Below, in pieces: positions 1-64,000 of a DNA stretch of 64,000 bases. Source of the DNA: Agromyces protaetiae (GTDB lineage Bacteria > Actinomycetota > Actinomycetes > Actinomycetales > Microbacteriaceae). Position 1 is the stretch's first letter. Each line of letters opens with the position of its first letter. The DNA is taken from NCBI RefSeq assembly GCF_004135405.1, contig NZ_CP035491.1:434001-498000 (forward strand). The letters are read 5' to 3'. Made by a program: the position numbers and the translations under genes. Below the pieces are notes generated by a model that was not told the origin of the DNA, made no database searches, and was given only the letters and a program-made list of their open reading frames with translations.

Positions 1-1
1 G

Positions 2-157
2 TGGGTCGTCGACCTCTCGCCGTTCGCGCACTCCCCCGTGCCCGCGGGCGACGGAACCGACTGGGCGGGCGGGTTCTGGCTGCTCGGCGTCGCCGCCGTC
101 GCGGCGGTCGTCGCGATCGCGTCGATGCGTCGGCGCGAGATCGCGAGCGGCGGATGA
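2..157 (+). CDS. ABC-2 type transporter permease, C-terminal fragment
   Basis: This open frame enters from the left edge and ends at TGA 155-157, giving 51 residues. They read as an outside loop (WVVDLSPFAH, then a Gly/Asp-rich turn), one hydrophobic membrane segment (FWLLGVAAVAAVVAIA) and a short basic cytoplasmic tail (MRRRE). The DLSPFAH loop followed by a last helix and an Arg-rich end is typical of the C-terminus of large actinobacterial multidrug ABC-2 permeases. A MarR/GbsR-type regulator follows 26 bases later on the same strand, a common pairing for drug exporters. Most of the protein lies outside the window, so the family call rests on this tail and the neighbour. Confidence 0.55.
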   Translation, partial: WVVDLSPFAHSPVPAGDGTDWAGGFWLLGVAAVAAVVAIASMRRREIASGG

Positions 158-183
158 CCGGTCGCGGATGAAAGACTGAGTGG

Positions 184-657
184 ATGCCTCGCGACGAGCA
201 CGCCCTGCGCGCCGCGGTCGAACAATCGGCCGCGGTGCTCACGGCTGCCGGGTTCCCCAAGATGCCGGCGCGCGTGCTCATGTCGCTCGCCGTCGCCGAG
301 CGTGGCGGCAAGACGGCCGCCGAGCTCGCCGACGAACTCACGGTGAGCCCGGCCGCGATCTCGGGGGCGGTGCGCTATCTGCAGACGGTGGGAATCATCC
401 ACCGCATCCCGCAGCCCGGCAGCCGTCGCGACAAGTGGGAGCTCCTCGACGACGCCTGGTACTCGACGCTCGTGGCGAAGAGCCCCGTGTACGCGGCGAT
501 CTCGGCGCTCTCCGACAAGCTCGCCGACGCGATCGGCGACGACGATTCGCCGCCCGGGGCCCGCACTCGCGAGATGGCGAGGTTCTACCGGTTCATCGAC
601 CGCAAGATGCCCGAGCTGCTGCGCGACTGGGAGGACGAGCGAGGCTCGGTCGGGTGA
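184..657 (+). CDS. MarR/GbsR-family transcriptional regulator
   Basis: The 157-residue protein is a winged-helix regulator. A helical N-terminus (residues 1-30) is followed by an HTH core around 35-80, where AAELADELTVSPAAISGAVRYL supplies the DNA-reading helices. A wing at about 80-95 contains PGSRRDKWEL, and a helical C-terminal dimer region follows. The ATG lies 26 bases after the exporter permease stop. Regulators of this size and motif order (GbsR-like MarR proteins) are usually encoded beside ABC-2 exporters and repress them. The effector is unknown. No Cys-rich or metal-binding signature is seen. Confidence 0.75.
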   Translation: MPRDEHALRAAVEQSAAVLTAAGFPKMPARVLMSLAVAERGGKTAAELADELTVSPAAISGAVRYLQTVGIIHRIPQPGSRRDKWELLDDAWYSTLVAKSPVYAAISALSDKLADAIGDDDSPPGARTREMARFYRFIDRKMPELLRDWEDERGSVG

Positions 658-702
658 GCAGTAAGACGGCGGATTCGGCGTAGTGTCCGGCTTTCGATTG
701 GA

Positions 703-1128
703 TCACCGCGTGAGCTCGAGGATCGTGCCCGTCGCAAGCGCCACGACGCCGATCGAGGCGAGCACGATGCCGAGGGTGCGGAGGATGCGCCGCCCGATCG
801 GCCGTTCGTTGAGCCGTACGTGCCCGGGGTCGCGCTCGCAGTAGAAGGCGGGCTGCTCGTCGCGGTTCACGACGTGCGCGAACTCCTGTTCGTCGAGCTC
901 ACGCTCGTGGAACTCGCCGCCCGCGAACCAGCGGACGAGCGCGGGGAGGGAGTCGGGGTCGAGTTGGCCCGGCGTTCCGCCGCCGCCCGTGACAACGGCG
1001 TCGGTCGGGAGCCATCGCCCATCGACGAGTCGGATCAGCAGCGCGATGAGGAGGCACAGCACGCCGACCGAGAGGGCGATCCAGCCGATGACCTCGGCGA
1101 TCCCCGAGACGACGTCGGATGGGTGCAC
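703..1128 (-). CDS. Small membrane protein of unknown function
   Basis: This 141-residue protein starts at GTG and has two clear membrane segments. One is at residues 9-34 (IAEVIGWIALSVGVLCLLIALLI) and one near the C-terminus (LGIVLASIGVVALATGTIL). The roughly 80-residue stretch between them is polar and acidic (GEFHERELDEQEFAHV) and contains one Cys. The sequence is not recognised as a named family. It is convergent with the MarR gene and upstream of nothing obvious. Codon use matches its neighbours, so it is probably a real gene. Confidence 0.6.
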   Translation of the reverse strand: MHPSDVVSGIAEVIGWIALSVGVLCLLIALLIRLVDGRWLPTDAVVTGGGGTPGQLDPDSLPALVRWFAGGEFHERELDEQEFAHVVNRDEQPAFYCERDPGHVRLNERPIGRRILRTLGIVLASIGVVALATGTILELTR

Positions 1129-1174
1129 GGGGCAACGCTATCGGCTCCGTGAGGGACCCGCCCGGCGACGCGAT

Positions 1175-1729
1175 TCAGCCGGCGAGCGCACGCAGCACCG
1201 CGAACCAGCGCGCGGGCGTCGCCTCGTCGAAGGGCGGCTCGCGCCGCTCGACGGCCCTGAGCAGTGCCGCGGCGTGGGCCTCGGTCCGTTCGACGACGAC
1301 GTCGGGGTAGCCGAACTTCGCGCGGTGTTCGGCGAACTCGTCCTCGTCGTCGAGGTAGACCGATCCGTCGCCGCGCTCGATGACGTCGAGGTCGAGGTCG
1401 ATCATCGAGACCGTCGTGCCCGTGGCATCCGCCGTCCACTCGGGCGTCGTCGTGAGGTCGACGTAGACGCGCGTGCCGCGCGGGTGCCCGAGGTTGAAGG
1501 CGGGCGTCCAGCCCGCGTCGGGGAAGAGCGAGACGGTCTCCCACTCGGAGTCGAACTGCCAGCCCGGCCGGTCGTAGTGCGTGCCCGCGGGGAACCCGAC
1601 CCACTCGCCGTGCTCGTCGCGCCCGAGCCGGACGCCGTCGTAGTGCCAGTGCCGCGTGCCGTCCCACTTGCGGTAGCGGACGCGCACGAGCGCGCCGGGT
1701 TCGGCGGGACGCTCCGCGGGGTCGGTCAC
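1175..1729 (-). CDS. DUF402 domain-containing protein
   Basis: The 184-residue protein starts at GTG. It carries the DUF402 (FomD-like) pattern: aromatic-rich strands such as KWDGTRHWHYDG and FPAGTHYDRPG, then the family signature around residues 85-140 with DLTTTPEW, IDLDLDVIERGDGSVYLDDEDEF and a GYPD motif. Members of this family include nucleotide diphosphate hydrolases and FomD (known for the family). The conserved acidic residues in DLDLD and DDEDEF would bind a divalent metal. Spacing of 22 bases from the uxuB stop and the same strand could place it at the end of that operon, but no functional link is evident. Confidence 0.75.
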   Translation of the reverse strand: MTDPAERPAEPGALVRVRYRKWDGTRHWHYDGVRLGRDEHGEWVGFPAGTHYDRPGWQFDSEWETVSLFPDAGWTPAFNLGHPRGTRVYVDLTTTPEWTADATGTTVSMIDLDLDVIERGDGSVYLDDEDEFAEHRAKFGYPDVVVERTEAHAAALLRAVERREPPFDEATPARWFAVLRALAG

Positions 1730-1751
1730 GGGTCGAGCCTACGCCGCGTGC

Positions 1752-3263
1752 TCAGACGAGGGCGCCGAGTCGGTCGGCCAGGCGTTCGGTCACGAGAGCG
1801 CGGAACGCGGGATGCTCCGCCGCAGCCCCACCCAGGAGGTCGAGGAGTCCCGCGGCGAGGGCCGGGGCATCCGTCGACCCGCCGACCTGCGACGACGCGA
1901 CGATCACCGCGAGTTCGGCGGCGCGCCCGTCGGCGATCGGCTCGCCGGCATCGACGCGCGCGACGAGGAACGCGGCCCACGCCGCGACGGCCTCGGCGAC
2001 GACGACGGGCGGACGTCCCGCGGCGAGCCGGTCGGCAGCGACGGGCAGGAGCCGCAGCGGGAGCTTCAACGATCCGTCGGCGCCGACCTTCTCGATCGTG
2101 TGCCCGAGGGCGGGGTTCGCGAAGCGCGCGAGCACCTCGTCGGCGTATGCGGAGAGGTCGAGCCCGTCGAAGCCCGCGAGCGTCGGCGCGGCCTCGTCGA
2201 GCAAGTACCCGCGCGCGAGCGCGGCGATCTCGGGGTCGGCGACGGCTTCGGCGATCGTCCCGTATCCCGCGAGTGCGCCGCGGTAGGCGATGAGCGAATG
2301 GGCGGCGTTGAGCATGCGCAGCTTGGCCCGTTCGAACGGCTCGACGTCGTCGACGAACCGGGCGCCCGCGAGCTCCCACCGCGGGCGCGGCCCGGCGAAG
2401 CGGTCTTCGATGACCCAGTACCGGGTCGGCTCGGCGACGACGAGGCCCTCGTCGCGCGCACCGAGCAGGGGCTCGGCGATCTCGCGCCACGCGTCGGTCG
2501 TCGCGGGCACGATGCGGTCGACCATCGTCGACGGGAACGCGGTGCGGGTGTCGAGCCAGGCGTGCAGCGCGACGGCGGCGCCGGTCGCGTCTGCCGCGCC
2601 GGATGGGCCGGATGCCTCGAACGCGGCCTCGACCGCGTTCCGCACGAGTCGTTCGAGCACGCGACCGTTGCCGTCGAGGTTGTCGCAGCTCACGACCGTG
2701 ACGGGCGCGCCGTGCGTGCGCCGCCGTTCGGCGAGGCCGCGCACGAGCATGCCGATCATCGAGCCCGCGGGCGTTTCGCCGAGCGGCCCGCCCGACTCCT
2801 CCGCGGCGAGCGCGGCGAGGTCCGCGGCGATGCCGTCGGCGGCGAGGTCGAGCGTTCCGTCCGGGCGCTGCGGATATCCCTTCTCGGTGACCGTCACGGT
2901 CACGACGTGCACGTCGGGGTCGGCGATCGCGCGCACGATACCCTCGGTGTCTTCGGCGGGAGTGAGCACTTCGAGGACGACGCCGACGAGGTCGAGCCGC
3001 GTCTCGTCGGGGTCGACCGTGAGCACCCCGTAGCGTCCGCCCTGCGGCCGCAGCTGCTCGGCGACCGTCGCCGACCGCTGGGTCGCTGCGACGATCCCCC
3101 ACCGCAGATCGCCCGACGCGCGCATCGCCTCTTGTGTGTAGACGGCCTGGTGGGCGCGGTGGAACGCGCCGACGCCGAGGTGCACGATGCCCGCGCGCGC
3201 GGGGCGCACGTCGTCGCCGATGCCCGCCGGCACTTCGGTGCGGCGGGTGAGTCGCGCGCTCAT
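1752..3263 (-). CDS. uxuB: D-mannonate oxidoreductase (fructuronate reductase), mannitol dehydrogenase family
   Basis: This 503-residue long-chain polyol dehydrogenase has the N-terminal NAD-binding core motif HLGVGAFHRAHQA (about residue 28) and VVSCDNLDGNG, where the conserved Asn lies. The C-terminal helical domain includes KLRMLNAAHSLIAYRG, with the catalytic Lys and the Asn/His set of this family. Members act on fructuronate, tagaturonate, mannitol or arabinitol. The adjacent glucuronate isomerase and mannonate dehydratase favour NADH-dependent fructuronate to mannonate reduction. The ATG (reverse of 3261-3263) overlaps the stop of the LacI-type regulator as ATGA, implying translational coupling. 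Earlier in-frame starts would run through that regulator and were rejected. Confidence 0.88.
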   Translation of the reverse strand: MSARLTRRTEVPAGIGDDVRPARAGIVHLGVGAFHRAHQAVYTQEAMRASGDLRWGIVAATQRSATVAEQLRPQGGRYGVLTVDPDETRLDLVGVVLEVLTPAEDTEGIVRAIADPDVHVVTVTVTEKGYPQRPDGTLDLAADGIAADLAALAAEESGGPLGETPAGSMIGMLVRGLAERRRTHGAPVTVVSCDNLDGNGRVLERLVRNAVEAAFEASGPSGAADATGAAVALHAWLDTRTAFPSTMVDRIVPATTDAWREIAEPLLGARDEGLVVAEPTRYWVIEDRFAGPRPRWELAGARFVDDVEPFERAKLRMLNAAHSLIAYRGALAGYGTIAEAVADPEIAALARGYLLDEAAPTLAGFDGLDLSAYADEVLARFANPALGHTIEKVGADGSLKLPLRLLPVAADRLAAGRPPVVVAEAVAAWAAFLVARVDAGEPIADGRAAELAVIVASSQVGGSTDAPALAAGLLDLLGGAAAEHPAFRALVTERLADRLGALV

Positions 3264-4341
3264 CGGACGGGCGCCGGTCCGGTCGAGCCGCGCACTTCGA
3301 GCACGCCGGGGAGTTCGCGCGGCGCCGCGATCGCCGTCAGGGCGTCGGCGGAGGTCTCGGGGTCGCCCTTCGAGGCATCCGGATCGCCGGTCGCCCCGTT
3401 CGCCGAGGCGCCGGCGGCCGTGCCGCGCGCCTCGATGCGGTCGAGCAGCAGGTCGATCGCGGTCTCGCCGAGCACGCGGAGGTCGGGGCCGACGCTCGTG
3501 AGCCGCGGGAGGAAGAGCTCGGTGACCGACGTGTTGTCGACGCCCACGAGGCTCACCTGCTCGGGCACGCGCACCTCGAGGTCGCGCCAGCGCGCGAGGA
3601 GCCCTGCGGCGACGAGGTCGTTGTAGGCGATGACGGCGGTCGCGCCCGTCGCGAGGGCGGCCTCGGCGACGCCGTTGCCCCCAGCACGTCGGGCGTGACG
3701 GGACCGAGTTCGACGAGGTCGGCGCCGAAGGAGGCGGCGGCCTCGCGCATCGCCGCGGAGCGGCGCGCCTGCGACCACGAGCGGGCGGGGCCGCCGACGT
3801 AGGCGACATGTGTGTGGCCGAGCCCGGTGAGGTACCGGAAGACCTCGTCGGCCGCGTGGCGCTCGTCGAGCATGACGGCGGGGATCGTCTCGCCGTCGGC
3901 GTCGAGGCTCCGGTTGACGAGCACGCACGGGGTCGACGCGGCGACGCGAGCGAGTCGGTCGTCGTCGAGACGCGAGGAAGCGAGGACGATGCCGTCGATC
4001 TGGGGCGCGAGCGCGTCGAGCTCTGCGGCCTCGACGTCGGCGGATTCGGTCGTGTCGACGACGACGAGTCCGTAGCCGCGTTCGCGGCACCGGAGCTGGG
4101 CGCCCTTCGTGAGGGTCGCGAAGTAGGGGTTCACGATGTCGGGCACGACGAGGCCGATGACGCCGGTTCGTCCGCCCCGGAGCCCGCTCGCCGCGCGGTT
4201 CGGACGGTACCCGAGGTCGCGGACGGCTTCGAGCACGCGCTCGCGCGTCTCGGGTGCGACCCGGTCGGGTGCGCGGAGGGTGCGCGACACGGTCGCGATC
4301 GAGACTCCCGATCGCGACGCGACGTCGTGGACCGTGACCAT
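3260..4341 (-). pseudogene. LacI-family regulator of glucuronate genes, broken by a 1-nt deletion
   Basis: The gene reads as a LacI/GalR repressor in two frames. The first part holds the HTH (MVTVHDVASRSGVSIATVSRT) and the sugar-binding lobe up to VTPDVLG. The second part resumes one frame over with GNGVAEAALATGATAVIAYNDL and ends with LTSVGPDLRVLGETAIDLL. The switch lies at the five-C run 3678-3682. One extra C there gives PDVLGGNGVAE and a 360-residue protein of normal length. It diverges from uxaC and is coupled to uxuB, so it is the likely glucuronate/xylan-locus repressor. Either the locus is constitutive or the deletion is a sequencing error; the latter is favoured because other genes show the same lesion. 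Confidence 0.85.
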
Positions 4342-4431
4342 GCGGTTCGCCTTCCTTCCCCTGCGGCCCTGACCGCGTGCGGACTCTCCGTCGAGTCCCG
4401 GCGGTGTGCGTTCGAGCCGTTCATGACTAGA

Positions 4432-4448
4432 GTAACAACGTTTACATC
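4432..4448. promoter_or_regulatory. LacI-type operator in front of uxaC
   Basis: GTAACAACGTTTACATC lies in the divergent regulator/uxaC gap and is centred on the CG step typical of LacI-family sites. Read on the reverse strand it begins GATGTAAACGTTG. This nearly matches GATGAAAACGTTG at 18121-18140 in front of the transporter and esterase genes. It ends only about 16 bases before the uxaC ATG, so binding would block transcription of uxaC. Confidence 0.6.
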
Positions 4449-4464
4449 GCAAGGAGCATCAGGG

Positions 4465-5997
4465 ATGACCCCTCTTCTCGGCGCATCTCGCGCCGACGCC
4501 ACGACGACGTGGTCGCTGCACCCCGATCGCGCGCTGCCGCCCGATCCGGCACAGCGCGCCCTCGCCCGCACGATCCTGGACGAGACCGCGCGCCTGCCGA
4601 TCGTATCCATGCACGGACACGTCGACGCCGCACTCCTCGCAGACGACACGCCGTTCCCCGACCCGGCGGCGCTCTTCGTCACGCCCGACCACTACCTCGT
4701 GCGCATGCTCGTCTCGCAGTCGACCTCCCCCGGCCCGGTCCGCGACGCGGGAGTCCGCTCGGTCGCCGACCTCGGCGTCGCGCCCGCGCTCGGCGCCCCC
4801 GAGGGCACACCTCCCGCCGAGACCGACCCGCGTGCGATCTGGCGCCGCTTCTGCGCGGGGTGGTCCGCGTTCCGCGGCACGCCCACCCGCGCGTGGATGG
4901 AGCACGTGCTCATCGAGGTCTTCGAGGCTCCCGTGCGGCCGTCGCTCGAGACATCCGACGCCCTCTACGACCACCTCGCCGACCGGCTCGCGCAACCCGA
5001 GTACCGCCCCCGCGCCCTCTTCGAGCGGTTCGGCATCGAGGTCCTCGCGACGACCGACGGCCCGGCCGACACGCTCGACGCCCACGCGCGCCTCGCCGCG
5101 GCAGGCTGGGGCGACCGGGTCATCCCGACCTTCCGTCCCGACGCGTTCATCGAGCCGATGCGTGCCGACTGGGGCGATCACGTCGACGCGCTCGGGGTCG
5201 CAGCCGGCATCGACACGACGACCTATGGGGGCTACCTCGACGCGCTCCGCGCGCGGCGGCTCGCATTCGTCGCCGCGGGCGCCCGCGCGACCGACCACGG
5301 GCACGAACTGCTCGACACGACGCCGCTGTCGGCGGAAGAGGCCGAGCGCGCGTTCGACTGCGCCCGCGCGGGGTCGCTCGACACCGCGGGCGCGCGCGCG
5401 TTCACGGCCCACATGCTCTTCCAGATGGCCGCGATGTCGGCCGAGGACGGGCTCGTCATGCAGATCCACCCCGGCATCCTGCGCGACCACGACGGCCCCG
5501 ACGCCCGCCGGTTCGGCCCGAACATCGGCTACGACATCCCGATCCAGGCCGAGTTCACGCGTGCGCTCCGGCCCGTGCTCGAAGCGTTCGGGCATCACCC
5601 GAACTTCCGCTTGATCGCCTTCACCGTCGACGAAACGGCGTACTCGCGCGAACTCGCGCCGCTCGCGGGCGCCTACCCGGGTATGCGTCTCGGAGCGCCG
5701 TGGTGGTTCCTCGACGCGTCCGACGCGATGCGCCGCTTCCGCGAGGCGACGACCGAGACGGCGGGCTTCCGCAATACGAGCGGCTTCGTCGACGACACGC
5801 GCGCGTTCTGCTCGATCTCGGCCCGTCACGACCTCGCACGGCGAGCGGATGCCTCGTACCTCGCGAAGCTCGTCGGCGAGCACCGGCTCGACCTCGACGA
5901 GGCGATCGACGCCGCGATCGACCTCGCCTACCGACTCCCCAAAGAGAGCTACCCCTCGCCCGTCTCGTCCCTCTCGCCCCTGGAGGCCGCCCGATGA
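4465..5997 (+). CDS. uxaC: Glucuronate isomerase
   Basis: The 510-residue protein catalyses D-glucuronate to D-fructuronate (and galacturonate to tagaturonate). It belongs to the metal-dependent amidohydrolase-like uronate isomerase family. The N-terminal HGHVDA motif (about residue 53) gives the metal-binding His pair. [12 protein letters not shown] and the C-terminal block [18 protein letters not shown] with [11 protein letters not shown] match the family's conserved regions. The ATG at 4465 has a strong AAGGAG at 4451-4456. The larger open frame starting upstream overlaps the LacI gene and is not used. The stop overlaps the next ATG (ATGA), so it is the first gene of the uxaC-manD-agu operon. 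Confidence 0.92.
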
Positions 5998-7226
5998 GCA
6001 CGCTCATCCGCAGCGTGGAGGTGCTCGTGTCGAGCCCGTCGCGCAACTTCGTCACCCTGCGCATCACCACGGAAGACGGCGTCGTCGGCCTCGGCGACGC
6101 GACCCTCAACGGGCGCGAGCTCGCCGTCGCGTCGTACCTGCGCGACCACCTCGCACCGCTCCTCGTGGGCCGCGACGCACACCTCATCGAAGACACCTGG
6201 CAGTTCCTCTACCGCGGCGCGTATTGGCGGCGCGGACCGGTGACTATGACGGCGATCGCGGCCGTCGACGTCGCCCTGTGGGACATCAAGGCGAAGCTCG
6301 CGAACATGCCGCTCTACCAGCTGCTCGGCGGGGCCTCGCGCACGGGCGCGCTCGTCTACGCACACGCGGCGGGCGGAGACATCCCCTCGCTCTTCGACTC
6401 GGTGCGCCAGCGCCTCGACGAGGGCTACCGGGCGATCCGCATCCAGGTCGCCGTGCCGGGTGTTGCGAAGTCGTACGGCGTGCAAGCCGGTGCCGCGCGC
6501 GGCGCGAAGTACGCGTACGAGCCCGCGAAGCGCGCTGGGCTCTCGGTCGAGGAGGGCTGGGACTCGGCGGCGTACCTGCGCCACCTGCCCGGCGTCTTCG
6601 AGGCCGTCCGCAACGAGTTCGGGCCCGACCTGTTGCTCCTCCACGACGTGCACCACCGGCTCACCCCCATCCAGGCGGCACGCCTCGGGAAGTCGCTCGA
6701 GCCCTACGACCTCTTCTGGATGGAGGACGTCACGCCCGCCGAGAACCAGGAGGCGCTGCGGCTCGTGCGCGAGCACACGACGACGCCGATCGCGATCGGC
6801 GAGGTCTTCAACAGCGTGTGGGACTACCGCGACCTCGTGCGCGAGCAGCTCATCGACTACGTGCGCGCGTCGGTCGTCCACGCGGGCGGCATCACGGGGC
6901 TCCGGCGCATCTTCGACTACGCGGCGATGTACCAGATCAAGTCGGGCAGCCACGGGCCGACCGACATCTCCCCCGTCGGGCTCGCGGCGGCGCTCCACCT
7001 CGACCTCGCCATCCACAACTTCGGCATCCAGGAGCACATGGCCCACCAGCCGCTCGCGCACGAGGTATTCCAGACGTCGTATACGTTCGACGGCGGCCTC
7101 ATGCACCCCGGCGACGAGCCCGGACTCGGCGTCGCGTACGATGACGAAGCCGCGGCACGGTTCGACTACGAGCCCGCGTACCTGCCGATCGCGCGGCTCG
7201 CCGACGGCACGATCCACGACTGGTGA
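5994..7226 (+). CDS. manD: D-mannonate dehydratase, enolase superfamily (ManD type)
   Basis: The 410-residue protein has the enolase-superfamily capping domain (residues 1-125) and a (beta/alpha)7-beta barrel. Metal ligands are visible in order: Asp in [13 protein letters not shown], Glu in [12 protein letters not shown] and Glu in IAIGEVFNS. The long loop [18 protein letters not shown] is characteristic of the ManD/RspA subgroup. It converts D-mannonate to 2-keto-3-deoxy-D-gluconate. It takes the place of the unrelated UxuA enzyme normally found beside uxaC/uxuB in enterobacteria. Its start overlaps the uxaC stop by four bases and its stop overlaps the next gene's GTG. Some ManD-group members have low activity, but the operon context argues for a true catabolic dehydratase. 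Confidence 0.88.
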
Positions 7227-9243
7227 GGGGCGGACTCGTGAACGCAGACGCGGCGTCGTGGCATCCGATGTGGTTGCCCGCCCAGGCGACCGCGCACCTC
7301 GCAGGGCGCTCCGTGCGGCTCGGCGCCTCGGTGCCCGAGGCGGTGCGCATCGAGGCTGCGGCGGCCGGCATGCGGGCGGTCGGCGACGGCGAGCGGGCGG
7401 ATGTCTCGATCGGCATGTCTTCTTCGCATGCCTTGGGCACGCCGGATGACTCGGGGACGACCCCGCTCGGCCCCGAGGCGTTCGCTGTGGCCCGTGAAGC
7501 CGGCACCACCGCGCTCGTCGCGGGCGGCCCTCCGGGCGCGCTCTACGCGTGGTTCCACCTCGTGCGCCTCGGCGCACCGGCGTTCGACGACGCGCTCCCG
7601 CCCACGACCGTCGCCCCGGCGCACGCCCTCCGCATGCTCGACCACTGGGACAACATGGACGTCCACCCCGTCATGGGGCAGGTCGAGCGCGGCTACGCGG
7701 GCGGGTCGATCTTCTTCGAGAACGGACGTGTGAGAGAAGATCTCTCGCGCGTCGCCGCCTACGCCCGCCTCCTGGCGTCGATCGGCGTCAACCGCGTCGC
7801 GATCAACAACGTCAACGTGCACGCCCGCGAAGCCCGGCTCATCACGGGCGACGATCTCGCCGACCTCGCCCGCGTCGCCGACGTCTTCCGCCCGTGGGGA
7901 ATCCGCCTGCACGCGTCGGTGAGCTTCGCCGCGCCCATCCGACTCGGCGGGCTCGAGACATCCGACCCGCTCGACCCGGCCGTCGCGGCGTTCTGGGCGC
8001 GCATCGCCGCAGACGTCTACCGCGCGATCCCCGACTTCGGGGGTTCGTCGTGAAGGCCGACTCCGAGGGCCAGCCCGGCCCCTTCGCCTACGGCCGCGAC
8101 CACGCAGACGGCGCGAACCTCCTCGCCCGCGCGCTCGCCCCCTACGGCGGGCTCGTGCACTGGCGGGCATTCGTCTACAACCACGAGCAGGACTGGCGCG
8201 ACCGCTCGACCGACCGCGCACGCGCCGCCTTCGACCACTTCGCACCCCTCGACGGCCGCTTCGACGACAACGTCGTCGTGCAGGTCAAGCACGGGCCGAT
8301 GGACTTCCAGGTGCGCGAGCCCGTCTCGCCCGTCATCCCCGCGATGACCGGCACGCGCATCGCGCTCGAGCTGCAGGTCACGCAGGAGTACACGGGTCAC
8401 CAGAAGCATGCCGTGTACCTCGCGCCGATGTGGCGCGAGATCCTCGACTTCGCACCGTTCGGTTCTGAGAGTTCTTCTCTTTCCGAGCTCGTCCGCGGCG
8501 GCATCGCGGCCGTCTCGAACGTCGGCGACGACGTGTTCTGGACGGGGCATCCGCTCGCCCAGGCGAACCTCTACGCCTACGGCCGACTCGCGTGGGACCC
8601 CGCGCTCGACCCCGCAGCGATCCTCGACGAGTGGACCGCGCTGACGTTCGGCGCGTCGGGCGACGACGGTTCGGAGTCGGCGGCGCTCGCCCGCGGCATC
8701 CACTCGCTCCTGGATGACTCGTGGCACGTCTACGAGCAGTACACCGCCCCGCTCGGCGTCGGGTTCATGGTGACGCCCGGCAGCCATTACGGGCCGTCCG
8801 TCGACGGTTACGAATATTCCCCGTGGGGCACGTACCACTTCGCCGACCGCGACGGCGTGGGCGTCAACCGCACGGTCGCGACGGGAACCGGCTACGCGGG
8901 CCAGTACCCGTCGCCGTGGCGCGAGGTCTACGAGTCGCTTGCGACGGTTCCCGACGAACTCGTGCTGTTCTTCCACCACGTGCCGTACACGCATGTGCTG
9001 CGAAGCGGCGAGACCGTCATCCAGCACATCTACGACACGCACTTCGACGGCGCCGCGGCGGTCGACGCGAAGCTCGCGATCTGGGCCGGGCTCGAGGCAT
9101 CCGTGCCCGCCGACGTCTTCGCGCGCGTGACCGAGCGCCTCGAAGAGCAGCAGCGCTCGGCGCGCGAGTGGCGGGACCAGGTGACGACCTACTTCTTCCG
9201 CAAGTCGGGCGTTCCGGATGCCTCGGGGCGCGTCATTCCCTGA
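7223..9243 (+). pseudogene. GH67 alpha-glucuronidase, split by a 1-nt deletion
   Basis: The first frame ends early at TGA 8051-8053 after IPDFGGSS. The second frame resumes at once with [13 protein letters not shown], so one G is missing in the five-G run 8039-8043. Restored, it reads [13 protein letters not shown] and gives a 673-residue enzyme of normal GH67 length. The N-terminal domain (to about 130) precedes the barrel: [34 protein letters not shown], the [10 protein letters not shown] acid region, [14 protein letters not shown] and the C-terminal [17 protein letters not shown]. It removes (4-O-methyl)glucuronate from xylo-oligosaccharides. No signal peptide is seen, so it is intracellular, consistent with oligosaccharide import. 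GTG 7223 overlaps the manD stop; GTG 7238 is an alternative start. Confidence 0.88.
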
Positions 9244-9289
9244 GTACACGGGCCCCACAGCCACCTCGCCCACGCACAGCGCCCTCGGG

Positions 9290-9364
9290 GTTTGTCGGAC
9301 ATTCGGGTGTTTGTCGGACGTGGGAGCGCGCCCATGTCCGACAAACACCCGAATGTCCGACCAA
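9290..9364. repeat. TTTGTCGGAC long-hairpin element, copy 1
   Basis: Two arms of about 34 bases pair with only two mismatches around a short AGCGCG loop. Each arm holds two copies of the core TTTGTCGGAC or a close variant, one plain and one followed by ATTCGGG. The element lies between the convergent ends of the GH67 gene (9243) and the ABC-2 permease (9388). It could act as a bidirectional terminator as well as a dispersed repeat. Related copies lie at 11783-11860 and 60599-60678. Confidence 0.85.
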
Positions 9365-9387
9365 CGCCGCCTGAGGTGGGCTCGGGC

Positions 9388-10152
9388 TCACCGGAGCTTG
9401 CGTCGGTAGATCGCGATCGCCCACACGTAGGCGACGGCGAGGATGCCGACAAGCCACGCGAGCGCGATCCAGATGTCGGTGCCGACGGGCTCCCCGTCGA
9501 AGAGCGCACGGATGGTGTCCACGATCGATGTCACCGGCTGGTGCTCGGCGAACCACGCGACCGGCCCCGGCATCGACGCCGTCGGCACGAACGCCGAGCT
9601 GATGAACGGCAGGAAGATGAGCGGGTAGCTGAACGCGCTCGCGCCGTCGACCGACTTCGCCGAGAGGCCCGCGACGACCGCGAGCCACGTGAGCGCGAGC
9701 GTGAAGAGCGTGAGGATGCCCGCGACGGCGAGCCATGCGCCGACCGACGCGCCCGTGCGGAATCCCATGACGAGCGCGACGCCCACGACGACGGCGACCG
9801 ACACGAGGTTCGCGACGACCGACGTGAGCACGTGCGCCCACAGCACGCTCGAGCGCGCGATCGGCATCGACTGGAACCGCTCGAAGATGCCGCCCGACAG
9901 GTCGAGGAAGAGCCGATACGACGTGTACGCGACGCCCGACGCGATCGTGATGAGGAGGATGCCGGGCAGGAGGTAGTCGACGTACGAGCCGTCGGTGCCC
10001 GTCCGGATCGCCCCGCCGAAGACGTATACGAACAGCAGCATAAGCGCGATCGGCGTGACCGCGGTCGTGATGATCGTGTCGGGGCTGCGGAGGATGTGTG
10101 TGAGCGAGCGGCCCGTCAAGGTAGCGGTGTCGCGGATGGCGTAGGTGGTCAT
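9388..10152 (-). CDS. ABC-2 type exporter permease (DrrB-like)
   Basis: The 254-residue protein has six predicted membrane segments, including TAVTPIALMLLFVYVFGGAI, YLLPGILLITIASGVAY and the C-terminal IWIALAWLVGILAVAYVWAIAIY. The conserved ABC-2 block SGGIFERFQSMPIARSSVLWAH lies in the cytoplasmic loop. It is the membrane half of a daunorubicin/drug-type exporter. Its ATG overlaps the stop of the ATPase gene (ATGA), so the two are made together. The substrate is not predictable. It is the last gene of the PadR-DUF1048-ATPase-permease operon and ends beside a hairpin repeat. Confidence 0.85.
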   Translation of the reverse strand: MTTYAIRDTATLTGRSLTHILRSPDTIITTAVTPIALMLLFVYVFGGAIRTGTDGSYVDYLLPGILLITIASGVAYTSYRLFLDLSGGIFERFQSMPIARSSVLWAHVLTSVVANLVSVAVVVGVALVMGFRTGASVGAWLAVAGILTLFTLALTWLAVVAGLSAKSVDGASAFSYPLIFLPFISSAFVPTASMPGPVAWFAEHQPVTSIVDTIRALFDGEPVGTDIWIALAWLVGILAVAYVWAIAIYRRKLR

Positions 10153-10934
10153 CGGTCTCCCCCTTCGGTGCTCGCCCCCGCGCCGACGAGCGCGAGGAAG
10201 ACGTCTTCGAGGGATGGCTGCTTCTCGACATACTCGACCTCGGCGGCGGGCAGCAGCCGCTTGAGCTCGGCGAGGGTGCCGTTCTGGATGATGCGCCCCT
10301 CGTGGAGGATCGCGATGCGGTCGGCGAGCTGCTCGGCCTCGTCGAGATACTGCGTCGTCAGCAGCACGGTCGTGCCGCCCTCGGCGAGCCGCTTCACGGT
10401 CTGCCACACCTCGAGGCGGGCCTGCGGGTCGAGTCCCGTCGTGGGCTCATCGAGGAAGATGACGGGCGGGTCGCCGATGAGGCTCATGGCGATGTCGAGC
10501 CGTCGGCGCATGCCGCCCGAGTAGGTCGCGGCGCGGCGCCCACCGGCCTCGGTGAGCGCGAATCGGTCGAGCAGGTCTTCTGCGATGGAGCCCGGATGCT
10601 TCAGATGCCGCAGTTTCGCCACGAGCACGAGGTTCTCGCGGCCCGTGAGCACCTCGTCGACGGCGGCGAACTGCCCCGTGAGACTGATCGACTCGCGTAC
10701 GTCGGCCGCCTGCGTCGCGACGTCGAACCCGTGGACGGTCGCGGTGCCCGCGTCGGCCTTCAGGAGGGTCGACAAGATGCGCACGAGCGTCGTCTTGCCC
10801 GCGCCGTTCGAGCCGAGGAGGGCGAAGATGCTGCCTCGCGCGACGTCGAAGTCGACGCCGCGGAGGACGTGCACGTCGCCGAACGACTTCTCGACGCCCG
10901 AGACGCTGATGGCGGCGCCGGCGAGGGCGGTCAT
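10149..10934 (-). CDS. ABC transporter ATP-binding protein (DrrA-like)
   Basis: The 261-residue nucleotide-binding protein shows Walker A (GSNGAGKTT, about residue 41), a Q-loop around TGQFAAVDE, the ABC signature YSGGMRRRLDIAMSL, Walker B VIFLDEPTTGLDP and a switch region LLTTQYLDEAEQLADR. The C-terminal LEDVFLAL motif is that of the DrrA drug-resistance subfamily. It powers the ABC-2 permease encoded immediately downstream with a four-base overlap. Its own ATG overlaps the DUF1048 stop. Confidence 0.9.
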   Translation of the reverse strand: MTALAGAAISVSGVEKSFGDVHVLRGVDFDVARGSIFALLGSNGAGKTTLVRILSTLLKADAGTATVHGFDVATQAADVRESISLTGQFAAVDEVLTGRENLVLVAKLRHLKHPGSIAEDLLDRFALTEAGGRRAATYSGGMRRRLDIAMSLIGDPPVIFLDEPTTGLDPQARLEVWQTVKRLAEGGTTVLLTTQYLDEAEQLADRIAILHEGRIIQNGTLAELKRLLPAAEVEYVEKQPSLEDVFLALVGAGASTEGGDR

Positions 10935-11335
10935 GGCGTCTCCCCCGAGGCATCCGTCTTCGAGGCATCCGTCGTCTTGGAGACATCCGCGATCGTCTTC
11001 TTGAGCCGATCGCGCTCCTTGTCGATCCAGCGCTTGCCCGCGTACGCGGCGGCGAACGCCTCGGCGAACTCGACGGGGTCGTCGCCGACGATCTCGTCGA
11101 TGGGCGTGCCGTCGACGGCGGCGCGCTCCCACAGGTCGGCGAAGTCGTTCAGCATCGTGATCATGACGCCGGGGTCGCCGTCGGTGATGCCGCCGTTGAC
11201 CATGAAGTAGCGCTCGAACGCCTTCGCGGCGGTGCCGTACGGCTCGGGCAGTGCGGCGATGCGCGCCTTGTAGGCCCGATACGCCTTCTTGTCGTCGAGC
11301 GATCCGGTGAGGAACTCGATCCATTTGGCGGCCAT
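10931..11335 (-). CDS. DUF1048 domain-containing protein
   Basis: The 134-residue helical protein begins MAAKWIEFLTGSLDDKKAYRAYKARI and continues with ALPEPYGTAAKAFERYFMV. This is the usual DUF1048 pattern of a small soluble protein encoded between a PadR regulator and an ABC exporter. The C-terminus is a Ser/Thr/Lys tail (KKTIADVSKTTDASKTDASGE) encoded by two close GAGGCATCC repeats. It overlaps the ATPase start and lies one base after the PadR stop. No enzymatic motif is visible. The conserved gene order suggests a regulatory or accessory role in the exporter operon. Confidence 0.8.
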   Translation of the reverse strand: MAAKWIEFLTGSLDDKKAYRAYKARIAALPEPYGTAAKAFERYFMVNGGITDGDPGVMITMLNDFADLWERAAVDGTPIDEIVGDDPVEFAEAFAAAYAGKRWIDKERDRLKKTIADVSKTTDASKTDASGETP

Positions 11336-11336
11336 G

Positions 11337-11699
11337 TCAGTTCTTCCCTTCGCGGAGCGGTTCGGTGCGGAGCGGTTCGGTGCGGAGCTGTTCGATGCGG
11401 TCGGCGAGGAAGCCCCACGTCCTCCAGAACTCGTCGAGTTCGGCGCGACCCTGCGCGTTGAGCGTGTAGACCTTGCGCGGCGGGCCCTTCTCGGAGGGCA
11501 CCTTCTCGACGTCGACGAGGCCGCGCTGCTCGATGCGTACGAGCAGCGCGTAGATCGTGCCCTCGGCGAGGTCGGCGAAGCCGTGATCGCGCAGGCGCGC
11601 GGTGATCTCGTAGCCGTAGGCGGGAGCCTCGGCGAGGAGGGCGAGGACGATCCCCTCGAGCGTGCCCTTCAGCAGTTCGGTGAGCTGTCTGCCGCCCAC
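11337..11699 (-). CDS. PadR-family transcriptional regulator
   Basis: The 120-residue protein has the PadR winged helix: LKGTLEGIVLALLAEAPAYGYEITARL, then FADLAEGTIYALLVRIEQRGLV, and a basic wing SEKGPPRKVYTLNAQGRAEL. It ends in a short direct repeat (RTEPLRTEPLRE) encoded by a 15-base tandem. The start is GTG with AGGAG about eight bases upstream. It heads the exporter operon and faces a near-perfect palindrome at 11711-11779, so it very likely autorepresses and is released by an exported compound, as known for LadR/LmrR-type PadR proteins. Confidence 0.9.
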   Translation of the reverse strand: MGGRQLTELLKGTLEGIVLALLAEAPAYGYEITARLRDHGFADLAEGTIYALLVRIEQRGLVDVEKVPSEKGPPRKVYTLNAQGRAELDEFWRTWGFLADRIEQLRTEPLRTEPLREGKN

Positions 11700-11710
11700 G
11701 ATGTCTCCTG

Positions 11711-11779
11711 ACTATTCAGTGTTGCTGAGTACCGGTACATAGTAAGCACGAGTACCGGTATATAGCAACACTGAATAGT
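11711..11779. promoter_or_regulatory. PadR operator/promoter palindrome
   Basis: Perfect 16-base inverted arms, ACTATTCAGTGTTGCT (11711-11726) and AGCAACACTGAATAGT (11764-11779), enclose two direct copies of GAGTACCGGTA followed by a TATAG-like box. The AT-rich boxes (ACATAG and ATATAG) make plausible -10 elements read on either strand. It lies 12 bases upstream of the PadR GTG start. This layout is expected for PadR autoregulation with a dimer on each arm and a second class of site inside. Confidence 0.8.
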
Positions 11780-11782
11780 AGA

Positions 11783-11860
11783 GGTTTGTCGGACATCGGG
11801 CGGATTGTCGGACGAGTTCTCACCACTCCGTCCGACAATCCGCCCGATGTCCGACAAACC
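11783..11860. repeat. TTTGTCGGAC long-hairpin element, copy 2
   Basis: Arms of about 35 bases (GGTTTGTCGGACATCGGGCG and its partner) pair almost perfectly around a short TTCTCACC loop. Each arm again holds two TTGTCGGAC cores. It lies immediately beyond the PadR operator and about 50 bases after the DUF624 stop at 11909. It therefore follows the 3' end of the xylosidase operon read on the reverse strand and could terminate it. Confidence 0.85.
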
Positions 11861-11908
11861 CACGCGGCGGGCCGGACAGAGGCTTGCGCGGGCGCTCAGC
11901 GCGACGAG

Positions 11909-12625
11909 CTACGCGGGCTTCGAGGCATCCGCCCCGTCGCCCGAAGTGAACCGCTCCTCGATGTCGGCGACCATCTTGCGCGCGTTGGCGAGCGCCGCGG
12001 CCGCGAGGAGCGACCCGATCACGACGAGGATCCACGGCGTCGTGAACCACGCGAGCGCCGCCACTAGCACGAGCCCCGAGACGATGCTCAGCGCGACGAG
12101 CGGCTTCGCGCCGAGGTAGTAGATCGAGAGGCGCCAGACGTCGCGTGTGCGGAACCCGAAGAGCGCGACGACCACGAGCGCGTTCACGGCGATGACCGAT
12201 ACGACGACCGAGAGCACGATCGAGATGCCCGCGAAGATGCCGCCCGCGCCGACGGCCTGCCCGAACGCGATGTTCATGCCGAGCACCGTGAGCACGGCGA
12301 GCACGGGCACCCACACGAACAGCACGTCGCGGAGGTCGCGCCACCACGACCGCCAGAACCGCGGCCACACGACGAGGTCGTCGTCGCGCTGCCGCGCCCG
12401 GAACGTCGTGATCGCCGCCGCGAACGCGGGGCCGACGGGCACGAGGCTGAGCGCGAACAGCGGGATGTTGCTCGGGTGCGGCTCGAGGAGCACGAGCCCC
12501 GCGATGCCCGGCAGCGACGCGAGCACGAACGCGATCTCGGTCACGACGACCCAGTACACGTTGCGAGTGATGCGCCCGAAGAGCCCGCTCCACGGGCCGG
12601 GTCGCTGCTGGGTCTGCTCACTCAT
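11909..12625 (-). CDS. DUF624 (YesL-like) membrane protein
   Basis: The 238-residue protein has the DUF624 signature: an N-terminal FGRITRNVYWVVVTEIAFVLASLPGI segment, then FALSLVPVGPAFAAAITTFRARQRDDDLVVWPRFWRSWWRD, followed by four further hydrophobic helices. YesL-type proteins are usually encoded with oligosaccharide CUT1 transporters and glycosidases (known context), but their role is undefined. It starts five bases after the GH39 xylosidase stop and is the last gene of that operon. The C-terminal tail (GDGADASKPA) is polar. Confidence 0.8.
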   Translation of the reverse strand: MSEQTQQRPGPWSGLFGRITRNVYWVVVTEIAFVLASLPGIAGLVLLEPHPSNIPLFALSLVPVGPAFAAAITTFRARQRDDDLVVWPRFWRSWWRDLRDVLFVWVPVLAVLTVLGMNIAFGQAVGAGGIFAGISIVLSVVVSVIAVNALVVVALFGFRTRDVWRLSIYYLGAKPLVALSIVSGLVLVAALAWFTTPWILVVIGSLLAAAALANARKMVADIEERFTSGDGADASKPA

Positions 12626-12630
12626 CGTCG

Positions 12631-14154
12631 TCACCGTACCCCGGCCGTCTGTGCGTACCCGGGGATGCGCGCATCGTCGATCCACGCCTCGGTCTCGTCG
12701 CGCACAGGGTCGATCTCGACGATGGTCACCTCGTGCTGCGAGAGGGTCAGGTCGAGGTTCAGGATGCCTCCCGCCGCGCGCGCGGCGCGCTGCTCGACGG
12801 TCGGCCGCGACGCCTCGTGCAGCAGGTCGAGCTGCCGCGAGGTCGGGTGGTGGGGTCGGCCGAGGTCGCGCCACGCGTTCCACGCGTTGCCGTCGGTCTC
12901 GCTCACGCGAAGGCGGTGCACGGATGCCGCGGGGCCGGCCACGGGCAGCGCGAGCCGCAGCGAATGCGACGCGGCCCCGGCATCCGTGCCGTCGACGGGC
13001 TGCCACGCGAGGATCGCGAGGCGTCCGTCTGCATGCCGAGTGACGAGGTGGTCTGCGCCGCGCGCGAGGATCTCGGCGCCGAGCCGCGCCATGAACGTGT
13101 AGAGGTGGTACGTGGGCTTCGCGAGCTGGCGGTGGCCGAGCAGGCCGAACCCGCCGTGGAAGATCGAGGTCGGGATGTTCTCCTCCTCGAAGACGTCGCA
13201 GAACGTCCAATACGAGAACGAGTCGGCGAAGTCGCCGCCCGAGGCGAGCACGGGGGCGAGGTAGGTCGCGTTGTACGCGGTGTCGTGCACGGGGCTGTCG
13301 GGCCGGTACGACGTGTTGAACTCGGTGATGTGCGTCGGAAGGCCCGCGAGGGCGGTTCCCTCGAGGTGGCGGCGCGGGGCGTCGAACTGCTCGAGGAGCG
13401 TCTCGGGGCGAGCGAGCGTCTGGTAGACGCCGAACGGCACATGCTGCGACGGCCCCGACGTGTATGCATGCCGCGAGACGAAGTCGACAGGCGAGCCGCT
13501 CCGTTCGACGAAATCGGCGAACGGGCCCCACCACTCGTCGGAACCGGGCGAGATCGCGGGGCCCCCGACCTGCAACGAGGCATCCACGTCTTTGATCGCA
13601 CTCGACGTGATCTCGTAGAGCCGGTGGTAGGCCGCCTGGTCGGCGCCCTGCCAGAAGTGCGTGAGGTTCGGCTCGTTCCACACCTCGATCGGCCACGTGC
13701 GAACCTCGTCGATGCCGTAGCGGTCGATGAGATGGCGCACGACGCCCGTGACGAGGTCGACCCATTCGCGCTCGTCGGCCGGAGGGGTGACGTTGCCCTT
13801 CCACCAGAACACCGTCTGGTCGCCCGAGGCGAGCCCCGACGGCATGAAGCCGAGCTCGACGAACGGGCGGATGCCGAGCTCGAGCCACGAATCGAAGATC
13901 TGGTCGGCGTACGTGAACGCGTGACGCACGCGCCGCTCGCCGCCGTGCTCGTATGGCCGGTGGATGCCGACGTCGTCGGAGAGCAGCCCGTGCCCGCGCA
14001 GGTGCTTGAACCCGATCTCGCGCTGCACGCGCTTCAGCGACTCGACGTAGTCGTGCCGGAGCGCGAGGTTCAACCGGCCCGTGCCGACGCATTCGCGCCA
14101 CGCGTCGGACAGGGTGCCGATGGGCTCGGCGGGAACGGCGACGGTGGCGGTCAT
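12631..14154 (-). CDS. GH39 beta-xylosidase
   Basis: The 507-residue glycosidase has a (beta/alpha)8 fold. The acid/base Glu is in WPIEVWNEPNLTHFW (about residue 160) and the nucleophile Glu in GLPTHITEFNTSYRPDSPVHDTAY (about 260). HAYTSGPSQ and FSYWTFCDVFEEENIP are other family blocks. A C-terminal beta-sandwich follows. No signal peptide is present, so it acts inside the cell on imported xylo-oligosaccharides, releasing xylose after GH67 has removed glucuronate. It lies downstream of the transporter binding protein with a 106-base gap and is tightly followed by the DUF624 gene. Confidence 0.9.
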   Translation of the reverse strand: MTATVAVPAEPIGTLSDAWRECVGTGRLNLALRHDYVESLKRVQREIGFKHLRGHGLLSDDVGIHRPYEHGGERRVRHAFTYADQIFDSWLELGIRPFVELGFMPSGLASGDQTVFWWKGNVTPPADEREWVDLVTGVVRHLIDRYGIDEVRTWPIEVWNEPNLTHFWQGADQAAYHRLYEITSSAIKDVDASLQVGGPAISPGSDEWWGPFADFVERSGSPVDFVSRHAYTSGPSQHVPFGVYQTLARPETLLEQFDAPRRHLEGTALAGLPTHITEFNTSYRPDSPVHDTAYNATYLAPVLASGGDFADSFSYWTFCDVFEEENIPTSIFHGGFGLLGHRQLAKPTYHLYTFMARLGAEILARGADHLVTRHADGRLAILAWQPVDGTDAGAASHSLRLALPVAGPAASVHRLRVSETDGNAWNAWRDLGRPHHPTSRQLDLLHEASRPTVEQRAARAAGGILNLDLTLSQHEVTIVEIDPVRDETEAWIDDARIPGYAQTAGVR

Positions 14155-14260
14155 GACTCTCCTGGCGGACGAGGTGGCAGTGCGGTGCGAACAGCCGAAG
14201 GTCCGGCCGCGCCTTTCGAAGGACGCGACCGGACCCCGGTTCAGGGCATGGGCCCTCTTA

Positions 14261-15997
14261 TTACTTCTTGTCGGCCTTCGCCTCTTCGGCGGCGGCCTTC
14301 ATCGACTCCTGCTGGCGCTCGTAGGCGCCGTTGATCATGTCGATGTACTCGTCCATGTTCGCGGCCTCGAGCTCGCCGACGTAGTCGTCCCACTCGTCGA
14401 GCGAGCGGTCGCCCGTGATGAACTTCGCCGTGTTCTGGCGCACGAGGTCGAGGAGGGCGGTCTTCCAGAGGCCGGCCTGCTCGTTCTCGAGCTCGTTGAG
14501 CGGAGCAGCCGGAGCCGTGGCGAGCTGCGTCTTCGTGAGCATCGACGAGACGAAGTCCTTCGTCTCGGGGAGCATCATCGAGGTGCGGAGGTCTTCCGTG
14601 CCGCCCTCGGCAGCCATCCACACGCCGTTGGCGAAGCCGCCGTCGACGTTGAGGAGCTTCGTGGCGCCCGGGTTGAGCAGGCCCTTCGAGCGGTCCCAGT
14701 CAGCGGTGAAGGTGCGGACGTCGCCCTTCTTCGTGAACTGCTCGCCCTCGACGCCCCACTTGGCGAACTCCAGGCCCTCGTCGGAGTAGTACAGCCAGTC
14801 GACGAACTGGAGGAGCGCCTTGAAGTTCTCCTTGTCGGCAGCCTTCGACGAGATCATGAGGCCCGGGAGGCCGTCGACACGGCCGCCGGCCGCGAGGTTG
14901 TCGCCTGCAGGGCCGCCGGGAACGCGGATGAGCGCGACCTCGGCGTCGGTGTTGCCGACCTCGCTGAACGAGTTGCGAGCCTGCGAGAGGAACTGGTCGT
15001 TGCCCGAGATCACGAGCGAGTCGCCGTTGAAGAAGTGCGCCTTCGCCTCGTCATCGCTCTGCGTGACGCTCGCGGGGTCGAGGAGGCCGTCTTCGACGAG
15101 GCCGTGGTAGTACGACACGAGGTCCTTGTACTCGTCCTGCGCGGCCGCGTACACGAACTTCTTGCCGTCCCACCAGGCGCCCGAACCGGCCGAGAGGCCC
15201 CAGCCGGCCGTCGTGCCGAAGTTCGGCGCGGCGAAGTTCAGGGCACCGCCGAGGGGGTCGGGGTCGTTGAACTCGTCCGAGATGACCATCTTGTCGGGGT
15301 AGGCCTTGTGGACCTTCGCGAGGTCCTTCTGGAAGTCGTCGAACGTCTTCGGCTCGTAGCTGAGGCCGAGCTCGTCCCAGATGTCCTTGCGGACGACGTA
15401 GCTGTACTGCGGGACGACGATCTCCGAGACGCCGGGCAGGATGTAGAACTTGCCGTCGGCCTGACGCAGGTTGTCGACGTCGGCCTGCAGGCCCCACTTC
15501 TCGACCTTGTCCTCGAAGTTCGGCATGTACTGCACGAAGTCGCTCACGGGGAGGATCGCGCCGCCCGAGACGAACGGGGTCTCCTGGCCGGGGTAGGTGA
15601 TCGAGATGATGTCGGGTGCGTTGCCCGAGGCGATCGCGGCCGAACGGGCGTCTTCGTAGCCGACGCGCGGAGCGCTCTCGACGTCGAACGAGACATCCTG
15701 GTTCTTCTTCAGCGCCGTGAGGATGGGCCAGTCCTCCTGCAGGGGGTAGGCCTCGTGGTCGCGGTAGAAGAGCCCGAAGGTGACGGGCTCGGTCGCCTTG
15801 AACGTGTCGCCGACGCCGAATTCCTTCATCGCGCCGACGTCCTTGCCGGTGAAGTCGAAGGACGGAGCGTCACCGGATGCCTCGGGGGCGCTGCAGCCCG
15901 TGAGGATGAGGCCCGTGGCGGCGAGGCCGGCGACGACCGCGGTCGTGAGACCGCGACGGCGGAGCCGACGCGTCGTCGCGCCAGTCTGCTGTGTCAT
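14261..15997 (-). CDS. Oligosaccharide ABC transporter substrate-binding lipoprotein (LplA-like)
   Basis: The 578-residue protein begins with a twin-Arg-rich basic stretch, a hydrophobic core and a lipobox LILTGC with Cys35, so it is a membrane-tethered lipoprotein. The mature part is a large type-1 solute-binding fold (SGNAPDIISI, SYVVRKDIWDELGL, YYHGLVEDGLLDP). Its length, well above the usual 420, is typical of LplA/aldouronate-type binding proteins. It follows the two permease genes and precedes a xylosidase, supporting uptake of (glucurono)xylo-oligosaccharides. The ATG at 15997 has an AAGGGAA site about eight bases upstream. Confidence 0.88.
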   Translation of the reverse strand: MTQQTGATTRRLRRRGLTTAVVAGLAATGLILTGCSAPEASGDAPSFDFTGKDVGAMKEFGVGDTFKATEPVTFGLFYRDHEAYPLQEDWPILTALKKNQDVSFDVESAPRVGYEDARSAAIASGNAPDIISITYPGQETPFVSGGAILPVSDFVQYMPNFEDKVEKWGLQADVDNLRQADGKFYILPGVSEIVVPQYSYVVRKDIWDELGLSYEPKTFDDFQKDLAKVHKAYPDKMVISDEFNDPDPLGGALNFAAPNFGTTAGWGLSAGSGAWWDGKKFVYAAAQDEYKDLVSYYHGLVEDGLLDPASVTQSDDEAKAHFFNGDSLVISGNDQFLSQARNSFSEVGNTDAEVALIRVPGGPAGDNLAAGGRVDGLPGLMISSKAADKENFKALLQFVDWLYYSDEGLEFAKWGVEGEQFTKKGDVRTFTADWDRSKGLLNPGATKLLNVDGGFANGVWMAAEGGTEDLRTSMMLPETKDFVSSMLTKTQLATAPAAPLNELENEQAGLWKTALLDLVRQNTAKFITGDRSLDEWDDYVGELEAANMDEYIDMINGAYERQQESMKAAAEEAKADKK

Positions 15998-16062
15998 GTG
16001 GGGGTTCCCTTTCTTGGTTGGGTCACTCGTGGAGCGGGGTGGAAACGTGGTGCGGTGCGGAA

Positions 16063-17004
16063 TCAGGCCTTGACCGAGCCGAGCATGACGCCCGACACGA
16101 AGTACTTCTGGAGGAACGGGTAGAGGCAGACGATCGGCAGCACGGTGAGGAGCATCGTGACGGCCTTGACGTTCGCCGCGATCTGGAGGCCCTCGTCGGA
16201 GTCCTGCGGCTGCGACGACGCCATGAGCAGGTTCCGCAGGTACACGGTCACGGGGTACAGGTCGGGTTTCGACATGTAGAGCACGGCCGAGAACCACGAG
16301 TTCCAGAACGTCACGGCGTAGAACAGCACCATCGTCGCGAGCACGGCCTTCGAGAGCGGGAGGACGATCCGCAGCAGGATGCCGTAGGTCGTGAGCCCGT
16401 CGATCGAGGCGGCTTCTTCGAGCTCTTCGGGGAAGTTCTCGAAGAAGGACTTCATGACGAGGAGGTTGAAGATGCTGATGGCGTTCGGCACGACGATCGC
16501 GAGGATCGAGTTGCGCCAGCCGAGGGAGTTGATGAGCACGTAGTTCGGGATGATGCCGCCGCTGAAGAACATCGTGAAGACGGCGATGCCGATGAAGACG
16601 GCCCGGCCCTTCAGGTGCTTCTTCGAGAGCGCGTACGCGAACATCGTCGTGAGCACCATCGAGATGGCCGTCGCGACCGACGTGTAGAGGATCGTGTTGC
16701 CGTAGTTGCGCCAGAACATCGGGTCGCTCATGACCTGCACGAACGTCGTCGTGTTGAAGCCGCGCGGGATGATGTTGACCTGGCCGGCGTTGATGTAGCC
16801 CTGCGAGCTGAAGGCGACGGCGATGACGTTCAAGAACGGGTAGAGCGTCACGAAGCAGAGCCCGATGATCACGACGGCGTTGACGACGCGGAACACCGTG
16901 TAGGCGCGCGAGTCCTTGATGCCGCCCTGCTTCTTGGGCTTGAAGAGCTTCGCGACCGATCGGTCGGCCGGCGTCGAGATGCTGGTCGTCAAGTTGCCGG
17001 TCAC
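16063..17004 (-). CDS. CUT1 sugar ABC transporter permease (YtcP/LplC-like)
   Basis: The 313-residue permease has a long polar N-terminus, then six membrane helices (VVNAVVIIGLCFVTLYPFLNVIAVAFS, NTILYTSVATAISMVLTTMFAYALS and others). The EAA-type coupling loop reads EELEEAASIDGLTTYGILLRIVLPLSKAVLAT. The C-terminal FLQKYFVSGVMLGSVKA is the hallmark ending of the LplC/YtcP group. The GTG start overlaps the preceding permease stop (GTGA). It forms the heterodimeric channel with the adjacent permease. No ATPase is encoded here, so a shared MsmX-type ATPase elsewhere is inferred. Confidence 0.88.
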   Translation of the reverse strand: MTGNLTTSISTPADRSVAKLFKPKKQGGIKDSRAYTVFRVVNAVVIIGLCFVTLYPFLNVIAVAFSSQGYINAGQVNIIPRGFNTTTFVQVMSDPMFWRNYGNTILYTSVATAISMVLTTMFAYALSKKHLKGRAVFIGIAVFTMFFSGGIIPNYVLINSLGWRNSILAIVVPNAISIFNLLVMKSFFENFPEELEEAASIDGLTTYGILLRIVLPLSKAVLATMVLFYAVTFWNSWFSAVLYMSKPDLYPVTVYLRNLLMASSQPQDSDEGLQIAANVKAVTMLLTVLPIVCLYPFLQKYFVSGVMLGSVKA

Positions 17005-18017
17005 CACAGGCTGGCTCCTGTCACGCGCTTGGAGATGAAGTTCGCGCCGAGCACGAGGGCGAGGCCGATGAGGGCTTCGAAGAGGCCGACGGCGGTCGCG
17101 TACGAGAAGCTGCCCGAGCCGATGCCCACTCGGTAGAGGTAGGTCGAGAGGATGTCGGCCGTCTCGAGGTTCAGCGGGTTGTAGAGCAGGAGCACCTTCT
17201 CGAAGCTCACGTTGAGGAACGAGCCGATGTTGAGGATGAGGAGCACGACGATCGTCGGCGCGATACCCGGGAGGGTGACGTGCCAGGTCTGCTTCCAGCG
17301 GTTGGCGCCGTCGATGCGGGCTGCCTCGTAGAGCTGGGGGTCGATCGTCGTGAGGGCGGCGAGGTAGAGGATCGTGCCCCAGCCGACGGTCTGCCAGATC
17401 TCGGAGCTCACGAAGATGGGCCGGAACCACTCGGGCTTCTGGATGAAGTCGATCGGAGTGCCGCCGAAGGCGTCGATGATCTGGTTGATCGTGCCGCGCG
17501 TCGAGACGAGTTGGAGCACGAGGCCCGCGACGATGACGACCGACATGAAGTGCGGGAGGTACGAGATCGACTGCGCGATGCGCTTGAACTTCGCCGAGCG
17601 GAGCTCGTTGAGCATGAGTGCGAGCACGATCGGGAGCGGGAAGATCAGCACGAGGCAGACGGCGCCGAGGATGATCGTGTTGAAGAACACCCGCCAGAAC
17701 GTCGGGTCGTTGATGAACATCTCGAAATAGTGGAAGCCGACCCACTCGTCGCCGAAGATGTTGCCGCCCGGGCGGTACCTGCGGAACGCGATGATGTTGC
17801 CCGCCATCGGCAGGTACTTGAACACCACGAGATAGACGATCGGCAGCAGGAGCAGCGAGTAGAGCCGCCAGTCTTTCGCGAGAGCACGGCGCCAGGTCGT
17901 CTTCGCCGACTTCTTCGGCGCCGGCGACGGCGAAGCGGTCGGCGACGTCGCGGGCTCGGCCCGCACACCCCCGACCTGCTCGACATCGTCGGTGACGACG
18001 AGATTGTTGATCGACAA
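17001..18017 (-). CDS. CUT1 sugar ABC transporter permease (YtcB/LplB-like)
   Basis: The 338-residue permease opens with a roughly 45-residue cytoplasmic Pro/Ser-rich stretch, then LYSLLLLPIVYLVVFKYLPMAGNIIAFRRYRPGGNIFGDEW, the diagnostic LplB/YtcB block. The coupling loop is PQLYEAARIDGANRWKQTWHVTLPGIAPTIVVLL. It is the first gene of the transporter-xylosidase operon. Its promoter region, 18018-18224, is shared divergently with the acetylxylan esterase and contains a LacI-type operator. Confidence 0.88.
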   Translation of the reverse strand: MSINNLVVTDDVEQVGGVRAEPATSPTASPSPAPKKSAKTTWRRALAKDWRLYSLLLLPIVYLVVFKYLPMAGNIIAFRRYRPGGNIFGDEWVGFHYFEMFINDPTFWRVFFNTIILGAVCLVLIFPLPIVLALMLNELRSAKFKRIAQSISYLPHFMSVVIVAGLVLQLVSTRGTINQIIDAFGGTPIDFIQKPEWFRPIFVSSEIWQTVGWGTILYLAALTTIDPQLYEAARIDGANRWKQTWHVTLPGIAPTIVVLLILNIGSFLNVSFEKVLLLYNPLNLETADILSTYLYRVGIGSGSFSYATAVGLFEALIGLALVLGANFISKRVTGASLW

Positions 18018-18120
18018 AGCGCTCCCTTGCGTCGCTCGATCCGGTAGGACTGCGTCTCGAAAGGTTTCGAAAGTTTCGGTGATTCCTGCGAGACTTGTAG
18101 ACCATAACCCGCGTTCTGAT

Positions 18121-18140
18121 CGATGTCAACGTTTTCATCG
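18121..18140. promoter_or_regulatory. LacI-type operator between transporter operon and esterase
   Basis: CGATGTCAACGTTTTCATCG is an imperfect palindrome centred on AACGTT, with ATG/CAT outer ends. On the reverse strand it starts CGATGAAAACGTTG, matching the uxaC operator (GATGTAAACGTTG) at 12 of 13 positions. It sits about 105 bases upstream of the permease start and 85 upstream of the esterase ATG. One repressor could therefore control both directions and the uxaC operon. Confidence 0.6.
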
Positions 18141-18224
18141 TATTCTGGAGACCGACTTGGCGCTCCGACTCCGTTTTTCGGGACGCCCGGCCCGAGACAT
18201 CCGCCGTCGCCGAGAGGAACCGCA

Positions 18225-19229
18225 ATGCCGCGATTCGACCTGCCGCTCCAAGCGCTCCGCGCCTACCTGCCCGAGGTCGACGAGCCGACCGACTTCGACG
18301 GGTTCTGGGCGGCGACGCTCCGCGAATCGCGCGCAGCGGGCGCCACCGCCGAGGCAGCTGGCGCATCGGGCAACGCGGTCGTGCGCACGCCCGTGCCGTC
18401 GCCGCTCGCACTCTTCGACGTCGAGGACGTCCGCTTCCCGGGCTTCGCGGGCGACCCCGTGCGCGCGTGGCTCGTGCTCCCCCGCGGGCTCCCGCGGCCG
18501 CTCCCCGCCGTCGTCGAGTTCGTCGGCTACGGCCGCGGCCGCGGCCTCGCCCACGAGCGCCTCCACTGGCCGTCGGCGGGGTACGCGCAGCTCATCGTCG
18601 ACACGCGCGGTCAGGGCTCGCAGTACGGCACGGGCGGCGCGACGCCCGACCCCCACGGATCGGGCCCCGCGGCGCCCGGCTTCCTCACACGCGGCATCGA
18701 CGCCCCCGAGACGTACTACTACCGCCGCGTGTTCACCGACGCCGTGCGGGCGATCGACGCCGTTCGGACGTTCCCCGAGATCGACCCCGCGGCCGTCGCC
18801 GTGGTCGGCAACAGCCAGGGCGGGGCCATCGCGATCGCCGCCGCCGGCCTCTCCGACGGACTCGTCGCGGTGCTGCCGAGCGCCCCCATTCTCTCCGACC
18901 TCCGTCGCGTCATCGGACTCACGGGCGAAGAGCCGTACGCCGAGATCGTGCGGTACCTCGCCGTCCACCGCGGCGCCGAGGATCGCATCTTCGAGACGCT
19001 CTCCTACTTCGACGGCGTCTCGTTCGCGAAACGCGCGACCGCGCCGGCCCTCTTCTCGACGGGCCACATGGACACGATCGCACCGCCGTCGGGCGTCTAC
19101 GCCGCGAAGAACCACTGGGGCGCGCCCGCCGAGCTCGTCGACTACCCGTGGAACCACCACGAGGGCGGCGAGAGCGTGCACTGGGAGCGGCAGGCGGAGT
19201 GGCTCGCCGAGGTGCTCGCCTACGCTTGA
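18225..19229 (+). CDS. Acetylxylan esterase, carbohydrate esterase family 7
   Basis: The 334-residue alpha/beta hydrolase starts with the CE7 block LRAYLPEVDEPTDFDGFWAATL and has the nucleophile Ser in VAVVGNSQGGAIAIAAAG (about residue 200). The late Asp is in FSTGHMDTIAPPSGVYAAKNHW and the catalytic His in YPWNHHEGGESVHW. It deacetylates xylo-oligosaccharides and cephalosporin-like esters. No signal peptide is present, in keeping with intracellular debranching of imported oligosaccharides. The ATG at 18225 has GAGAGG upstream. The longer frame from 18123 would overlap the operator and was rejected. Confidence 0.9.
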   Translation: MPRFDLPLQALRAYLPEVDEPTDFDGFWAATLRESRAAGATAEAAGASGNAVVRTPVPSPLALFDVEDVRFPGFAGDPVRAWLVLPRGLPRPLPAVVEFVGYGRGRGLAHERLHWPSAGYAQLIVDTRGQGSQYGTGGATPDPHGSGPAAPGFLTRGIDAPETYYYRRVFTDAVRAIDAVRTFPEIDPAAVAVVGNSQGGAIAIAAAGLSDGLVAVLPSAPILSDLRRVIGLTGEEPYAEIVRYLAVHRGAEDRIFETLSYFDGVSFAKRATAPALFSTGHMDTIAPPSGVYAAKNHWGAPAELVDYPWNHHEGGESVHWERQAEWLAEVLAYA

Positions 19230-19232
19230 TGC

Positions 19233-20411
19233 GTGGACTGCGCGTACTTCGACGCGGGCGTGTGTCGCTCGTGCGCCCTCATGGGCGAGCCGTACGACGC
19301 TCAGCTCGCGGGCAAGCAACGGCACGCCGAAGACCTGCTCGCGCCGTTCGGCGTCGGGGCGTGGCTGCCCCCGGTCGCGAGCCGCGAGGGCGGCTACCGC
19401 AACAAGGCGAAGATGGTCGTCGGCGGAACGGTGGATGAACCGACCATCGGAATCCTCGACGCCGACGGGCACGGGGTCGACCTCGAAGCCTGCGGAATCT
19501 GCTCGCCGGGGCATCGCGCCGCGTTCCCGGTCATCGCACGATTCATCCGTCTCGCGCGCATCGCGCCGTACGACGTGACGACCCGTCGCGGCGAGCTGAA
19601 GCACCTCATCGTCACCGAGTCGCCCGACGGCGAGCTCATGATCCGGTTCGTGCTGCGCTCGACCGAGCCCGTGGCGCGCATCCGCAAGCATCTGCCGACC
19701 CTCCTCGACGAACTGCCGAACGCGCGCGTCGTGAGCGTCAACCTGCTGCCCGAGCACAAGGCCGTCGTCGAGGGCGACGCCGACGAGATCGTGCTCACCG
19801 AGCAGCAGACCCTGCCGATGCGGCTCAACGACGTCACGATGCACTTGCGGCCGCAGAGCTTCTTCCAGACCAACACCGAGATCGCCGCCGCACTGTACCG
19901 AGAGGCGCGCGAGTGGATCCGCGATCTCGCGCCCGACGATGCGTGGGACCTGTACTCGGGCGTCGGCGGGTTCGCGCTGCACCTCGCGACGGCGGCGGAT
20001 GCTTCGGGGAACGGCCCTGCGACCGGCACCGCCGTCACGGGCACCGCAGTCACCGGCATCGAGACGAGCGTCGAGGCCGTCGCGAGCGCCGAGCTCAGCC
20101 GAACGGATGCCGCGCTCGACCGCGTGCGCTTCGAATCCGGGGATGCCACGGCCTTCGCCCTGGGTTCCGACCCCGCCGACGCGCCCGCCCTCGTCGTCGT
20201 CAACCCGCCTCGCCGCGGCATCGGCCCCGAGCTCGCCGATTGGCTCGAGGCATCCGACGTGCCCTACGTGCTCTACTCGAGCTGCAACGCCGCGTCGCTC
20301 GCGAAAGACCTGCGCCGCATGCCGTCGTTCACGCCGACGAAGGCGCGCGTCTTCGACATGTTCCCGCAGACCACCCACTTCGAGGTCATGACACTGCTCG
20401 TGCGCGGCTGA
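19233..20411 (+). CDS. rlmC: 23S rRNA (uracil-C5)-methyltransferase RlmC-type
   Basis: The 392-residue enzyme starts with MDCAYFDAGVCRSCALMG, which with a later CGICSPGH Cys set forms the Fe-S site of the TrmA/RumB family. SAM-binding motifs include WDLYSGVGGFALHLA (about residue 245). The catalytic Cys is in YVLYSSCNAASLAKDL and the final Glu-containing block is DMFPQTTHFEVMTLL. It methylates uracil in 23S rRNA. GTG 19233 lies three bases after the esterase stop, so expression may be coupled although the roles are unrelated. A short Ala/Thr/Gly repeat (TGTAVTGTAVTG) interrupts the SAM domain. Confidence 0.88.
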   Translation: MDCAYFDAGVCRSCALMGEPYDAQLAGKQRHAEDLLAPFGVGAWLPPVASREGGYRNKAKMVVGGTVDEPTIGILDADGHGVDLEACGICSPGHRAAFPVIARFIRLARIAPYDVTTRRGELKHLIVTESPDGELMIRFVLRSTEPVARIRKHLPTLLDELPNARVVSVNLLPEHKAVVEGDADEIVLTEQQTLPMRLNDVTMHLRPQSFFQTNTEIAAALYREAREWIRDLAPDDAWDLYSGVGGFALHLATAADASGNGPATGTAVTGTAVTGIETSVEAVASAELSRTDAALDRVRFESGDATAFALGSDPADAPALVVVNPPRRGIGPELADWLEASDVPYVLYSSCNAASLAKDLRRMPSFTPTKARVFDMFPQTTHFEVMTLLVRG

Positions 20412-20494
20412 AACCCAGCCGCCCCTTCGCCGCACCGCCACCCCGCGCAGCCACCCCGCGCCGCCAGGCACTCGGCGAAGCACTTTCGACCTGA

Positions 20495-20588
20495 GCGCCG
20501 GTGCCGAAGTGCCGCCGGCCCGAGGATGCTTCGCCGATTCACCTGTGCCTGCGCATGATCTGCATGCGCCGGTGCCGAAGTGCCGCCG
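20495..20588. repeat. 23-base direct repeat pair in a gene-free stretch
   Basis: The stretch 20412-20621 between rlmC and the GH20 gene holds no gene. It contains two copies (20495-20517 and 20566-20588) of a 23-base unit that begins GCGCCGGTGCCGAAGTGCC, about 71 bases apart. The upstream GCACTTTCG at 20480 can pair with CGAAGTGC inside the first copy. It lies between convergent gene ends and may serve in termination or be a small dispersed repeat. Confidence 0.6.
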
Positions 20589-20621
20589 CTCGCCGCAGGG
20601 AAAGCGCCTCCCCGACGCGCG

Positions 20622-21967
20622 CTACGCGCCGAGCGACGCCGTGAGCCGTGCGAGCTCGGCGAGCCGCGACGCTCGGTCGCGCGGCACGCCCGGCACACCG
20701 GGACGCTGCTGGTCGGGGCGCGGCCCGGCGAGCGGGCGGTAGTCAACGCCTTGCTCGTCGAGCCACGCGAGGTAGGCGGGCAGCCGTTCGGAGAACGAAG
20801 CCCAGTCGAGCGGCCCGCCGTTCCACGCGACCTCGGCGAACGCCCCGAGTCGGGGAAGACGGCATAGTCGAGGCGCGCACGCGTGTCGAGGTGCTCAGTC
20901 CACACGTTCGCCTGCACGCCCACGACGCGCGCCCGCAGCGCGTCGGAGGCGGCGGCAGGCCCCGAGTCGGGCACGGGATCGAACGACGCGACGTCTTCGA
21001 GGGAGAGCACGGTGCCGACGGGGACCGGCTCGACGGGGGCATACGACTGCCGGTAGTCGAAGTAGGTCCAGAGGTCGGGGCACAAGACGACATCGTGTCC
21101 GCGGCGCGCGGCGAGGGATGCTCCGACCGGACCCCGCCACGACGCGATCACCGCGTCACGGGGCACGCCCGAGGCATCCGGCCCCTCGAGCATCTCGTCC
21201 CACCCGATCACGCGACGTCCGCGGGAGGCGAGGTGCGCGGCGACGCGGGCCAGGAACCACGCCTGCAACTCGTGCTCGTTCGCGATCCCCCGCTCGCGCA
21301 TGAGCTCTTGCGTGCGCGCGTCGCCGTGCCACCGGATCTTCTGCGCCTCGTCGCCGCCGATGCCGACGAGCTCGTCGTCGAACACGCCGCACAGCTCGTC
21401 GAACACGTCGCATACGAACGCGAGCGTCGACTCCTCGACGTTCAGCACCTCGTCGTCGATGCCGAACCGCGTCCACGGCTCGGGGTTCCGTGCGCGAACG
21501 TCGCCGACCGCGCCGACGCCGAGCTCGGGATACGCCGCGAGGATCGCCTTCGCGTGCCCCGGCACGTCGATTTCGGGCACGATCCGGATGCCTCGCCCGC
21601 GCGCGTATTCGACGAGCCCGCGCAGCTCGGCCTGCGTGTAGAAGCCTTCGTGCGGCACGCCGTCGAGGGTCGAAGCGGGTCCGTGGCCGAGCTGGGTCTC
21701 AGACCGGCGCGAGCCGACCTCGGTCAGCCTCGGATGCCGAAGCACCTCGAAACGCCAGGCCTGATCGTCGGTCAGGTGCAGTTGCAGCACGTTGAGGCCG
21801 TGCGCCGCGATGAGGTCGACGAACCGTCGCAGCTCGTCGATCGGGCGGAACCGCCGCGCGACGTCGAGCATGACGCCACGCCAGGCGAAGCGCGGCTCGC
21901 CGTCGAGGGCGAGCGGGGCACGATCGACGCGGACCCCCGACGCGCCGGCGGGCAAGCCGTCGCTCAC
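20622..21967 (-). pseudogene. GH20 beta-N-acetylhexosaminidase, frameshifted near the C-terminus
   Basis: The gene encodes a catalytic-domain-only GH20 enzyme. Blocks seen are WRGVMLDVARRFRPIDELRRFVD, LNVLQLHLTDDQAWRFE, RIVPEIDVPGHAKA, the Asp-Glu catalytic pair in VGIGGDEAQKIRW (Gly replaces the usual His before it), VIGWDEMLEG and VQANVWTEHLDTR. After LDYAVFP the frame breaks. Adding one C/G at the run 20852-20855 gives RLGAFAEVAWNGG and a stop at 20622-20624, for a 448-residue protein. It would cleave terminal GlcNAc/GalNAc. GTG 21965-21967 overlaps the proC stop. The lesion matches five others in the window and is probably a sequencing deletion. Confidence 0.82.
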
Positions 21968-22812
21968 GCGCCGGCCGCGAGCTCACGCGCGCGGGCGAGC
22001 GCTGCGCCCGTCGCGCGGTCGAACGTCTCCTTGAGCTCGGCCTCGTCGAGCACGGCGATCGCACGCTCGGTCGTGCCCTTGGGGCTCGTGACGCGACGGC
22101 GGAGCTCGGCGGGCTCCTCGCCCGAGGCGGCGAGGAGTTCGGATGCCCCGAGGAAGGTGCCCTGCACCATGCGCGCCGCTTCGTCGGGCGTGAAGCCGAG
22201 GTCGATCGCCGTCGCCGTGAGCTGCTCGATGAGGAAGAACACGTAGGCGGGCCCCGAGCCCGAGATCGTCGAGAGCGCGTCGAGCTGCGACTCGGGCACG
22301 ACGAGCACATCGCCGACGGTCGAGAACAGCGTCTCGACGAGCGCGAGGTCGTCGGGCGTGGAACGCGTGCCCGCAGAGACGCCCGTGACGGCACGGCCGA
22401 CGACGGCGGGCGTGTTCGGCATCGTGCGGATCACCGACACCGAATCGGGAAGGATCGACTCGAACGTCGCGACCGTGACGCCCGCGGCGACCGAGACGAC
22501 GACCGCGCCGGGCTCGAGCGCATCGGCGATTTCGCGCAGCAGGTCGGGCACCATGGCGGGCTTCACCGCGACGACCACGAGCTTCGCGCCCGCGACCGCG
22601 AGGCGGTTGGCCGAGGCATCCGTCTCGGTCGCATACGCCGTGACGCCGGGGAGCGCCGCCGACGCGGCCGCCTTCTCGGCCGTGCGGTTCGTCGTGCGGA
22701 TGCCGGCCGTCTCGACGCCGGGGCGGAGGAGCCCCGACAGCACCGCCCCCGCCATCGAACCCGCCCCGAGGAAGGCGATCACGGGCAGCGTCACGGGGTC
22801 TTCGGCAGTCAT
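21964..22812 (-). CDS. proC: Pyrroline-5-carboxylate reductase
   Basis: The 282-residue enzyme reduces pyrroline-5-carboxylate to proline with NAD(P)H. The Rossmann motif FLGAGSMAGAVLSGLL is at residues 13-28. VVAVKPAMVPDLL and MPNTPAVVGRAVTGVSAG are the family blocks. The C-terminal dimer domain holds LDALSTISGSGPAYVFFLIEQL and VTSPKGTTERAIAVL. It is divergent from the cation transporter gene with only 23 bases between starts, so their promoters overlap neighbouring coding regions. Its stop overlaps the GH20 start. Confidence 0.93.
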   Translation of the reverse strand: MTAEDPVTLPVIAFLGAGSMAGAVLSGLLRPGVETAGIRTTNRTAEKAAASAALPGVTAYATETDASANRLAVAGAKLVVVAVKPAMVPDLLREIADALEPGAVVVSVAAGVTVATFESILPDSVSVIRTMPNTPAVVGRAVTGVSAGTRSTPDDLALVETLFSTVGDVLVVPESQLDALSTISGSGPAYVFFLIEQLTATAIDLGFTPDEAARMVQGTFLGASELLAASGEEPAELRRRVTSPKGTTERAIAVLDEAELKETFDRATGAALARARELAAGA

Positions 22813-22835
22813 GCGACCATCCTAGGATTGCCTGC

Positions 22836-23798
22836 ATGAGCGCATCAGGCGGCAGCAAGGCCATCGTCGCAGCATTCCTCGCGAACCTCGGGATCGCGAT
22901 CACCAAGTTCATCGCGTGGTTCTTCTCGGGCTCGGCCTCGATGCTCGCCGAGGCGATCCACTCGGTCGCCGATTCGGGCAACCAGCTGCTGCTCATGCTC
23001 GGCGGACGACGAGCGCAGAAGGCTGCCGACAAGGAGCACCCCTTCGGCTACGGCCGCGAGCGGTACGTCTACGCGTTCGTCGTCTCGATCATCCTGTTCT
23101 CGGTCGGCGGCGTGTTCTCGATCTACGAGGGCGTCGAGAAGCTCACCCACCCGCACGCCCTCGAGAACGCGTGGCTGCCGATCCTCGTGCTCGTCATCGC
23201 GATCGGCCTCGAGTCGTTCTCGCTCCGCACCGCCGTCAAGGAGTCCAACCACATCCGCGGTCGCCAGAGCTGGATCCAGTTCATCCGCCGCGCGAAGGCG
23301 CCCGAGCTCCCCGTCGTCCTCCTCGAAGACATCGCGGCCCTCCTCGGCCTCGTGTTCGCGCTCCTCGGCGTCGGCCTCACGGTCATCACGGGCAACGTCG
23401 TCTTCGACGCGATCGGCACGCTCATGATCGGCACGCTCCTCGTGATCGTCGCGATCGTGCTCGGCATCGAGACGAAGAGCCTCCTCGTCGGCGAGGGCGC
23501 GAGCGACGACGACAACGCCGCGATCGAGAAGGCGATCCTCGACGGCGACGAGGCCGAGCGGGTCATCCACATGAAGACGCTCTACCTCGGCCCCGACGAA
23601 CTGCTCGTCGCCGCGAAGCTCGGCTTCTCGGCCGACCTGAAGCTCGCCGAGCTCTCGGCAGCTACGAACGTCATCGAGCAGCGCATCCGCACGGCCGTGC
23701 CGTCGGCCCGTGTCATCTACCTCGAACCCGATGTGTACGTCGACCCGAACCAGCCGGCTCCGCCGACGGACGCGATCGTCATCAAGGGGCTCGAGTGA
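22836..23798 (+). CDS. Cation diffusion facilitator family transporter
   Basis: The 320-residue protein has the CDF layout: helices 1-2 with SMLAEAIHSVADSGNQLLL (the zinc-site HSxxD motif), the ADKEHPFGYGRERYVYAFVVSIILFSVGG signature, helices 4-6 with VVLLEDIAALLGLVFALLGVG, and a C-terminal cytoplasmic domain ending VIYLEPDVYVDP. Members export Zn2+, Co2+, Fe2+ or Mn2+ against protons. Substrate choice cannot be read here because the second metal motif is EDIAA rather than the Zn-type HxxxD. The stop overlaps the GTG of the next gene. Confidence 0.88.
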   Translation: MSASGGSKAIVAAFLANLGIAITKFIAWFFSGSASMLAEAIHSVADSGNQLLLMLGGRRAQKAADKEHPFGYGRERYVYAFVVSIILFSVGGVFSIYEGVEKLTHPHALENAWLPILVLVIAIGLESFSLRTAVKESNHIRGRQSWIQFIRRAKAPELPVVLLEDIAALLGLVFALLGVGLTVITGNVVFDAIGTLMIGTLLVIVAIVLGIETKSLLVGEGASDDDNAAIEKAILDGDEAERVIHMKTLYLGPDELLVAAKLGFSADLKLAELSAATNVIEQRIRTAVPSARVIYLEPDVYVDPNQPAPPTDAIVIKGLE

Positions 23799-24520
23799 CG
23801 GGTCCGACCCGCACCGCCCTCGTGCTCCGGCACGACCCGTCGATCGGCCTCGGCAACCTCGAGCCCACGCTCGTCGCGCGCGGCTACGAGGTCATGACGG
23901 TCGACACCCCCACGACGGATGTCTCGGCGCTCGACGCGCTCGCGCCCGACGTCGTCATCGTGCTCGGCGGCGAAGAGGCGGCCTACGAGACCGACCGCCA
24001 CCCCTACCTCGCCGACGAGATCGCGCTCCTTCGCGCCCGCATCGACGCCGAAGCCCCCGTCTTCGGCGTGTGCCTCGGGGCGCAGCTGCTCGCGTCGACC
24101 CTCGGCGCACGCGTCTACAAGGGCGCTCGCAAAGAGGTCGGCTGGCTCGAGGTCACGCCGACCGCGGCCGGCGCCGACTCGCCGGTGCGGCACTTCGCCG
24201 GGGTGCCGGCCGTCCAGTGGCACGGCGACCACTACGAGTTGCCCGATGGCGTCGAGCTCCTCGCGTCGAGCCCGCAGTACCCGAACCAGGCGTACCGCCG
24301 CGGCGACTGGCTGCTCGCGGTGCAGTTCCACCCCGAGGTCGACGACGCCATCCACGAGGACTGGCTCGCCGCCTGGGGCGACGAGCTGCCCGAGTACGGC
24401 ACGACGGCCGAGCAGCTGCGCGCGGAGCGCGCGTCGTACGGACCGCGTGCGGGCGAGGCATCCGCAGTTCTTCTCGGCGAGTGGCTCGACGGCGTCGAAG
24501 CGCGCCGCGCCGCGGCCTGA
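23795..24520 (+). CDS. Class I glutamine amidotransferase-like protein
   Basis: The 241-residue protein has the triad of class I amidotransferases. Cys is in APVFGVCLGAQLLASTLGARVY (about residue 91), His in LLAVQFHPEVDD with the Glu two residues later, and GxHGD-like VQWHGDHYELP in between. No synthetase domain is fused, so it resembles GuaA-like stand-alone proteins whose acceptor is unknown. The GTG start overlaps the CDF transporter stop (GTGA). The long upstream open frame is a shadow of that gene. Confidence 0.82.
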   Translation: MTGPTRTALVLRHDPSIGLGNLEPTLVARGYEVMTVDTPTTDVSALDALAPDVVIVLGGEEAAYETDRHPYLADEIALLRARIDAEAPVFGVCLGAQLLASTLGARVYKGARKEVGWLEVTPTAAGADSPVRHFAGVPAVQWHGDHYELPDGVELLASSPQYPNQAYRRGDWLLAVQFHPEVDDAIHEDWLAAWGDELPEYGTTAEQLRAERASYGPRAGEASAVLLGEWLDGVEARRAAA

Positions 24521-24544
24521 CTGCGCCCGACGCGAGCGCCGGCT

Positions 24545-25015
24545 TCAGCGGCGAGCGGCGAAGAAGTCGACGAGCAAGGCTCCGGATGCCTCGGCCTCGA
24601 CGCCTGCGAACACCTCGGCCCGGTGGTTGAGCCGCCGGTCGCGGAGCGCGTCGTAGACGCTGCCCGCGGCGCCGGCCTTCTCGTCCCAGGCTCCGAACAC
24701 GACCGTGGGGATGCGGGCGGCGAGGATCGCGCCCGCGCACATGACGCACGGCTCGAGCGTGACGACGAGCGTGCAGCCCGGCAGCTGCCAGTCGTCGCGT
24801 GCGAGGGCGGCCTCGCGGATCGCGAGCACCTCGGCGTGAGCGGTGGGGTCGTGCCGCAGCTCGCGCTCGTTGTGGCCGCGCCCGATCACCCGGCCGGACT
24901 CGTCGACGACGACGGCGCCGACCGGCACGTCCTGCGAGTCGACGGTCTTGGCGGCCTCTTCGAGGGCGAGGAGCATCCACTCGCGGTGGCGAGGCTCGGC
25001 CGCAGATGCTGCCAT
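24545..25015 (-). CDS. tadA: tRNA adenosine(34) deaminase
   Basis: The 156-residue deaminase converts A34 to inosine in tRNA-Arg(ACG), the very tRNA encoded at 54912-54984. The zinc site is complete: [11 protein letters not shown] (His and catalytic Glu, about residue 60) and [13 protein letters not shown] (two Cys). [14 protein letters not shown] and the C-terminal FFAARR fit TadA rather than cytosine deaminase. It is divergent from upp across a 43-base gap. Confidence 0.92.
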
Positions 25016-25058
25016 GCTCCCCTCCCTCCGCGAAAGGCCCGTCGATAGACTCGAGCCT

Positions 25059-25691
25059 ATGCGAGTCCACGTTGCGGATCACCCGCTCATCACCCACAAG
25101 CTGACGGTGCTCCGCGACGAGAACACGCCTTCGCCGCTGTTCCGCTCGCTCGTCGAAGAGCTCATGACGCTCCTCGCGTACGAGGGCACGCGCAATGTGC
25201 GCGTCGAGCCGGTCGAGATCCAGACGCCGGTCGCGACGACGACCGGTGTGCGCATCTCCGATCCGAAGCCGCTCATCGTGCCGATCCTGCGCGCGGGGCT
25301 CGGCATGCTCGAGGGCATGGTCAAGCTGCTGCCGAGCGCCGAGGTCGGCTTCCTCGGCATGGCGCGCGACGAAGAGACGCTCGAGCCGACGACGTATGCC
25401 GAGCGGCTGCCCGACGATCTCAGCAACCGGCAGTGCTTCGTGCTCGACCCCATGCTCGCGACGGGTGGGTCGCTGTCGGCCGCGATCGAGTTCCTCCTGA
25501 AGCGCGGGGCGACCGATGTGACGGCGATCTGCATCCTCGCGGCGCCCGAGGGCTTGAAGGCCGTCGAAGAGGCCCTGCACGGGCTCGACGTGACGATCGT
25601 GCTGGGCGCGGTCGACGAGCGGCTCAACGAGCACGGCTTCATCGTGCCCGGGCTCGGCGACGCCGGCGACCGTCTGTACGGCACCGTCTGA
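25059..25691 (+). CDS. upp: Uracil phosphoribosyltransferase
   Basis: The 210-residue enzyme salvages uracil with PRPP to UMP. Visible are the N-terminal [39 protein letters not shown], the PRPP loop [16 protein letters not shown] and the uracil-binding C-terminus [17 protein letters not shown]. Length and motifs match the family exactly. The ATG at 25059 was chosen because the larger upstream frame overlaps tadA. The tadA-upp divergent pair is common in Microbacteriaceae. Confidence 0.94.
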
Positions 25692-25977
25692 GGCCGGTTT
25701 CCGGGCGGTTCGGATGTCACAGACGCGTCGACGCGGTATACGTGCGGCGAGAGACATCCGTTCCTGAAGGTTCTTCGACCTACCCCGGCCACTCCGCGAG
25801 TGCGAATCTAGAAGATTTTTTCCTGAGCCGATTTATCGCAGGATCTTTCGGCAGGCGGAGGACGCGTCCCGATCCTGCCGGATGCCTCGCCCACCCGCGC
25901 ACCGCGTGCGACGTCACGCCCCGTCACCGGAGAGTCATCGTTTGACACATCCCGACGCATCGACTTGACTCGCACCC

Positions 25978-26079
25978 ATGACCGACACCGCACGCACCCT
26001 GACCGCCTTCGAGGTGAACAGGACGACCGACACGATGATGTCGGCGCGTGCGCCCATGTGTTGTCGAATGTGCCGCTGA
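25978..26079 (+). CDS. Cys-rich leader peptide (candidate attenuator uORF)
   Basis: A 33-residue frame starting at ATG 25978 ends in PMCCRMCR then TGA. An internal ATG at 26055 would give just MCCRMCR. Three of the last six residues are Cys, the pattern of actinobacterial Cys-rich leader peptides that sense cysteinyl-tRNA supply (established for mycobacterial uORFs). It is followed by two hairpins and, 158 bases on, the winged-helix regulator gene. A TTGACA box lies at 25942-25947. The remaining gene-free part, 25692-25941, shows only an AT-rich patch near 25811 and no other gene. Confidence 0.45.
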   Translation: MTDTARTLTAFEVNRTTDTMMSARAPMCCRMCR

Positions 26080-26105
26080 CCAGCGCTCTTCCCGCCGAGT
26101 CTGTG

Positions 26106-26160
26106 AGCCGACCCGCATCCGGGTCGGCACGGCTCCACCGAACCGTTCGAATCCGACGGT
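26106..26160 (+). promoter_or_regulatory. Tandem hairpins between leader peptide and winged-helix gene
   Basis: GCCGACCCG-CATC-CGGGTCGGC (26106-26127) is a perfect 9-bp stem. AACCGT and ACGGTT (26140-26160) form a second. Together with a GGCCG/CGGCC pair just downstream, they give the hairpin series expected of a translation-coupled attenuator. No U-run follows, so control would be at ribosome access or Rho rather than intrinsic termination. Confidence 0.4.
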
Positions 26161-26237
26161 TCACCAGGCCGCTTCCGGCCATTCGCTGAGGTCGTTCAGA
26201 GACCCTCGCCGCATCACGCACACACAAGGACTTCGTC

Positions 26238-27035
26238 ATGTCGCTCGCAATCGCTCCCGTCCGTCCCGCCGTCGCCCGCCCGGTCCACCCGGTCGCCTAC
26301 ACGCCGCAGCCCGTGGCCCGCCCGCTCGCGCCGGCCCCGCTCGCCCAGCCCACCCGACCCTCGCAGCCCGCCGCCCAGCCTGCGCCGCAGGCCGCCCCCG
26401 CCGCACCGCGCGTGCGCGCCGTGCCCGACGGCACCGAGGCTCGCGGCTTCGTGCTCTACGTCGGCATCGACGAGGCCAAGGCCATCGCCGACGGCACGAG
26501 CCTCCACCGCATCGTCGAGGCGCTCCGCACGCTCACCGCCGAGATCGCCCCGTCGGCCGAGACCTACGCGGCCGTCGCCCTCGCCCCCGAGGGCGCCGGC
26601 GGTCGCGACGTCGACGTCGTGCGCCTCGCCCTCCAAGACCCCGCCGCGCTCGCCAAGCAGCGCGAACTGCAGGGCGTCTCCGACGATTCCGACCGTCACC
26701 CCAACGGCGTCGTCATCGACATCTCGCGCAAGCGCGTGCTCCTCGACGGCGAGCCGGCCGGTCTCACATACAAGGAGTTCGAGCTCCTGCAGTTCCTCGT
26801 ACTTCGCGAGGGCCGCACGATCGACCGCCACGAGCTCATCGAGAACCTGTGGGGCTCGGCCGACGACGAGATCCCGAGCGAGCGCACGATCGACGTGCAC
26901 GTTCGCCGCCTGCGCTCCAAGCTCGCCCACTACCAGGACATCGTGCGCACGGTGCGCGGCTCGGGCTACCGGTTCGACCGCCACGCCGACGTCTCGATCC
27001 GCCAGGCTTCGACGCCCTCGCCCGACGTCTTCTGA
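26238..27035 (+). CDS. Winged-helix (OmpR/PhoB-type) DNA-binding protein with atypical N-terminus
   Basis: The 265-residue protein has a Pro/Ala-rich disordered N-terminus (residues 1-60) and a middle region (LYVGIDEAKAIADGTSLHRIVEALRTLT) that is not a receiver domain. It ends in a PhoB-type winged helix at about 165-250: VVIDISRKRVLLDGEPAGLTYKEFELLQFLVLREGRTIDRHELIENLWG and RTIDVHVRRLRSKL with YRTVRGSGYRF-like GSGYRF. It lacks a phospho-acceptor Asp and a partner kinase gene. It probably binds DNA constitutively or through the unknown middle domain. The upstream Cys-rich leader suggests a tie to sulfur supply (inference). Confidence 0.75.
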   Translation: MSLAIAPVRPAVARPVHPVAYTPQPVARPLAPAPLAQPTRPSQPAAQPAPQAAPAAPRVRAVPDGTEARGFVLYVGIDEAKAIADGTSLHRIVEALRTLTAEIAPSAETYAAVALAPEGAGGRDVDVVRLALQDPAALAKQRELQGVSDDSDRHPNGVVIDISRKRVLLDGEPAGLTYKEFELLQFLVLREGRTIDRHELIENLWGSADDEIPSERTIDVHVRRLRSKLAHYQDIVRTVRGSGYRFDRHADVSIRQASTPSPDVF

Positions 27036-27061
27036 GGCTCGGCCCACACCGCAACGACGAA

Positions 27062-27095
27062 GCGGGGCGGCAGGCCATCGCCTGCCGCCCCGCTG
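27062..27095. terminator. Strong GC hairpin terminator
   Basis: AGCGGGGCGGCAGGC, loop CATC, then GCCTGCCGCCCCGCT gives a perfect 15-bp stem, 27 bases after the winged-helix stop. No long T-run follows. It is symmetric and could also stop transcripts coming from the methyltransferase side. Confidence 0.8.
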
Positions 27096-27294
27096 AGCGG
27101 TCCGCGGGTTTCGCCTTGATGGTGTCGGTCTTCGCGCGGTAGTAGACCTTGATGTAGGTCGTGCCGCTGCCGTTCCAGCCCTGGCCGGGCGAGGAGACGG
27201 GCTCGCTGAAGACGAGCGTGACGGCCCAGCGCCCGCCTTCCTTCGACTGGTACAGCTCGGTGTCGCTCACGACGGTCGGCGCGATTCGCGGGTC
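27096..27294 (-). pseudogene. Possible gene remnant
   Basis: Between the methyltransferase stop and the terminator the reverse strand carries a convincing coding stretch. From GTG 27270 it runs MSDTELYQSKEGGRWAVTL, then SEPVSSPGQGWNGSGTTY and KVYYRAKTDTIKAKPA, with high third-position GC. It has no ribosome site and no stop before the terminator hairpin. The composition (Ser/Gly/Thr-rich beta strands) resembles part of an extracellular or glycan-related protein, but no family is recognised. It may be a leftover of a deleted gene. The rest of 27036-27325 holds only the terminator and an operator-like palindrome. Confidence 0.3.
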
Positions 27295-27310
27295 GCATAC
27301 GTTTACATGC
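27295..27310. promoter_or_regulatory. LacI-operator-like palindrome
   Basis: GCATACGTTTACATGC is palindromic in its outer four bases. On the reverse strand it reads GCATGTAAACGTATGC, sharing ATGTAAACGT with the uxaC operator. It lies 15 bases after the methyltransferase stop and just upstream of the gene remnant, so it may be an orphan operator left by a lost sugar gene. Confidence 0.4.
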
Positions 27311-27325
27311 GTCGGATGCCTCGCC

Positions 27326-28462
27326 TCACGCGGCTCGTGTGAGCTCGTAGAACCGCCAGAACCCGAAGCCCTCGATCGGCAGGACGTCGAGTCCGTCGAA
27401 CCCGGCCTCGCGCGCGTACTCGCGGAGGGTGTCGGGTCGCATGACGGTTCCCGTGGCGACGCTCCCCGGGTGCGACATCGAATCGGGCAGGCACACGAAG
27501 AGGCTGAACGCGTACATGAGCGCGTCGAGGTCGGCGCCGGGCACGGCGAAGCCGTCGCCGACGGCCTCGTCCATGACGACCACGGGGCCGTCGTCGCGCA
27601 CGGCCCCGCGCATCGCGCGCAACACTTCGACGGGCCTCGGCATGTCGTGCAGGCACTCGAAGGCGAACGCTGCGTCGAACGGTCCGAGCCGCTCGATCGA
27701 GTCGCCCCCTGCGAGGTGGAAGCGCACCCGATCCGAGACCCCTGCGGCCTCGGCGTTCGCCCGCGCGAGGCCGACCGACGGCGCGTCGACGTCGAACCCG
27801 TCGACCCGCAGGTCGGGGTAGGCGCTCGCGAGCGCGATCGACGACCAGCCCGCGCCCATTCCGACGTCCGCGACCCTCGAGCTCGGGCGCGAGAGCACTC
27901 GATCGAGGCGCTCGACGCCGGCGAACACCTCGGGGAGCCGGTCGTACCACGGGCGGTTGGCGTCGGCCTGCGCGTGGCGGGCGTCGTCGCCGAGCTCGTC
28001 CCAGCTCACGCCGCCGCCCGTGCGGTATGCCTCGACGAGGGCGGGCATCTGCACGCCGACGGCGGCGAGCATGCGCGGCAGCGGCCCGATGTACGCGAGG
28101 CTCCGCTCGTCGGTGAGGGCTTCCGCGACGCCCGGCGCGATCGCGAAGCGCCGACCCGCGGCGCCGACATCGCGCGTGCCGGCGCCTTCCGCGGGCTCGG
28201 CGACGGAGAGCACGCCGGTGACGGCTTGCTGCTCGAGCCACTCCCGGGCGTAGCGCGCGGATGTGTGCGTGCGGTTCGCGAGCTCGTCGGCGGTGCTCGG
28301 TCCGTGCGCCGCCAGCTCGGCGTACCAGCCCAGTCGCACGCCGAGGTGCATCGCCATCGACTCGGCCCATCCGGCGAGCGCGCCGAGCGCCCGCTCGGCG
28401 AATTCGTCGGCCGTGGGTCCGGCTGCCCGGGCGGTCGGCCGCGGGTCGATCGTGAGAGACAT
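27326..28462 (-). CDS. Class I SAM-dependent methyltransferase with winged-helix N-terminus
   Basis: The 378-residue protein has an N-terminal dimerisation/winged-helix region (LGWYAELAAHGPSTADELANRTHTSARYAREWLEQQAVTGVLSV). It is followed by a Rossmann methyltransferase: motif I VADVGMGAGWSSIALASAYP (about residue 195), VDGFDVDAPS, FDAAFAFECLHDMPRPVEVLRAM and VVVMDEAVGD. This layout is that of O-methyltransferase-like or MerR/Rv2258c-type proteins of Actinobacteria; the substrate is unknown. The ATG at 28462 has AAGGAG nearby. It follows the LuxR gene on the same strand after 126 bases, a pairing seen often in Actinobacteria. Confidence 0.82.
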   Translation of the reverse strand: MSLTIDPRPTARAAGPTADEFAERALGALAGWAESMAMHLGVRLGWYAELAAHGPSTADELANRTHTSARYAREWLEQQAVTGVLSVAEPAEGAGTRDVGAAGRRFAIAPGVAEALTDERSLAYIGPLPRMLAAVGVQMPALVEAYRTGGGVSWDELGDDARHAQADANRPWYDRLPEVFAGVERLDRVLSRPSSRVADVGMGAGWSSIALASAYPDLRVDGFDVDAPSVGLARANAEAAGVSDRVRFHLAGGDSIERLGPFDAAFAFECLHDMPRPVEVLRAMRGAVRDDGPVVVMDEAVGDGFAVPGADLDALMYAFSLFVCLPDSMSHPGSVATGTVMRPDTLREYAREAGFDGLDVLPIEGFGFWRFYELTRAA

Positions 28463-28588
28463 CCTGCCTGCTCCTTCGTTCCGCCCCGAAGGGCTCCTCC
28501 TCGAGACCGCGATGCGCGGTTCGCGATCGAAGCTAGGCGCGAGGGTCGCACTCCGCGTCGGCGGAATCATGCAGATCGTGCGCGGCGC

Positions 28589-30277
28589 CTACGGCGAACC
28601 GTGCAGCCGGTCGCGCCACCATGCCGCGGCGGCCGTGCGCGAGCCGACGCCGAGCTTCGCGTACACGTTCGCGAGGTGGCGGCCGACGGTCTTCTCGCTG
28701 ATGAAGAGCGCGGCGGCGACGTCGCGATTGCTCGCGCCGCGCGCGACCTGCTCGAGCACTTCGGCCTCGCGCGCGGTCAGCGGCGCGATGTCGGGAGCGA
28801 TGCCCGAAACGTCGCCGCGCGCCGCAGTCGCGGTCGCGGTCGCGTTCGGCCGCGTCGCGGCGGCGCGGTCGGGGTCGTCGGGTCGCTCGACGCCGAGCTG
28901 ATTCAGGATGTCCCGCGCCTCCGCGTGCGCCCGCGAGGCGAGTTCGGGCGAGCCGGCGAGCGCATGCGCCCGCGCGATCCAGGCCAGGACCGACGCGGTC
29001 TCGTACGGCTGCGCGCCTCGCCGGAATGCCGCCGCCGCGTCGGCGAGCGGCTCGAGCGCCTCCGCGGGCCGCCCCCGCGCGACCGCAACCATCCCCTCCG
29101 CGTGCGAGGCCCACGCCGCGAACCCTCGACTGTCGTAGTCGGCGGCAGCGGCGCGCAGTTCACGGCAGAGCGCTTCGGCCTCGTCCACGCGTCCCGCTGC
29201 GAGTCCGATCTCGACGCCCGCCCGCAGGAGGCGGGCGCGCGCGATGCGGTCGCGTCCCTCGAGTGCGGCGATCGCCGCTGCCCACGCCTGTTCGACCTGT
29301 CCGGCTTCGAGGAGCAACAGCGCGGCGCCCGGCTGGGGGTCGACCCCGACGGCGCGCGCCGAGGCGTAGGCCGCGTTCGCGGCATCCCCGTCGCCGCGCA
29401 TCCGGCGGATCTCTCCGAGTTGGTAGTAGCCCGCGCCCGCGACCCAGCCGTTGAACGCGAGCAGTCGCTCGCTCTCGGCTGCGAGCTGTTCTTCGATCGC
29501 CTCCCACTCGCCGCGTGCACTCCGGAGTTCGAGTCGATGCACACGGCAGATCCCGCCGTAGAACGCCTCGCTCGCGAGCGGCCGGCACCATCGTTCGGTG
29601 GCGCTCGTCCACTCGGACATGCGGCGGAAGTCGGCGAGCTCATGGCAGATGTGAATGACCGTGCAGTACACGTCGCCCGCCCACTCGACGGGCACTCGAC
29701 CTGCGACGACGGGCAGCATGGCCTCATCGAGGAGCGCGAACCCACGCGTGGTGTCCCCGGTACGGAGCGCAACGAGCCCCGAGAGCGCGAGGGAGAGCGA
29801 TTCGAGCGCGGGATCGCGGAGCGCCGCCGCGAGTTCCGCGAGCCGGTGCAGGTCGCCGTCGTCGGGCAATCGTGTCGACTCGAGTGCGGCGAGTCCGTCG
29901 AGGTAGGCGAGGTATCCGCGAGCAGGGTCGGAGGCGAGGTCGTCGCGTTCGGCGAGGATGCGTCGCGCCCGTCCGAGCCATCCGGATGCGGCCGACATGT
30001 CGCCGCGCGTGAACCAGCCGAGCGCAAGGCGCAGGGCGGTCATGGCCGCGTCGCTCGGACGATCCTCGTCGACGTATCCGCGGAAGACGTCCTCGGAGAG
30101 GTCGAGGCATTCGGGAATCCGACCGACGACCCACGCCGCGCGCGTGAGCAGGGCGAGGTCGTCGACGCCGAGCGCGGCTTCAGCTCGTGCCGACGCCAGT
30201 TGCTCGTACGCCTTCGTCCAGTCGGACGCGGCGAACGCGCGACGTCCGGCTTCGATCGCGCCCGCCGTGTCGAGCAT
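28589..30277 (-). CDS. LuxR-family regulator with TPR-like repeats
   Basis: The 562-residue protein is mostly helical repeats (AIEAGRRAFAASDWTKAYEQLASARAEAALG onward) typical of TPR/MalT-like sensor regions. It lacks the N-terminal ATPase of true LAL regulators. The C-terminus holds a GerE HTH: APLTAREAEVLEQVARGASNRDVAAALFISEKTVGRHLANVYAKLGV. The start at 30277 (MLDTAGAIEAG) was preferred because the region upstream reads as AT-richer non-coding sequence; ATGs up to 30475 remain possible. It probably regulates the downstream methyltransferase gene. Confidence 0.8.
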   Translation of the reverse strand: MLDTAGAIEAGRRAFAASDWTKAYEQLASARAEAALGVDDLALLTRAAWVVGRIPECLDLSEDVFRGYVDEDRPSDAAMTALRLALGWFTRGDMSAASGWLGRARRILAERDDLASDPARGYLAYLDGLAALESTRLPDDGDLHRLAELAAALRDPALESLSLALSGLVALRTGDTTRGFALLDEAMLPVVAGRVPVEWAGDVYCTVIHICHELADFRRMSEWTSATERWCRPLASEAFYGGICRVHRLELRSARGEWEAIEEQLAAESERLLAFNGWVAGAGYYQLGEIRRMRGDGDAANAAYASARAVGVDPQPGAALLLLEAGQVEQAWAAAIAALEGRDRIARARLLRAGVEIGLAAGRVDEAEALCRELRAAAADYDSRGFAAWASHAEGMVAVARGRPAEALEPLADAAAAFRRGAQPYETASVLAWIARAHALAGSPELASRAHAEARDILNQLGVERPDDPDRAAATRPNATATATAARGDVSGIAPDIAPLTAREAEVLEQVARGASNRDVAAALFISEKTVGRHLANVYAKLGVGSRTAAAAWWRDRLHGSP

Positions 30278-30523
30278 GCTCGATGGTACCGCGGGGTTTC
30301 CGCCGTAGAGCGCGAGCATGATCGCCATGGTCACGAGGTAGAAGGCGTGGAGGATCGGCGATGACGAAGAATTCCACGGTCGAAGCGTACGAACCAGGAT
30401 CTCCGCCCGGATCAGTCGTTTCCACCAACCTGATGCGGCGCCTGCAGGTTTCACTCCACTCGAGCGCATGACCAATCACGACGGCGCACTAGTGCTCGTT
30501 ACCTATCCGTTATATAGTCGTGA

Positions 30524-30630
30524 GTGCACCGGCTGTTTGCTGTGGCGGCCGGTGCGGAATGTGATTGCAGGACACTCTTGGTGCAAGGAGAGGGCCGGTC
30601 GTCAGCCTCTACGACCGGCCCTCACCCTTT
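30524..30630 (+). ncRNA. Candidate structured RNA or attenuator ahead of the MarR gene
   Basis: After a TATATAG-like -10 box (30511-30517) the + strand holds a hairpin GCACCGGC/GCCGGTGC (30526-30555) and a TTGCA/TGCAA pair (30565-30586). It ends in a perfect 13-bp intrinsic terminator, GAGGGCCGGTCGT with ACGACCGGCCCTC, followed by ACCCTTTTC (30590-30630). The MarR ATG lies 50 bases further on. A transcript of about 105 nt would end here unless antitermination occurs. No coding frame with a ribosome site is evident in it. The rest of 30278-30679 is AT-rich promoter sequence with a GCACTAGTGC palindrome at 30485-30494. Confidence 0.45.
30590..30630 (+). terminator. Intrinsic terminator upstream of MarR gene
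   Basis: GAGGGCCGGTCGT (30590-30602), loop CAGCCTCT, ACGACCGGCCCTC (30611-30623), then ACCCTTTT. The stem is perfect and followed by a T-rich tract, the best intrinsic terminator in the window. Its position inside the leader of the MarR gene rather than after a gene is unusual. Confidence 0.75.
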
Positions 30631-30679
30631 TCTCCGTACCGGCTCAGATGTGAGAGAGTCTTCACGTCGAGAGGAGCCG

Positions 30680-31189
30680 ATGGTGGCAGATCGCAATCGC
30701 ACGGTCGCAGCTTGGGAGTCGTTGTTCCGCGCGCAGGTCACCGTGATGCGCGCCCTCGCCGCCGAGTTCCCGTCCGAGACGATCTCGCTCAACGAGTACG
30801 ACGTCCTCTTCAACATCACGCGCGCGCCCGGTCGCCGACTCCGCTTGAAGGACCTCAACCGCGCGGTGCTCCTCACTCAGCCGAGCGTCAGCCGACTCGT
30901 CGACCGCCTCGCGTCGCGAGGCCTCCTCGAGAAGACGGATGACCCGGCCGACGGCCGCGGCACGATCGTCGCGATCACCGCCGAGGGCTTCCAACTGTTC
31001 CGCGAGGTCGCGTTCCACCACATCGATGCGATCTCGCGCCACGTCGGCGGCGCCCTCGACGACGAAGAGCTGGCCCAGCTCACCGTCCTGTGCGACCGCC
31101 TGCGCGTGCGCGTCGGCGACGAGAAGAGCGACGAGAAGAGCACGGCGCAGGCCGGCGCCCGAGAAGAACGGCGAGCGGTCGGCGAATAG
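30680..31189 (+). CDS. MarR-family transcriptional regulator
   Basis: The 169-residue protein has the MarR winged helix: LNEYDVLFNITRAPGRRLRLKDLNRAVLLTQPSVSRLVDRLASRGLLEKTDDPADGRGTIVAITAEG. Flanking helices make the dimer interface and a charged C-terminal tail follows. The DPADGRG wing is classic. The ATG at 30680 has GAGGAG at 30671-30676, so the longer frame from 30524 is rejected. No obvious target lies downstream on its strand. Its leader carries a terminator, so it may control its own read-through. Confidence 0.87.
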   Translation: MVADRNRTVAAWESLFRAQVTVMRALAAEFPSETISLNEYDVLFNITRAPGRRLRLKDLNRAVLLTQPSVSRLVDRLASRGLLEKTDDPADGRGTIVAITAEGFQLFREVAFHHIDAISRHVGGALDDEELAQLTVLCDRLRVRVGDEKSDEKSTAQAGAREERRAVGE

Positions 31190-31529
31190 CGCGCGCTCGA
31201 GACATCAGGATCTCTCTGGGCTCTCGGGCCGGGGATCCGGCTCCGGATCCGCTCGGCGGAGCCCCGGGCGCGCCGCCCCCACGACGTGTGCAGGACGGTG
31301 GAGCGGGAACCCTACCTCCCGCCCCACCGCGACCCCCACAAGGAGGCCTGCCCCGCCGAGCGACCCGAACTGAGCTCGGCGAGCTGTGTCCGGGAGGTCG
31401 GCGGTAGGTTCCGCAGAAACTCGTGGCATCGCAGGGCGAGCCCGCCGGCTCGGGTCCGGCCCGGGTTGGCTGAATTCTATTCCTGAGGCCGACTCACCGG
31501 TAAGTGCCCCGAATAGGGGGAGGGATGTC
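31190..31529. other. Gene-free stretch with inverted repeats
   Basis: No convincing gene is seen in these 340 bases between the MarR and GNAT stops. They contain GGATCCGG-CT-CCGGATCC (31233-31250), nested in a CCGGGG/CCCCGG pair, and a second imperfect hairpin at 31298-31327 (GTGGAGCGGG/CCCGCCCCAC). These may terminate the two convergent genes. Short open frames here lack ribosome sites and family features. Confidence 0.5.
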
Positions 31530-31862
31530 TCAGAATCGCGGCTCGACGACCGAGGCGGCGTATTCGGAGTGGCGCCGGAGATACGCGTGGATGAACGGAC
31601 ACACGGGCACGATCACGAGGCCTCGCGCGACCACGTCGTCGAGCGCAGCCTTCGCGAGCCGGCTGCCGATGCCCATCCCCTCGAACTCGGGCTTCACGAC
31701 CGTGTGCGTGAAGACCACGCGACCCGGCTCCTCCTCGAACGCCGAGAACCCGGCGGTCACGCCGTCGACCCGGATCACGTACCGGGAACGCGCGTCGATG
31801 CGGACGACGTCGGGATCGCCCGTCGCGCTCTCGGCCGGCCGCTGCGATGCGTCGTCGGTCAT
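31530..31862 (-). CDS. GNAT-family N-acetyltransferase (YjdJ-like)
   Basis: The 110-residue protein is the short YidJ/YjdJ type of GNAT domain. It has YVIRVDGVTAGFSAFEE, VVFTHTVVKPEFEGMGIGSRLAKAALDDVVARGLVIVPVCPFIHAYLRRHSEY, where GMGIGSRL is the acetyl-CoA pyrophosphate loop and the VCPFI/Y block closes the active site. The ATG at 31862 was chosen; the larger frame overlaps the upstream membrane-protein tail. It lies 13 bases after that gene's stop on the same strand. Confidence 0.88.
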   Translation of the reverse strand: MTDDASQRPAESATGDPDVVRIDARSRYVIRVDGVTAGFSAFEEEPGRVVFTHTVVKPEFEGMGIGSRLAKAALDDVVARGLVIVPVCPFIHAYLRRHSEYAASVVEPRF

Positions 31863-31875
31863 CTCGGCACTCCCT

Positions 31876-33222
31876 TCACCCGCCCGCGCAGGTCCCGCCC
31901 ATCCTGACATCCGGAGGTTCATCGGCCCCCGCTCCGGCCGTGCGACGACACGACTCCGCGACGCGCACACGCGGAGCGCGGCGTCCGTGCCGAGCACGTC
32001 CCGGCCGTCCGGGTCCGTGTCGCACGGCCGCGCGCGCTCCGGGCCCCGGAGCGTGCCGCATCGACGCGCCCCGACGCACCCGCCGACGCCATCGGACGTG
32101 CACCCCGAGCAGTCGCGTGCGATCGCGTTCGGCGGATGCCCCGTGGTGGCCCGTCGTGGCGACGAGCGCGATGAGCCACGCGAACACGAGCGTGAACGCG
32201 ACGATCTCGAAGACCGTGAGGTTGAAGAGTCCGAGCAGGTCGTAGCCCGCCATCGCGGCGACCTCGACCACGAGCGCCGCGTACGAGAACACGACGAGGG
32301 CGCGAGGCATCCGGCGGGCGAAGCGTCGGATCGCGAGGGTCGCGAGGGCGAAGCCCGCGGCCGCACCGCACGCGAACAGGTTGTGCAGGTCGGCGTCGTG
32401 ATCGATCGGCACGAGCCCGACGCCCATGAGCGAGACCCCGATGACCGCGATGAGCACGCGGAGGACGATGAGCCCGCCGGGCCGCAGTTCGAAACGACGG
32501 GCGCGCAGACCCTCACTGAGCGCAGGCCCGAGGAGCGCCATCGCCGCGCCCGCCACCGTGACGGCGACGTTGAAGCACGCCGCCGCGAGATCGTCGGAGG
32601 TCCCGAGCGTCGAGAAGTTGCGCGTCCACCACTCCCCCGTCGGCGTCAGGCTCATGCTCGCGACGCTGCCCGCCGCGAGGAGCATCGCGACGAGGTTGAA
32701 CGACCGGTACCCCTCGTGCGTGATCGCGGCCCGGTGCAACTTGGCGGTGACGATGCCGAGTGCGGTCGCGAGACCGAGCCCGACCGCGATCGCCCCGCCG
32801 GGGATCGCCGCGTAGGCGGGCAGCGTGAAGTGCACGATGAGGAGCACCAGCCCGGCCCACACGACGCCGTTCGCCGTCGCCCGCGCCTGTTCACCGATGC
32901 CCGCGAGGCCCAACCGGTCGAGGAGCGCGAGTCCGGCGTCCGATCCCGATACGACGAGGAGCACCGCGGCCGTGATCGCCGCGCCGACCAAGGCGGGCAG
33001 GAGATCGGCGACCGATGCGGCGGTGAAGCCGTCGAGCACCCCGGCGTGCCCCGAGCCGACACCGCCGTCGGCCGCCCGTGCGAGCACGATCCCGGCCGCC
33101 GCCGAGATGAGCAGCACGTGGACTCGACGCACCGCGACGTGACCGCCGTTCGAGACGGCGCCACGCGCGACGGCGTCCGCGATCCTCCGTCCGATGGGTC
33201 GGTCGACCACCCCAGCCCTCAT
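31876..33222 (-). CDS. DUF998-like multi-pass membrane protein, doubtful C-terminus
   Basis: The protein has about ten hydrophobic helices (VHVLLISAAAGIVLARA, LPALVGAAITAAVLLVVSG, VVWAGLVLLIVHFTLPAYAAIPGGAIAVGLGLATALG and others). A conserved-looking loop, LTPTGEWWTRNFSTLGTSDDLAAACFN, resembles DUF998/DUF1648-type proteins. The start is ATG 33222, preceded by a G-rich stretch; GTG 33240 is an alternative. After FAWLIALVATTGHHG the last 90 or so residues are Arg/Pro-rich and unlike a membrane-protein end, and they run almost into the GNAT gene. The true stop may have been lost by a frameshift. Confidence 0.65.
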   Translation of the reverse strand: MRAGVVDRPIGRRIADAVARGAVSNGGHVAVRRVHVLLISAAAGIVLARAADGGVGSGHAGVLDGFTAASVADLLPALVGAAITAAVLLVVSGSDAGLALLDRLGLAGIGEQARATANGVVWAGLVLLIVHFTLPAYAAIPGGAIAVGLGLATALGIVTAKLHRAAITHEGYRSFNLVAMLLAAGSVASMSLTPTGEWWTRNFSTLGTSDDLAAACFNVAVTVAGAAMALLGPALSEGLRARRFELRPGGLIVLRVLIAVIGVSLMGVGLVPIDHDADLHNLFACGAAAGFALATLAIRRFARRMPRALVVFSYAALVVEVAAMAGYDLLGLFNLTVFEIVAFTLVFAWLIALVATTGHHGASAERDRTRLLGVHVRWRRRVRRGASMRHAPGPGARAAVRHGPGRPGRARHGRRAPRVRVAESCRRTAGAGADEPPDVRMGGTCAGG

Positions 33223-33506
33223 CCCCCACCCCCGGGTCACGCTTAACGGACGTGCACAGAGCCTAACCGGGGCCGGTCACCCGGGGAAAAGGGAGAAATG
33301 AATCCGTCGCGAATACTCGGGGGATTCTCAGCAGTTCGGGGGCCGGCGTCGCCTGACCGACCGCCCCTGCACGTCGGCCGCGTCCGGTCGCGCGGCCGCG
33401 CCGGCGGCGGTGCCTTGCGCACACCTTTCAGGGCCGACCCGGTCGCGCACGCACCGGCGCCGACCCGCGAAAGCGATCGGCAAGGCCTGCGCGCCAGCCT
33501 GAACGC

Positions 33507-35231
33507 ATGACCGATCGGATGCTCCGCACGGCCGCCGCCTCGGCGGCCGCCCTCGCCGTCGCCGTGCTCGCCGCCTGTTCCGCCGTCGAAGCGCCGGGCG
33601 GCGGCGACCGCGTCGCCGGCCCCCGAGATCGTGCCGCTGCAGTCCACGACGTCGCCGAGGCATCCGCTCGACTGCAGGAACTGCTGCTCGAGGTCGGCGG
33701 CCTCTCCGATCTCGCCGACGAGGTCACGTCGCTCGCCGCGCACAGCGACCGCCTGCTCGAAACCGTCGACGTCGCTCCCGTGGCCGAGAGCCGGACGGGG
33801 ACCTCCCCGGCGATCGAATTCGCGAGCGCGCGTCGGCGGACCGCGACGGCCGAGGACGCCCCGATCTCGAGTCTCGGCGTCTCCCTCGGACTCCTCCAGC
33901 TTCCGACCGTCGCACGCGGTGCGCTCTCCGCCGCCGAGAACGGGGAACCGCAGCTCGGCGAGGACCTGAGCGAGACCGTCGACGGCGGCGAGATCGCCCT
34001 CGGAATGCGATCGAAGTTCGCCGACGGGCGCCTCACGGCCGAGTCGACGAGCCGCATGACCGGGCCGAACGGCACACCGCTCGTGAGCTGGGAGACGAAG
34101 GCCGACCTGCTCGCCTGCCCCGCCCCGGGCGGCGAGGTCACGGGCACGCTCACCTTCGACGTGCGGACCTCGGCGAAGACGGGTGAGGTCGTGTACGGCG
34201 GCACGCTGCGGATCGTCGTCGTCGTCACCGCCCGAGTCGACGACGACGCCCGCGTGGCGAGCCTCGAGCTCGACGTCGACGGCAGTCTCAACGAACTCGC
34301 CTCGGGACCGGACGGCACCTCGGGCGCCTACCTCGACGGAGGCGGCACCCTCACCGCCGACGACGTCTCCGCCGGCGACTTCGACTACACCGTCGACGGC
34401 GGCATCCGCCGCGCGAGCCGAGACGCGACCGATGCGCAGCAGGAACTGTTCGTCAGGTCGATGAGCGAGGTCGCGGCCGGACTCGGCCGGATCGTGCTCG
34501 ACGACGTCGAACGCTTCTTCCGCGGCGGCACCTGCATCGACGTGATCGTCGACCCGGGCCCCGAATCGTTCGCCGAACCGGGGCAGACCCTCGACCAGGA
34601 CATCACCGCCGTCAGCACGTCCGACGGGGCGGGCGTCGAAGGACGCGCTTCCGCGGAACCGGCCGACGACGGGGCATCCGTCGACCCAAGTGGAACGCTC
34701 GCCCCCACCCCCGCCCGCGTCGTCGTGACCGGGCCCGACGACTCCGGCGAGAGCGGCACCGTGCGCTACGAGTTCGTCTCGAACCGCGGCATCGGGACGC
34801 TCGAGCTCGTCTACCGGGTGAGCGACGCCTGGATCCTCGACTTCACCGAACAGGGCGTCCGGTACACGGCCGCGAAATGCGGCGGTCCCGAAGGCGAGTG
34901 GACCGTCCGCCGGTTCGGGGTGCCCGACGGCAACGGCGGCTCACTCGACGGCACGATCGTGTTCGATCTCGACCCGCTCGGTCACATCGGCTACTTCACC
35001 GAGACCTCGACGCTCGCCTTCGGCGGCGACGTGTTGTACGGCACCTGGTCGGGCATGGCGAGCTTCGAACGCGTCGATGACGAGACGGCGATCCTCGACC
35101 TCGACTACGAGTCGGGCACCGTGCGCTACGAGGGCATGCAGGAGACCGCGGCGTCCGTCGTCGACCTCCCGCCCATGGAACTGCGGCGGGGCTCCGCCGA
35201 CGACTGCGACCAAGGAAAGGCACGATCGTGA
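33507..35231 (+). CDS. Large secreted lipoprotein of unknown function
   Basis: The 574-residue protein has a lipoprotein signal (MTDRMLRTAAASAAALAVAVLAAC, Cys24 in LAAC). The mature part is acidic and rich in Asp/Gly/Ser beta-strand patterns. It has a mid-region linker (ASAEPADDGASVDPSGTLAPTPA) and C-terminal strands such as VRYEFVSNRGIGTLELVYRV and GGDVLYGTWSGMASFERVDDE. Two Cys pairs may form disulfides. No family is recognised. It opens the operon with the PhlG-like hydrolase (GTGA overlap) and the giant wall protein (ATGA overlap), so the three probably work together at the cell surface. Confidence 0.75.
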   Translation: MTDRMLRTAAASAAALAVAVLAACSAVEAPGGGDRVAGPRDRAAAVHDVAEASARLQELLLEVGGLSDLADEVTSLAAHSDRLLETVDVAPVAESRTGTSPAIEFASARRRTATAEDAPISSLGVSLGLLQLPTVARGALSAAENGEPQLGEDLSETVDGGEIALGMRSKFADGRLTAESTSRMTGPNGTPLVSWETKADLLACPAPGGEVTGTLTFDVRTSAKTGEVVYGGTLRIVVVVTARVDDDARVASLELDVDGSLNELASGPDGTSGAYLDGGGTLTADDVSAGDFDYTVDGGIRRASRDATDAQQELFVRSMSEVAAGLGRIVLDDVERFFRGGTCIDVIVDPGPESFAEPGQTLDQDITAVSTSDGAGVEGRASAEPADDGASVDPSGTLAPTPARVVVTGPDDSGESGTVRYEFVSNRGIGTLELVYRVSDAWILDFTEQGVRYTAAKCGGPEGEWTVRRFGVPDGNGGSLDGTIVFDLDPLGHIGYFTETSTLAFGGDVLYGTWSGMASFERVDDETAILDLDYESGTVRYEGMQETAASVVDLPPMELRRGSADDCDQGKARS

Positions 35232-35905
35232 TCAAGCTCCCACTCCCCGAACCCCTCCCCCTCGAGGTGCCGCTGCGCACGCTCGACGAACGCCGCGTCT
35301 CGATCGCGGAGTTCCCGTACCGCCGGCTCAGACTGACGATCGACCACGAGCCCCTCGTGGGTGTGACCCCCGAGATGCTGCTCTGGTGGTTCGGGCACAT
35401 CGGCGAGTCGATGGAGTACCACGGGTCGGTCCAGCCCCGATACCGCGTGTGGCACCCGCTCGACCACGTCCACTGGGGGCTCGTCAACCCCGCGCCCGAC
35501 GGAACCGTGTCGGAAGGCGCGAGATTCCGCATCATCGAGGCGATGGGGCGAGACGAGCGGTTCTACATCGACAGCGTCGACCGCGTCGAGAAGCTCGACC
35601 TCACCGGCATCCGGCTCGTCCTGCGCATCGCGGGCGCGATGTTCTTCCAGCTCGAGCACACGTGGTCGCGGGCAGAAGGGGCGACGCACTACACGAGCGT
35701 CATGGACGTCGGCTCCCGCTCGCCGCTCGGCCTGCCGATCAACGCCTACCTGCGCTCGCGGATCTTCGTGCCGGGCATGGAACGGGCGTGGCTCCGGCAC
35801 AACATCGAGGAGGTCGGCCGATTCGAGCACTTCCTCCCAGACCTCTACCGAAGCCGCCGCGACGCAGACCTCGCGGCCGAACCGAACGGAATCGCTCGCG
35901 CATGA
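35228..35905 (+). CDS. DAPG hydrolase (PhlG)-like protein
   Basis: The 225-residue protein matches the pattern of the 2,4-diacetylphloroglucinol hydrolase family: a Pro/Leu-rich start, LTIDHEPLVGVTPEMLLWWFGHIGESMEYHG, then YRVWHPLDHVHWGLVNPAPDG with His residues that could bind zinc, and QLEHTWSRAEGATHYTSVMDVGS. PhlG cleaves a C-C bond of an acylated phenol, and homologues are found in many Actinobacteria with unknown substrates. No signal peptide is seen. GTG 35228 overlaps the lipoprotein stop and its own stop overlaps the next ATG. The family call is from remembered motifs and not a search. Confidence 0.6.
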   Translation: MIKLPLPEPLPLEVPLRTLDERRVSIAEFPYRRLRLTIDHEPLVGVTPEMLLWWFGHIGESMEYHGSVQPRYRVWHPLDHVHWGLVNPAPDGTVSEGARFRIIEAMGRDERFYIDSVDRVEKLDLTGIRLVLRIAGAMFFQLEHTWSRAEGATHYTSVMDVGSRSPLGLPINAYLRSRIFVPGMERAWLRHNIEEVGRFEHFLPDLYRSRRDADLAAEPNGIARA

Positions 35906-38900
35906 CCGCCTCCCCCGCCGCCCACGTACGCCGACTCGCGACGGCCCTGGTCGCCGCCGCGATCGCCGCACCCGCCGTCGTCGCGGTCGCACCAGCCGCG
36001 ATCGCGACGGACGATCCGCCCGCGTCAGCCGCGTCGGATGCCCCCGACGCATCGGCCCGCCCGACCTGGATCGACGAGCTCGAAGCCCGGATGTCCCGCG
36101 CGGACGCCCGCACGCACGCCACGACGGCAGCCGTGGACGCCGCCGACTGCACGACGACCTGGACCGGCCCCTCGACGGGAGGCGACTGGACCGACGAGCG
36201 CAACTGGAACGCGGGAACGCCCGACATCGACGACATCGCGTGCATCACCGCCGACGAGGTGCGCATCCCCGCCGACGGCACGGTGCTCGTGGGTCGGCTC
36301 GCCGCCGACGCCGACCTCGTCGTCGAGGGGCGCCTCTCGGTCGGCGACGGCTCGCACGCCCGCAAGATCTCGCTCGTCGGCGAGTACGACCGCGCCTCCG
36401 AGCCGACGCTCGGCGTGCAGCCCGACTCGACGCTCGCGGTCGACCACCTCGAGGCGCACCAGACGGCCGGGGCGCTCGTGATCGGCACGGGCACCCTCTT
36501 CGTCGGCGAACGTCTCGACGTCTTCTGGTCGAAGCTCCAGGTGTTCACGCCGCTCGGCACGGCCGAGGGCGTCGCCGCCGTGATCGGCAAGGAGAGCTCG
36601 CTCACCCTCGCGGGCGGCGGCAACCTCGACGGCGACTGGACGGTCGACGCCGACGGCCGTATCGAGACGAACACGGTCGTCGGATGGTTCGGTGGCAGCA
36701 CGATCGCGGGCGACGGCGGCCTGCACGTGCTCGACCGCGGACGAATGCTCGTGAACGGGACGGCGACGATCGGCACGACCGACGTCGCCGTGGGCGGCGA
36801 GCTCGCCGTCGGCGCTCCCGGCTCGACGTTCGGCGGGCTCGGCATCGGCGGGACCGTGCATCTCGACCGCGACGCGGCCGCGAAGGACGTCGAACTGCGC
36901 GGCGGCACCGTCGACTCGGTCGGCGACCTCACGGTCACGGGAACGCTCACGAGCCGCGGCGGGTCGATCACGACCTCGGGCGACGCGACGGCCTCGAGCC
37001 TCGTGCTCGCCGAAGGCCTGCTCTCGCTCGAAGGCACACGGTTGCGCGCCGACCGGTTCGAGTTCGCGCAGGGGTCCGAGAGCCGTATCGCCCTCGACGA
37101 CGCGGCAGGGCTCGACCTCGGGTCGGGCGTCGCCCTGCCGGGGTCGTCGGCCGTGATCGACGGGGCGGGCTTCACGACGATCCGCAGCACGTTCGAGCTC
37201 GACCGCGCCTCGGTCGACCTCGCGGGCCCCGCCGAGATCGGCGCCGACGCGTTCGTCGGCGTCAGCGCCGACTCGAGCCTCCGCCTCCGCGGAGACACCG
37301 TCCGGATCCGCGGCGGCGTGCACGCCGCCGGCGCCCTCGAGTTCAGCGGCATCGTCGAGGTCGCGAAGGAGGCCGTCGTCTCGGGGGTCTCACTCTCGGT
37401 CCCCGCGGGCGGAAGACTCGTCAGCTCGGGCTGGATGTCGGCGACGACGTTCGGCGACGCCGGCGACGTCGAGCTCCGCGACGACGCTCGCCTCCTCGTT
37501 TCGGAAGGGACGACCGTGACGGGCGGATTCGCGCTCGCGGGCACCTCCCAACTGGTCTCGACGGGTGGGGTCGCGGTGACCCGGGGGCGGCTCGACCTCG
37601 GTACTCGGACGGGGGTGGATGTCACGGGCGGCGACCCCGTCGCCGCCCTCGTCGTCGGTCCCGACGGCGAGCTGTCGGGCACGGGAGCCGTCTTCGGCGA
37701 CGTACGGAACGACGGCGTCGTCGCCCCCGGCGAGGCATCCGCCTACGACCGCCTCACCATCGACGGCTCTTACGTGCAGACCGGTGCGCTGCGCATCCGC
37801 GTCGGCCAGCTCCACCAGGACGAACTGCACGTGACGGGAACGGCTCGCCTCGGCGGCACGCTCGACGTGCGCGCGGACCGCGACGCCGCGATGCCCGGGA
37901 GCTACGGCGTGCTCGTGGCATCCGCCCTGTCGGGCGACTTCACGACGGCGCCCGACGGCTGCCACCGTGTGACGCGCGAAGACGGCACGGTCGTCGTGCA
38001 CCTTCGGCTGTGCGTACGCGTCGACGACGCGGAGGTCGCCGAGGACGGCGGCGTCGCCGAAGTGCCCGTCTCGCTCTCGTCGGCGCCCAACCAGCCCGTC
38101 CGGGTGAGCTGGACGACCGAAGAGGACACCGCCAAGGCCGGCGAGGACTTCGAGCCCGAGACCGGGACCGTCGAGTTCGCGCCCGACGAGACCGAGAAGG
38201 TCGTGCAGATCCCCGTGCACGACGACGACGACCGCACGGGCGACGTCGAGTTCTCGGTGAAGCTCGAGCTCGCGATGGGCGCGGAGATCACACGGGGCAC
38301 CGCTCGGGTCGTCATCCGCGAGAACGAGACGCTGCCCGAGTGGACGACCCGCTCGCTCACGACGCTCGGCGCGGCGCGCATCACGCACCTCGACGAGAGC
38401 ACCGTCTACTGGTCGCTCGGGGACGTCGCCTATGCGAGCGCACTCTCGGGCGGCAAGCCCGCGAAGCTCCCCGGCGTGCTGCGCGTCGCCGACACGACCG
38501 CCGAAGGCCTCGCCGTCGGCATGTGCACGTCGGAAGATCCCGGCCCGCGCGAGGTTCCGTGCTGGAACGACGGCGAAGCCGAGGAGTGGACTCCCATGCG
38601 GCATCCCGACGGCGGCATCGCCGAGGTCGTCGCGATCGCCGACGACGGTCGCGTCGTCGGACGGTTCACGCCCTTCGACACCACCGCGGGCGTGCGCGAC
38701 CTGCTCTGGAGCGGGCTCGACGCCGTGCCGACCGACCTCGAGGGACCGGGCCTCGTCGTCGACCTGAACGCCTCGGGCGACATGGTCTTCACCTCGGAGG
38801 ACGGCGGCCCCGAGCAGAGCTGGTTCCGCAGCGCCGACGGCTACGTCACCCAGTTGCCCGGACCGATCCGGCCCGGCACCGACCGCACCGTCGCGGCCGC

Positions 38901-41900
38901 TCTCGGCGACGACGGCCGCGTGGTGGGCTCCTGGAGCGGAGCGGGCGTCGAGCCGACGGCATGGATCTGGTCGGCCGACCTCGGCTCGACCGAACTCGGC
39001 CGCGGCACTCCGACCGACCTCAACGCACGCGGCGACGTCGTCGGCGATGTCACGGTCGCCGGCCGCACGCGGGCATGGGTGAGCCGCGACGACCGCTGGT
39101 CGCTCCTCCACGAAGTGGGCGACGCCGTCGACCTCGGACTCGGCGAGTACTCGGGCGCCCTCGCCATCAACGACTCCCGCATCATAGGCGCGTCGCTCGG
39201 CCTCCGCGAATACGATGCGCACACCGACTTCGTGCTCTATCCGCTCGGCTCGGCGCCCGAGCCGTCCCGGCTCGACCTGGGCGGCCGGATGGACGAGCCG
39301 CTCGTCTCGGGCGACGGCGACGACCGGGTGCTCGTCGTCGACCGGACGGTCGACGGCAACGCCGTGCGCCTCACGGCGACCGCGTACGACAACGACGAAC
39401 GCGACGAACGACCCGTGACGGGGCTGCGGCTCCGATTCCTCGTCGACGGCGAAGTCGTCCACGAGAGCGAACCGTTCGACCTCGCCCCGGGCAGCAACCG
39501 CGAGGAGCACTACGACTGGGACACGACCGGACTCGCGTGGTCGGGCGGCGAGCTGAGCGAGCCGTTCGCCGTGCGCATGGAACTCGTCGGTGAGGAAGGG
39601 GTCGTCTCGGCCCTGGAAGGCGAGGTCGCGGTCGAACCTCGTCCCGTCGTCGGCGTCCCCGGTCACGGCGCCGAGCCCGACGGCTGGTCGATGTTCGCGG
39701 ACCGCCTCGACGACGTCCGCGACGACTGGTCGCTCACCGTCTCGCAGCAGGCGCTCGACGGCGCCTCCGCGACGATCGAGGCGAACGCGAGGCAACTCGC
39801 CGCAGACGTGCGCTCGGTTCGCGCGGTGACGAACGCCGCCCAGGTCGACCTCGTCGCCCACTCGACCGGCGGCCTCGTCGCGCGCTCCTACATCGACGGA
39901 CTCATGCCGACGGGCGACGCGCGAACGGTGGCCCAGCTCCTCATGCTCGGTACGCCGAACGCCGGATCGGCGTGCGCCGACTTCTTCCTCGACCCCGCGC
40001 ACCTCGAGTTCCGCACCGACCTCGTGGCGCGGTTCAACGCCGAGGTGTCCGACGCGCACGGTGTGCGGTTCGCCGCCGCGGGCGGCACCGAAGCCGTGCA
40101 CACATGCGGAACGGACGAACCCGGCGACGGCGCGACCACGATCGGGTCGGCCCTCGCCGGGGTCGCGGATGTCCGGAGTGCGCCTCTGCTCCTCGAAGAG
40201 CTGCTCGGCGACGAGGAGCTGTTCACGCAGTTCGTGCTGCCGCGCCTGCGCGACGCGCGTGCGCTCGAGGCATCCGGCGCCTTCGAAGCGGGGCTCCGCT
40301 CGATCGGCCTGTTCTTCGACGGACTGTTCGGCGCGACGGCGGCGCCGGGCGCGAGCGCGAGCGCGACGGATGCTCCGCAGCTCCTCTCGTCGGGACGCAC
40401 GACCGTCCAGCCGGGGCAGTCGGGCAGCGCTGCGACGACCGCGCCGCCCGGCCCGGCCGAACGCGTCGGCATCACGATCGCCGCGCCCGGGACGATCACG
40501 GGCGAGTTCCGGCGCGATCTCGTCGGCAGCGAGCAGCGGGTTCCCCTGCCGCCCGGCACGGGGCGACGAGCCACCGCACCGCCGTGTACGCGGCTCCCGA
40601 GTCGGGCGCCTGGCGCGCGACCTTCGCGAACGCGGGTGCCGCGCCCGTCACAGTGCCGTGGGCCGTGTGGGCGGATCGCACGCCCACGACGCTCGCAGGA
40701 GACATCCGCTCGATCGACGCCTTCGGCACGGCCCTGCTGACCGCGCGGCTGCAGGTGCCTGCGAACTTCGTGCGGCCCGTCGCGGTGCTCGCCTCGACGG
40801 TCGACCGGGCCGGGACCTCGCACGCCTCGACGCTCCGCGACGACGGTGCGGGCGACGACGACACGGCGGGCGACGGCGTCTACACCGCGCGGCTCGACTC
40901 CCTCCCGGAGGGCACGGTCGGCGCCCGGTTCACCGTGAACGTCGCGGGCGTCCCGTACGAGGCGACCTCGGCGACGATCGTCGAACTCGGCTCGGACGGC
41001 CCCGGCAACGACGCCCCGATCGCGGCCGACCTCGAACTCGACGCGGTCGTCGCCACCCAGACCTGGGTGACGTTGCGCGGCGTCGACCCCGAGGGCGACC
41101 CGCTCACGTACACGATCGAGGATCAGCCCGAGCACGGCACGCTTGCGGGCACCGCTCCCGAGCTCACGTATCTGCCCTCGAACGACTTCGTCGGCGACGT
41201 GAGGTTCTCGTACCGGGTGTGGGACGGGCAGCTCTCGTCGCCCGCTGCGACCGTGACGATCCACGTCGGCAAGGGCACGGTGCGCTCGGAGCAGGCGCCG
41301 ACCTACGGCCAGGGAGCGCTCGTGCACCAGCGCATCGTGCTCGAGGGGCCGGGCGGGGTCATCCCCGCGAACCCCGACGTCGCGCTCACGGCGACCTGGT
41401 TCGGCGAGGCCCTCCCCGTCGAGCTCGTCGACGGGCACTCCTCGGTGCTGCTCGACGTGCCCGTCGACGCGAGCGTCGGGTCGCACCCGCTCCGCATCGG
41501 GTTCCCGGGTGACGATCTGCACGAGGCCGGCGAGGTCGTGATCCCCGTGCGGGTGACGACGAACCGGACGCCCGAGGTGCAGGCGTTCTTCACGGCCGCC
41601 GTGCCCGAGGCGGGGTACGACACGCGGTTCGACGTGCTCGCGTCCGACTGGGAGCAGGGCATCGTGCGCTTCGAGCTCGACGCGGACGGCGACGGCACGT
41701 GGGAACACTCGATCGACCACGCCGTCGAGCCCGGGAGCGACTCCGTCGAGCGTGCCGTGCATTTCGTGCACCGGTACCCGGCTGCGGGCGACGCCACGGC
41801 GCGCCTGCGGGTGACCGATCGGGCCGGTGCGAGCGCAGTGCGGGAGATCACGGTGTCGGTCGCGCCCCACGGCGAGGTCGGCGCGAACACGTTCGTTCCG

Positions 41901-43574
41901 GATGTCTCGGGGGCCCCGTTCGCGATCGAGCGCGCCCCTGCGGATCTGGGACGCAACGTGCAGTTCGTCGGCGACGGCGGCCGGTATCTCCTGACCGCGC
42001 ACGACGCGTCGCCGCTCGGCGACCCGGCCGAGACGCGCACGGTCCGGTTCACCGTGACCGACACGGACGACGGCACGAGCCGCGACTACGAGCTCCCGCT
42101 GCCGTTCGGCGACCCGGGCGACGTGCGGCTCGCGCCCGAGCACCCGTTCGCACGCGCCGGCGACCGGTTCGTGGACCTCGCCTCGGGCGTCGCGCTGCCG
42201 ATCGAGGATCTCGGCTTCGACTGGCGCTCCGCCGTGAGCGACGCGGGCGACCTCGTCGTCGGCACGACGACGAGCGACGGCGTCGCGGTGTTCGACACCG
42301 CCGCGGGTGAACAGACGTCGATCGACGTCCCCGGCCGGGGTCGCGCGGTGCTGAGCGGCGACGGTGCGCGCGTTCTGCGTCGCGGCGACGCGGACGGCGA
42401 GATCGCGGTGTTCGACCTCGCGACGGGGTCGGCGGTGACGACACCGGTCGCGCCGGTCGCCGTCGAGGTGCTCGACGCGAGCGACGACGGCACGAAGGTG
42501 CTCGTGCGCGCGCTCGGCGACCTCGGACCCGAGCACGACGACGTCGACGCGCTGCACGATGTGTTCGTCGTCGACCTCTCGGACGGGAGCCTCGCCGAGG
42601 TCACGCGCTGGATCACGGAAGACACGGCCGGCACGAACAGCCCGCAGCAGGCGATCCTGAGCGGCGACGGGTCGAAGGTCGTGCTGTGGGCGAAGGCGAG
42701 CTCCACGTCGGCGGCTCAGGTGCATCTCGTGGATGTCTCGACCGGCGAGCCGTCGCTCGTCTCGGCCGACCGCGACGGCGCCCCCGGTGCCGTCGCCCTC
42801 CCCGGCGCGGGTGACTGCGGCGGATGGACGTGGTGCGTCTCGGGACAGAGCGCGTGGAAGCTCGACGACGGCCCGATTCTCGGCGTCGTCGACGACGGGT
42901 CGAGCGTGCGGTACGCGTCGTATGCGAACACCCTCGCGCCGGGCGACGTGCACTTCGTGTCGATGCCGGGCGCCGACGAGTCGCCCGCGTCGCCGCCGCG
43001 CCTGCAGTTGAACTTCTTCACGTGGGCGGCGCCGGTCGGCGAGGAGCCCGAGGAACCCCAGGAACCCGAGGAACCCCAGGAACCCGAGAACCCCGGCGAA
43101 CCCGAGGAACCCGAAAACCCCGGCGAACCCGAGAACCCAGGCGAACCCGAGAACCCGGGCGAGCCCGAGGAACCCGAGAACCCGGGCGAGCCCGAGGAAC
43201 CCGAGAACCCGGGCGAACCCGAGAACCCCGGCGAACCCGAGAACCCCGGCGAACCCGAGAACCCCGGCGAACCCGAGAACCCCGGCGAACCCGAGAACCC
43301 AGGCGAACCCGAGAACCCCGGCGAACCCGAGAACCCCGGCGAACCCACCCCGCCTGGAGATGGGCCCGGAGAGCCGCGAGAACCACGAGAGCCGCAAGCC
43401 CCGCAGGCGCCGCAGGCGCCGGACAGCCCGCACGCGCCGACGCGCGACGACGGACTCGCGAAGAGCGGGGTCGACGCGCGGGCGCTCGTCGCGGCGGCCA
43501 TGCTCGCGGGACTCGCGGGGGCTGTGCTCGTGCTCGAGACGCGCAAGCGGCGCGGCGGGCGACGGCTGCGGTGA
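35902..43574 (+). pseudogene. Giant wall-anchored multidomain surface protein, one frameshift
   Basis: The gene reads to 40560-40563, where one G is missing from a GGGG run, and resumes one frame over. Restored it encodes about 2,557 residues. In order: signal peptide (1-37); Gly-rich beta-helix-like repeats (90-700); a Calx-beta domain (about 703-812, DDAEVAEDGGVAEVPVSL); HAF/propeller-like repeats (815-1115); an alpha/beta hydrolase with nucleophile in VDLVAHSTGGLVARSY (about 1320); a domain with DDGAGDDDTAGDGVYTA; a cadherin-like repeat; a PKD-like domain; a TolB-like propeller (about 2000-2370); an ENPGEP stalk; and a sorting signal LAKSG, membrane helix and RKRRGGRR tail. ATG 35902 overlaps the upstream stop. 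It probably acts on lipid or ester substrates outside the cell (inference). Confidence 0.75.
43041..43346 (+). repeat. Tandem 18-base repeats encoding the ENPGEP stalk
   Basis: About 17 head-to-tail units, mostly GAACCCGAGAACCCCGGC with variants (EEP, QEP), encode a Pro/Glu-rich, proline-spaced rod of about 102 residues. It lies before the sortase-type anchor. Such stalks lift surface domains beyond the wall. The near-identical units make copy-number change by slippage or recombination likely and assembly uncertain. Confidence 0.95.
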
Positions 43575-43578
43575 CGTG

Positions 43579-43615
43579 CAAGGGCGCGCCGGGACATCCG
43601 CCCGGCGCGCCCTTG
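43579..43615. terminator. Bidirectional hairpin terminator
   Basis: CAAGGGCGCGCCGGG, loop ACATCCG, then CCCGGCGCGCCCTTG is a perfect 15-bp stem. It sits in the 45-base gap between the convergent ends of the surface-protein gene and the AfsR-type regulator gene. Confidence 0.85.
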
Positions 43616-43619
43616 GCGA

Positions 43620-46600
43620 TCACCACCGAAGCGAGATGCCCGAGCGCTCGACGACGTCGCGCGTCAACCGGTCCGCCGCGCGCCGGTGCTCGGCCGCGCG
43701 ATCGTCCCAGCCGAGACGTTCGGCGATGTCGGCGAGCAGCCGATCGCGGGGGCCCCAGCAGGCGAGCGCCGTGCCTGCGACGACGAGCGGGGCCGTCGTC
43801 TCGGCGAGCGCGGTGTACGCGTCGGTGAGCAGCGGGGTGCCGAGCCGAACGGCGACCGCGGCGGCCTGCGCACGGTCGAAGTCGCTGCCCCAGTACGGGA
43901 ACACGGGCACCCGGCGCAGGTTCCACCGCGACTGCATGGCGCGCGCCTCGTGCTCGGCTCCCGCCTCGGCGAGCGCGAGCACCGCCGCCCACCGCAGCGT
44001 GCGATGGGCGTCTTCCGAGGCTTTCGCGACGATGCGGTCGGCGACGAAGGCGACGTCGCCTTCGAGCCGGGCGAGCGTGAGCGTCTGGATGGCTCGCCCC
44101 CACTCGCCTCCCCAGATGCTCGTGCGTCGGAGCCGGTCGTAGGTGCGGTCGATGAGGGCCCGCGCGTCGTTGAACCGGCCCTCGAGCATGGCGGCGCACG
44201 CGAGCTGGCCGGCGTGCTGTGCCTCGAACTCGGTGCGTCCGAGTCGAGGGATGAGTTCCCCCGCGCGCTCGGAGTCCTCGGCGAAGCCCGCGATGTCGCC
44301 CGTCGACAGTCGGATGGAGGCGCGGTGCAGTCGGGCGACGATCTCCCCCGGCACGCGGTCGCCCGGGCCCCGGGCGTCGCCGCGGAGGCCGAGCCAGCGG
44401 TCGAGCACCGCGAGACGCGCGCCTTCGCCGCCGGGCCGCCAGAGGGTGAAGACCCGGCTGCTCGAGGCTCGAGCGAGCACGGCGGGGTCTCCGGATGCCG
44501 CAGCGTGCTCGATCGCGCGATGTGCGGCCTCGACGCCGCGATGCCGGTCGTCGTCGTCGCCGTAGTAGAGCTCCATCGCGAGCGCGCAGTGCAGGTCGGC
44601 GCGTTCGGCGTCGGTCGTCTCAGGGTCGTCGATGACGCCGTCGAAGAGGTCGATGGTCTCGCGGTCGACCTCGCCGAGCTGGCGCCAGTTCCAGAGCGTG
44701 ACGCCGCCGAGGAGGGACAGCGCGCGCACGGTCGCGGCGCGGTCGCCCAGTCGCTGTGCTTGGCGCAAGGTCGCCCGGAGGCTCTGTGCCGCGGCTTGCA
44801 CGTCGCCCGCCTCGCGCTGCTCCTCGGTGAGTCGGAGGAGGACGTCGATCCGCGCGCCGGGGTCCGCATCGGCGGGCAGCATCGCGAGCGCACGCTCGCG
44901 GAACCGTGCCGCACGGTCGAATGCGAGCGTGCTGCGGGCCCGGTCGGCGGCCTCGGTGCACGCCTCGAAGGCCGCACGCTCGGGCACGCCTGCGGCGGCC
45001 TCGTAGCGGTGGTGGGCGAGCTCTTCGAGTACGGAGTCGGCATCGACGACGTGTGCCCGCTCGAGGGCGTCGGCGTATGCGGCGTGCGCGAGGATGCGTT
45101 GCGAGGCCGTCATGGCGTCGAGCACGGCATCGCGGGCGAGGCTGTGGCTGAACGTCCAGCCGGTGTCCGCCGCGCGCAGCACGCCGACCCGCTCGGCGGA
45201 CTCGAGCGCGTCGAGGAGCTCGTGTCCGGCGAGTGAGGTCGCCGCCGCGAGCGCGGGCCGGTCGAGGCTCTGACCGCCGACGGCGGCGAGGTCGACGAGT
45301 CGGCGTACGGGCGGTTCGAGGCTTTCGAGCCGCCCCGTGAAGAGTTCGGCGATCGAGGCGGGCAGCGGACCGTCGGCGCCCTGGGCGAGGAGCGTCGTGA
45401 CGAAGAATGCGTTGCCGCCCGTGCGTTCGGCGAGCCGTTCGGCGCGGGCCCGGAGCGTGTCGGCGGTCGCCGCTGCACGGTCTGCCGCGTGGGTCTCGTG
45501 GGCGTCGATGAGCTCGGCGACCTCGTCGACCGAGAACGGTGCGAGGAGCAGTCTGCTCGAGGCATCCTCTCTCGCGAACGCCGTGAGCAGCGACGCGACC
45601 TCGGTGCGTTGCGACTCGGGTTGGCGTGCCGTCACGACGAGTCCGCACGGCGTCTCGCGGGTGCGCGCGGCGAGCAGTCGCAGTGCGTGCAGCGACGCCG
45701 AGTCGACCCACTGCAGGTCGTCGACGACGAGGAGGATCGGGTTCGCCGCGGCGGCCGCGAGCACTCGCGACACGATCGCGTCGGAGAGCTCGAAGCGTGC
45801 GGCGTCGCCGAGATCGGCCCCGCCGTCCGTGACTCGGTCGCGCAGTTCGTCGAGCTGCGCGGCTCCGGATGCCTCGGCGCCCGGCAGTGCGCCGAGCAGC
45901 TGCCGCCAGATCCAGAGCGGGGGCACCCCGGCACCGTCGACGGAGCGCGCCCAGACGACGTCGATCCCCGCCCGCGCGGCGCTGCGGGCGGCCAGCTCGG
46001 CGAGGTGCGTCTTGCCGACGCCGGCTCCGCCTTCGAACACGACGACGTGCCCGCGGCCTTCGCGGACGTCTCGGAGCATCCGGTCGATCTCGACGCGTTG
46101 GGCGGTGCGGCCGACCGTCACGGGGTCGGTCGCGGAGTTCGCGTCCGCCGACCCGGTGGCCGCTCCGTCCCGGCCGGCGTCCGCGTCCGCATCGGCGTCG
46201 CGCAGGATCCACGTGTGCAGGTCGCGCACCCGCGGACCGGGGTCGATTCCGAGTGCGTCGACCAGGAGCTCTCGGAACTCGTCGAAGAGCGACAGCGCGA
46301 TCGCGGTGTTGCCTGCGGCATGCTCGGCGCGCATCCGCAGCTCCCAGTAGCCCTCGTCGAGCGGCTCCGCCTCGGTGAGCGTCCGCGCCCGTGCCGCCGC
46401 GCGCCCGGCATCGCCGATCCCGAGGAGCACGCGCGCTTCGAGTTCGTCGATCCGACGTCGCGCCCGTGCCAGCCGCCGGCCCTCGACGACGAGCTCGTCG
46501 CACGTCGGCAGTCCCGCGAACGGCTCGCCGCGCCAGAGCACGCGCGCCGCCTCGACGGCTGCGGTCGCCTCGGCCCAGGACTCCTCACCGCACGCGTGCT

Positions 46601-46988
46601 CGGCACGCCGCACGGCGTCGGCGAAGCGCACGAGGTCGATCCGGTCGGGGCGGACGTCGAGGAAATAGCCGGGCGCCTGCGTGACGACGCGGACACCGAG
46701 GGGCTCGAGCTGGCGGCGCAGCCGCGACACATAGACGTAGAGCGCTGCGACGCCCGATTGCGGCGGCTCGTCGTCCCACAGCTGTGCCATGAGCCGGTCG
46801 GCCGAGACGACGCGACCCGGGCTGAGGGCGAGCAATGCGAGAAGCGCCGACACCCGCCCGACCTGCGGCGACACGGCGAGTCCGTCGGCGTGGACCTCGA
46901 GCGGCCCGAGGAGCCCGACCGACGGGTGGGCGGTGCGGGCCGGACGAACCTGCGAGCCGGCCGATTCGCGGGCGAACGCGGTGGACAC
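43620..46988 (-). CDS. AfsR/SARP-type transcriptional regulator with ATPase and TPR region
   Basis: The 1,122-residue protein has a SARP winged helix (about 22-110, LLGPLEVHADGLAVSPQVGRVSALLALLALSPGRVVSADRLMAQLWDD) and a BTAD helical domain (to about 270, ALGIDPGPRVRDLHTWIL). An AAA-16 type ATPase follows, with Walker A GGAGVGKTHLAELA (about 325) and Walker B NPILLVVDDLQWVD. A long C-terminal TPR-like region ends at SGISLRW. AfsR-type proteins activate secondary-metabolite or stress genes on ATP/ligand sensing. It lies 11 bases after the FAD monooxygenase gene on the same strand, so that enzyme is a candidate partner. No clear biosynthetic cluster surrounds it. Confidence 0.9.
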   Translation of the reverse strand: MSTAFARESAGSQVRPARTAHPSVGLLGPLEVHADGLAVSPQVGRVSALLALLALSPGRVVSADRLMAQLWDDEPPQSGVAALYVYVSRLRRQLEPLGVRVVTQAPGYFLDVRPDRIDLVRFADAVRRAEHACGEESWAEATAAVEAARVLWRGEPFAGLPTCDELVVEGRRLARARRRIDELEARVLLGIGDAGRAAARARTLTEAEPLDEGYWELRMRAEHAAGNTAIALSLFDEFRELLVDALGIDPGPRVRDLHTWILRDADADADAGRDGAATGSADANSATDPVTVGRTAQRVEIDRMLRDVREGRGHVVVFEGGAGVGKTHLAELAARSAARAGIDVVWARSVDGAGVPPLWIWRQLLGALPGAEASGAAQLDELRDRVTDGGADLGDAARFELSDAIVSRVLAAAAANPILLVVDDLQWVDSASLHALRLLAARTRETPCGLVVTARQPESQRTEVASLLTAFAREDASSRLLLAPFSVDEVAELIDAHETHAADRAAATADTLRARAERLAERTGGNAFFVTTLLAQGADGPLPASIAELFTGRLESLEPPVRRLVDLAAVGGQSLDRPALAAATSLAGHELLDALESAERVGVLRAADTGWTFSHSLARDAVLDAMTASQRILAHAAYADALERAHVVDADSVLEELAHHRYEAAAGVPERAAFEACTEAADRARSTLAFDRAARFRERALAMLPADADPGARIDVLLRLTEEQREAGDVQAAAQSLRATLRQAQRLGDRAATVRALSLLGGVTLWNWRQLGEVDRETIDLFDGVIDDPETTDAERADLHCALAMELYYGDDDDRHRGVEAAHRAIEHAAASGDPAVLARASSSRVFTLWRPGGEGARLAVLDRWLGLRGDARGPGDRVPGEIVARLHRASIRLSTGDIAGFAEDSERAGELIPRLGRTEFEAQHAGQLACAAMLEGRFNDARALIDRTYDRLRRTSIWGGEWGRAIQTLTLARLEGDVAFVADRIVAKASEDAHRTLRWAAVLALAEAGAEHEARAMQSRWNLRRVPVFPYWGSDFDRAQAAAVAVRLGTPLLTDAYTALAETTAPLVVAGTALACWGPRDRLLADIAERLGWDDRAAEHRRAADRLTRDVVERSGISLRW

Positions 46989-46999
46989 GGCCGATCCGA

Positions 47000-48153
47000 T
47001 CAGACGGGCGCCGGCGGGCGCCAGGTCTGGACGGACTCGAGCTGCCGGCGGAGTGCGGAGGCGGGAGTCATCCGCAACACCGCGTCTCGCACGCGCGCAC
47101 CCGCACGACTTCGCACGTGCGCGACGGCGCCCAGGGTTCGAGCGCGCCTGGCGATCGGCTGGGTGCGCTCGCGACGCAGACCGTCGTAGGCCTGGAGTGC
47201 GGCATCGATGACGGATGCGTCGGGGGACGGGTCACCCGCGATGCGTTCGAGCAGGGCGGCGAGCGTCGCAGCATCCTCCATCGCCTGACCGCCGCCCTGC
47301 CCGAGGTCGGGGTCATCGCGTGCGCGGCGTCGCCGAGGAGCACGCAGCGCCCGCGGCGGAAGGTCGGCACGGCTCCCGCGAGATCGTTGATGTCGAGCCG
47401 GAAGACCGTCGAGCGCTCGGTGGCCGCGATGATCTCGGGGATCGGGGCGTGCCATCCGCCGAAGCGGCGCTGCACTTCGGCGTACTCGTCGTCGATCTCG
47501 CTGTCGGCCGGCATCGACGCGACCGCGAACCAGTAGATGCGGCCGTCGGCGAGCGGGGCGAGACCGAAGCGCTCGCGGTGGCCCCACGTCTCGCCCGCCT
47601 CGCCGTGGAGGTCGACGGGCTCGGCGGTGACGCCCCGCCAGGTGCTGTAGCCCGAGTAGCGGATGCCGGGGTCGGCCGGCCACGAGGCCCGCACCTTGCT
47701 GCGGATGCCGTCGGCGGCCACGATGACGTCGAACCGTCCGGGTCCGTCGGATGTCGTGAGCGTTCGGCCGTCGGAGCAGACGCCCGACACGGCCGTGCCG
47801 AGACGGACGGTCCCGGGCCGGAGGGCGCCGAGCAGGAGTCGGTGCAGGTCGGCCCGATGCACGATGCGCAGTTCGTCGACCGCGCCGTCGGGGATCTTCG
47901 CGAGCCAGGTGCCGTCGGGACGTCGTTGGCCGCCGACGAGCTGTCGGGCCTCGGTCGTCGTGATCTCGCGGAACGCGTCGCCGAGCCCGAGCGAGTCGAG
48001 TGCGGTCAGACCGTTGGCGAAGATCGAGAGTCCCGATCCGACGGGCTCGAGCGCGCTCGCGCGTTCGAAGACCGTGACATCGGCACCCGCGCGTTGCAGG
48101 CCGATCGCCGCGCAGAGTCCGCCGATGCCGGCGCCGATGATCGCTGTGCGCAT
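47000..48153 (-). pseudogene. FAD-dependent aromatic monooxygenase, frameshifted
   Basis: Class A flavin monooxygenase (salicylate hydroxylase/PHBH-like). MRTAIIGAGIGGLCAAIGLQRAG is the FAD Rossmann motif. FDVIVAADGIRSKVR is the DG motif and VLLGDAAHAMTP the GD motif. After AHAMTP the frame breaks; one added base near 47308 gives DLGQGGGQAMEDAATLAALL, the expected continuation, and the stop at 47000 for 384 residues. It diverges from the TetR gene across two palindromes and is followed by the AfsR gene. Such enzymes hydroxylate aromatics or inactivate antibiotics; the substrate is unknown. Confidence 0.85.
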
Positions 48154-48214
48154 GGGATCGCATCCTTCCGTCGGGGTCGTGTGGGGAATGACCCGGTAGG
48201 GGCGGGGACACCGT

Positions 48215-48230
48215 CTCTACAGTTGTAGAG
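48215..48230. promoter_or_regulatory. TetR operator 1 (monooxygenase side)
   Basis: CTCTACAGTTGTAGAG is a perfect palindrome apart from its two central bases. It lies about 62 bases upstream of the monooxygenase ATG, inside the divergent promoter region. It matches operator 2 in both half-sites (CTCTACA/TGTAGAG). Confidence 0.85.
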
Positions 48231-48245
48231 ATCGCGTGCAAGGGC

Positions 48246-48263
48246 ACTCTACACCTGTAGAGT
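48246..48263. promoter_or_regulatory. TetR operator 2 (TetR side)
   Basis: ACTCTACACCTGTAGAGT repeats the CTCTACA/TGTAGAG half-sites, with its centre 32 bases (about three helical turns) from that of operator 1. It lies about 40 bases before the TetR ATG, so the pair would repress both divergent genes. Confidence 0.85.
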
Positions 48264-48302
48264 CGATTCCGTGCAAGGTCGAATCCGACGAAGCAGGAGC
48301 CC

Positions 48303-48994
48303 ATGGCCGAGAACCGCCGAGAACTGATCGCCGACGCAGCCATCGCGCTCCTCGCCCGAGAAGGGCTCAGAAGCCTCACCCACCGCGCCGTCGACCGCGA
48401 AGCCGGCCTCCCGAACGGCTCCACGAGCTACTACGCGTCCACGAGGCTCGCGCTCATCGAGCTCGTCGCCCACCGGCTCGCCGACCGCAGCGCCCGCGAG
48501 CTCGGCGCCGTCTTCGCCGAGCTCGAACGCCGCTCCGCCGAACACGCCGACGACCCCGACCGGCTCGAGATCGCCGTCGAGGTCCTCGACGGGTTCGTCC
48601 AACGCCTCGCCGACCGCAGCGAAGACCAGCGCGCCCGGTACGCGCTCATGATCGACCTCGTCGAACGCGAGTCCATCCGCGGCATCCTCTCGAGCGCGTC
48701 GCCCCTCGCGGGCACGACGCTCGACGTCGCACGAGGCTTCCTCGCCCGGCTCGGCGTCGACGCCCGGCCCGAGCAAGTGCAGAACCTCGTCCTCCTCACC
48801 GACGGGCTCGTCTTCGCACTCGTCTCGCGCATCGGGTACGGCTACCTCCGCCTCGACACCGCGAGCGTGCTGCGCGCCTACCTCACGGCCATCGCGAACG
48901 GCGCCGACGAGACATCCGTCACCGACCTTGCACCCGGCGCCGCCCCCGCGAGCCGAGATGCAAGCCGCGCGACAGGCCACCCTGCGAGAACTGA
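48303..48994 (+). CDS. TetR-family regulator; own stop probably lost by a 1-nt deletion
   Basis: The N-terminus is a TetR HTH (RRELIADAAIALLAREGLRSLTHRAVDREAGLPNGSTSYYASTRLALIELV). A ligand-binding helical domain follows to about residue 200. As sequenced, the frame has no stop and runs on into the FAD oxidoreductase to 50402. One extra C in the CCCCC run 48943-48947 would end it at TGA 48992-48994 (230 residues), with the next gene starting at 49026 behind its own ribosome site. The twin palindromes upstream are the likely operators. A real TetR-oxidoreductase fusion is the alternative but is less likely. Confidence 0.78.
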
Positions 48995-49025
48995 GGACAC
49001 CGACATCCCGAAAGGAAGGGACCCC

Positions 49026-50402
49026 ATGTCCGCAGTCACCGAGCGCTCGATCGCGCTCCTCGCCCAACTCCGCGCCGCGGGCGTCGCGACGGCCTACGGG
49101 CCCGACGACCCCGAGTACCGCGCCGCACTCGCCGGATTCAACACCGCCGTCGTGCACTCGCCGGCACTCGTCGTCGCGGCCGGACGCGTCGACGACGTCG
49201 TCGAGACCGTCCGCTTCGCCAACGAGCACTCGCTCGAGGTGTACGTCGTCGGCCGCGGCCACGGCGCCCTCGCCCCCATCGTCGACGGCATCGCGCTCGC
49301 GACCGCCGGGCTCGCCTCGGTCGACATCGACGCCCCCACGCGCACCGCGGTCGTCGGCGCCGGGGCCTCGTGGGCCGACGTGCTCGAGGCCGCCTCGCCC
49401 CACGGACTCGCTCCCCTCTGCGGCTCCGCGCCGCACGTCGGCGTCGTCGGATACCTGCTGGGCGGCGGCATCGGCCCGGTCGCCCGCACCTTCGGCTTCG
49501 CCGCCGACCACGTCCGCTCGATCAGCGTCGTGACCGCCGACGGAGGCCTCATCGCCGCCGACCCGAGCTTCAACCCCGACCTGTTCTGGGCGCTCCGGGG
49601 CGGCAAGGGCGGGTTCGGCGTCGTCGTCTCGGTCGAGATCGACCTCTTCCCGCTCGCGGGCGTCTACGGCGGCGGGCTCTACTTCGCCGAGGCCGACGCC
49701 CCGGCGATTGTGCGCGCCTACCCCGCCTGGTCGAAGGGCCTGCCCGAAGAGCTCACGAGCTCGATCGCGCTCCTCCGCCTCCCGCCGCTCCCCCAGCTGC
49801 CCGAGCCGCTTCGCGGGCGCTTCGTCGCGCACCTCCGGATCGCGTACGTCGGCCCGGCCGCCGACGCCGAGCAACTGCTCAACCCCATCCGCGCCGTCGC
49901 CGACCCCATCATCGACGCCGTCGGCGAGCTGCCCTACGCCCAGCTCGGCGCCATCCACTCCGATCCCGTCGATCCGATGCCCGTGGCCGACGGCGGCATC
50001 CTGCTGGCCGACTTCGACCAGGAGGCCGCCGACGCGCTCGTACGCGCCGTCGGGCCGAGCGCCGACGTGCCGCTCGCCGCCGTCGAGATCCGACACCTCG
50101 GCGGCGCACTCGGTCGCGAACCCGAAGAGCCCAACGCGGTCGGCGGGCGGGATGCCGCGTACTCGCTGCACATCGTCGGTGCACCGGTCCCCGAGCTCCT
50201 CGACACGGTGATCCCCGCGGTCGTCGAGGGCGTGTTCGAGGCGCTCGCACCGTGGGCGACGGGAGGCACGCAGATCAACTTCGTCGGTCGGGCGAACCGA
50301 CTCGACGAGCTCGACGCCTCATGGCCGCCCGCGGTCCGCGAGCGCCTGCGAGACATCCGCCGGCGCTACGACCCCGAAGGCCGATTCCCGTTCCCCGGGT
50401 GA
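49026..50402 (+). CDS. FAD-binding oxidoreductase (PCMH/BBE-like)
   Basis: The 458-residue flavoenzyme has the PCMH FAD fold: LVVAAGRVDDVVETVRFANEH, VVGRGHGALAPIVDGI (His that may hold FAD covalently), GAGASWADVLEAASPHGLAPLCGSAPHVGVVGYLLGGGIGPVARTFG and ALRGGKGGFGVVVSVEI. It ends with a short BBE-type block, LRDIRRRYDPEGRFPF. ATG 49026 is preceded by GAAAGGAAGGG, which decides the start although the frame is open from the TetR gene. It is probably induced together with the divergent monooxygenase through TetR. Substrates of such enzymes range from sugars to plant alkaloids. Confidence 0.82.
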   Translation: MSAVTERSIALLAQLRAAGVATAYGPDDPEYRAALAGFNTAVVHSPALVVAAGRVDDVVETVRFANEHSLEVYVVGRGHGALAPIVDGIALATAGLASVDIDAPTRTAVVGAGASWADVLEAASPHGLAPLCGSAPHVGVVGYLLGGGIGPVARTFGFAADHVRSISVVTADGGLIAADPSFNPDLFWALRGGKGGFGVVVSVEIDLFPLAGVYGGGLYFAEADAPAIVRAYPAWSKGLPEELTSSIALLRLPPLPQLPEPLRGRFVAHLRIAYVGPAADAEQLLNPIRAVADPIIDAVGELPYAQLGAIHSDPVDPMPVADGGILLADFDQEAADALVRAVGPSADVPLAAVEIRHLGGALGREPEEPNAVGGRDAAYSLHIVGAPVPELLDTVIPAVVEGVFEALAPWATGGTQINFVGRANRLDELDASWPPAVRERLRDIRRRYDPEGRFPFPG

Positions 50403-50492
50403 CGCGATGCGGCGGGGGCGGGATGTCCCGTCCCCGCCGCGCGCGGTGCCTGCGCCGCTCCCCGACCCGACCGCCCGAAAGGACCCGCCCGA

Positions 50493-51392
50493 ATGCCGCA
50501 CTTCCCCTCGACCGTTCCGCACCTCGTGGTCTGCGGCCCCGCCTCGTGGAACCACCTCATCGTCCTCGACCGCCTGCCCGAACCCGTGCCGCACATGCAG
50601 TTCGCGACCGGCTCCGTGCACACGGTCGGCGGCACGTCGGCGGGCAAGACGCTCCATCTCGCGTCGCTCGGCGCGGCGGGCGGATTCACGTCCGAACTGC
50701 ACGCCCTCGTCGCCCGCGACGCAGATGGCCGCCGCATCGTCGACGCACTCGAAGGTGCGGGCGTCGACCTGCACGCCCACACGTCGGGCGAGACCGAACG
50801 CCACGTCAACCTCATGACCGAGGCGGGAGCACGCGTCTCGCTCTACGTCTCGACGCCGACGGAGCCCGACGCGGAGACGCTCGCGACCGTCGAAGCAGCG
50901 CTGGCCCGGGCGACGATCGCGGTCGTCGACCTGAGCGGGTTCGGCGCCGAGGTACTCGCGCGTCGCGCCTCCGCGGGGGCGGCCGCGTGGACTGCGCCCG
51001 TCTGGGCGGATCTCCATGACTACGACGGCGCGAGTGCGTTCCACGAGCCGTTCGTGCGGGCCGCCGAGGTCGTCTTCATGAACGACGACGGCACCGACGA
51101 CCCGTGGGCCCTCATGGCGTCGTGCCTCGCGAGAGGACCCCGCCTCGCGATCTGCACGCTCGGTGCGGAGGGTGCGATCGCGCTCGCCGCCGACGGGCGC
51201 CGGTTCGGCACGCCGGCCGTCCCGATCGGGGCCGTCGTCGACACGAACGGCGCGGGCGACGCGTTCTTCGCGGGCTTCCTCGCAGCCCGGCTGGCCGGCG
51301 AGGAGATCGACGGATGCCTCGCGGCCGGCGCCGCACAGGCGATCGTCGCGCTCGCATCCGAACACCTGCATCCGGCGCTCGACCGGCGCTGA
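50493..51392 (+). CDS. PfkB-family carbohydrate kinase
   Basis: The 299-residue kinase has the N-terminal sugar-binding region (VVCGPASWNHLIVLDRLPEPV, HTVGGTSAGKTLHLASLGAAGGF). The C-terminal PfkB signature VVDTNGAGDAFFAGFLAARLAG holds the catalytic Asp and the anion hole. LAICTLGAEGAIAL is the usual preceding strand. The substrate cannot be told; ribokinase-, fructokinase- or KDG-kinase-like roles are all possible. It lies 90 bases after the FAD oxidoreductase on the same strand and convergent with the next gene. Confidence 0.85.
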   Translation: MPHFPSTVPHLVVCGPASWNHLIVLDRLPEPVPHMQFATGSVHTVGGTSAGKTLHLASLGAAGGFTSELHALVARDADGRRIVDALEGAGVDLHAHTSGETERHVNLMTEAGARVSLYVSTPTEPDAETLATVEAALARATIAVVDLSGFGAEVLARRASAGAAAWTAPVWADLHDYDGASAFHEPFVRAAEVVFMNDDGTDDPWALMASCLARGPRLAICTLGAEGAIALAADGRRFGTPAVPIGAVVDTNGAGDAFFAGFLAARLAGEEIDGCLAAGAAQAIVALASEHLHPALDRR

Positions 51393-51476
51393 ACGGCGGG
51401 CGACCGGCCCGGATGCAGGTCGTTCGGCGCGGTGACAAGGGTCGACCGCGAGGCATCCGGCCCGTCGTCCTCCGCG

Positions 51477-52694
51477 TCAGACGCGCGCGTCTTCGCGCGC
51501 CGCGACCGCTCGCGGCGCCGGCCCGCGCCGCACCCGGTACGCGCCCGGGCGCGAGAGTTCGGCCCGCGGATCGTTGATGGTCATGCGGCACACCCACGAC
51601 TTGATCGCGGCGCCCAGCCGCCCCGTGAACGCGAACGGCAGGGGCGAGTCGTCGGGTCGCGCCGGCTGGATGTAGCCGTCGCGCCGCCCGAGGCTGATCG
51701 AGGGCCCGAGAAGCCCGATCGAGAGAGGTTCCGGGGCTCTGCCGCGGAGCTCGGCGAGTATCCGCTCGGCGGCGGCGAGCCCCATGGGAAGGGCGACGCG
51801 CGCACCCATCGGCAGGTGCGCGGCGACCGAGTCGGGCGGCCGGACGGCGTCGCCCGCTCCCACGATCGCCGGATCGTCGAGTGCGGCGAGCGTCTCGTCG
51901 ACGAGGAGCCGACCCCGTTCGTCGACCGCGAGGCCGCTGTCGCGCGCGAGCGTCGGCACATCGAACTCTGCCGCCCACACCGTCGCGTCGGCGCCGACGA
52001 AGCGCCCGTTCTCGAGCGACGCGCCGTCCGGCGTCACCGAAGCCACCCGCGCGTGGTCGACGATCTCGACGCCGAGCCGTCGCAGCCCCCGCACGATCCG
52101 CCGCTGCGCGGCCGGCCGGAGAGCCGCCCCGACCGGCCCGCTGCTCAGCAGCACGATGCGGGTCGCGGGGTGCGCCTCGGCGAGCTCGCTCGACACCTCG
52201 ATGCCCGTCGGCCCGCCGCCGACGACGTTCACCCGTGCAGGCGGGGTCGGCGCGGCGAAGACGTCGCGCACGCGCGCGGCGCCGTCGAGGCCGCCGATCG
52301 GCAGCGCATGCTCGGCCGCGCCGGGCACCCGGCCGACCGCCGACGACGACCCGACGGCGTACACGAGCCGGTCGTACGGCACCACGACGGGGCCGACCGC
52401 CGTCTCGACGACGACCCGGCGGGCGTCGGCGTCGATCCGCCGGGCTGTGCCGATCACGAGCCGCACCCCCGCACCGACCATCGACGGGAACGCGAACGCG
52501 ACGTCTTCGCCGCCCGCTGCGAACTCGTGCAGCCGGATCCGGTGCACGAACCGATCGGTCGGGTTCACGATCGTGACGCGCACGCGCGTCGCCTCGTCGG
52601 GCGTCAGCGATCCGCGCAGGCGGTTGGCCGCGATGACGCCTGCGTAGCCGCCGCCGAGGATCACGACGGAGACGGGAGACTGCTGCCGAGACAT
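51477..52694 (-). CDS. NAD(P)/FAD-dependent oxidoreductase (NDH-2-like)
   Basis: The 405-residue flavoprotein has two dinucleotide folds. FAD is bound by VVILGGGYAGVIAANRL (about residue 10) and the NAD(P)H site is VNVVGGGPTGIEVSSELAEAHP (about 155). The FAD-closing motif is DDPAIVGAGDAV. This matches type-II NADH dehydrogenase or FSP1/AIF-like oxidoreductases without a membrane anchor. The ATG 52694 lies 20 bases after the stop of the HtrA-like protease gene, so the two are likely cotranscribed. Confidence 0.85.
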   Translation of the reverse strand: MSRQQSPVSVVILGGGYAGVIAANRLRGSLTPDEATRVRVTIVNPTDRFVHRIRLHEFAAGGEDVAFAFPSMVGAGVRLVIGTARRIDADARRVVVETAVGPVVVPYDRLVYAVGSSSAVGRVPGAAEHALPIGGLDGAARVRDVFAAPTPPARVNVVGGGPTGIEVSSELAEAHPATRIVLLSSGPVGAALRPAAQRRIVRGLRRLGVEIVDHARVASVTPDGASLENGRFVGADATVWAAEFDVPTLARDSGLAVDERGRLLVDETLAALDDPAIVGAGDAVRPPDSVAAHLPMGARVALPMGLAAAERILAELRGRAPEPLSIGLLGPSISLGRRDGYIQPARPDDSPLPFAFTGRLGAAIKSWVCRMTINDPRAELSRPGAYRVRRGPAPRAVAAREDARV

Positions 52695-52714
52695 CCTGAA
52701 CCCCTCCTCGCCGG

Positions 52715-54271
52715 TCAGAACTTCGCCGAGAAGCTGCCGATGACGCGGTCGATCGCCGCGAGGTCCTCTTCGGCGTTCGCCTGCACGGCGACCGTGATGA
52801 CGTACGAGCCGTTCTTCGCATTCGCCGCGAGGAAGATGTACGACGCGCCCGGCTCGCCGCATCCTTCGTAGACCTCGTACTTGCCCTCGTGCAGGCCGTC
52901 GTCGAAGACGTCGGCGCCCGCGAGCGTGCAGTGCTGGGTCAGGAACACGGCCGCATCGGCCACGAGCGCGTCGACCGAGCGCGCGCCGACGGCGTCCTCG
53001 GATGCCGCGATCCACGTGCCGGGGGCGTTCCACGTGTCGCTGAACGCCGCCATGTCGGGGGTCGCGACGATGCTCGCCCACGTGCCGAACTCGTTCGTGT
53101 ACCCGGCACCGTCGAGGTCGTCCCACGAGGCGGGGACCTCGACCGAGATCGCGCCCGAGTCGTCCGTCACCTGCACGAACTCGCCCGCCGCCGCGCCGCC
53201 CGCCGCGGCCCCGCCCGGAGCGCTCTCGACGACCTGGACGGGCGCGAGCTCGTCGCCGTTGAACTGGCCGCGGTAGTAAAGCCCGTCGGAGGGGCGGTAG
53301 ACGTGGACGTCGATCGTCGAGTCCTGTCCGTGGGTGCGGAGCACATCGCAGTAGTCGGCGAGGGTGCCGTCCGTCGCGAGCGTCACGCCCTGCATGCGCG
53401 TCACGAGGTCGCCCGGCAGGATGCCGGCCTCGTCGGCTGCGGATCCCGACGCGACCGAGCTGACCCAGACACCGAGCCCGTTGCCCTCCTCGTCGGTGAT
53501 CGCCTGCGCGTTGATCCCGAGGCTCAGCACGTCGTGGCCCTCGATGAGGTCGCCGACGACCGCCAGCACCTCGTCGCGGTGGATCGCGAGATTCGTGTCG
53601 TAGGTGTTGTTCCCCGCATAGTTCACGCCGACGAGCCGGCCTTCGGCGTCGACGAGCGGGCCGCCCGAGTTGCCGCCGCGGATGCGCGCGTCGTGCTCGA
53701 TGACCTCGTCGATCGAGGCCCACGGGGTCTCGCCGCGCGTCGACGCCTTCGACACGATGCCGCGCGTCATCGTGAAGGTCGGGTCGCCGAGCGGGAAGCC
53801 CGCCGCGTACACATCGGTCGCCGTCGCGATCTCGCCCTCGTGCCATTCGAAGAACGGCAGGTCCTCCGCGTCGAGCCGGATGACCGCGAGGTCGAGACAC
53901 TCCGACGATCCGAGCACTTCGGCGTTGAGCGTCTTGCGCGTGTCGCCGCCGACCCACACGTCGAGCGTGCCGGCACCGACCACGACATGGTTGTTCGTGA
54001 CGGCGAGTCCGTCGGGCGAGATGAGGAATCCCGATCCGCGGCCCGCGGCCTCGTACCCGCCCGACTCGGGCGAGACGAACGTGCCGACCGCCTCGATCTG
54101 GATGGTCGCCGATTGCACGCCGTCGAATCCGACGGCGCCCGGTGCGCGGCCCGGATCCGAACCGGGGATGCCCGGCAGACCCGCGCATCCGGAAAGCGCG
54201 GCGACAGCCCCGACGGCGGTCGCCGCGAGAGCCGTGCGCGCGAGTCGGGGCGGGCGTGTGGTCGAGTTCAT
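52715..54271 (-). CDS. HtrA/DegP-like lipoprotein serine protease
   Basis: The 518-residue protein has a lipobox (AALSGC, Cys29), so the protease is anchored outside the membrane. The S1C triad is visible: His in GLAVTNNHVVVGAG (about 95), Asp in SSECLDLAVIRL (about 127) and Ser in RIRGGNSGGPLVDAEG (about 202). A PDZ-like domain follows (VSSVASGSAADEAGILPGDLVTRMQGV), then an Ala/Gly linker and a C-terminal domain of about 150 residues (VPASWDDLDGAGYTNEFGTWASIVATPD). That last domain with four Cys is extra to HtrA. The ATG at 54271 has GGAGCACATC in front. Confidence 0.87.
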   Translation of the reverse strand: MNSTTRPPRLARTALAATAVGAVAALSGCAGLPGIPGSDPGRAPGAVGFDGVQSATIQIEAVGTFVSPESGGYEAAGRGSGFLISPDGLAVTNNHVVVGAGTLDVWVGGDTRKTLNAEVLGSSECLDLAVIRLDAEDLPFFEWHEGEIATATDVYAAGFPLGDPTFTMTRGIVSKASTRGETPWASIDEVIEHDARIRGGNSGGPLVDAEGRLVGVNYAGNNTYDTNLAIHRDEVLAVVGDLIEGHDVLSLGINAQAITDEEGNGLGVWVSSVASGSAADEAGILPGDLVTRMQGVTLATDGTLADYCDVLRTHGQDSTIDVHVYRPSDGLYYRGQFNGDELAPVQVVESAPGGAAAGGAAAGEFVQVTDDSGAISVEVPASWDDLDGAGYTNEFGTWASIVATPDMAAFSDTWNAPGTWIAASEDAVGARSVDALVADAAVFLTQHCTLAGADVFDDGLHEGKYEVYEGCGEPGASYIFLAANAKNGSYVITVAVQANAEEDLAAIDRVIGSFSAKF

Positions 54272-54445
54272 GATGTGCTCCGATCCGATTCCGAGTGGTC
54301 GGCGGAGACGATTCCAGAAGTCGCTAGCGCGAACCTTTCCCGGTGCCGGTCGTCGACGATGCCCGGCGCAAGCACTGCGAAAGGGCACCTGAGGTCATCC
54401 GAAGGGCCGATGCGCCGAGTCGCTCCTCACGCGCAGGCTTCACCC

Positions 54446-54946
54446 ATGACCCCCGATGCACGCCCAGCCGCGATCGCACACGCCGCCCTCGTCGCACTGC
54501 TCGTCGGCGCGATACTCCTGCAGTTCTGGATCGTTCCGAGTCTCGCCGCCGAGTCGGCGGCACGCTACCCCGAGGTCGCCTGGCTGGCGACTCCGTACGT
54601 CGTCGCAGTCGGCATCGGCCTCGGCTTCTTCGAACTGTCCCTGTTCGCGGTCTGGCGGGCGATCTCGACGGGCGGCCGAGAGGGTCGTGCCGTGAAGCGA
54701 GCGGAGCGATGGCTCGACCTCGCCACGCTGGCGATCATCTCGATGGCGGTGGTGTTCTCGGGCGTGTTCGTCCACGCCGGATCCGTCGCGAAGGTCGGCG
54801 GCCCGCCGATGCTGTTCGGACTGCTGTGCATGATCGCCGTCATCGTCGCGGCACTCGTGGGCCACCATCGACGACGAAGGCGGCTCGCATACTGCGAACC
54901 GCCTTCTTCCGCGCGCCCGGAGGGACTCGAACCCCCAACCTTCTGA
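54446..54946 (+). CDS. DUF2975-like small membrane protein
   Basis: The 166-residue protein has four membrane helices (AIAHAALVALLVGAILLQFWIVPSL, VVAVGIGLGFFELSLFAVW, LATLAIISMAVVFSGVFVHAG, PPMLFGLLCMIAVIVAALVG) and an Arg-rich end, as in DUF2975 proteins that often accompany small Xre regulators. No such regulator follows here. The frame has no stop before 54944-54946, so its last 11 codons overlap the 3' end of the tRNA gene on the other strand. The real C-terminus is probably HHRRRRR plus a short tail. Confidence 0.7.
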   Translation: MTPDARPAAIAHAALVALLVGAILLQFWIVPSLAAESAARYPEVAWLATPYVVAVGIGLGFFELSLFAVWRAISTGGREGRAVKRAERWLDLATLAIISMAVVFSGVFVHAGSVAKVGGPPMLFGLLCMIAVIVAALVGHHRRRRRLAYCEPPSSARPEGLEPPTF

Positions 54947-54984
54947 TCCGTAGTCAGATGCTCTATCCATTGAGCTACGGGCGC
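54912..54984 (-). tRNA. tRNA-Arg (anticodon ACG)
   Basis: Read on the reverse strand: acceptor GCGCCCG pairs with CGGGCGC, the D-arm is AGCTCAATGGATAGAGC, the anticodon arm is TCTGA-CTACGGA-TCAGA with anticodon ACG, and the T-arm has GGTTCGAGTCC. All four stems pair and the CCA is not encoded. It decodes CGN Arg codons after A34 is changed to inosine by TadA (24545-25015). No attachment site, integrase or partial tRNA duplicate is seen next to it. Confidence 0.95.
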
Positions 54985-55178
54985 ATGGGATGTCGCCTGC
55001 CGCTTCGTCCGCGATCAGGCAACCACGTAACTCTAACCCATCGTCTGCGAAGGCGCCAATCGAGTGCCGACGCCCGGGCGCGTCGGCGCCATCGAGCCCA
55101 CGATCCGCCGCAGATCGCCCTTCACTCGGCCGAGAAGGGGCGATCCGCGACGGATCACGATGGGCGGGAGGCATCCAC

Positions 55179-56147
55179 TCACCCTTTGACCGCGCCGCCT
55201 AGCCCCGCCGACCGCAGGAACACGCTCTGGAACACGAGGAACATCGCGATCGGGATGAGCGTCGCGATCGCGAGCGCCGCGAGGAACACGTCGAGCTCGG
55301 TCTGGCTCTGCACTGCCGGCAGCCGCACCGACAACGGCTGCACGGCGGGGTCGGGCAGCACGAGCATGGGCCAGAGGTAGTCCTTCCACGCGGCGATGAT
55401 CGCGAAGACGCTCACGACGCCGAGGATCGGCCGCGACATCGGCAGCACGATCGACCAGAACAGCCGCACGGGCCCTGCGCCGTCGGTGCGCGCCGCCTCG
55501 AACACCTCGCGCGGCAGGTTGTCGAAGAAGCGCTTGACCAACAGGATGTTGAACGCGTTCGCCGCCATCGGCAGCCACACGGCCACGTAGTTGTTGAGCA
55601 GGGAGTAGTCGCGCCCGAGCAGGGGCGGCGACACGATCGTGAGGTAGAGCGGCACGAGCAGCACGACCGACGGGATGAAGAGCGTCGCGAGCACGAGCCC
55701 GTTGAGCACCTTCGCGTACGCCGGCCGGAGCACCGAGAGCGCGTACCCGGCCGTCGTCGCGACGAGCAATTGGAAGAACCACGCGCCCGCCGCGATCACG
55801 ATCGTGTTGAAGAAGTACTGGTCGATGTGGATGTCGTTCCACGCACTCGACAGATTCGCCCAGTCGATGCCGTTCGGCCACAGCGCGAACGGCTGTCGCA
55901 GCGTGTCCTGCGTGGGCGTCACGGCGGCCTTCGCGAGCCACAGGATCGGCCCGAGCCCGGCGAGCGCAAGGCCGACCAGGAGGAAGACGTGCACGGCCGA
56001 CATCCCGAGCTTCGTCGACCGCTTGCGGCGGTCGAAGTCCGAGACGATGCCGCGATCTCCCTGCTCCTCGGACTTCGGGCGACGACGGATGCCTCGCCGC
56101 AGCCCCTCGCGGCGGTGCACGTCGATCGTGGTGCTGGTCGTCGTCAT
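55179..56147 (-). CDS. CUT1 sugar ABC transporter permease (MalG-like)
   Basis: The 322-residue permease has an Arg-rich cytoplasmic N-terminus (residues 1-45), six membrane helices starting with GMSAVHVFLLVGLALAGLGPILWL, and the EAA loop NLPREVFEAARTDGAGPVRLFWSIVLPMSRPILGV. It ends with VFQSVFLRSAGLGGAVKG, typical of MalG-type subunits. The ATG overlaps the stop of the partner permease (ATGA). It is the last gene of the GH13 transporter operon. No ATPase gene is present. Confidence 0.88.
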   Translation of the reverse strand: MTTTSTTIDVHRREGLRRGIRRRPKSEEQGDRGIVSDFDRRKRSTKLGMSAVHVFLLVGLALAGLGPILWLAKAAVTPTQDTLRQPFALWPNGIDWANLSSAWNDIHIDQYFFNTIVIAAGAWFFQLLVATTAGYALSVLRPAYAKVLNGLVLATLFIPSVVLLVPLYLTIVSPPLLGRDYSLLNNYVAVWLPMAANAFNILLVKRFFDNLPREVFEAARTDGAGPVRLFWSIVLPMSRPILGVVSVFAIIAAWKDYLWPMLVLPDPAVQPLSVRLPAVQSQTELDVFLAALAIATLIPIAMFLVFQSVFLRSAGLGGAVKG

Positions 56148-57130
56148 GAGGTGCTCCAACGGTCGGTGAGCTTGAAGTAGACCCAGCTGAGGAGGCCGAG
56201 GAAGATCGCGAGCATGACCGAGAGCGCCGTCGCCTCGCCGTAGTTGCCGCCGAGCGAGTTCTGGAACGCGTAGCGGTAGATGAGCAGCAAGATCGTGACG
56301 GTCGCGTTGTTCGGCCCGCCGCCCGTGAAGAGGAACGGCTCGAGGAACACCTGCGCGGTCGCGATGACCTGCAGGATGAGCATGATGAAGAGGATGCCCC
56401 GCAGCTGCGGCAGGGTCACATGCCAGATCTTCTGCCAGATCGTGGCGCCGTCGACCTCGGCCGCGTCGTAGAGCTCGGGCGGCACCGCGAGGAGCGCCGC
56501 CAGGTAGATGATGATCGACCCGCCGGCCGCCGCCCACGTCGCCTCGATGACGAGCGAGGGCATCGCCGTCGCGGGGCTCTGCAGCCACGGCTGCGGCGGG
56601 ATGCCGACCCACCCGAGCACGGTGTTGAAGACGCCCGTCGGGCTCGCGTCGTAGAACACCTTCCAGAGGAGCACCGCGACGACGGGCGGCACGACGACCG
56701 GCAGGTAGGCGAGCGCCGAGTAGAGGCCCTTCATGCGCTTGACCTCGCTCATGAGCACGGCCATGAAGAGCGGCAGCGGGAATCCGAGTACGAGCGCGAG
56801 CGCCGCGAAGTACAGGGTGTTCAGGATGGCTCGGCCGAGCAGCGGATCGGTCAGCACGCCGACGAAGTTGTCGATGCCGACCCACTCGGGCGGCGTCAGC
56901 AGGTTCGTCTTCTGGAAGCTCATGATCACCGACTGCACGATCGGCGACCAGCTGAACAGGCCGAACACGACGAGCATCGGCAGGACGAACACGAGGTTCC
57001 AGACGCCTCCGCCCGCGATCCAGGTTCGCAGGTTGCGTTCGCGTTTGCGGCGGGAGGGCACGGCGGATGCCTCGGGCTCGGGCTCGTCGGCACCGGCGGG
57101 TGCGGGCGGGGGCTGGGCGGTGAGGGTCAT
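56144..57130 (-). CDS. CUT1 sugar ABC transporter permease (MalF-like)
   Basis: The 328-residue permease has a 45-residue polar N-terminus, then GGGVWNLVFVLPMLVVFGLFSWSPIVQSVIMSFQKTNLL, further helices, and the coupling loop PPELYDAAEVDGATIWQKIWHVTLPQLRGILF. The FLFTGGGPNNATVTILLLIYRYAF block is characteristic of CUT1 MalF-type proteins. It lies 93 bases after the binding-protein gene and overlaps its partner. ATG 57130 was preferred to the upstream GTG/ATG of the longer frame, which lacks a ribosome site. Confidence 0.88.
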   Translation of the reverse strand: MTLTAQPPPAPAGADEPEPEASAVPSRRKRERNLRTWIAGGGVWNLVFVLPMLVVFGLFSWSPIVQSVIMSFQKTNLLTPPEWVGIDNFVGVLTDPLLGRAILNTLYFAALALVLGFPLPLFMAVLMSEVKRMKGLYSALAYLPVVVPPVVAVLLWKVFYDASPTGVFNTVLGWVGIPPQPWLQSPATAMPSLVIEATWAAAGGSIIIYLAALLAVPPELYDAAEVDGATIWQKIWHVTLPQLRGILFIMLILQVIATAQVFLEPFLFTGGGPNNATVTILLLIYRYAFQNSLGGNYGEATALSVMLAIFLGLLSWVYFKLTDRWSTS

Positions 57131-57223
57131 CTTCGGTCCTCGGGTCGTTCGGTGCGTATCGGGTCGGGCGCGAGGCATCCGGTGGTCGAGCGGCGGGGTG
57201 ATGCCGCTCGACCACCGGGTCCG

Positions 57224-58588
57224 TCACTCGTCGAGCAGGGCCTGCGCGTCGGTGTTCGCCTGCTCGAGCAGCGCGTCGATGTCGGCGTTCTGGTCGGTCA
57301 GGACGGCCTGCACGACGGTGTCGAGGAGCGCGTAGATCTCCTGCGTCTTGCCCTTCGGCTCGCCGACGGGCGTCTGGTCCCAGATCGCGTCGGTGAACGG
57401 CGCCATCTGGTCGCGAGGCACGTTGATGTACTCCTCGATCCAGGTGAGCGACTCCTCGTAGAGCTCGCGGCTGAGGACCGGCAGCACGGGAGTGCCGACG
57501 GCCTGACCCGAGTCGGCGAGCGCCTTCGCGTCCTGCTTCGCGGCGTCCTCGTTCATGAGCTTCTGCATGTAGTACCAGTCGATCCACGTGACCGCGGCCG
57601 CCTTGGTCGCGTCGTCGACCGTCGGGCTCACGACGGCGATGTCGCCGCCGCCGAGGGTTCCCGGGTCGTCACCCTCGAGCGGGACGACCGTGAGGCCGTA
57701 CTGCTCGGGCGCCATGCCGAAGTCGCGCACGAGGGCCGTGTAGACGTCGGAGCCCGACGTGTACATGCCGATGTTGCCCGCCGCGAACTCCTGGTTGATC
57801 GAACCCCAGTCGAGGTCGAACTTGGCCCCGAACGAGTCGTCCTCCCAGCGGAGGTCGTGCAGGAACTCGAGCGTCGCCTTCGTGCCGTCGTTGTCGATCG
57901 TCGACTCGTAGGTGCCGTCGCCGTTGTCGATCTGGGTGCGGCCGCCGCGCGCGACGGTCTGGGCGGTGAGCTGCCAGCCGCCCGTGTTGTTGATCGCCAT
58001 CTGCGCGTATCCGGCCTTGCCGGTCTTGTCGTGGATGGTCTTCGCGGCCTCGCGGATCTCGTCCCACGTCTGCGGCGGGTTGTCGGGATCGAGGCCCGCC
58101 TCTTCGAACAGGTCGCGGTTGTAGTGGAGGCCCATCGCGTACGCCTGGCGCGGGAACCCGAAGATGTGCCCCTCGGAGTCGGTGACGCCCTCGAGGATGA
58201 TCGGGTTGAAGCTGTCCTTGTACCCGAGTTCGGTGACCTCGTCGGTGACGTCCATGAGCTGGCCGTTCTCGAGCAGCGTCTTCGAGTCGGTGAAGGGCAC
58301 GGTGAAGACGTCGGGGAGGCTGCCGCCCGCGAGCTGCACGGCGAACGTCGGCCCCTCCCACTCGTACTCGACGCCGATGATGTCGATGTCGGGGTGGAGC
58401 TTCTCGAACTGCTGCTCCTGCGTCTCGAAGGCCTTGTAGGCGGCCTCGTCGGCGCCGGGCGGGAAGGTGGCGACGCGGAGCTCGGTCTTCCCTCCGGCCT
58501 CGTCGGATGCCTGGCTGCACGCGGCGAGCGAGCCCGCCATCGCGAGCGCGGCGATGCCCGCGAGCACGACCTTGCCTGGTGACTTCAT
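57224..58588 (-). CDS. Sugar ABC transporter substrate-binding lipoprotein
   Basis: The 454-residue protein has a lipobox GSLAAC (Cys24). Its family-1 solute-binding fold includes AGGSLPDVFTVPF, GFPRQAYAMGLHYNRDLFEEAGLDPDNPPQTWDEIREAAKTI and GNIGMYTSGSDVYTAL. It is of CUT1 maltose/oligosaccharide type. It sits between the GH13 glucosidase gene (57 bases upstream) and the permeases, suggesting uptake of alpha-glucosides that the GH13 enzyme hydrolyses inside the cell. Confidence 0.9.
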   Translation of the reverse strand: MKSPGKVVLAGIAALAMAGSLAACSQASDEAGGKTELRVATFPPGADEAAYKAFETQEQQFEKLHPDIDIIGVEYEWEGPTFAVQLAGGSLPDVFTVPFTDSKTLLENGQLMDVTDEVTELGYKDSFNPIILEGVTDSEGHIFGFPRQAYAMGLHYNRDLFEEAGLDPDNPPQTWDEIREAAKTIHDKTGKAGYAQMAINNTGGWQLTAQTVARGGRTQIDNGDGTYESTIDNDGTKATLEFLHDLRWEDDSFGAKFDLDWGSINQEFAAGNIGMYTSGSDVYTALVRDFGMAPEQYGLTVVPLEGDDPGTLGGGDIAVVSPTVDDATKAAAVTWIDWYYMQKLMNEDAAKQDAKALADSGQAVGTPVLPVLSRELYEESLTWIEEYINVPRDQMAPFTDAIWDQTPVGEPKGKTQEIYALLDTVVQAVLTDQNADIDALLEQANTDAQALLDE

Positions 58589-58645
58589 TGTCCTGTCCTT
58601 TCGGTGCTGTGTCGGTGGTGCGGTGGGTGGTGCTGGGTGGTTCGG

Positions 58646-60346
58646 TCAGCCGGCGGCGCTCGTGCGGAGCCACGCCGTCGAGTCGGGGGGCAGCAGGCCG
58701 CCGTCGAGCGGCGCGCTCGCGAGCAGGATGCTCTCGTGCTCGGGCAGTTCGGCGGGCGCGCCGCCGAGGTTCGTGACGCAGACGAGGTCGTCGCCGCGGC
58801 GGAAGACGAGCACGTCGGGCGCGCTCGGCAGCCACTCGAGGGCGCCGTCGCCGAGCGAGCGCTCGCGCTTGCGGATGCGCAGCGCCTGCCGGTAGAGCCA
58901 CAGCATCGACGACGGGTCGGCCTCCTGCGCCTGCACGGTGAGGGGCGCCCAGTCGGCCGGCTGCGGCAGCCAGGTCGGGGCGGATGCATCGGCCGGCTCG
59001 AACCCGTAGGGCGGCTCGCTCCCCCGCCACGGCAGGGGCACGCGGCATCCGTCCCGTCCTGGGTCGATGCCGCCCGACCGGAAGTGCATCGGGTCCTCGA
59101 TCGCGTCGCGCGGCAACTCGACTTCGGGGAGGCCGAGTTCGTCGCCCTGGTAGAGGTAGAGCGCGCCCGGCAGCGCTGCCGTGAGGAGGGCCGCGGCGCG
59201 GGCGCGCCGGGTGCCGAGGGCGAGGTCGACGGGCGTGCCGAACCGCTTCTTCGCGAACGCGAACGACGTGTCCTCACGGCCGTAGCGCGTGACCGGGCGG
59301 GTGACGTCGTGGTTCGAGAGCACCCACGTGCTCGGGGCGCCGACCGGGGCGTGGGCGTCGAGCATGAGGTCGATCGAGGAACGGAGCTCCGAGGCATCCC
59401 ACGATCGCGACATGAAGTCGAAGTTGAACGCCGTGTGCATCTCGTCGGGGCGGAGGTAGGCCGCGAAGCGGGAGGCATCCGGAAGCCAGATCTCGCCGAC
59501 GAGCACGCGTGCGCCGTCGTACGAGTCGGCGATGCGCCGCCACGACCGGTACACGTCGTGCAGTTCGTCGCGGTCGACGTGCGGGTGCTCGCCAGGCCCC
59601 GGGTTCTCGGGGTAGTCGGGGAGATCGGGGTGCTTGATGAGCTGCGCGGCCGAGTCGATGCGGACGCCCGCGACGCCGCGGTCGAACCAGAACCTCAGGA
59701 TGTCCTCGTGCTCGCGGCGCACGTCGGGATGGTTCCAGTTGAGGTCGGGCTGCTCGGGCGTGAAGAGGTGGAGGTACCAGTCGCCGGGCGTGCCGTCGGG
59801 GTTCAGCGTGCGCGTCCACGGCTCGCCCTTGAACTCGCTCACCCAGTGGTTCGGCATCTCGTCGCCGCCCTCGCCGCGGCCCGGGTGGAACCAGAAGCGC
59901 TCGCGCTCGGGGCTGCCGGGGCCGGCGGCGAGCGCCGCTTGGAACCACGGATGCTCCGAGCTCACGTGGTTCGGCACGACGTCGATGATCGTGCGGATGC
60001 CGAGCTCGAGCGCTTCGGCGATGAGGAGCTCTGCGTCTTCGAGGGTGCCGAAGGCGGGGTGGATGTCTCGGTAGTCGGCGACGTCGTAGCCGCCGTCGGC
60101 GAACGGCGACGGATACCAGGGGTTGAACCAGAGCGCGTCGACGCCGAGTTCCTTGAGGTAGCCGAGCCGGGAGCGGACGCCGCGCAGGTCGCCCGTGCCG
60201 TCCCCGTCGGAGTCGGCGAAGCTGCGGACGTAGACCTGGTAGATGACGGCGCTCCGCCACCAGAGCGGGTCTTCGACCAGCGCCTGCGGCAGGTGCCGTG
60301 CGGGGGTCGGGATATCCGCACCGGCATCCGTCATGGGCATCGTCAC
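58646..60346 (-). CDS. GH13 alpha-glucosidase (oligo-1,6-glucosidase-like)
   Basis: The 566-residue alpha-amylase-family enzyme has the four conserved regions: DVVPNHVSSEHPWF, GVAGVRIDSAAQLI (nucleophile Asp), VLVGEIWLP (acid/base Glu) and TWVLSNHDVTRP. The start VIYQVYVRSFADSDGDGTGDLRG and the YQGDELGLPEVELP loop match the exo-acting alpha-glucosidase/oligo-1,6-glucosidase subfamilies. The GTG start (60346) follows GAGGAG; in-frame ATGs two and four codons later are possible. No signal peptide is present. It is the first gene of the operon with the CUT1 transporter and lies downstream of its LacI regulator. Confidence 0.9.
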   Translation of the reverse strand: MTMPMTDAGADIPTPARHLPQALVEDPLWWRSAVIYQVYVRSFADSDGDGTGDLRGVRSRLGYLKELGVDALWFNPWYPSPFADGGYDVADYRDIHPAFGTLEDAELLIAEALELGIRTIIDVVPNHVSSEHPWFQAALAAGPGSPERERFWFHPGRGEGGDEMPNHWVSEFKGEPWTRTLNPDGTPGDWYLHLFTPEQPDLNWNHPDVRREHEDILRFWFDRGVAGVRIDSAAQLIKHPDLPDYPENPGPGEHPHVDRDELHDVYRSWRRIADSYDGARVLVGEIWLPDASRFAAYLRPDEMHTAFNFDFMSRSWDASELRSSIDLMLDAHAPVGAPSTWVLSNHDVTRPVTRYGREDTSFAFAKKRFGTPVDLALGTRRARAAALLTAALPGALYLYQGDELGLPEVELPRDAIEDPMHFRSGGIDPGRDGCRVPLPWRGSEPPYGFEPADASAPTWLPQPADWAPLTVQAQEADPSSMLWLYRQALRIRKRERSLGDGALEWLPSAPDVLVFRRGDDLVCVTNLGGAPAELPEHESILLASAPLDGGLLPPDSTAWLRTSAAG

Positions 60347-60402
60347 TGCGTCTCCTCGTCGGGCTGCGCGCCGCAGTCTGGAGGACGTCGGCGTCGATGC
60401 AC

Positions 60403-60461
60403 GTCAACGTAATGACAGCAACAGAATGATGCAACTATTCAACAATCAGACTGAATATTGC
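60403..60461. promoter_or_regulatory. Promoter/operator region of the GH13 operon
   Basis: This AT-rich patch in a GC-rich genome has two inverted repeats. GTCAACGTAATGAC (60403-60416) has matching outer half-sites (GTCA/TGAC). GCAACTATTCA (60431-60441) pairs with TGAATATTGC (60452-60461). Sites like these suit a LacI-family repressor such as the one encoded just upstream. The operon start is at 60346. Confidence 0.5.
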
Positions 60462-60548
60462 GACGACTTGCGTCGATTTGCGGAAGTGGCTTGCAGACTC
60501 CGAGCAAGCGTCTGCACGAGGCATCCGCCGCTCTCATGCCGCCCTGCA

Positions 60549-60600
60549 TCCATCCACCCCCGTCCCCACCCCACCCCGCACCCCACCCCACCCACCCACG
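60549..60600. other. C-rich tract (G-quadruplex-prone on the reverse strand)
   Basis: About 50 bases consist of C runs separated by single A, T or GT (for example CCCCACCCCACCCCGCACCC). Read in the direction of the neighbouring genes it is a series of more than six GGG/GGGG runs. It lies between the LacI stop and the GH13 promoter, next to hairpin copy 3. Confidence 0.7.
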
Positions 60601-60678
60601 TTTGTCGGACAATCGCCTGTTTGTCGGATATGTGCTCGCTCTCACGTCCGACAAACCGGCAGATGTCCGACAAACACG
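60599..60678. repeat. TTTGTCGGAC long-hairpin element, copy 3
   Basis: CGTTTGTCGGACAATCGCCT and a second TTTGTCGGA face ACGTCCGACAAACCGGCAGA and ATGTCCGACAAACACG across a short loop. Pairing is weaker between the cores (CAATCGCC opposite GGCAGATG), but the TTTGTCGGA cores are kept, suggesting selection on the cores. It lies about 40 bases after the LacI stop on that gene's strand. Confidence 0.8.
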
Positions 60679-60696
60679 AGTGGAGCGCGGGGGCGC

Positions 60697-60710
60697 GGGG
60701 GGGGGGGGGG
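60697..60710. repeat. Run of 14 G, just after the LacI stop
   Basis: Fourteen consecutive G follow GCGC and end seven bases before the LacI-family stop codon (60718-60720). It is the longest homopolymer in the window. It may be variable in length, or its true length uncertain, given the other homopolymer errors nearby. Confidence 0.8.
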
Positions 60711-60717
60711 ACGCCGG

Positions 60718-61728
60718 TCAGGCGCGGGGCGCCGGCCCCGTCGACGCGCGCACGACGAGTTCGGGCGCGAACAGCACCTCGTCGCCGATCGCGCGCTCGC
60801 TCGACATCTGGCGCATGAGGAGCTCGATGACCATCTTCCCCATCGATTCGATGGGCTGACGCACCGTCGTGAGGGGCGGCTCGGTGCAGTTCATGAGCGC
60901 CGAGTCGTCGTAGCCGATCACCGACACGTCTTCGGGCACTCGCAAGCCTGCCCGCTTCACCGCCCGCACGGCGCCGAGCGCCATGGGGTCGCTCGCACAC
61001 ACGATGCCCGTCGCTCCCGCGGCGAGGAGCTTCGCCGCCTGCGCCTGCCCCGACTCGAGCGAGTAGAGCGAGTGCACGACGAGGCCGTCGTCGAGGTCGA
61101 TGCCGTGGCGCGCGGCCATGGCGATCGCAGCGCGGTGCTTGCGCTGCGACGGGATGTGGTCGGGCGGGCCGAGGAGGATGCCGATGCGCCGGTGGCCGAG
61201 CTGCACGAGGTGCCCGAACGCCTGCTCCATCGACATCGCGTCGTCGCACGACACGGTCGCGAAGCCGAGTCCGTCGATGGGGGCGTTGATGAGCACGGTC
61301 GGCAACTGCAGTTCGACGAGCCGCGCGTAGTGTTCGTGGCTCGCGTCGGCCTGGGCGTACGCGCCGCCCGCGAACACGATGCCCGACACCTGCTGGTGCA
61401 GGAGCAGTTCGACGTAGTCGGTCTCGGTGATGCCGCCCGCGGTCTGGATGCAGAGCACGGGCGTGAACCCGTTCTGCGCGAGCCCGCCGCCGATCGCCTC
61501 GGCGAGCGCGGGGAAGATGGGGTTCTGGAGCTCGGGCATGACGAGCCCGACGAGCCTGGCGCGTTCGCCGCGGAGCTTCGTGGGCCGTTCGTAGCCGAGC
61601 ACGTCGAGGGCCGTGAGCACGGCGTCGCGCGTGGAAGCGGCGACCCCCGGCTTGCCGTTGAGCACGCGGCTCACGGTGGCTTCGGAGACGCCGACCTTCC
61701 GCGCGACATCCGCAAGCCGTCTCGACAT
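60718..61728 (-). CDS. LacI-family transcriptional regulator of the GH13 operon
   Basis: The 336-residue repressor has the LacI HTH (MSRRLADVARKVGVSEATVSRVLNGKPGVAASTRDAVLTALDVLGY) and hinge. The periplasmic-binding-like sensor domain includes LVGLVMPELQNPIFPALAEAIGGGL, VEL..LLHQQVSGIVFAGG-type strands and VCASDPMALGAVRAVKRAGLRVPEDVSVIGYDD, ending TTVRQPIESMGKMVIELLM. It lies directly upstream of the GH13 operon on the same strand and probably controls it. An earlier ATG at 61752 is possible; neither start has a strong ribosome site. The longer frame to 62493 is antisense to the DUF6766 gene. Confidence 0.88.
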   Translation of the reverse strand: MSRRLADVARKVGVSEATVSRVLNGKPGVAASTRDAVLTALDVLGYERPTKLRGERARLVGLVMPELQNPIFPALAEAIGGGLAQNGFTPVLCIQTAGGITETDYVELLLHQQVSGIVFAGGAYAQADASHEHYARLVELQLPTVLINAPIDGLGFATVSCDDAMSMEQAFGHLVQLGHRRIGILLGPPDHIPSQRKHRAAIAMAARHGIDLDDGLVVHSLYSLESGQAQAAKLLAAGATGIVCASDPMALGAVRAVKRAGLRVPEDVSVIGYDDSALMNCTEPPLTTVRQPIESMGKMVIELLMRQMSSERAIGDEVLFAPELVVRASTGPAPRA

Positions 61729-61842
61729 GGCCGCAATCGTACGCGAACGCATGCAAGAACTCGACAAAGAACGGGCGGATGCCTCGCAGTCGCCCTGTCG
61801 AGGGGGTTGCCCACGCCGAGGCATCCGACCATCGTTCATGGC

Positions 61843-62508
61843 ATGACCTTCGCGCGGTGGCTCCGGGAGCACAGCCTCTTCACCGTGACCTTCGCGCTCT
61901 TCGTCGTGTTCTTCGCCGGCATGGCGGTCAGCGGGTTCGCGGTGTACAACGACGATCAGCTCGAGCACGGACTCGCCCCGATCGGGTTCTTCGCCTATCT
62001 CGGATCGGGCGCGTTCGGCGAGGCCGTGTTCGAGAACTGGGAGTCGGAGTTCCTGCAGATGGGCGCGTACGTCGTGCTCACGATCTTCCTCATCCAGAAG
62101 GGGTCCTCGGAGTCGAAGCCTCCGGGCGAGCGTGTGCCGCAGGACGACGACCCGCGCGAAGCGAAGGTCGGCCCGAAGACGCCGTGGCCGGTGCGCCGCG
62201 GCGGGTTCTGGCTCGTCGTCTACGAGAACTCGCTCGCGATCCTGTTCTTCGTGCTGTTCGGGGCATCCGTGCTGCTCCACGCCGCGACGGGCGCCGCGGC
62301 GTACTCCGAGGACCGCGCCGCCCACGGGCTGCCGCCCGTCGGCATGTGGGAGTACCTCGGCACCTCCCAGTTCTGGTTCGAGTCGATGCAGAACTGGCAG
62401 AGCGAGTTCCTCGCGGTCGCGGCGCTCGTGCTCGCGTCGGTGTACCTGCGGCAGCGGGGGTCGCCCGAGTCGAAGCCTGTCGCGGCGCCTCACGGCGAGA
62501 CCGGATGA
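61843..62508 (+). CDS. DUF6766-like membrane protein
   Basis: The 221-residue protein has two similar halves. Each has a first helix (SLFTVTFALFVVFFAGMAVSGFAVYNDD and NSLAILFFVLFGASVLLHAATGAAAYSED), a GLAPIGFFAYLGS / GLPPVGMWEYLGT loop, and a helix around FENWESEFLQMGAYVVLTIFLIQKGSSESK / MQNWQSEFLAVAALVLASVYLRQRGSPESK. The repeat indicates an internal duplication giving four helices. The family is found in many soil bacteria; its function is unknown. ATG 61843 was chosen at the start of the hydrophobic core; ATG 61838 is out of frame. Confidence 0.78.
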   Translation: MTFARWLREHSLFTVTFALFVVFFAGMAVSGFAVYNDDQLEHGLAPIGFFAYLGSGAFGEAVFENWESEFLQMGAYVVLTIFLIQKGSSESKPPGERVPQDDDPREAKVGPKTPWPVRRGGFWLVVYENSLAILFFVLFGASVLLHAATGAAAYSEDRAAHGLPPVGMWEYLGTSQFWFESMQNWQSEFLAVAALVLASVYLRQRGSPESKPVAAPHGETG

Positions 62509-62537
62509 CGCCCGGACGGTCGGGCTAGGCTGCCGGA

Positions 62538-62861
62538 ATGGGCCGACTGATCTACAACTCGTCCAATCGTGAGATCGAGATCGACGATCGCACGCTCGCG
62601 CACCTTCGCTTCGCCGTGGTCAACAAGCTGCGTCGAGGCGAGAGCTTCTCGCTCACGTGGGAGCACGGCGTCGAGAACGGCAGCGGCCGCACGACGATGT
62701 GGCTGAACCCGTCGGTGCCGCTGCAGTTCGTGTTCAGCGGCAACCGGCAGCCGAAGCTCAACCGCATCTGGATCGAGCGGCTGCTCCTGCAGGCGAACAG
62801 TCCCGCGGGCCTGCAGTACGTGCCCGAGCCCGACGAGAGCGAGGAGATGGACGGCGACTGA
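62538..62861 (+). CDS. DUF7882-like small protein (first paralogue)
   Basis: The 107-residue protein MGRLIYNSSNREIEIDDRTLAHLRFAVVNKLRRGESFSLTW, then TMWLNPSVPLQFVFSGNRQPKLNRIWIERLLLQANSPAGL, belongs to a family abundant in Microbacteriaceae. That family is sometimes named DNA ligase in databases but lacks any ligase Lys motif. Its function is unknown; the fold may be a small beta-rich domain. The paralogue at 63216-63572 is about half identical by eye. Confidence 0.75.
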   Translation: MGRLIYNSSNREIEIDDRTLAHLRFAVVNKLRRGESFSLTWEHGVENGSGRTTMWLNPSVPLQFVFSGNRQPKLNRIWIERLLLQANSPAGLQYVPEPDESEEMDGD

Positions 62862-62892
62862 CCGGCGACTGACCGGTCGTCGGCCCGAGGCG

Positions 62893-63132
62893 TCAGTCGA
62901 CGGGCTCGATCTGCGTGCGGATGAACACGAGTTCCTGCACGGTGAGCCGCACCGGCGTCTCGAGCTCGAAGCCGAGCTCCGCGATCTCCTCGACGACCGC
63001 GCCGTCGAGTTCGACGACGACGCCCGACGCGAGGTCGTCGGGAAGCGGTTCGAGCGCCGCGAGCACGAGATGCTTCCCGTCGATCGACAACGGCGGCCAC
63101 CACCGCTCGATCGGAATGCGCTCCTCACCCAT
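62893..63132 (-). CDS. Small acidic protein of unknown function
   Basis: The 79-residue frame MGEERIPIERWWPPLSIDGKHLVLA ends with a strand-rich acidic part (VVVELDGAVVEEIAELGFELETPVRLTVQELVFIRTQIEPVD). Codon use fits the neighbours and ATG 63132 is followed by a good frame. The larger upstream frame is antisense to the DUF7882 paralogue region. It sits between two DUF7882 genes, which suggests a conserved small cluster. No family is recognised. Confidence 0.55.
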   Translation of the reverse strand: MGEERIPIERWWPPLSIDGKHLVLAALEPLPDDLASGVVVELDGAVVEEIAELGFELETPVRLTVQELVFIRTQIEPVD

Positions 63133-63215
63133 GGCCGTCCCCTCCGCCGAGACCGATCGGTTCCCGGACTCGCGCGAGCACGAGACATCCGAACCCCGTG
63201 TCGCGCAGTCTTCTC

Positions 63216-63572
63216 CTACTTCGGCGTCGCCGCGACCCCCTGCGCGTCGCCGTCGACGTCGGGTGCGTCGGTGTCGAGGTGCTCGGGCACGAGCTCGATG
63301 CCTCCTGTGGAGTTGGCCGAGCGCATGAGCTCTTCGACCCAGGGCCGGCTGAGCTCGGGACGCTGCGCCTCGTTGAAAACGAACCGCAGCGGGATCGCGG
63401 GGTGCAGCCACAGGGTGCTTCGCCCGAGCGGGTCACCCTCGGGGTGCACCCACGAGAGGGTGAAGCTCTCTCCGCGGCGGAGCTTGGTCGTGATGGCGAC
63501 CTTCAGATGCGCGAGTGCGCGATCCTCGATGCCGATCGGCGTGCCTGAATCTCCGTAGTAGAGGGTTCCCAT
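63216..63572 (-). CDS. DUF7882-like small protein (second paralogue)
   Basis: The 118-residue protein MGTLYYGDSGTPIGIEDRALAHLKVAITTKLRRGESFTLSW, then STLWLHPAIPLRFVFNEAQRPELSRPWVEELMRSANSTGGIELVPE, aligns along its whole length with the protein at 62538-62861. The shared LAHL, KLRRGESF, LW-hP.hPL.FVF and S..GG/A-L motifs define the family. It ends in an acidic tail (DTDAPDVDGDAQG). Confidence 0.78.
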   Translation of the reverse strand: MGTLYYGDSGTPIGIEDRALAHLKVAITTKLRRGESFTLSWVHPEGDPLGRSTLWLHPAIPLRFVFNEAQRPELSRPWVEELMRSANSTGGIELVPEHLDTDAPDVDGDAQGVAATPK

Positions 63573-63696
63573 CGTTGGAGACTACGCCGCGCGCATGGGC
63601 CGCGCGCGATCATCGACGGATGCCGGGCGGCTGTCAACCCCGTCGAGGGCGCTACCGGGCGGACCTACCGTGGGCGTGACCTCGAGAGGAGTGACG

Positions 63697-64000
63697 ATGA
63701 CCGGCCACCTCGTCGACCCGACCTCCAAGCACACGACGGACCGATTCGTGCCGCAGGAGCAGCGCCCGCCCGGGCTCACCGAGCCCATGCATCCGCAGCC
63801 CGACCACGGCGAGTACAGCTATCGCGGGAGCGGGCGCCTCGAGGGGCGCCGCGCGCTCGTCACGGGTGGAGACTCCGGCATCGGCCGGGCCGTCGCGATC
63901 GCGTTCGCGCGCGAGGGCGCCGACGTGGCGATCGGCTACCTGCCCGAAGAGGACGAGGATGCGCGCGAGACGGCACGCTGGGTCGACGACGCCGGGCGGA
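63697..64000 (+). CDS. SDR-family oxidoreductase, N-terminal part (YhdF/GsiB-like)
   Basis: The frame runs to the window edge with 101 residues. It has a 45-residue extension, THLVDPTSKH-type start and PPGLTEPMHPQPDHGEYSYRGSGRLEGR, typical of the YghA/YhdF/GspI-like general-stress SDRs. The Rossmann motif ALVTGGDSGIGRAVAIAFAREGADVAIGYLPEEDEDA then binds NAD(P). ATG 63697 has GAGAGGA at 63684-63690. The rest, including the YxxxK catalytic site, lies outside the window. Confidence 0.88.
   Translation, partial: MTGHLVDPTSKHTTDRFVPQEQRPPGLTEPMHPQPDHGEYSYRGSGRLEGRRALVTGGDSGIGRAVAIAFAREGADVAIGYLPEEDEDARETARWVDDAGR

Follow-up and report, generated by a model that had tools for sequence, protein, structure and literature searches.

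A conserved gene cluster in Agromyces protaetiae combines a PhlG-like hydrolase and flavoenzymes with a giant surface protein

In the high-GC bacterium Agromyces protaetiae, three genes for a lipoprotein, a PhlG-like hydrolase and a giant surface protein make up the left end of a conserved cluster that spans approximately 17–19 kb (33.5 to 50.4–52.7 kb; Table 1). The window, to which all coordinates refer, is the whole stretch of 64,000 nt that was analysed (GCF_004135405.1, NZ_CP035491.1, positions 434,001–498,000, forward strand). A preliminary description of this sequence had treated the trio as an overlapping operon and had missed the larger set of flavoenzyme and regulator genes. Our preferred reading, which we hold tentatively and at a little less than even confidence, is that the cluster encodes an inducible oxidative pathway with C–C hydrolysis of an acyl-phenol-like compound, together with surface accessory proteins, and that the break in the giant gene is an assembly error.

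Table 1. Features of the cluster and its right flank.
Feature	Position	Strand	Basis and remarks
Lipoprotein, no known family, 574 aa	33507..35231	+	ORF; without Pfam/NCBIfam match; homologs in G080, G244 and, distantly, G347
PhlG-like hydrolase (DAPG hydrolase family PF18089), 225 aa, GTG start	35228..35905	+	Pfam, profile alignment
Giant surface protein, part 1: signal peptide, beta-rich region, Calx-beta, alpha/beta-hydrolase domain	35902..40560	+	End approximate (frame break)
HSTGG motif of the giant's hydrolase domain (Ser 1321)	39859..39873	+	Alignment of giants
Giant, part 2, other frame: choice-of-anchor X, cadherin/PKD-like domains, Pro-rich linker, LAKSG sorting signal	40561..43574	+	Start approximate
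BTAD + AAA ATPase transcriptional regulator (AfsR/SARP-LAL-like), convergent with giant	43620..46988	-	Pfam, NCBIfam
FAD-dependent monooxygenase (FMO, PF01494), frame break near 47,290–47,314	47009..48153	-	Low end approximate
TetR regulator + BagK/FevA1-like FAD oxidoreductase (FADox), single ORF, 699 aa	48303..50402	+	
PfkB-family kinase	50493..51392	+	Also adjoins FADox in L185, L186 and L187; not seen at the corresponding place in G244
Pyridine nucleotide-disulphide oxidoreductase	51477..52664	-	Homologs in G244, G507, G509 and G080
Trypsin/PDZ (HtrA-like) protease	52715..54271	-	Similar gene in the G080, G507 and G509 copies

Conservation of the cluster

All five giants that we found are encoded directly behind a PhlG-like gene and face a convergent BTAD-ATPase regulator, which adjoins the giant in every case (window, L024, L025, L026 and L095). 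Beyond the regulator, genes for FMO, TetR and FADox are present in G244 and in the genomes of L024, L025 and L026, and in two genomes TetR is fused to the flavoenzyme. The PhlG-like, regulator, FMO, TetR and FADox genes occur together in six copies (the window, G244, G080 and three Microbacterium-type genomes). This core was also detected in one Nocardioides locus (Nocardioides cavernae, L032), the only one of approximately 12 scanned that carries it within the flank examined. To the right of the cluster, an ABC transporter at 55.2–58.6 kb has alpha-amylase and LacI genes as neighbors (Pfam) and appears to be part of a separate sugar operon.

The expected co-occurrence of the trio in relatives was only partly found. 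The PhlG-like protein and the giant appear together in 5/5, a pairing that is partly due to ascertainment, since three giants were found via PhlG, and all three genes are present in the window and in G244. The lipoprotein is optional: a profile search did not detect it in any of the three remaining genomes with a giant, while the stretch examined in G080 contains lipoprotein, PhlG and cluster core without the giant. An obligate operon was rejected, as the lipoprotein is absent from three of five giant carriers. The four-base overlaps were borne out in the window, where the GTG start of the PhlG-like gene lies inside the lipoprotein stop (GTGA at 35228) and the ATG of the giant inside the PhlG stop (ATGA at 35902). 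The latter overlap is particular to the window when compared with the three relatives checked, which have short gaps instead (PhlG stop/giant start at 10642/10657 in L024, 4811/4824 in L025, and 9647/9689 in L095).

A frame break in the giant gene

The giant had been described as one frame from 35902 to 43574, which proved incorrect: a stop closes the first frame at 40740, with the coding signal carried on to 43574 in another frame. The frame change was located near 40,563, and comparison with relatives, in which the giant is a single ORF of 2411–2486 aa (4/4), puts the break at about 40,545–40,570. Given the frame ends and the alignment, we rejected an intact single ORF in the present assembly. 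A second cluster gene, that of the FMO, is likewise broken relative to its relatives.

Counted as raw predictions of an unvalidated gene finder, frame switches are about 6 times as frequent in 400 kb of the A. protaetiae genome as in an equal length from a relative (23 in 370 kb of coding sequence, window excluded, versus 4 in 373 kb in G244). At least one of two predictions among the 23 (L132, 4769 and 4787) is false, since they share one place on opposite strands. A run of at least 4 G or C was found in the surrounding 31 bases for 17/23 switches outside the window and 6/6 within it, compared with about 18–19% of random places and 0/4 switches in G244. Because the switches are in excess genome-wide and located at G/C runs, an assembly error is the most likely cause of the break in the giant. 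A biological origin, through pseudogene formation or phase variation, would fit the presence of the break in a one-contig assembly and the broken FMO, but is very improbable given this surplus at G or C runs and the homology kept on both sides of the break (37–55% identity to relatives).

A remote PhlG relative with conserved metal-ligand positions

PhlG-type enzymes cleave C–C bonds with a fold unlike that of the usual alpha/beta hydrolases and, to our knowledge, few have been characterized. The proposed kinship of the window protein to C–C hydrolases was upheld by its membership in PF18089 (DAPG_hydrolase), at 31.7 bits against a Pfam gathering cut-off of 22.7, over aligned residues 44–85 only. 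The relationship is remote, with profile E-values against the PDB of 0.043 to PhlG (3hwp) and 0.22 to phloretin hydrolase (5xe5). The cluster of homologs held 65 ORFs from 63 of 74 loci, 55 of them of 190–270 aa; 29 were picked by hand for alignment, 24 of which match PF18089 at E ≤ 0.01. Weak matches in G069 and G350 were left out of the counts, and RecA matches to an earlier three-sequence profile were repeat-sum noise that was gone with 29 sequences.

H80, E104, H191, and E195, which we take to be the PhlG metal ligands through weak alignments to 3hwp and 5xe5, are kept in all 29 proteins. H144, which in a weak alignment presumably pairs with the catalytic His214 of PhlG, is present in 24/29, including all five giant-linked proteins, and replaced by Asn or Tyr in the other five. 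M159 of the window protein aligns with Met, Leu, or Phe in 29/29; if, as we assume from a weak alignment, this position is that of the substrate tyrosine of PhlG, Tyr229, the tyrosine is thus not kept. In short, the protein has the PF18089 match and the aligned metal-ligand and catalytic-His positions in common with PhlG and phloretin hydrolase, but is shorter (225 aa, compared with 279–302 aa for the PDB chains) and is encoded in a flavoenzyme cluster rather than a phl cluster. From these alignments, we infer a zinc-type enzyme that would cleave the bond between an acyl group and a ring. phlG is described as adjoining phlH in Pseudomonas (PMC8003664), and this phlG-TetR adjacency is echoed by PhlG-like genes beside TetR genes in several loci, among them mycobacterial ones (one member Pfam-checked).

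A giant surface protein with an atypical hydrolase domain

Calx-beta, alpha/beta-hydrolase, Big_9/cadherin-like and PKD-like domains were recognized in the giant. Of the modules proposed in the preliminary description, Calx-beta and the embedded hydrolase domain were thus recovered, while beta-helix and propellers had no Pfam match over the cut-off. The protein ends in a Pro-rich linker, LAKSG, a membrane segment and an Arg tail, and the other giants end in LAATG, LAATG, LAVTG, and LAESG (G244), each followed by a transmembrane segment and Arg. Class E sortases are reported to accept LAXTG (PMC5148588), with which the motifs and tails of three relatives agree, whereas Ser replaces Thr in LAKSG and LAESG. 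The genome has one sortase, with SrtE1 (5cuw) fourth among its PDB matches. Judging from these signals, this single, class-E-like sortase probably attaches the giant to the wall.

The hydrolase domain has its fold core and nucleophile elbow in common with Bacillus subtilis lipase A and Pseudomonas-type lipases, but forms an internal part of a wall protein approximately 2400 aa long. The Ser of HSTGG, whose conservation had been in question, is kept in 5/5 giants, as is the Asp of DEPGDG, which aligns with that of family lipases. No His common to the five giants was found in the alignment within 120 residues after DEPGDG, in contrast to the 24/24 aligned family lipases in which Asp and a later His were seen by eye. 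The label of "giant hydrolase" is weakened by the lack of this conserved His, and the domain may bind rather than cut. The model of the domain has a mean pLDDT of 54.8, with residues 185–304 unreliable, and because the half after the Asp was modelled at pLDDT < 50, the domain may have an unusual His there. The earlier view of an active surface esterase or lipase, freeing an acylated aromatic for degradation in the cytosol, agrees with the invariant Ser and Asp and the lipase A-like fold core, but is improbable in light of the missing His.

The lipoprotein

The preliminary assignment of the first gene to a lipoprotein of no known family still stands: a lipobox (LAAC) was recognized by eye, and neither Pfam (E ≤ 0.1) nor NCBIfam (E ≤ 0.01) gave a match. 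Weak matches in G216, G442 and G468, limited to approximately 40–80 N-terminal positions of the profile, were left out of the count. A contig scan gave 114 pattern stretches with none confirmed, although two short peptides from two sequences make this weak evidence of rarity. The AlphaFold model, based on an alignment of four sequences, has a mean pLDDT of 68.7. Foldseek returned TamA as the best match (E 5.7e-4), but because TM-scores were at most 0.26 among the best 50 of 1138 matches, no fold was assigned.

Possible functions of the cluster

In the preferred reading, the flavoenzymes would oxidise an aromatic compound resembling a phenol or an aryl ketone in the cytosol, and the PhlG-like enzyme would split the bond joining acyl group and ring. 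This inducible, cytosolic pathway would be served at the surface by the exported, wall-anchored giant, through capture or binding and possibly ester cleavage, and the lipoprotein would be an accessory at the membrane surface. Of the earlier suggestion that an acylated aromatic is acted upon outside the cell, the handling of such a compound stays plausible because of PhlG, while action outside the cell is putative. We weakly prefer catabolism or detoxification to biosynthesis. Counting against this reading, the cluster genes submitted to Pfam included no uptake system, ring-cleavage dioxygenase, or CoA ligase, and members of the FADox family are known from clusters for biosynthesis.

A small biosynthetic cluster seems rather unlikely; in it, flavoenzymes under the control of an AfsR/SARP-like activator would form a phenolic product, to be trimmed or inactivated by the PhlG-like enzyme as DAPG is by PhlG. 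In favor of such a cluster, the FADox scores 401.6 bits against the BagK/FevA1 NCBIfam model, and the BTAD regulator 117.5 bits against AfsR (a model named as a global regulator) and 63.4 bits against BagI/FevR. BagK/FevA1- and BagI/FevR-type families are described from Streptomyces metabolite clusters (PMC6692506), and the families of FADox and regulator resemble the BagK/FevA1, GriA, and NspA oxygenases with SARP regulators of bagremycin/ferroverdin and grixazone. These scores are, however, far below the respective cut-offs of 800, 1430, and 500 bits, and the cluster genes analysed with Pfam included no PKS, NRPS, or aminobenzoate synthase. The present cluster also differs from those clusters in the lack of 3,4-AHBA synthase and aminophenol oxidase genes among the genes examined, and in the company of PhlG-like and surface proteins.

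The giant is tied to the pathway by synteny in five genomes, three of them found via PhlG itself. It could instead be a general adhesin or wall protein that merely adjoins the pathway, as it is missing both from the G080 stretch and from the core found in L032, and multi-domain architectures are common among surface proteins. This is doubtful, as position and order are kept in five genomes although the giants are only 37–73% identical pairwise. Extending our preferred reading, the giant might be a pseudo-lipase (Ser and Asp kept, His lost) that serves to capture or sense a compound of phenolic or acyl-phenolic type at the wall and is co-regulated, by the BTAD-ATPase activator and TetR, with the flavoenzymes and the PhlG-type C–C hydrolase; we regard such a surface-to-cytosol unit as quite improbable on present sequence comparisons.

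Searches of literature listings, which covered few subscription papers, gave no description of the cluster, and it looks like an unstudied pathway degrading or making a phenol-like compound. The combination of a PhlG-like enzyme with flavoenzymes, regulators of two kinds, and a giant wall protein provides a testable context for a new substrate, and makes the cluster a case for asking whether a sortase-anchored protein participates in small-molecule metabolism.

A conserved cluster extends beyond the three overlapping genes

The preliminary description joined a lipoprotein, a PhlG-like protein (PF18089, DAPG hydrolase family) and a giant wall-anchored surface protein into one overlapping operon. 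All three ORFs and both four-base overlaps were present in the window, the only one of the copies compared to have the tight operon. A one-genome-per-species scan with a three-sequence PhlG-like alignment returned 71 loci; tblastn of the window genes against these plus L007 (genome G080) and L095 (genome G244), 73 in all, detected the giant in four: L024 (Microbacterium yannicii PS01), L025 (Microbacteriaceae bacterium PS02067), L026 (M. hydrocarbonoxydans P30), and L095. There it forms a single ORF (2476, 2486, 2436, and 2411 aa, respectively) immediately 3' of the PhlG-like gene, followed by a convergent gene for an AfsR/SARP-like BTAD-ATPase regulator. As a unit, the trio held in part: PhlG-like and giant genes adjoin in all giants found, but the genomes to which L024, L025, and L026 belong lack the lipoprotein.

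Coordinates of features in the window and in related loci
Feature	Location	Positions	Strand	Remark
Lipoprotein	window	33507-35231	+	ORF
PhlG-like	window	35228-35905	+	GTG start within lipoprotein stop
Giant (start)	window	35902	+	ATG within PhlG-like stop
FMO	window	47009-48153		
TetR-FADox ORF	window	48303-50402		699 aa
Putative sugar operon	window	55182-61728		
TetR-FADox ORF	L172 (G244)	4903-7017		704 aa
Transposase-/phage-like genes	L172 (G244)	8973-17835		
PhlG-like paralog	L024	8100-8600		
PhlG-like paralog	L025	2276-2785		

G244 shares the gene order of the window: lipoprotein, PhlG-like, giant, BTAD regulator, flavin monooxygenase (FMO), TetR, BagK/GriA-like FAD oxidoreductase (FADox), and pyridine nucleotide oxidoreductase; in the window, a PfkB gene is inserted between the last two. 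In the three Microbacterium-type genomes, FMO, TetR, and FADox lie immediately past the regulator, with a PfkB gene (3/3) and an HtrA-like protease gene (2/3) past FADox. The G080 stretch carries PhlG-like, BTAD, TetR, FMO, FADox, oxidoreductase, and lipoprotein genes, without a giant. Nocardioides cavernae (L032) has FMO, FADox, PhlG-like, BTAD, and TetR; Geodermatophilus sabuli (L076) has PhlG-like, FMO, and FADox, with a weaker BTAD match. Of about 12 Nocardioides loci, 11 lacked the core within the flanks examined. Two or more cluster genes were present in 15 of the 74 loci with matches (L095 and L172 belonging to one genome), several of the 15 having a single partner at 36-41% identity, so, judged from these flanks, most of the PhlG-like genes found lie outside such a cluster. 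At 23 loci, the majority from mycobacteria, the PhlG-like gene has a TetR gene nearby (verified by Pfam in one member); ABC-exporter-like genes at these loci were assigned by eye. The cluster is conserved and larger than first described; its catalytic certainty is lower.

TetR and FADox form one ORF in the window and in G244 (72% identical), a possible regulator-enzyme fusion, and are separate genes in G080, L032, and the FADox-side stretches L185-L187. In L024-L026, an NmrA/epimerase-like gene directly precedes PhlG, and in G080 one adjoins the lipoprotein; the G244 stretches gave no match above 35% identity. Two ABC permeases, a solute-binding protein, an alpha-amylase, and a LacI regulator adjoin the window cluster in what looks like an ordinary sugar operon; four of these genes also have homologs within the PhlG/FMO locus L028. 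Past the cluster, G244 carries transposase-like and phage-like genes (by eye), and, among 150 genomes searched, no other one of the same genus gave a match to the PhlG-like protein, so horizontal spread is possible.

Among 398 family genomes, the lipoprotein matched strongly in the window's genome, G080, and G244, distantly in G347, and as three weak fragments. In G244, PhlG follows it at a distance of 2.6 kb, with three opposite-strand genes in between; in G080, it adjoins the FMO gene of the cluster. This distribution and placement mark it as linked to the cluster yet dispensable. Family-model and structure searches gave no family match and no reliable fold match.

Frame breaks in the window

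The giant is not a single ORF in the window: its first frame runs to a stop at 40740, and both coding signal and homology shift to another frame, which ends at 43574. Alignment with the four intact relatives places the break at about 40,545-40,570. Compared with five relatives, the FMO gene also shifts frame at about 47.3 kb. Using a home-made Viterbi gene finder, we counted 23 predicted same-strand frame switches (at least one call false, two falling at one place) in 369,993 coding bases of the window's single-contig, 3.68-Mb genome (20 stretches, 400 kb), versus 4 in 372,846 for G244, an about six-fold excess (p about 0.0002). The window had 6 in 59,610, two confirmed by homology (giant and FMO). 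A G or C run of at least 4 lay in the surrounding 31 bases for 17/23 and 6/6 (window) switches, compared with 3530 and 3896 out of 20,000 random sites; for G244 it was 0/4. This excess at G/C runs points to an indel-prone assembly, so its broken genes are to be doubted.

The giant and its hydrolase domain

The window's giant contains Calx-beta, hydrolase (Lipase_2/DUF7379), cadherin/PKD-like, and choice-of-anchor X domains. The C-termini of the giants are compatible with class E sorting signals as set out in PMC5148588, with Ser replacing Thr in the window and G244. The window's genome has a sole sortase, whose solved relatives include SrtE1. A hydrolase-domain profile matched in 50 of 378 family genomes, at near-full length only in the window's genome and G244; as PhlG led to three of the five giants, those lacking it could have escaped outside those 378 genomes.

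The core of the hydrolase domain resembles Bacillus subtilis lipase A in fold and bacterial lipases in sequence. The HSTGG Ser of the lipase domain proposed earlier (Ser 1321) is invariant in all five giants, as is Asp 1409. The giant's first part has three invariant His (1320, 1367, 1386), and all precede this Asp; in the aligned family lipases (24 ORFs with a Ser motif, from 28 loci), inspection by eye showed the Asp and a His after it in every case. Judged by these residues, the domain may serve for binding. The structure model is poor in that half of the domain, and another His may be used instead.

The PhlG-like protein and a proposed pathway

The PhlG-like protein passed the PF18089 cut-off over residues 44-85, and 24 of 29 alignment members matched this family. 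The best PDB matches of the 29-member profile were both weak: PhlG (3hwp, E 0.043) and phloretin hydrolase (5xe5, E 0.22). Through this weak alignment, positions paired with what we take to be the PhlG metal ligands are invariant (29/29), that of the presumed catalytic His is kept in 24/29, and that of one presumed substrate tyrosine is replaced in all 29. L024 and L025 each carry a second, divergent PhlG-like paralog (33-35% identity), located upstream and on the opposite strand. According to the literature, PhlG is a zinc enzyme whose fold is Bet v1-like and whose repressor is the TetR protein PhlH (PMC8003664); a mycobacterial protein has also been assigned to the PhlG type on structural grounds (PMC8562490).

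Gene content, gene order, and residue conservation are the established part, and what is new is the arrangement, built of known parts. In the pathway we propose, the two flavoenzymes would oxidize an aromatic under regulation, the PhlG-like enzyme would cleave a C-C bond, and the giant would serve the pathway at the cell surface. The pathway could run toward breakdown or synthesis: FADox and the BTAD regulator resemble biosynthetic-cluster proteins, at scores far below the models' cut-offs.
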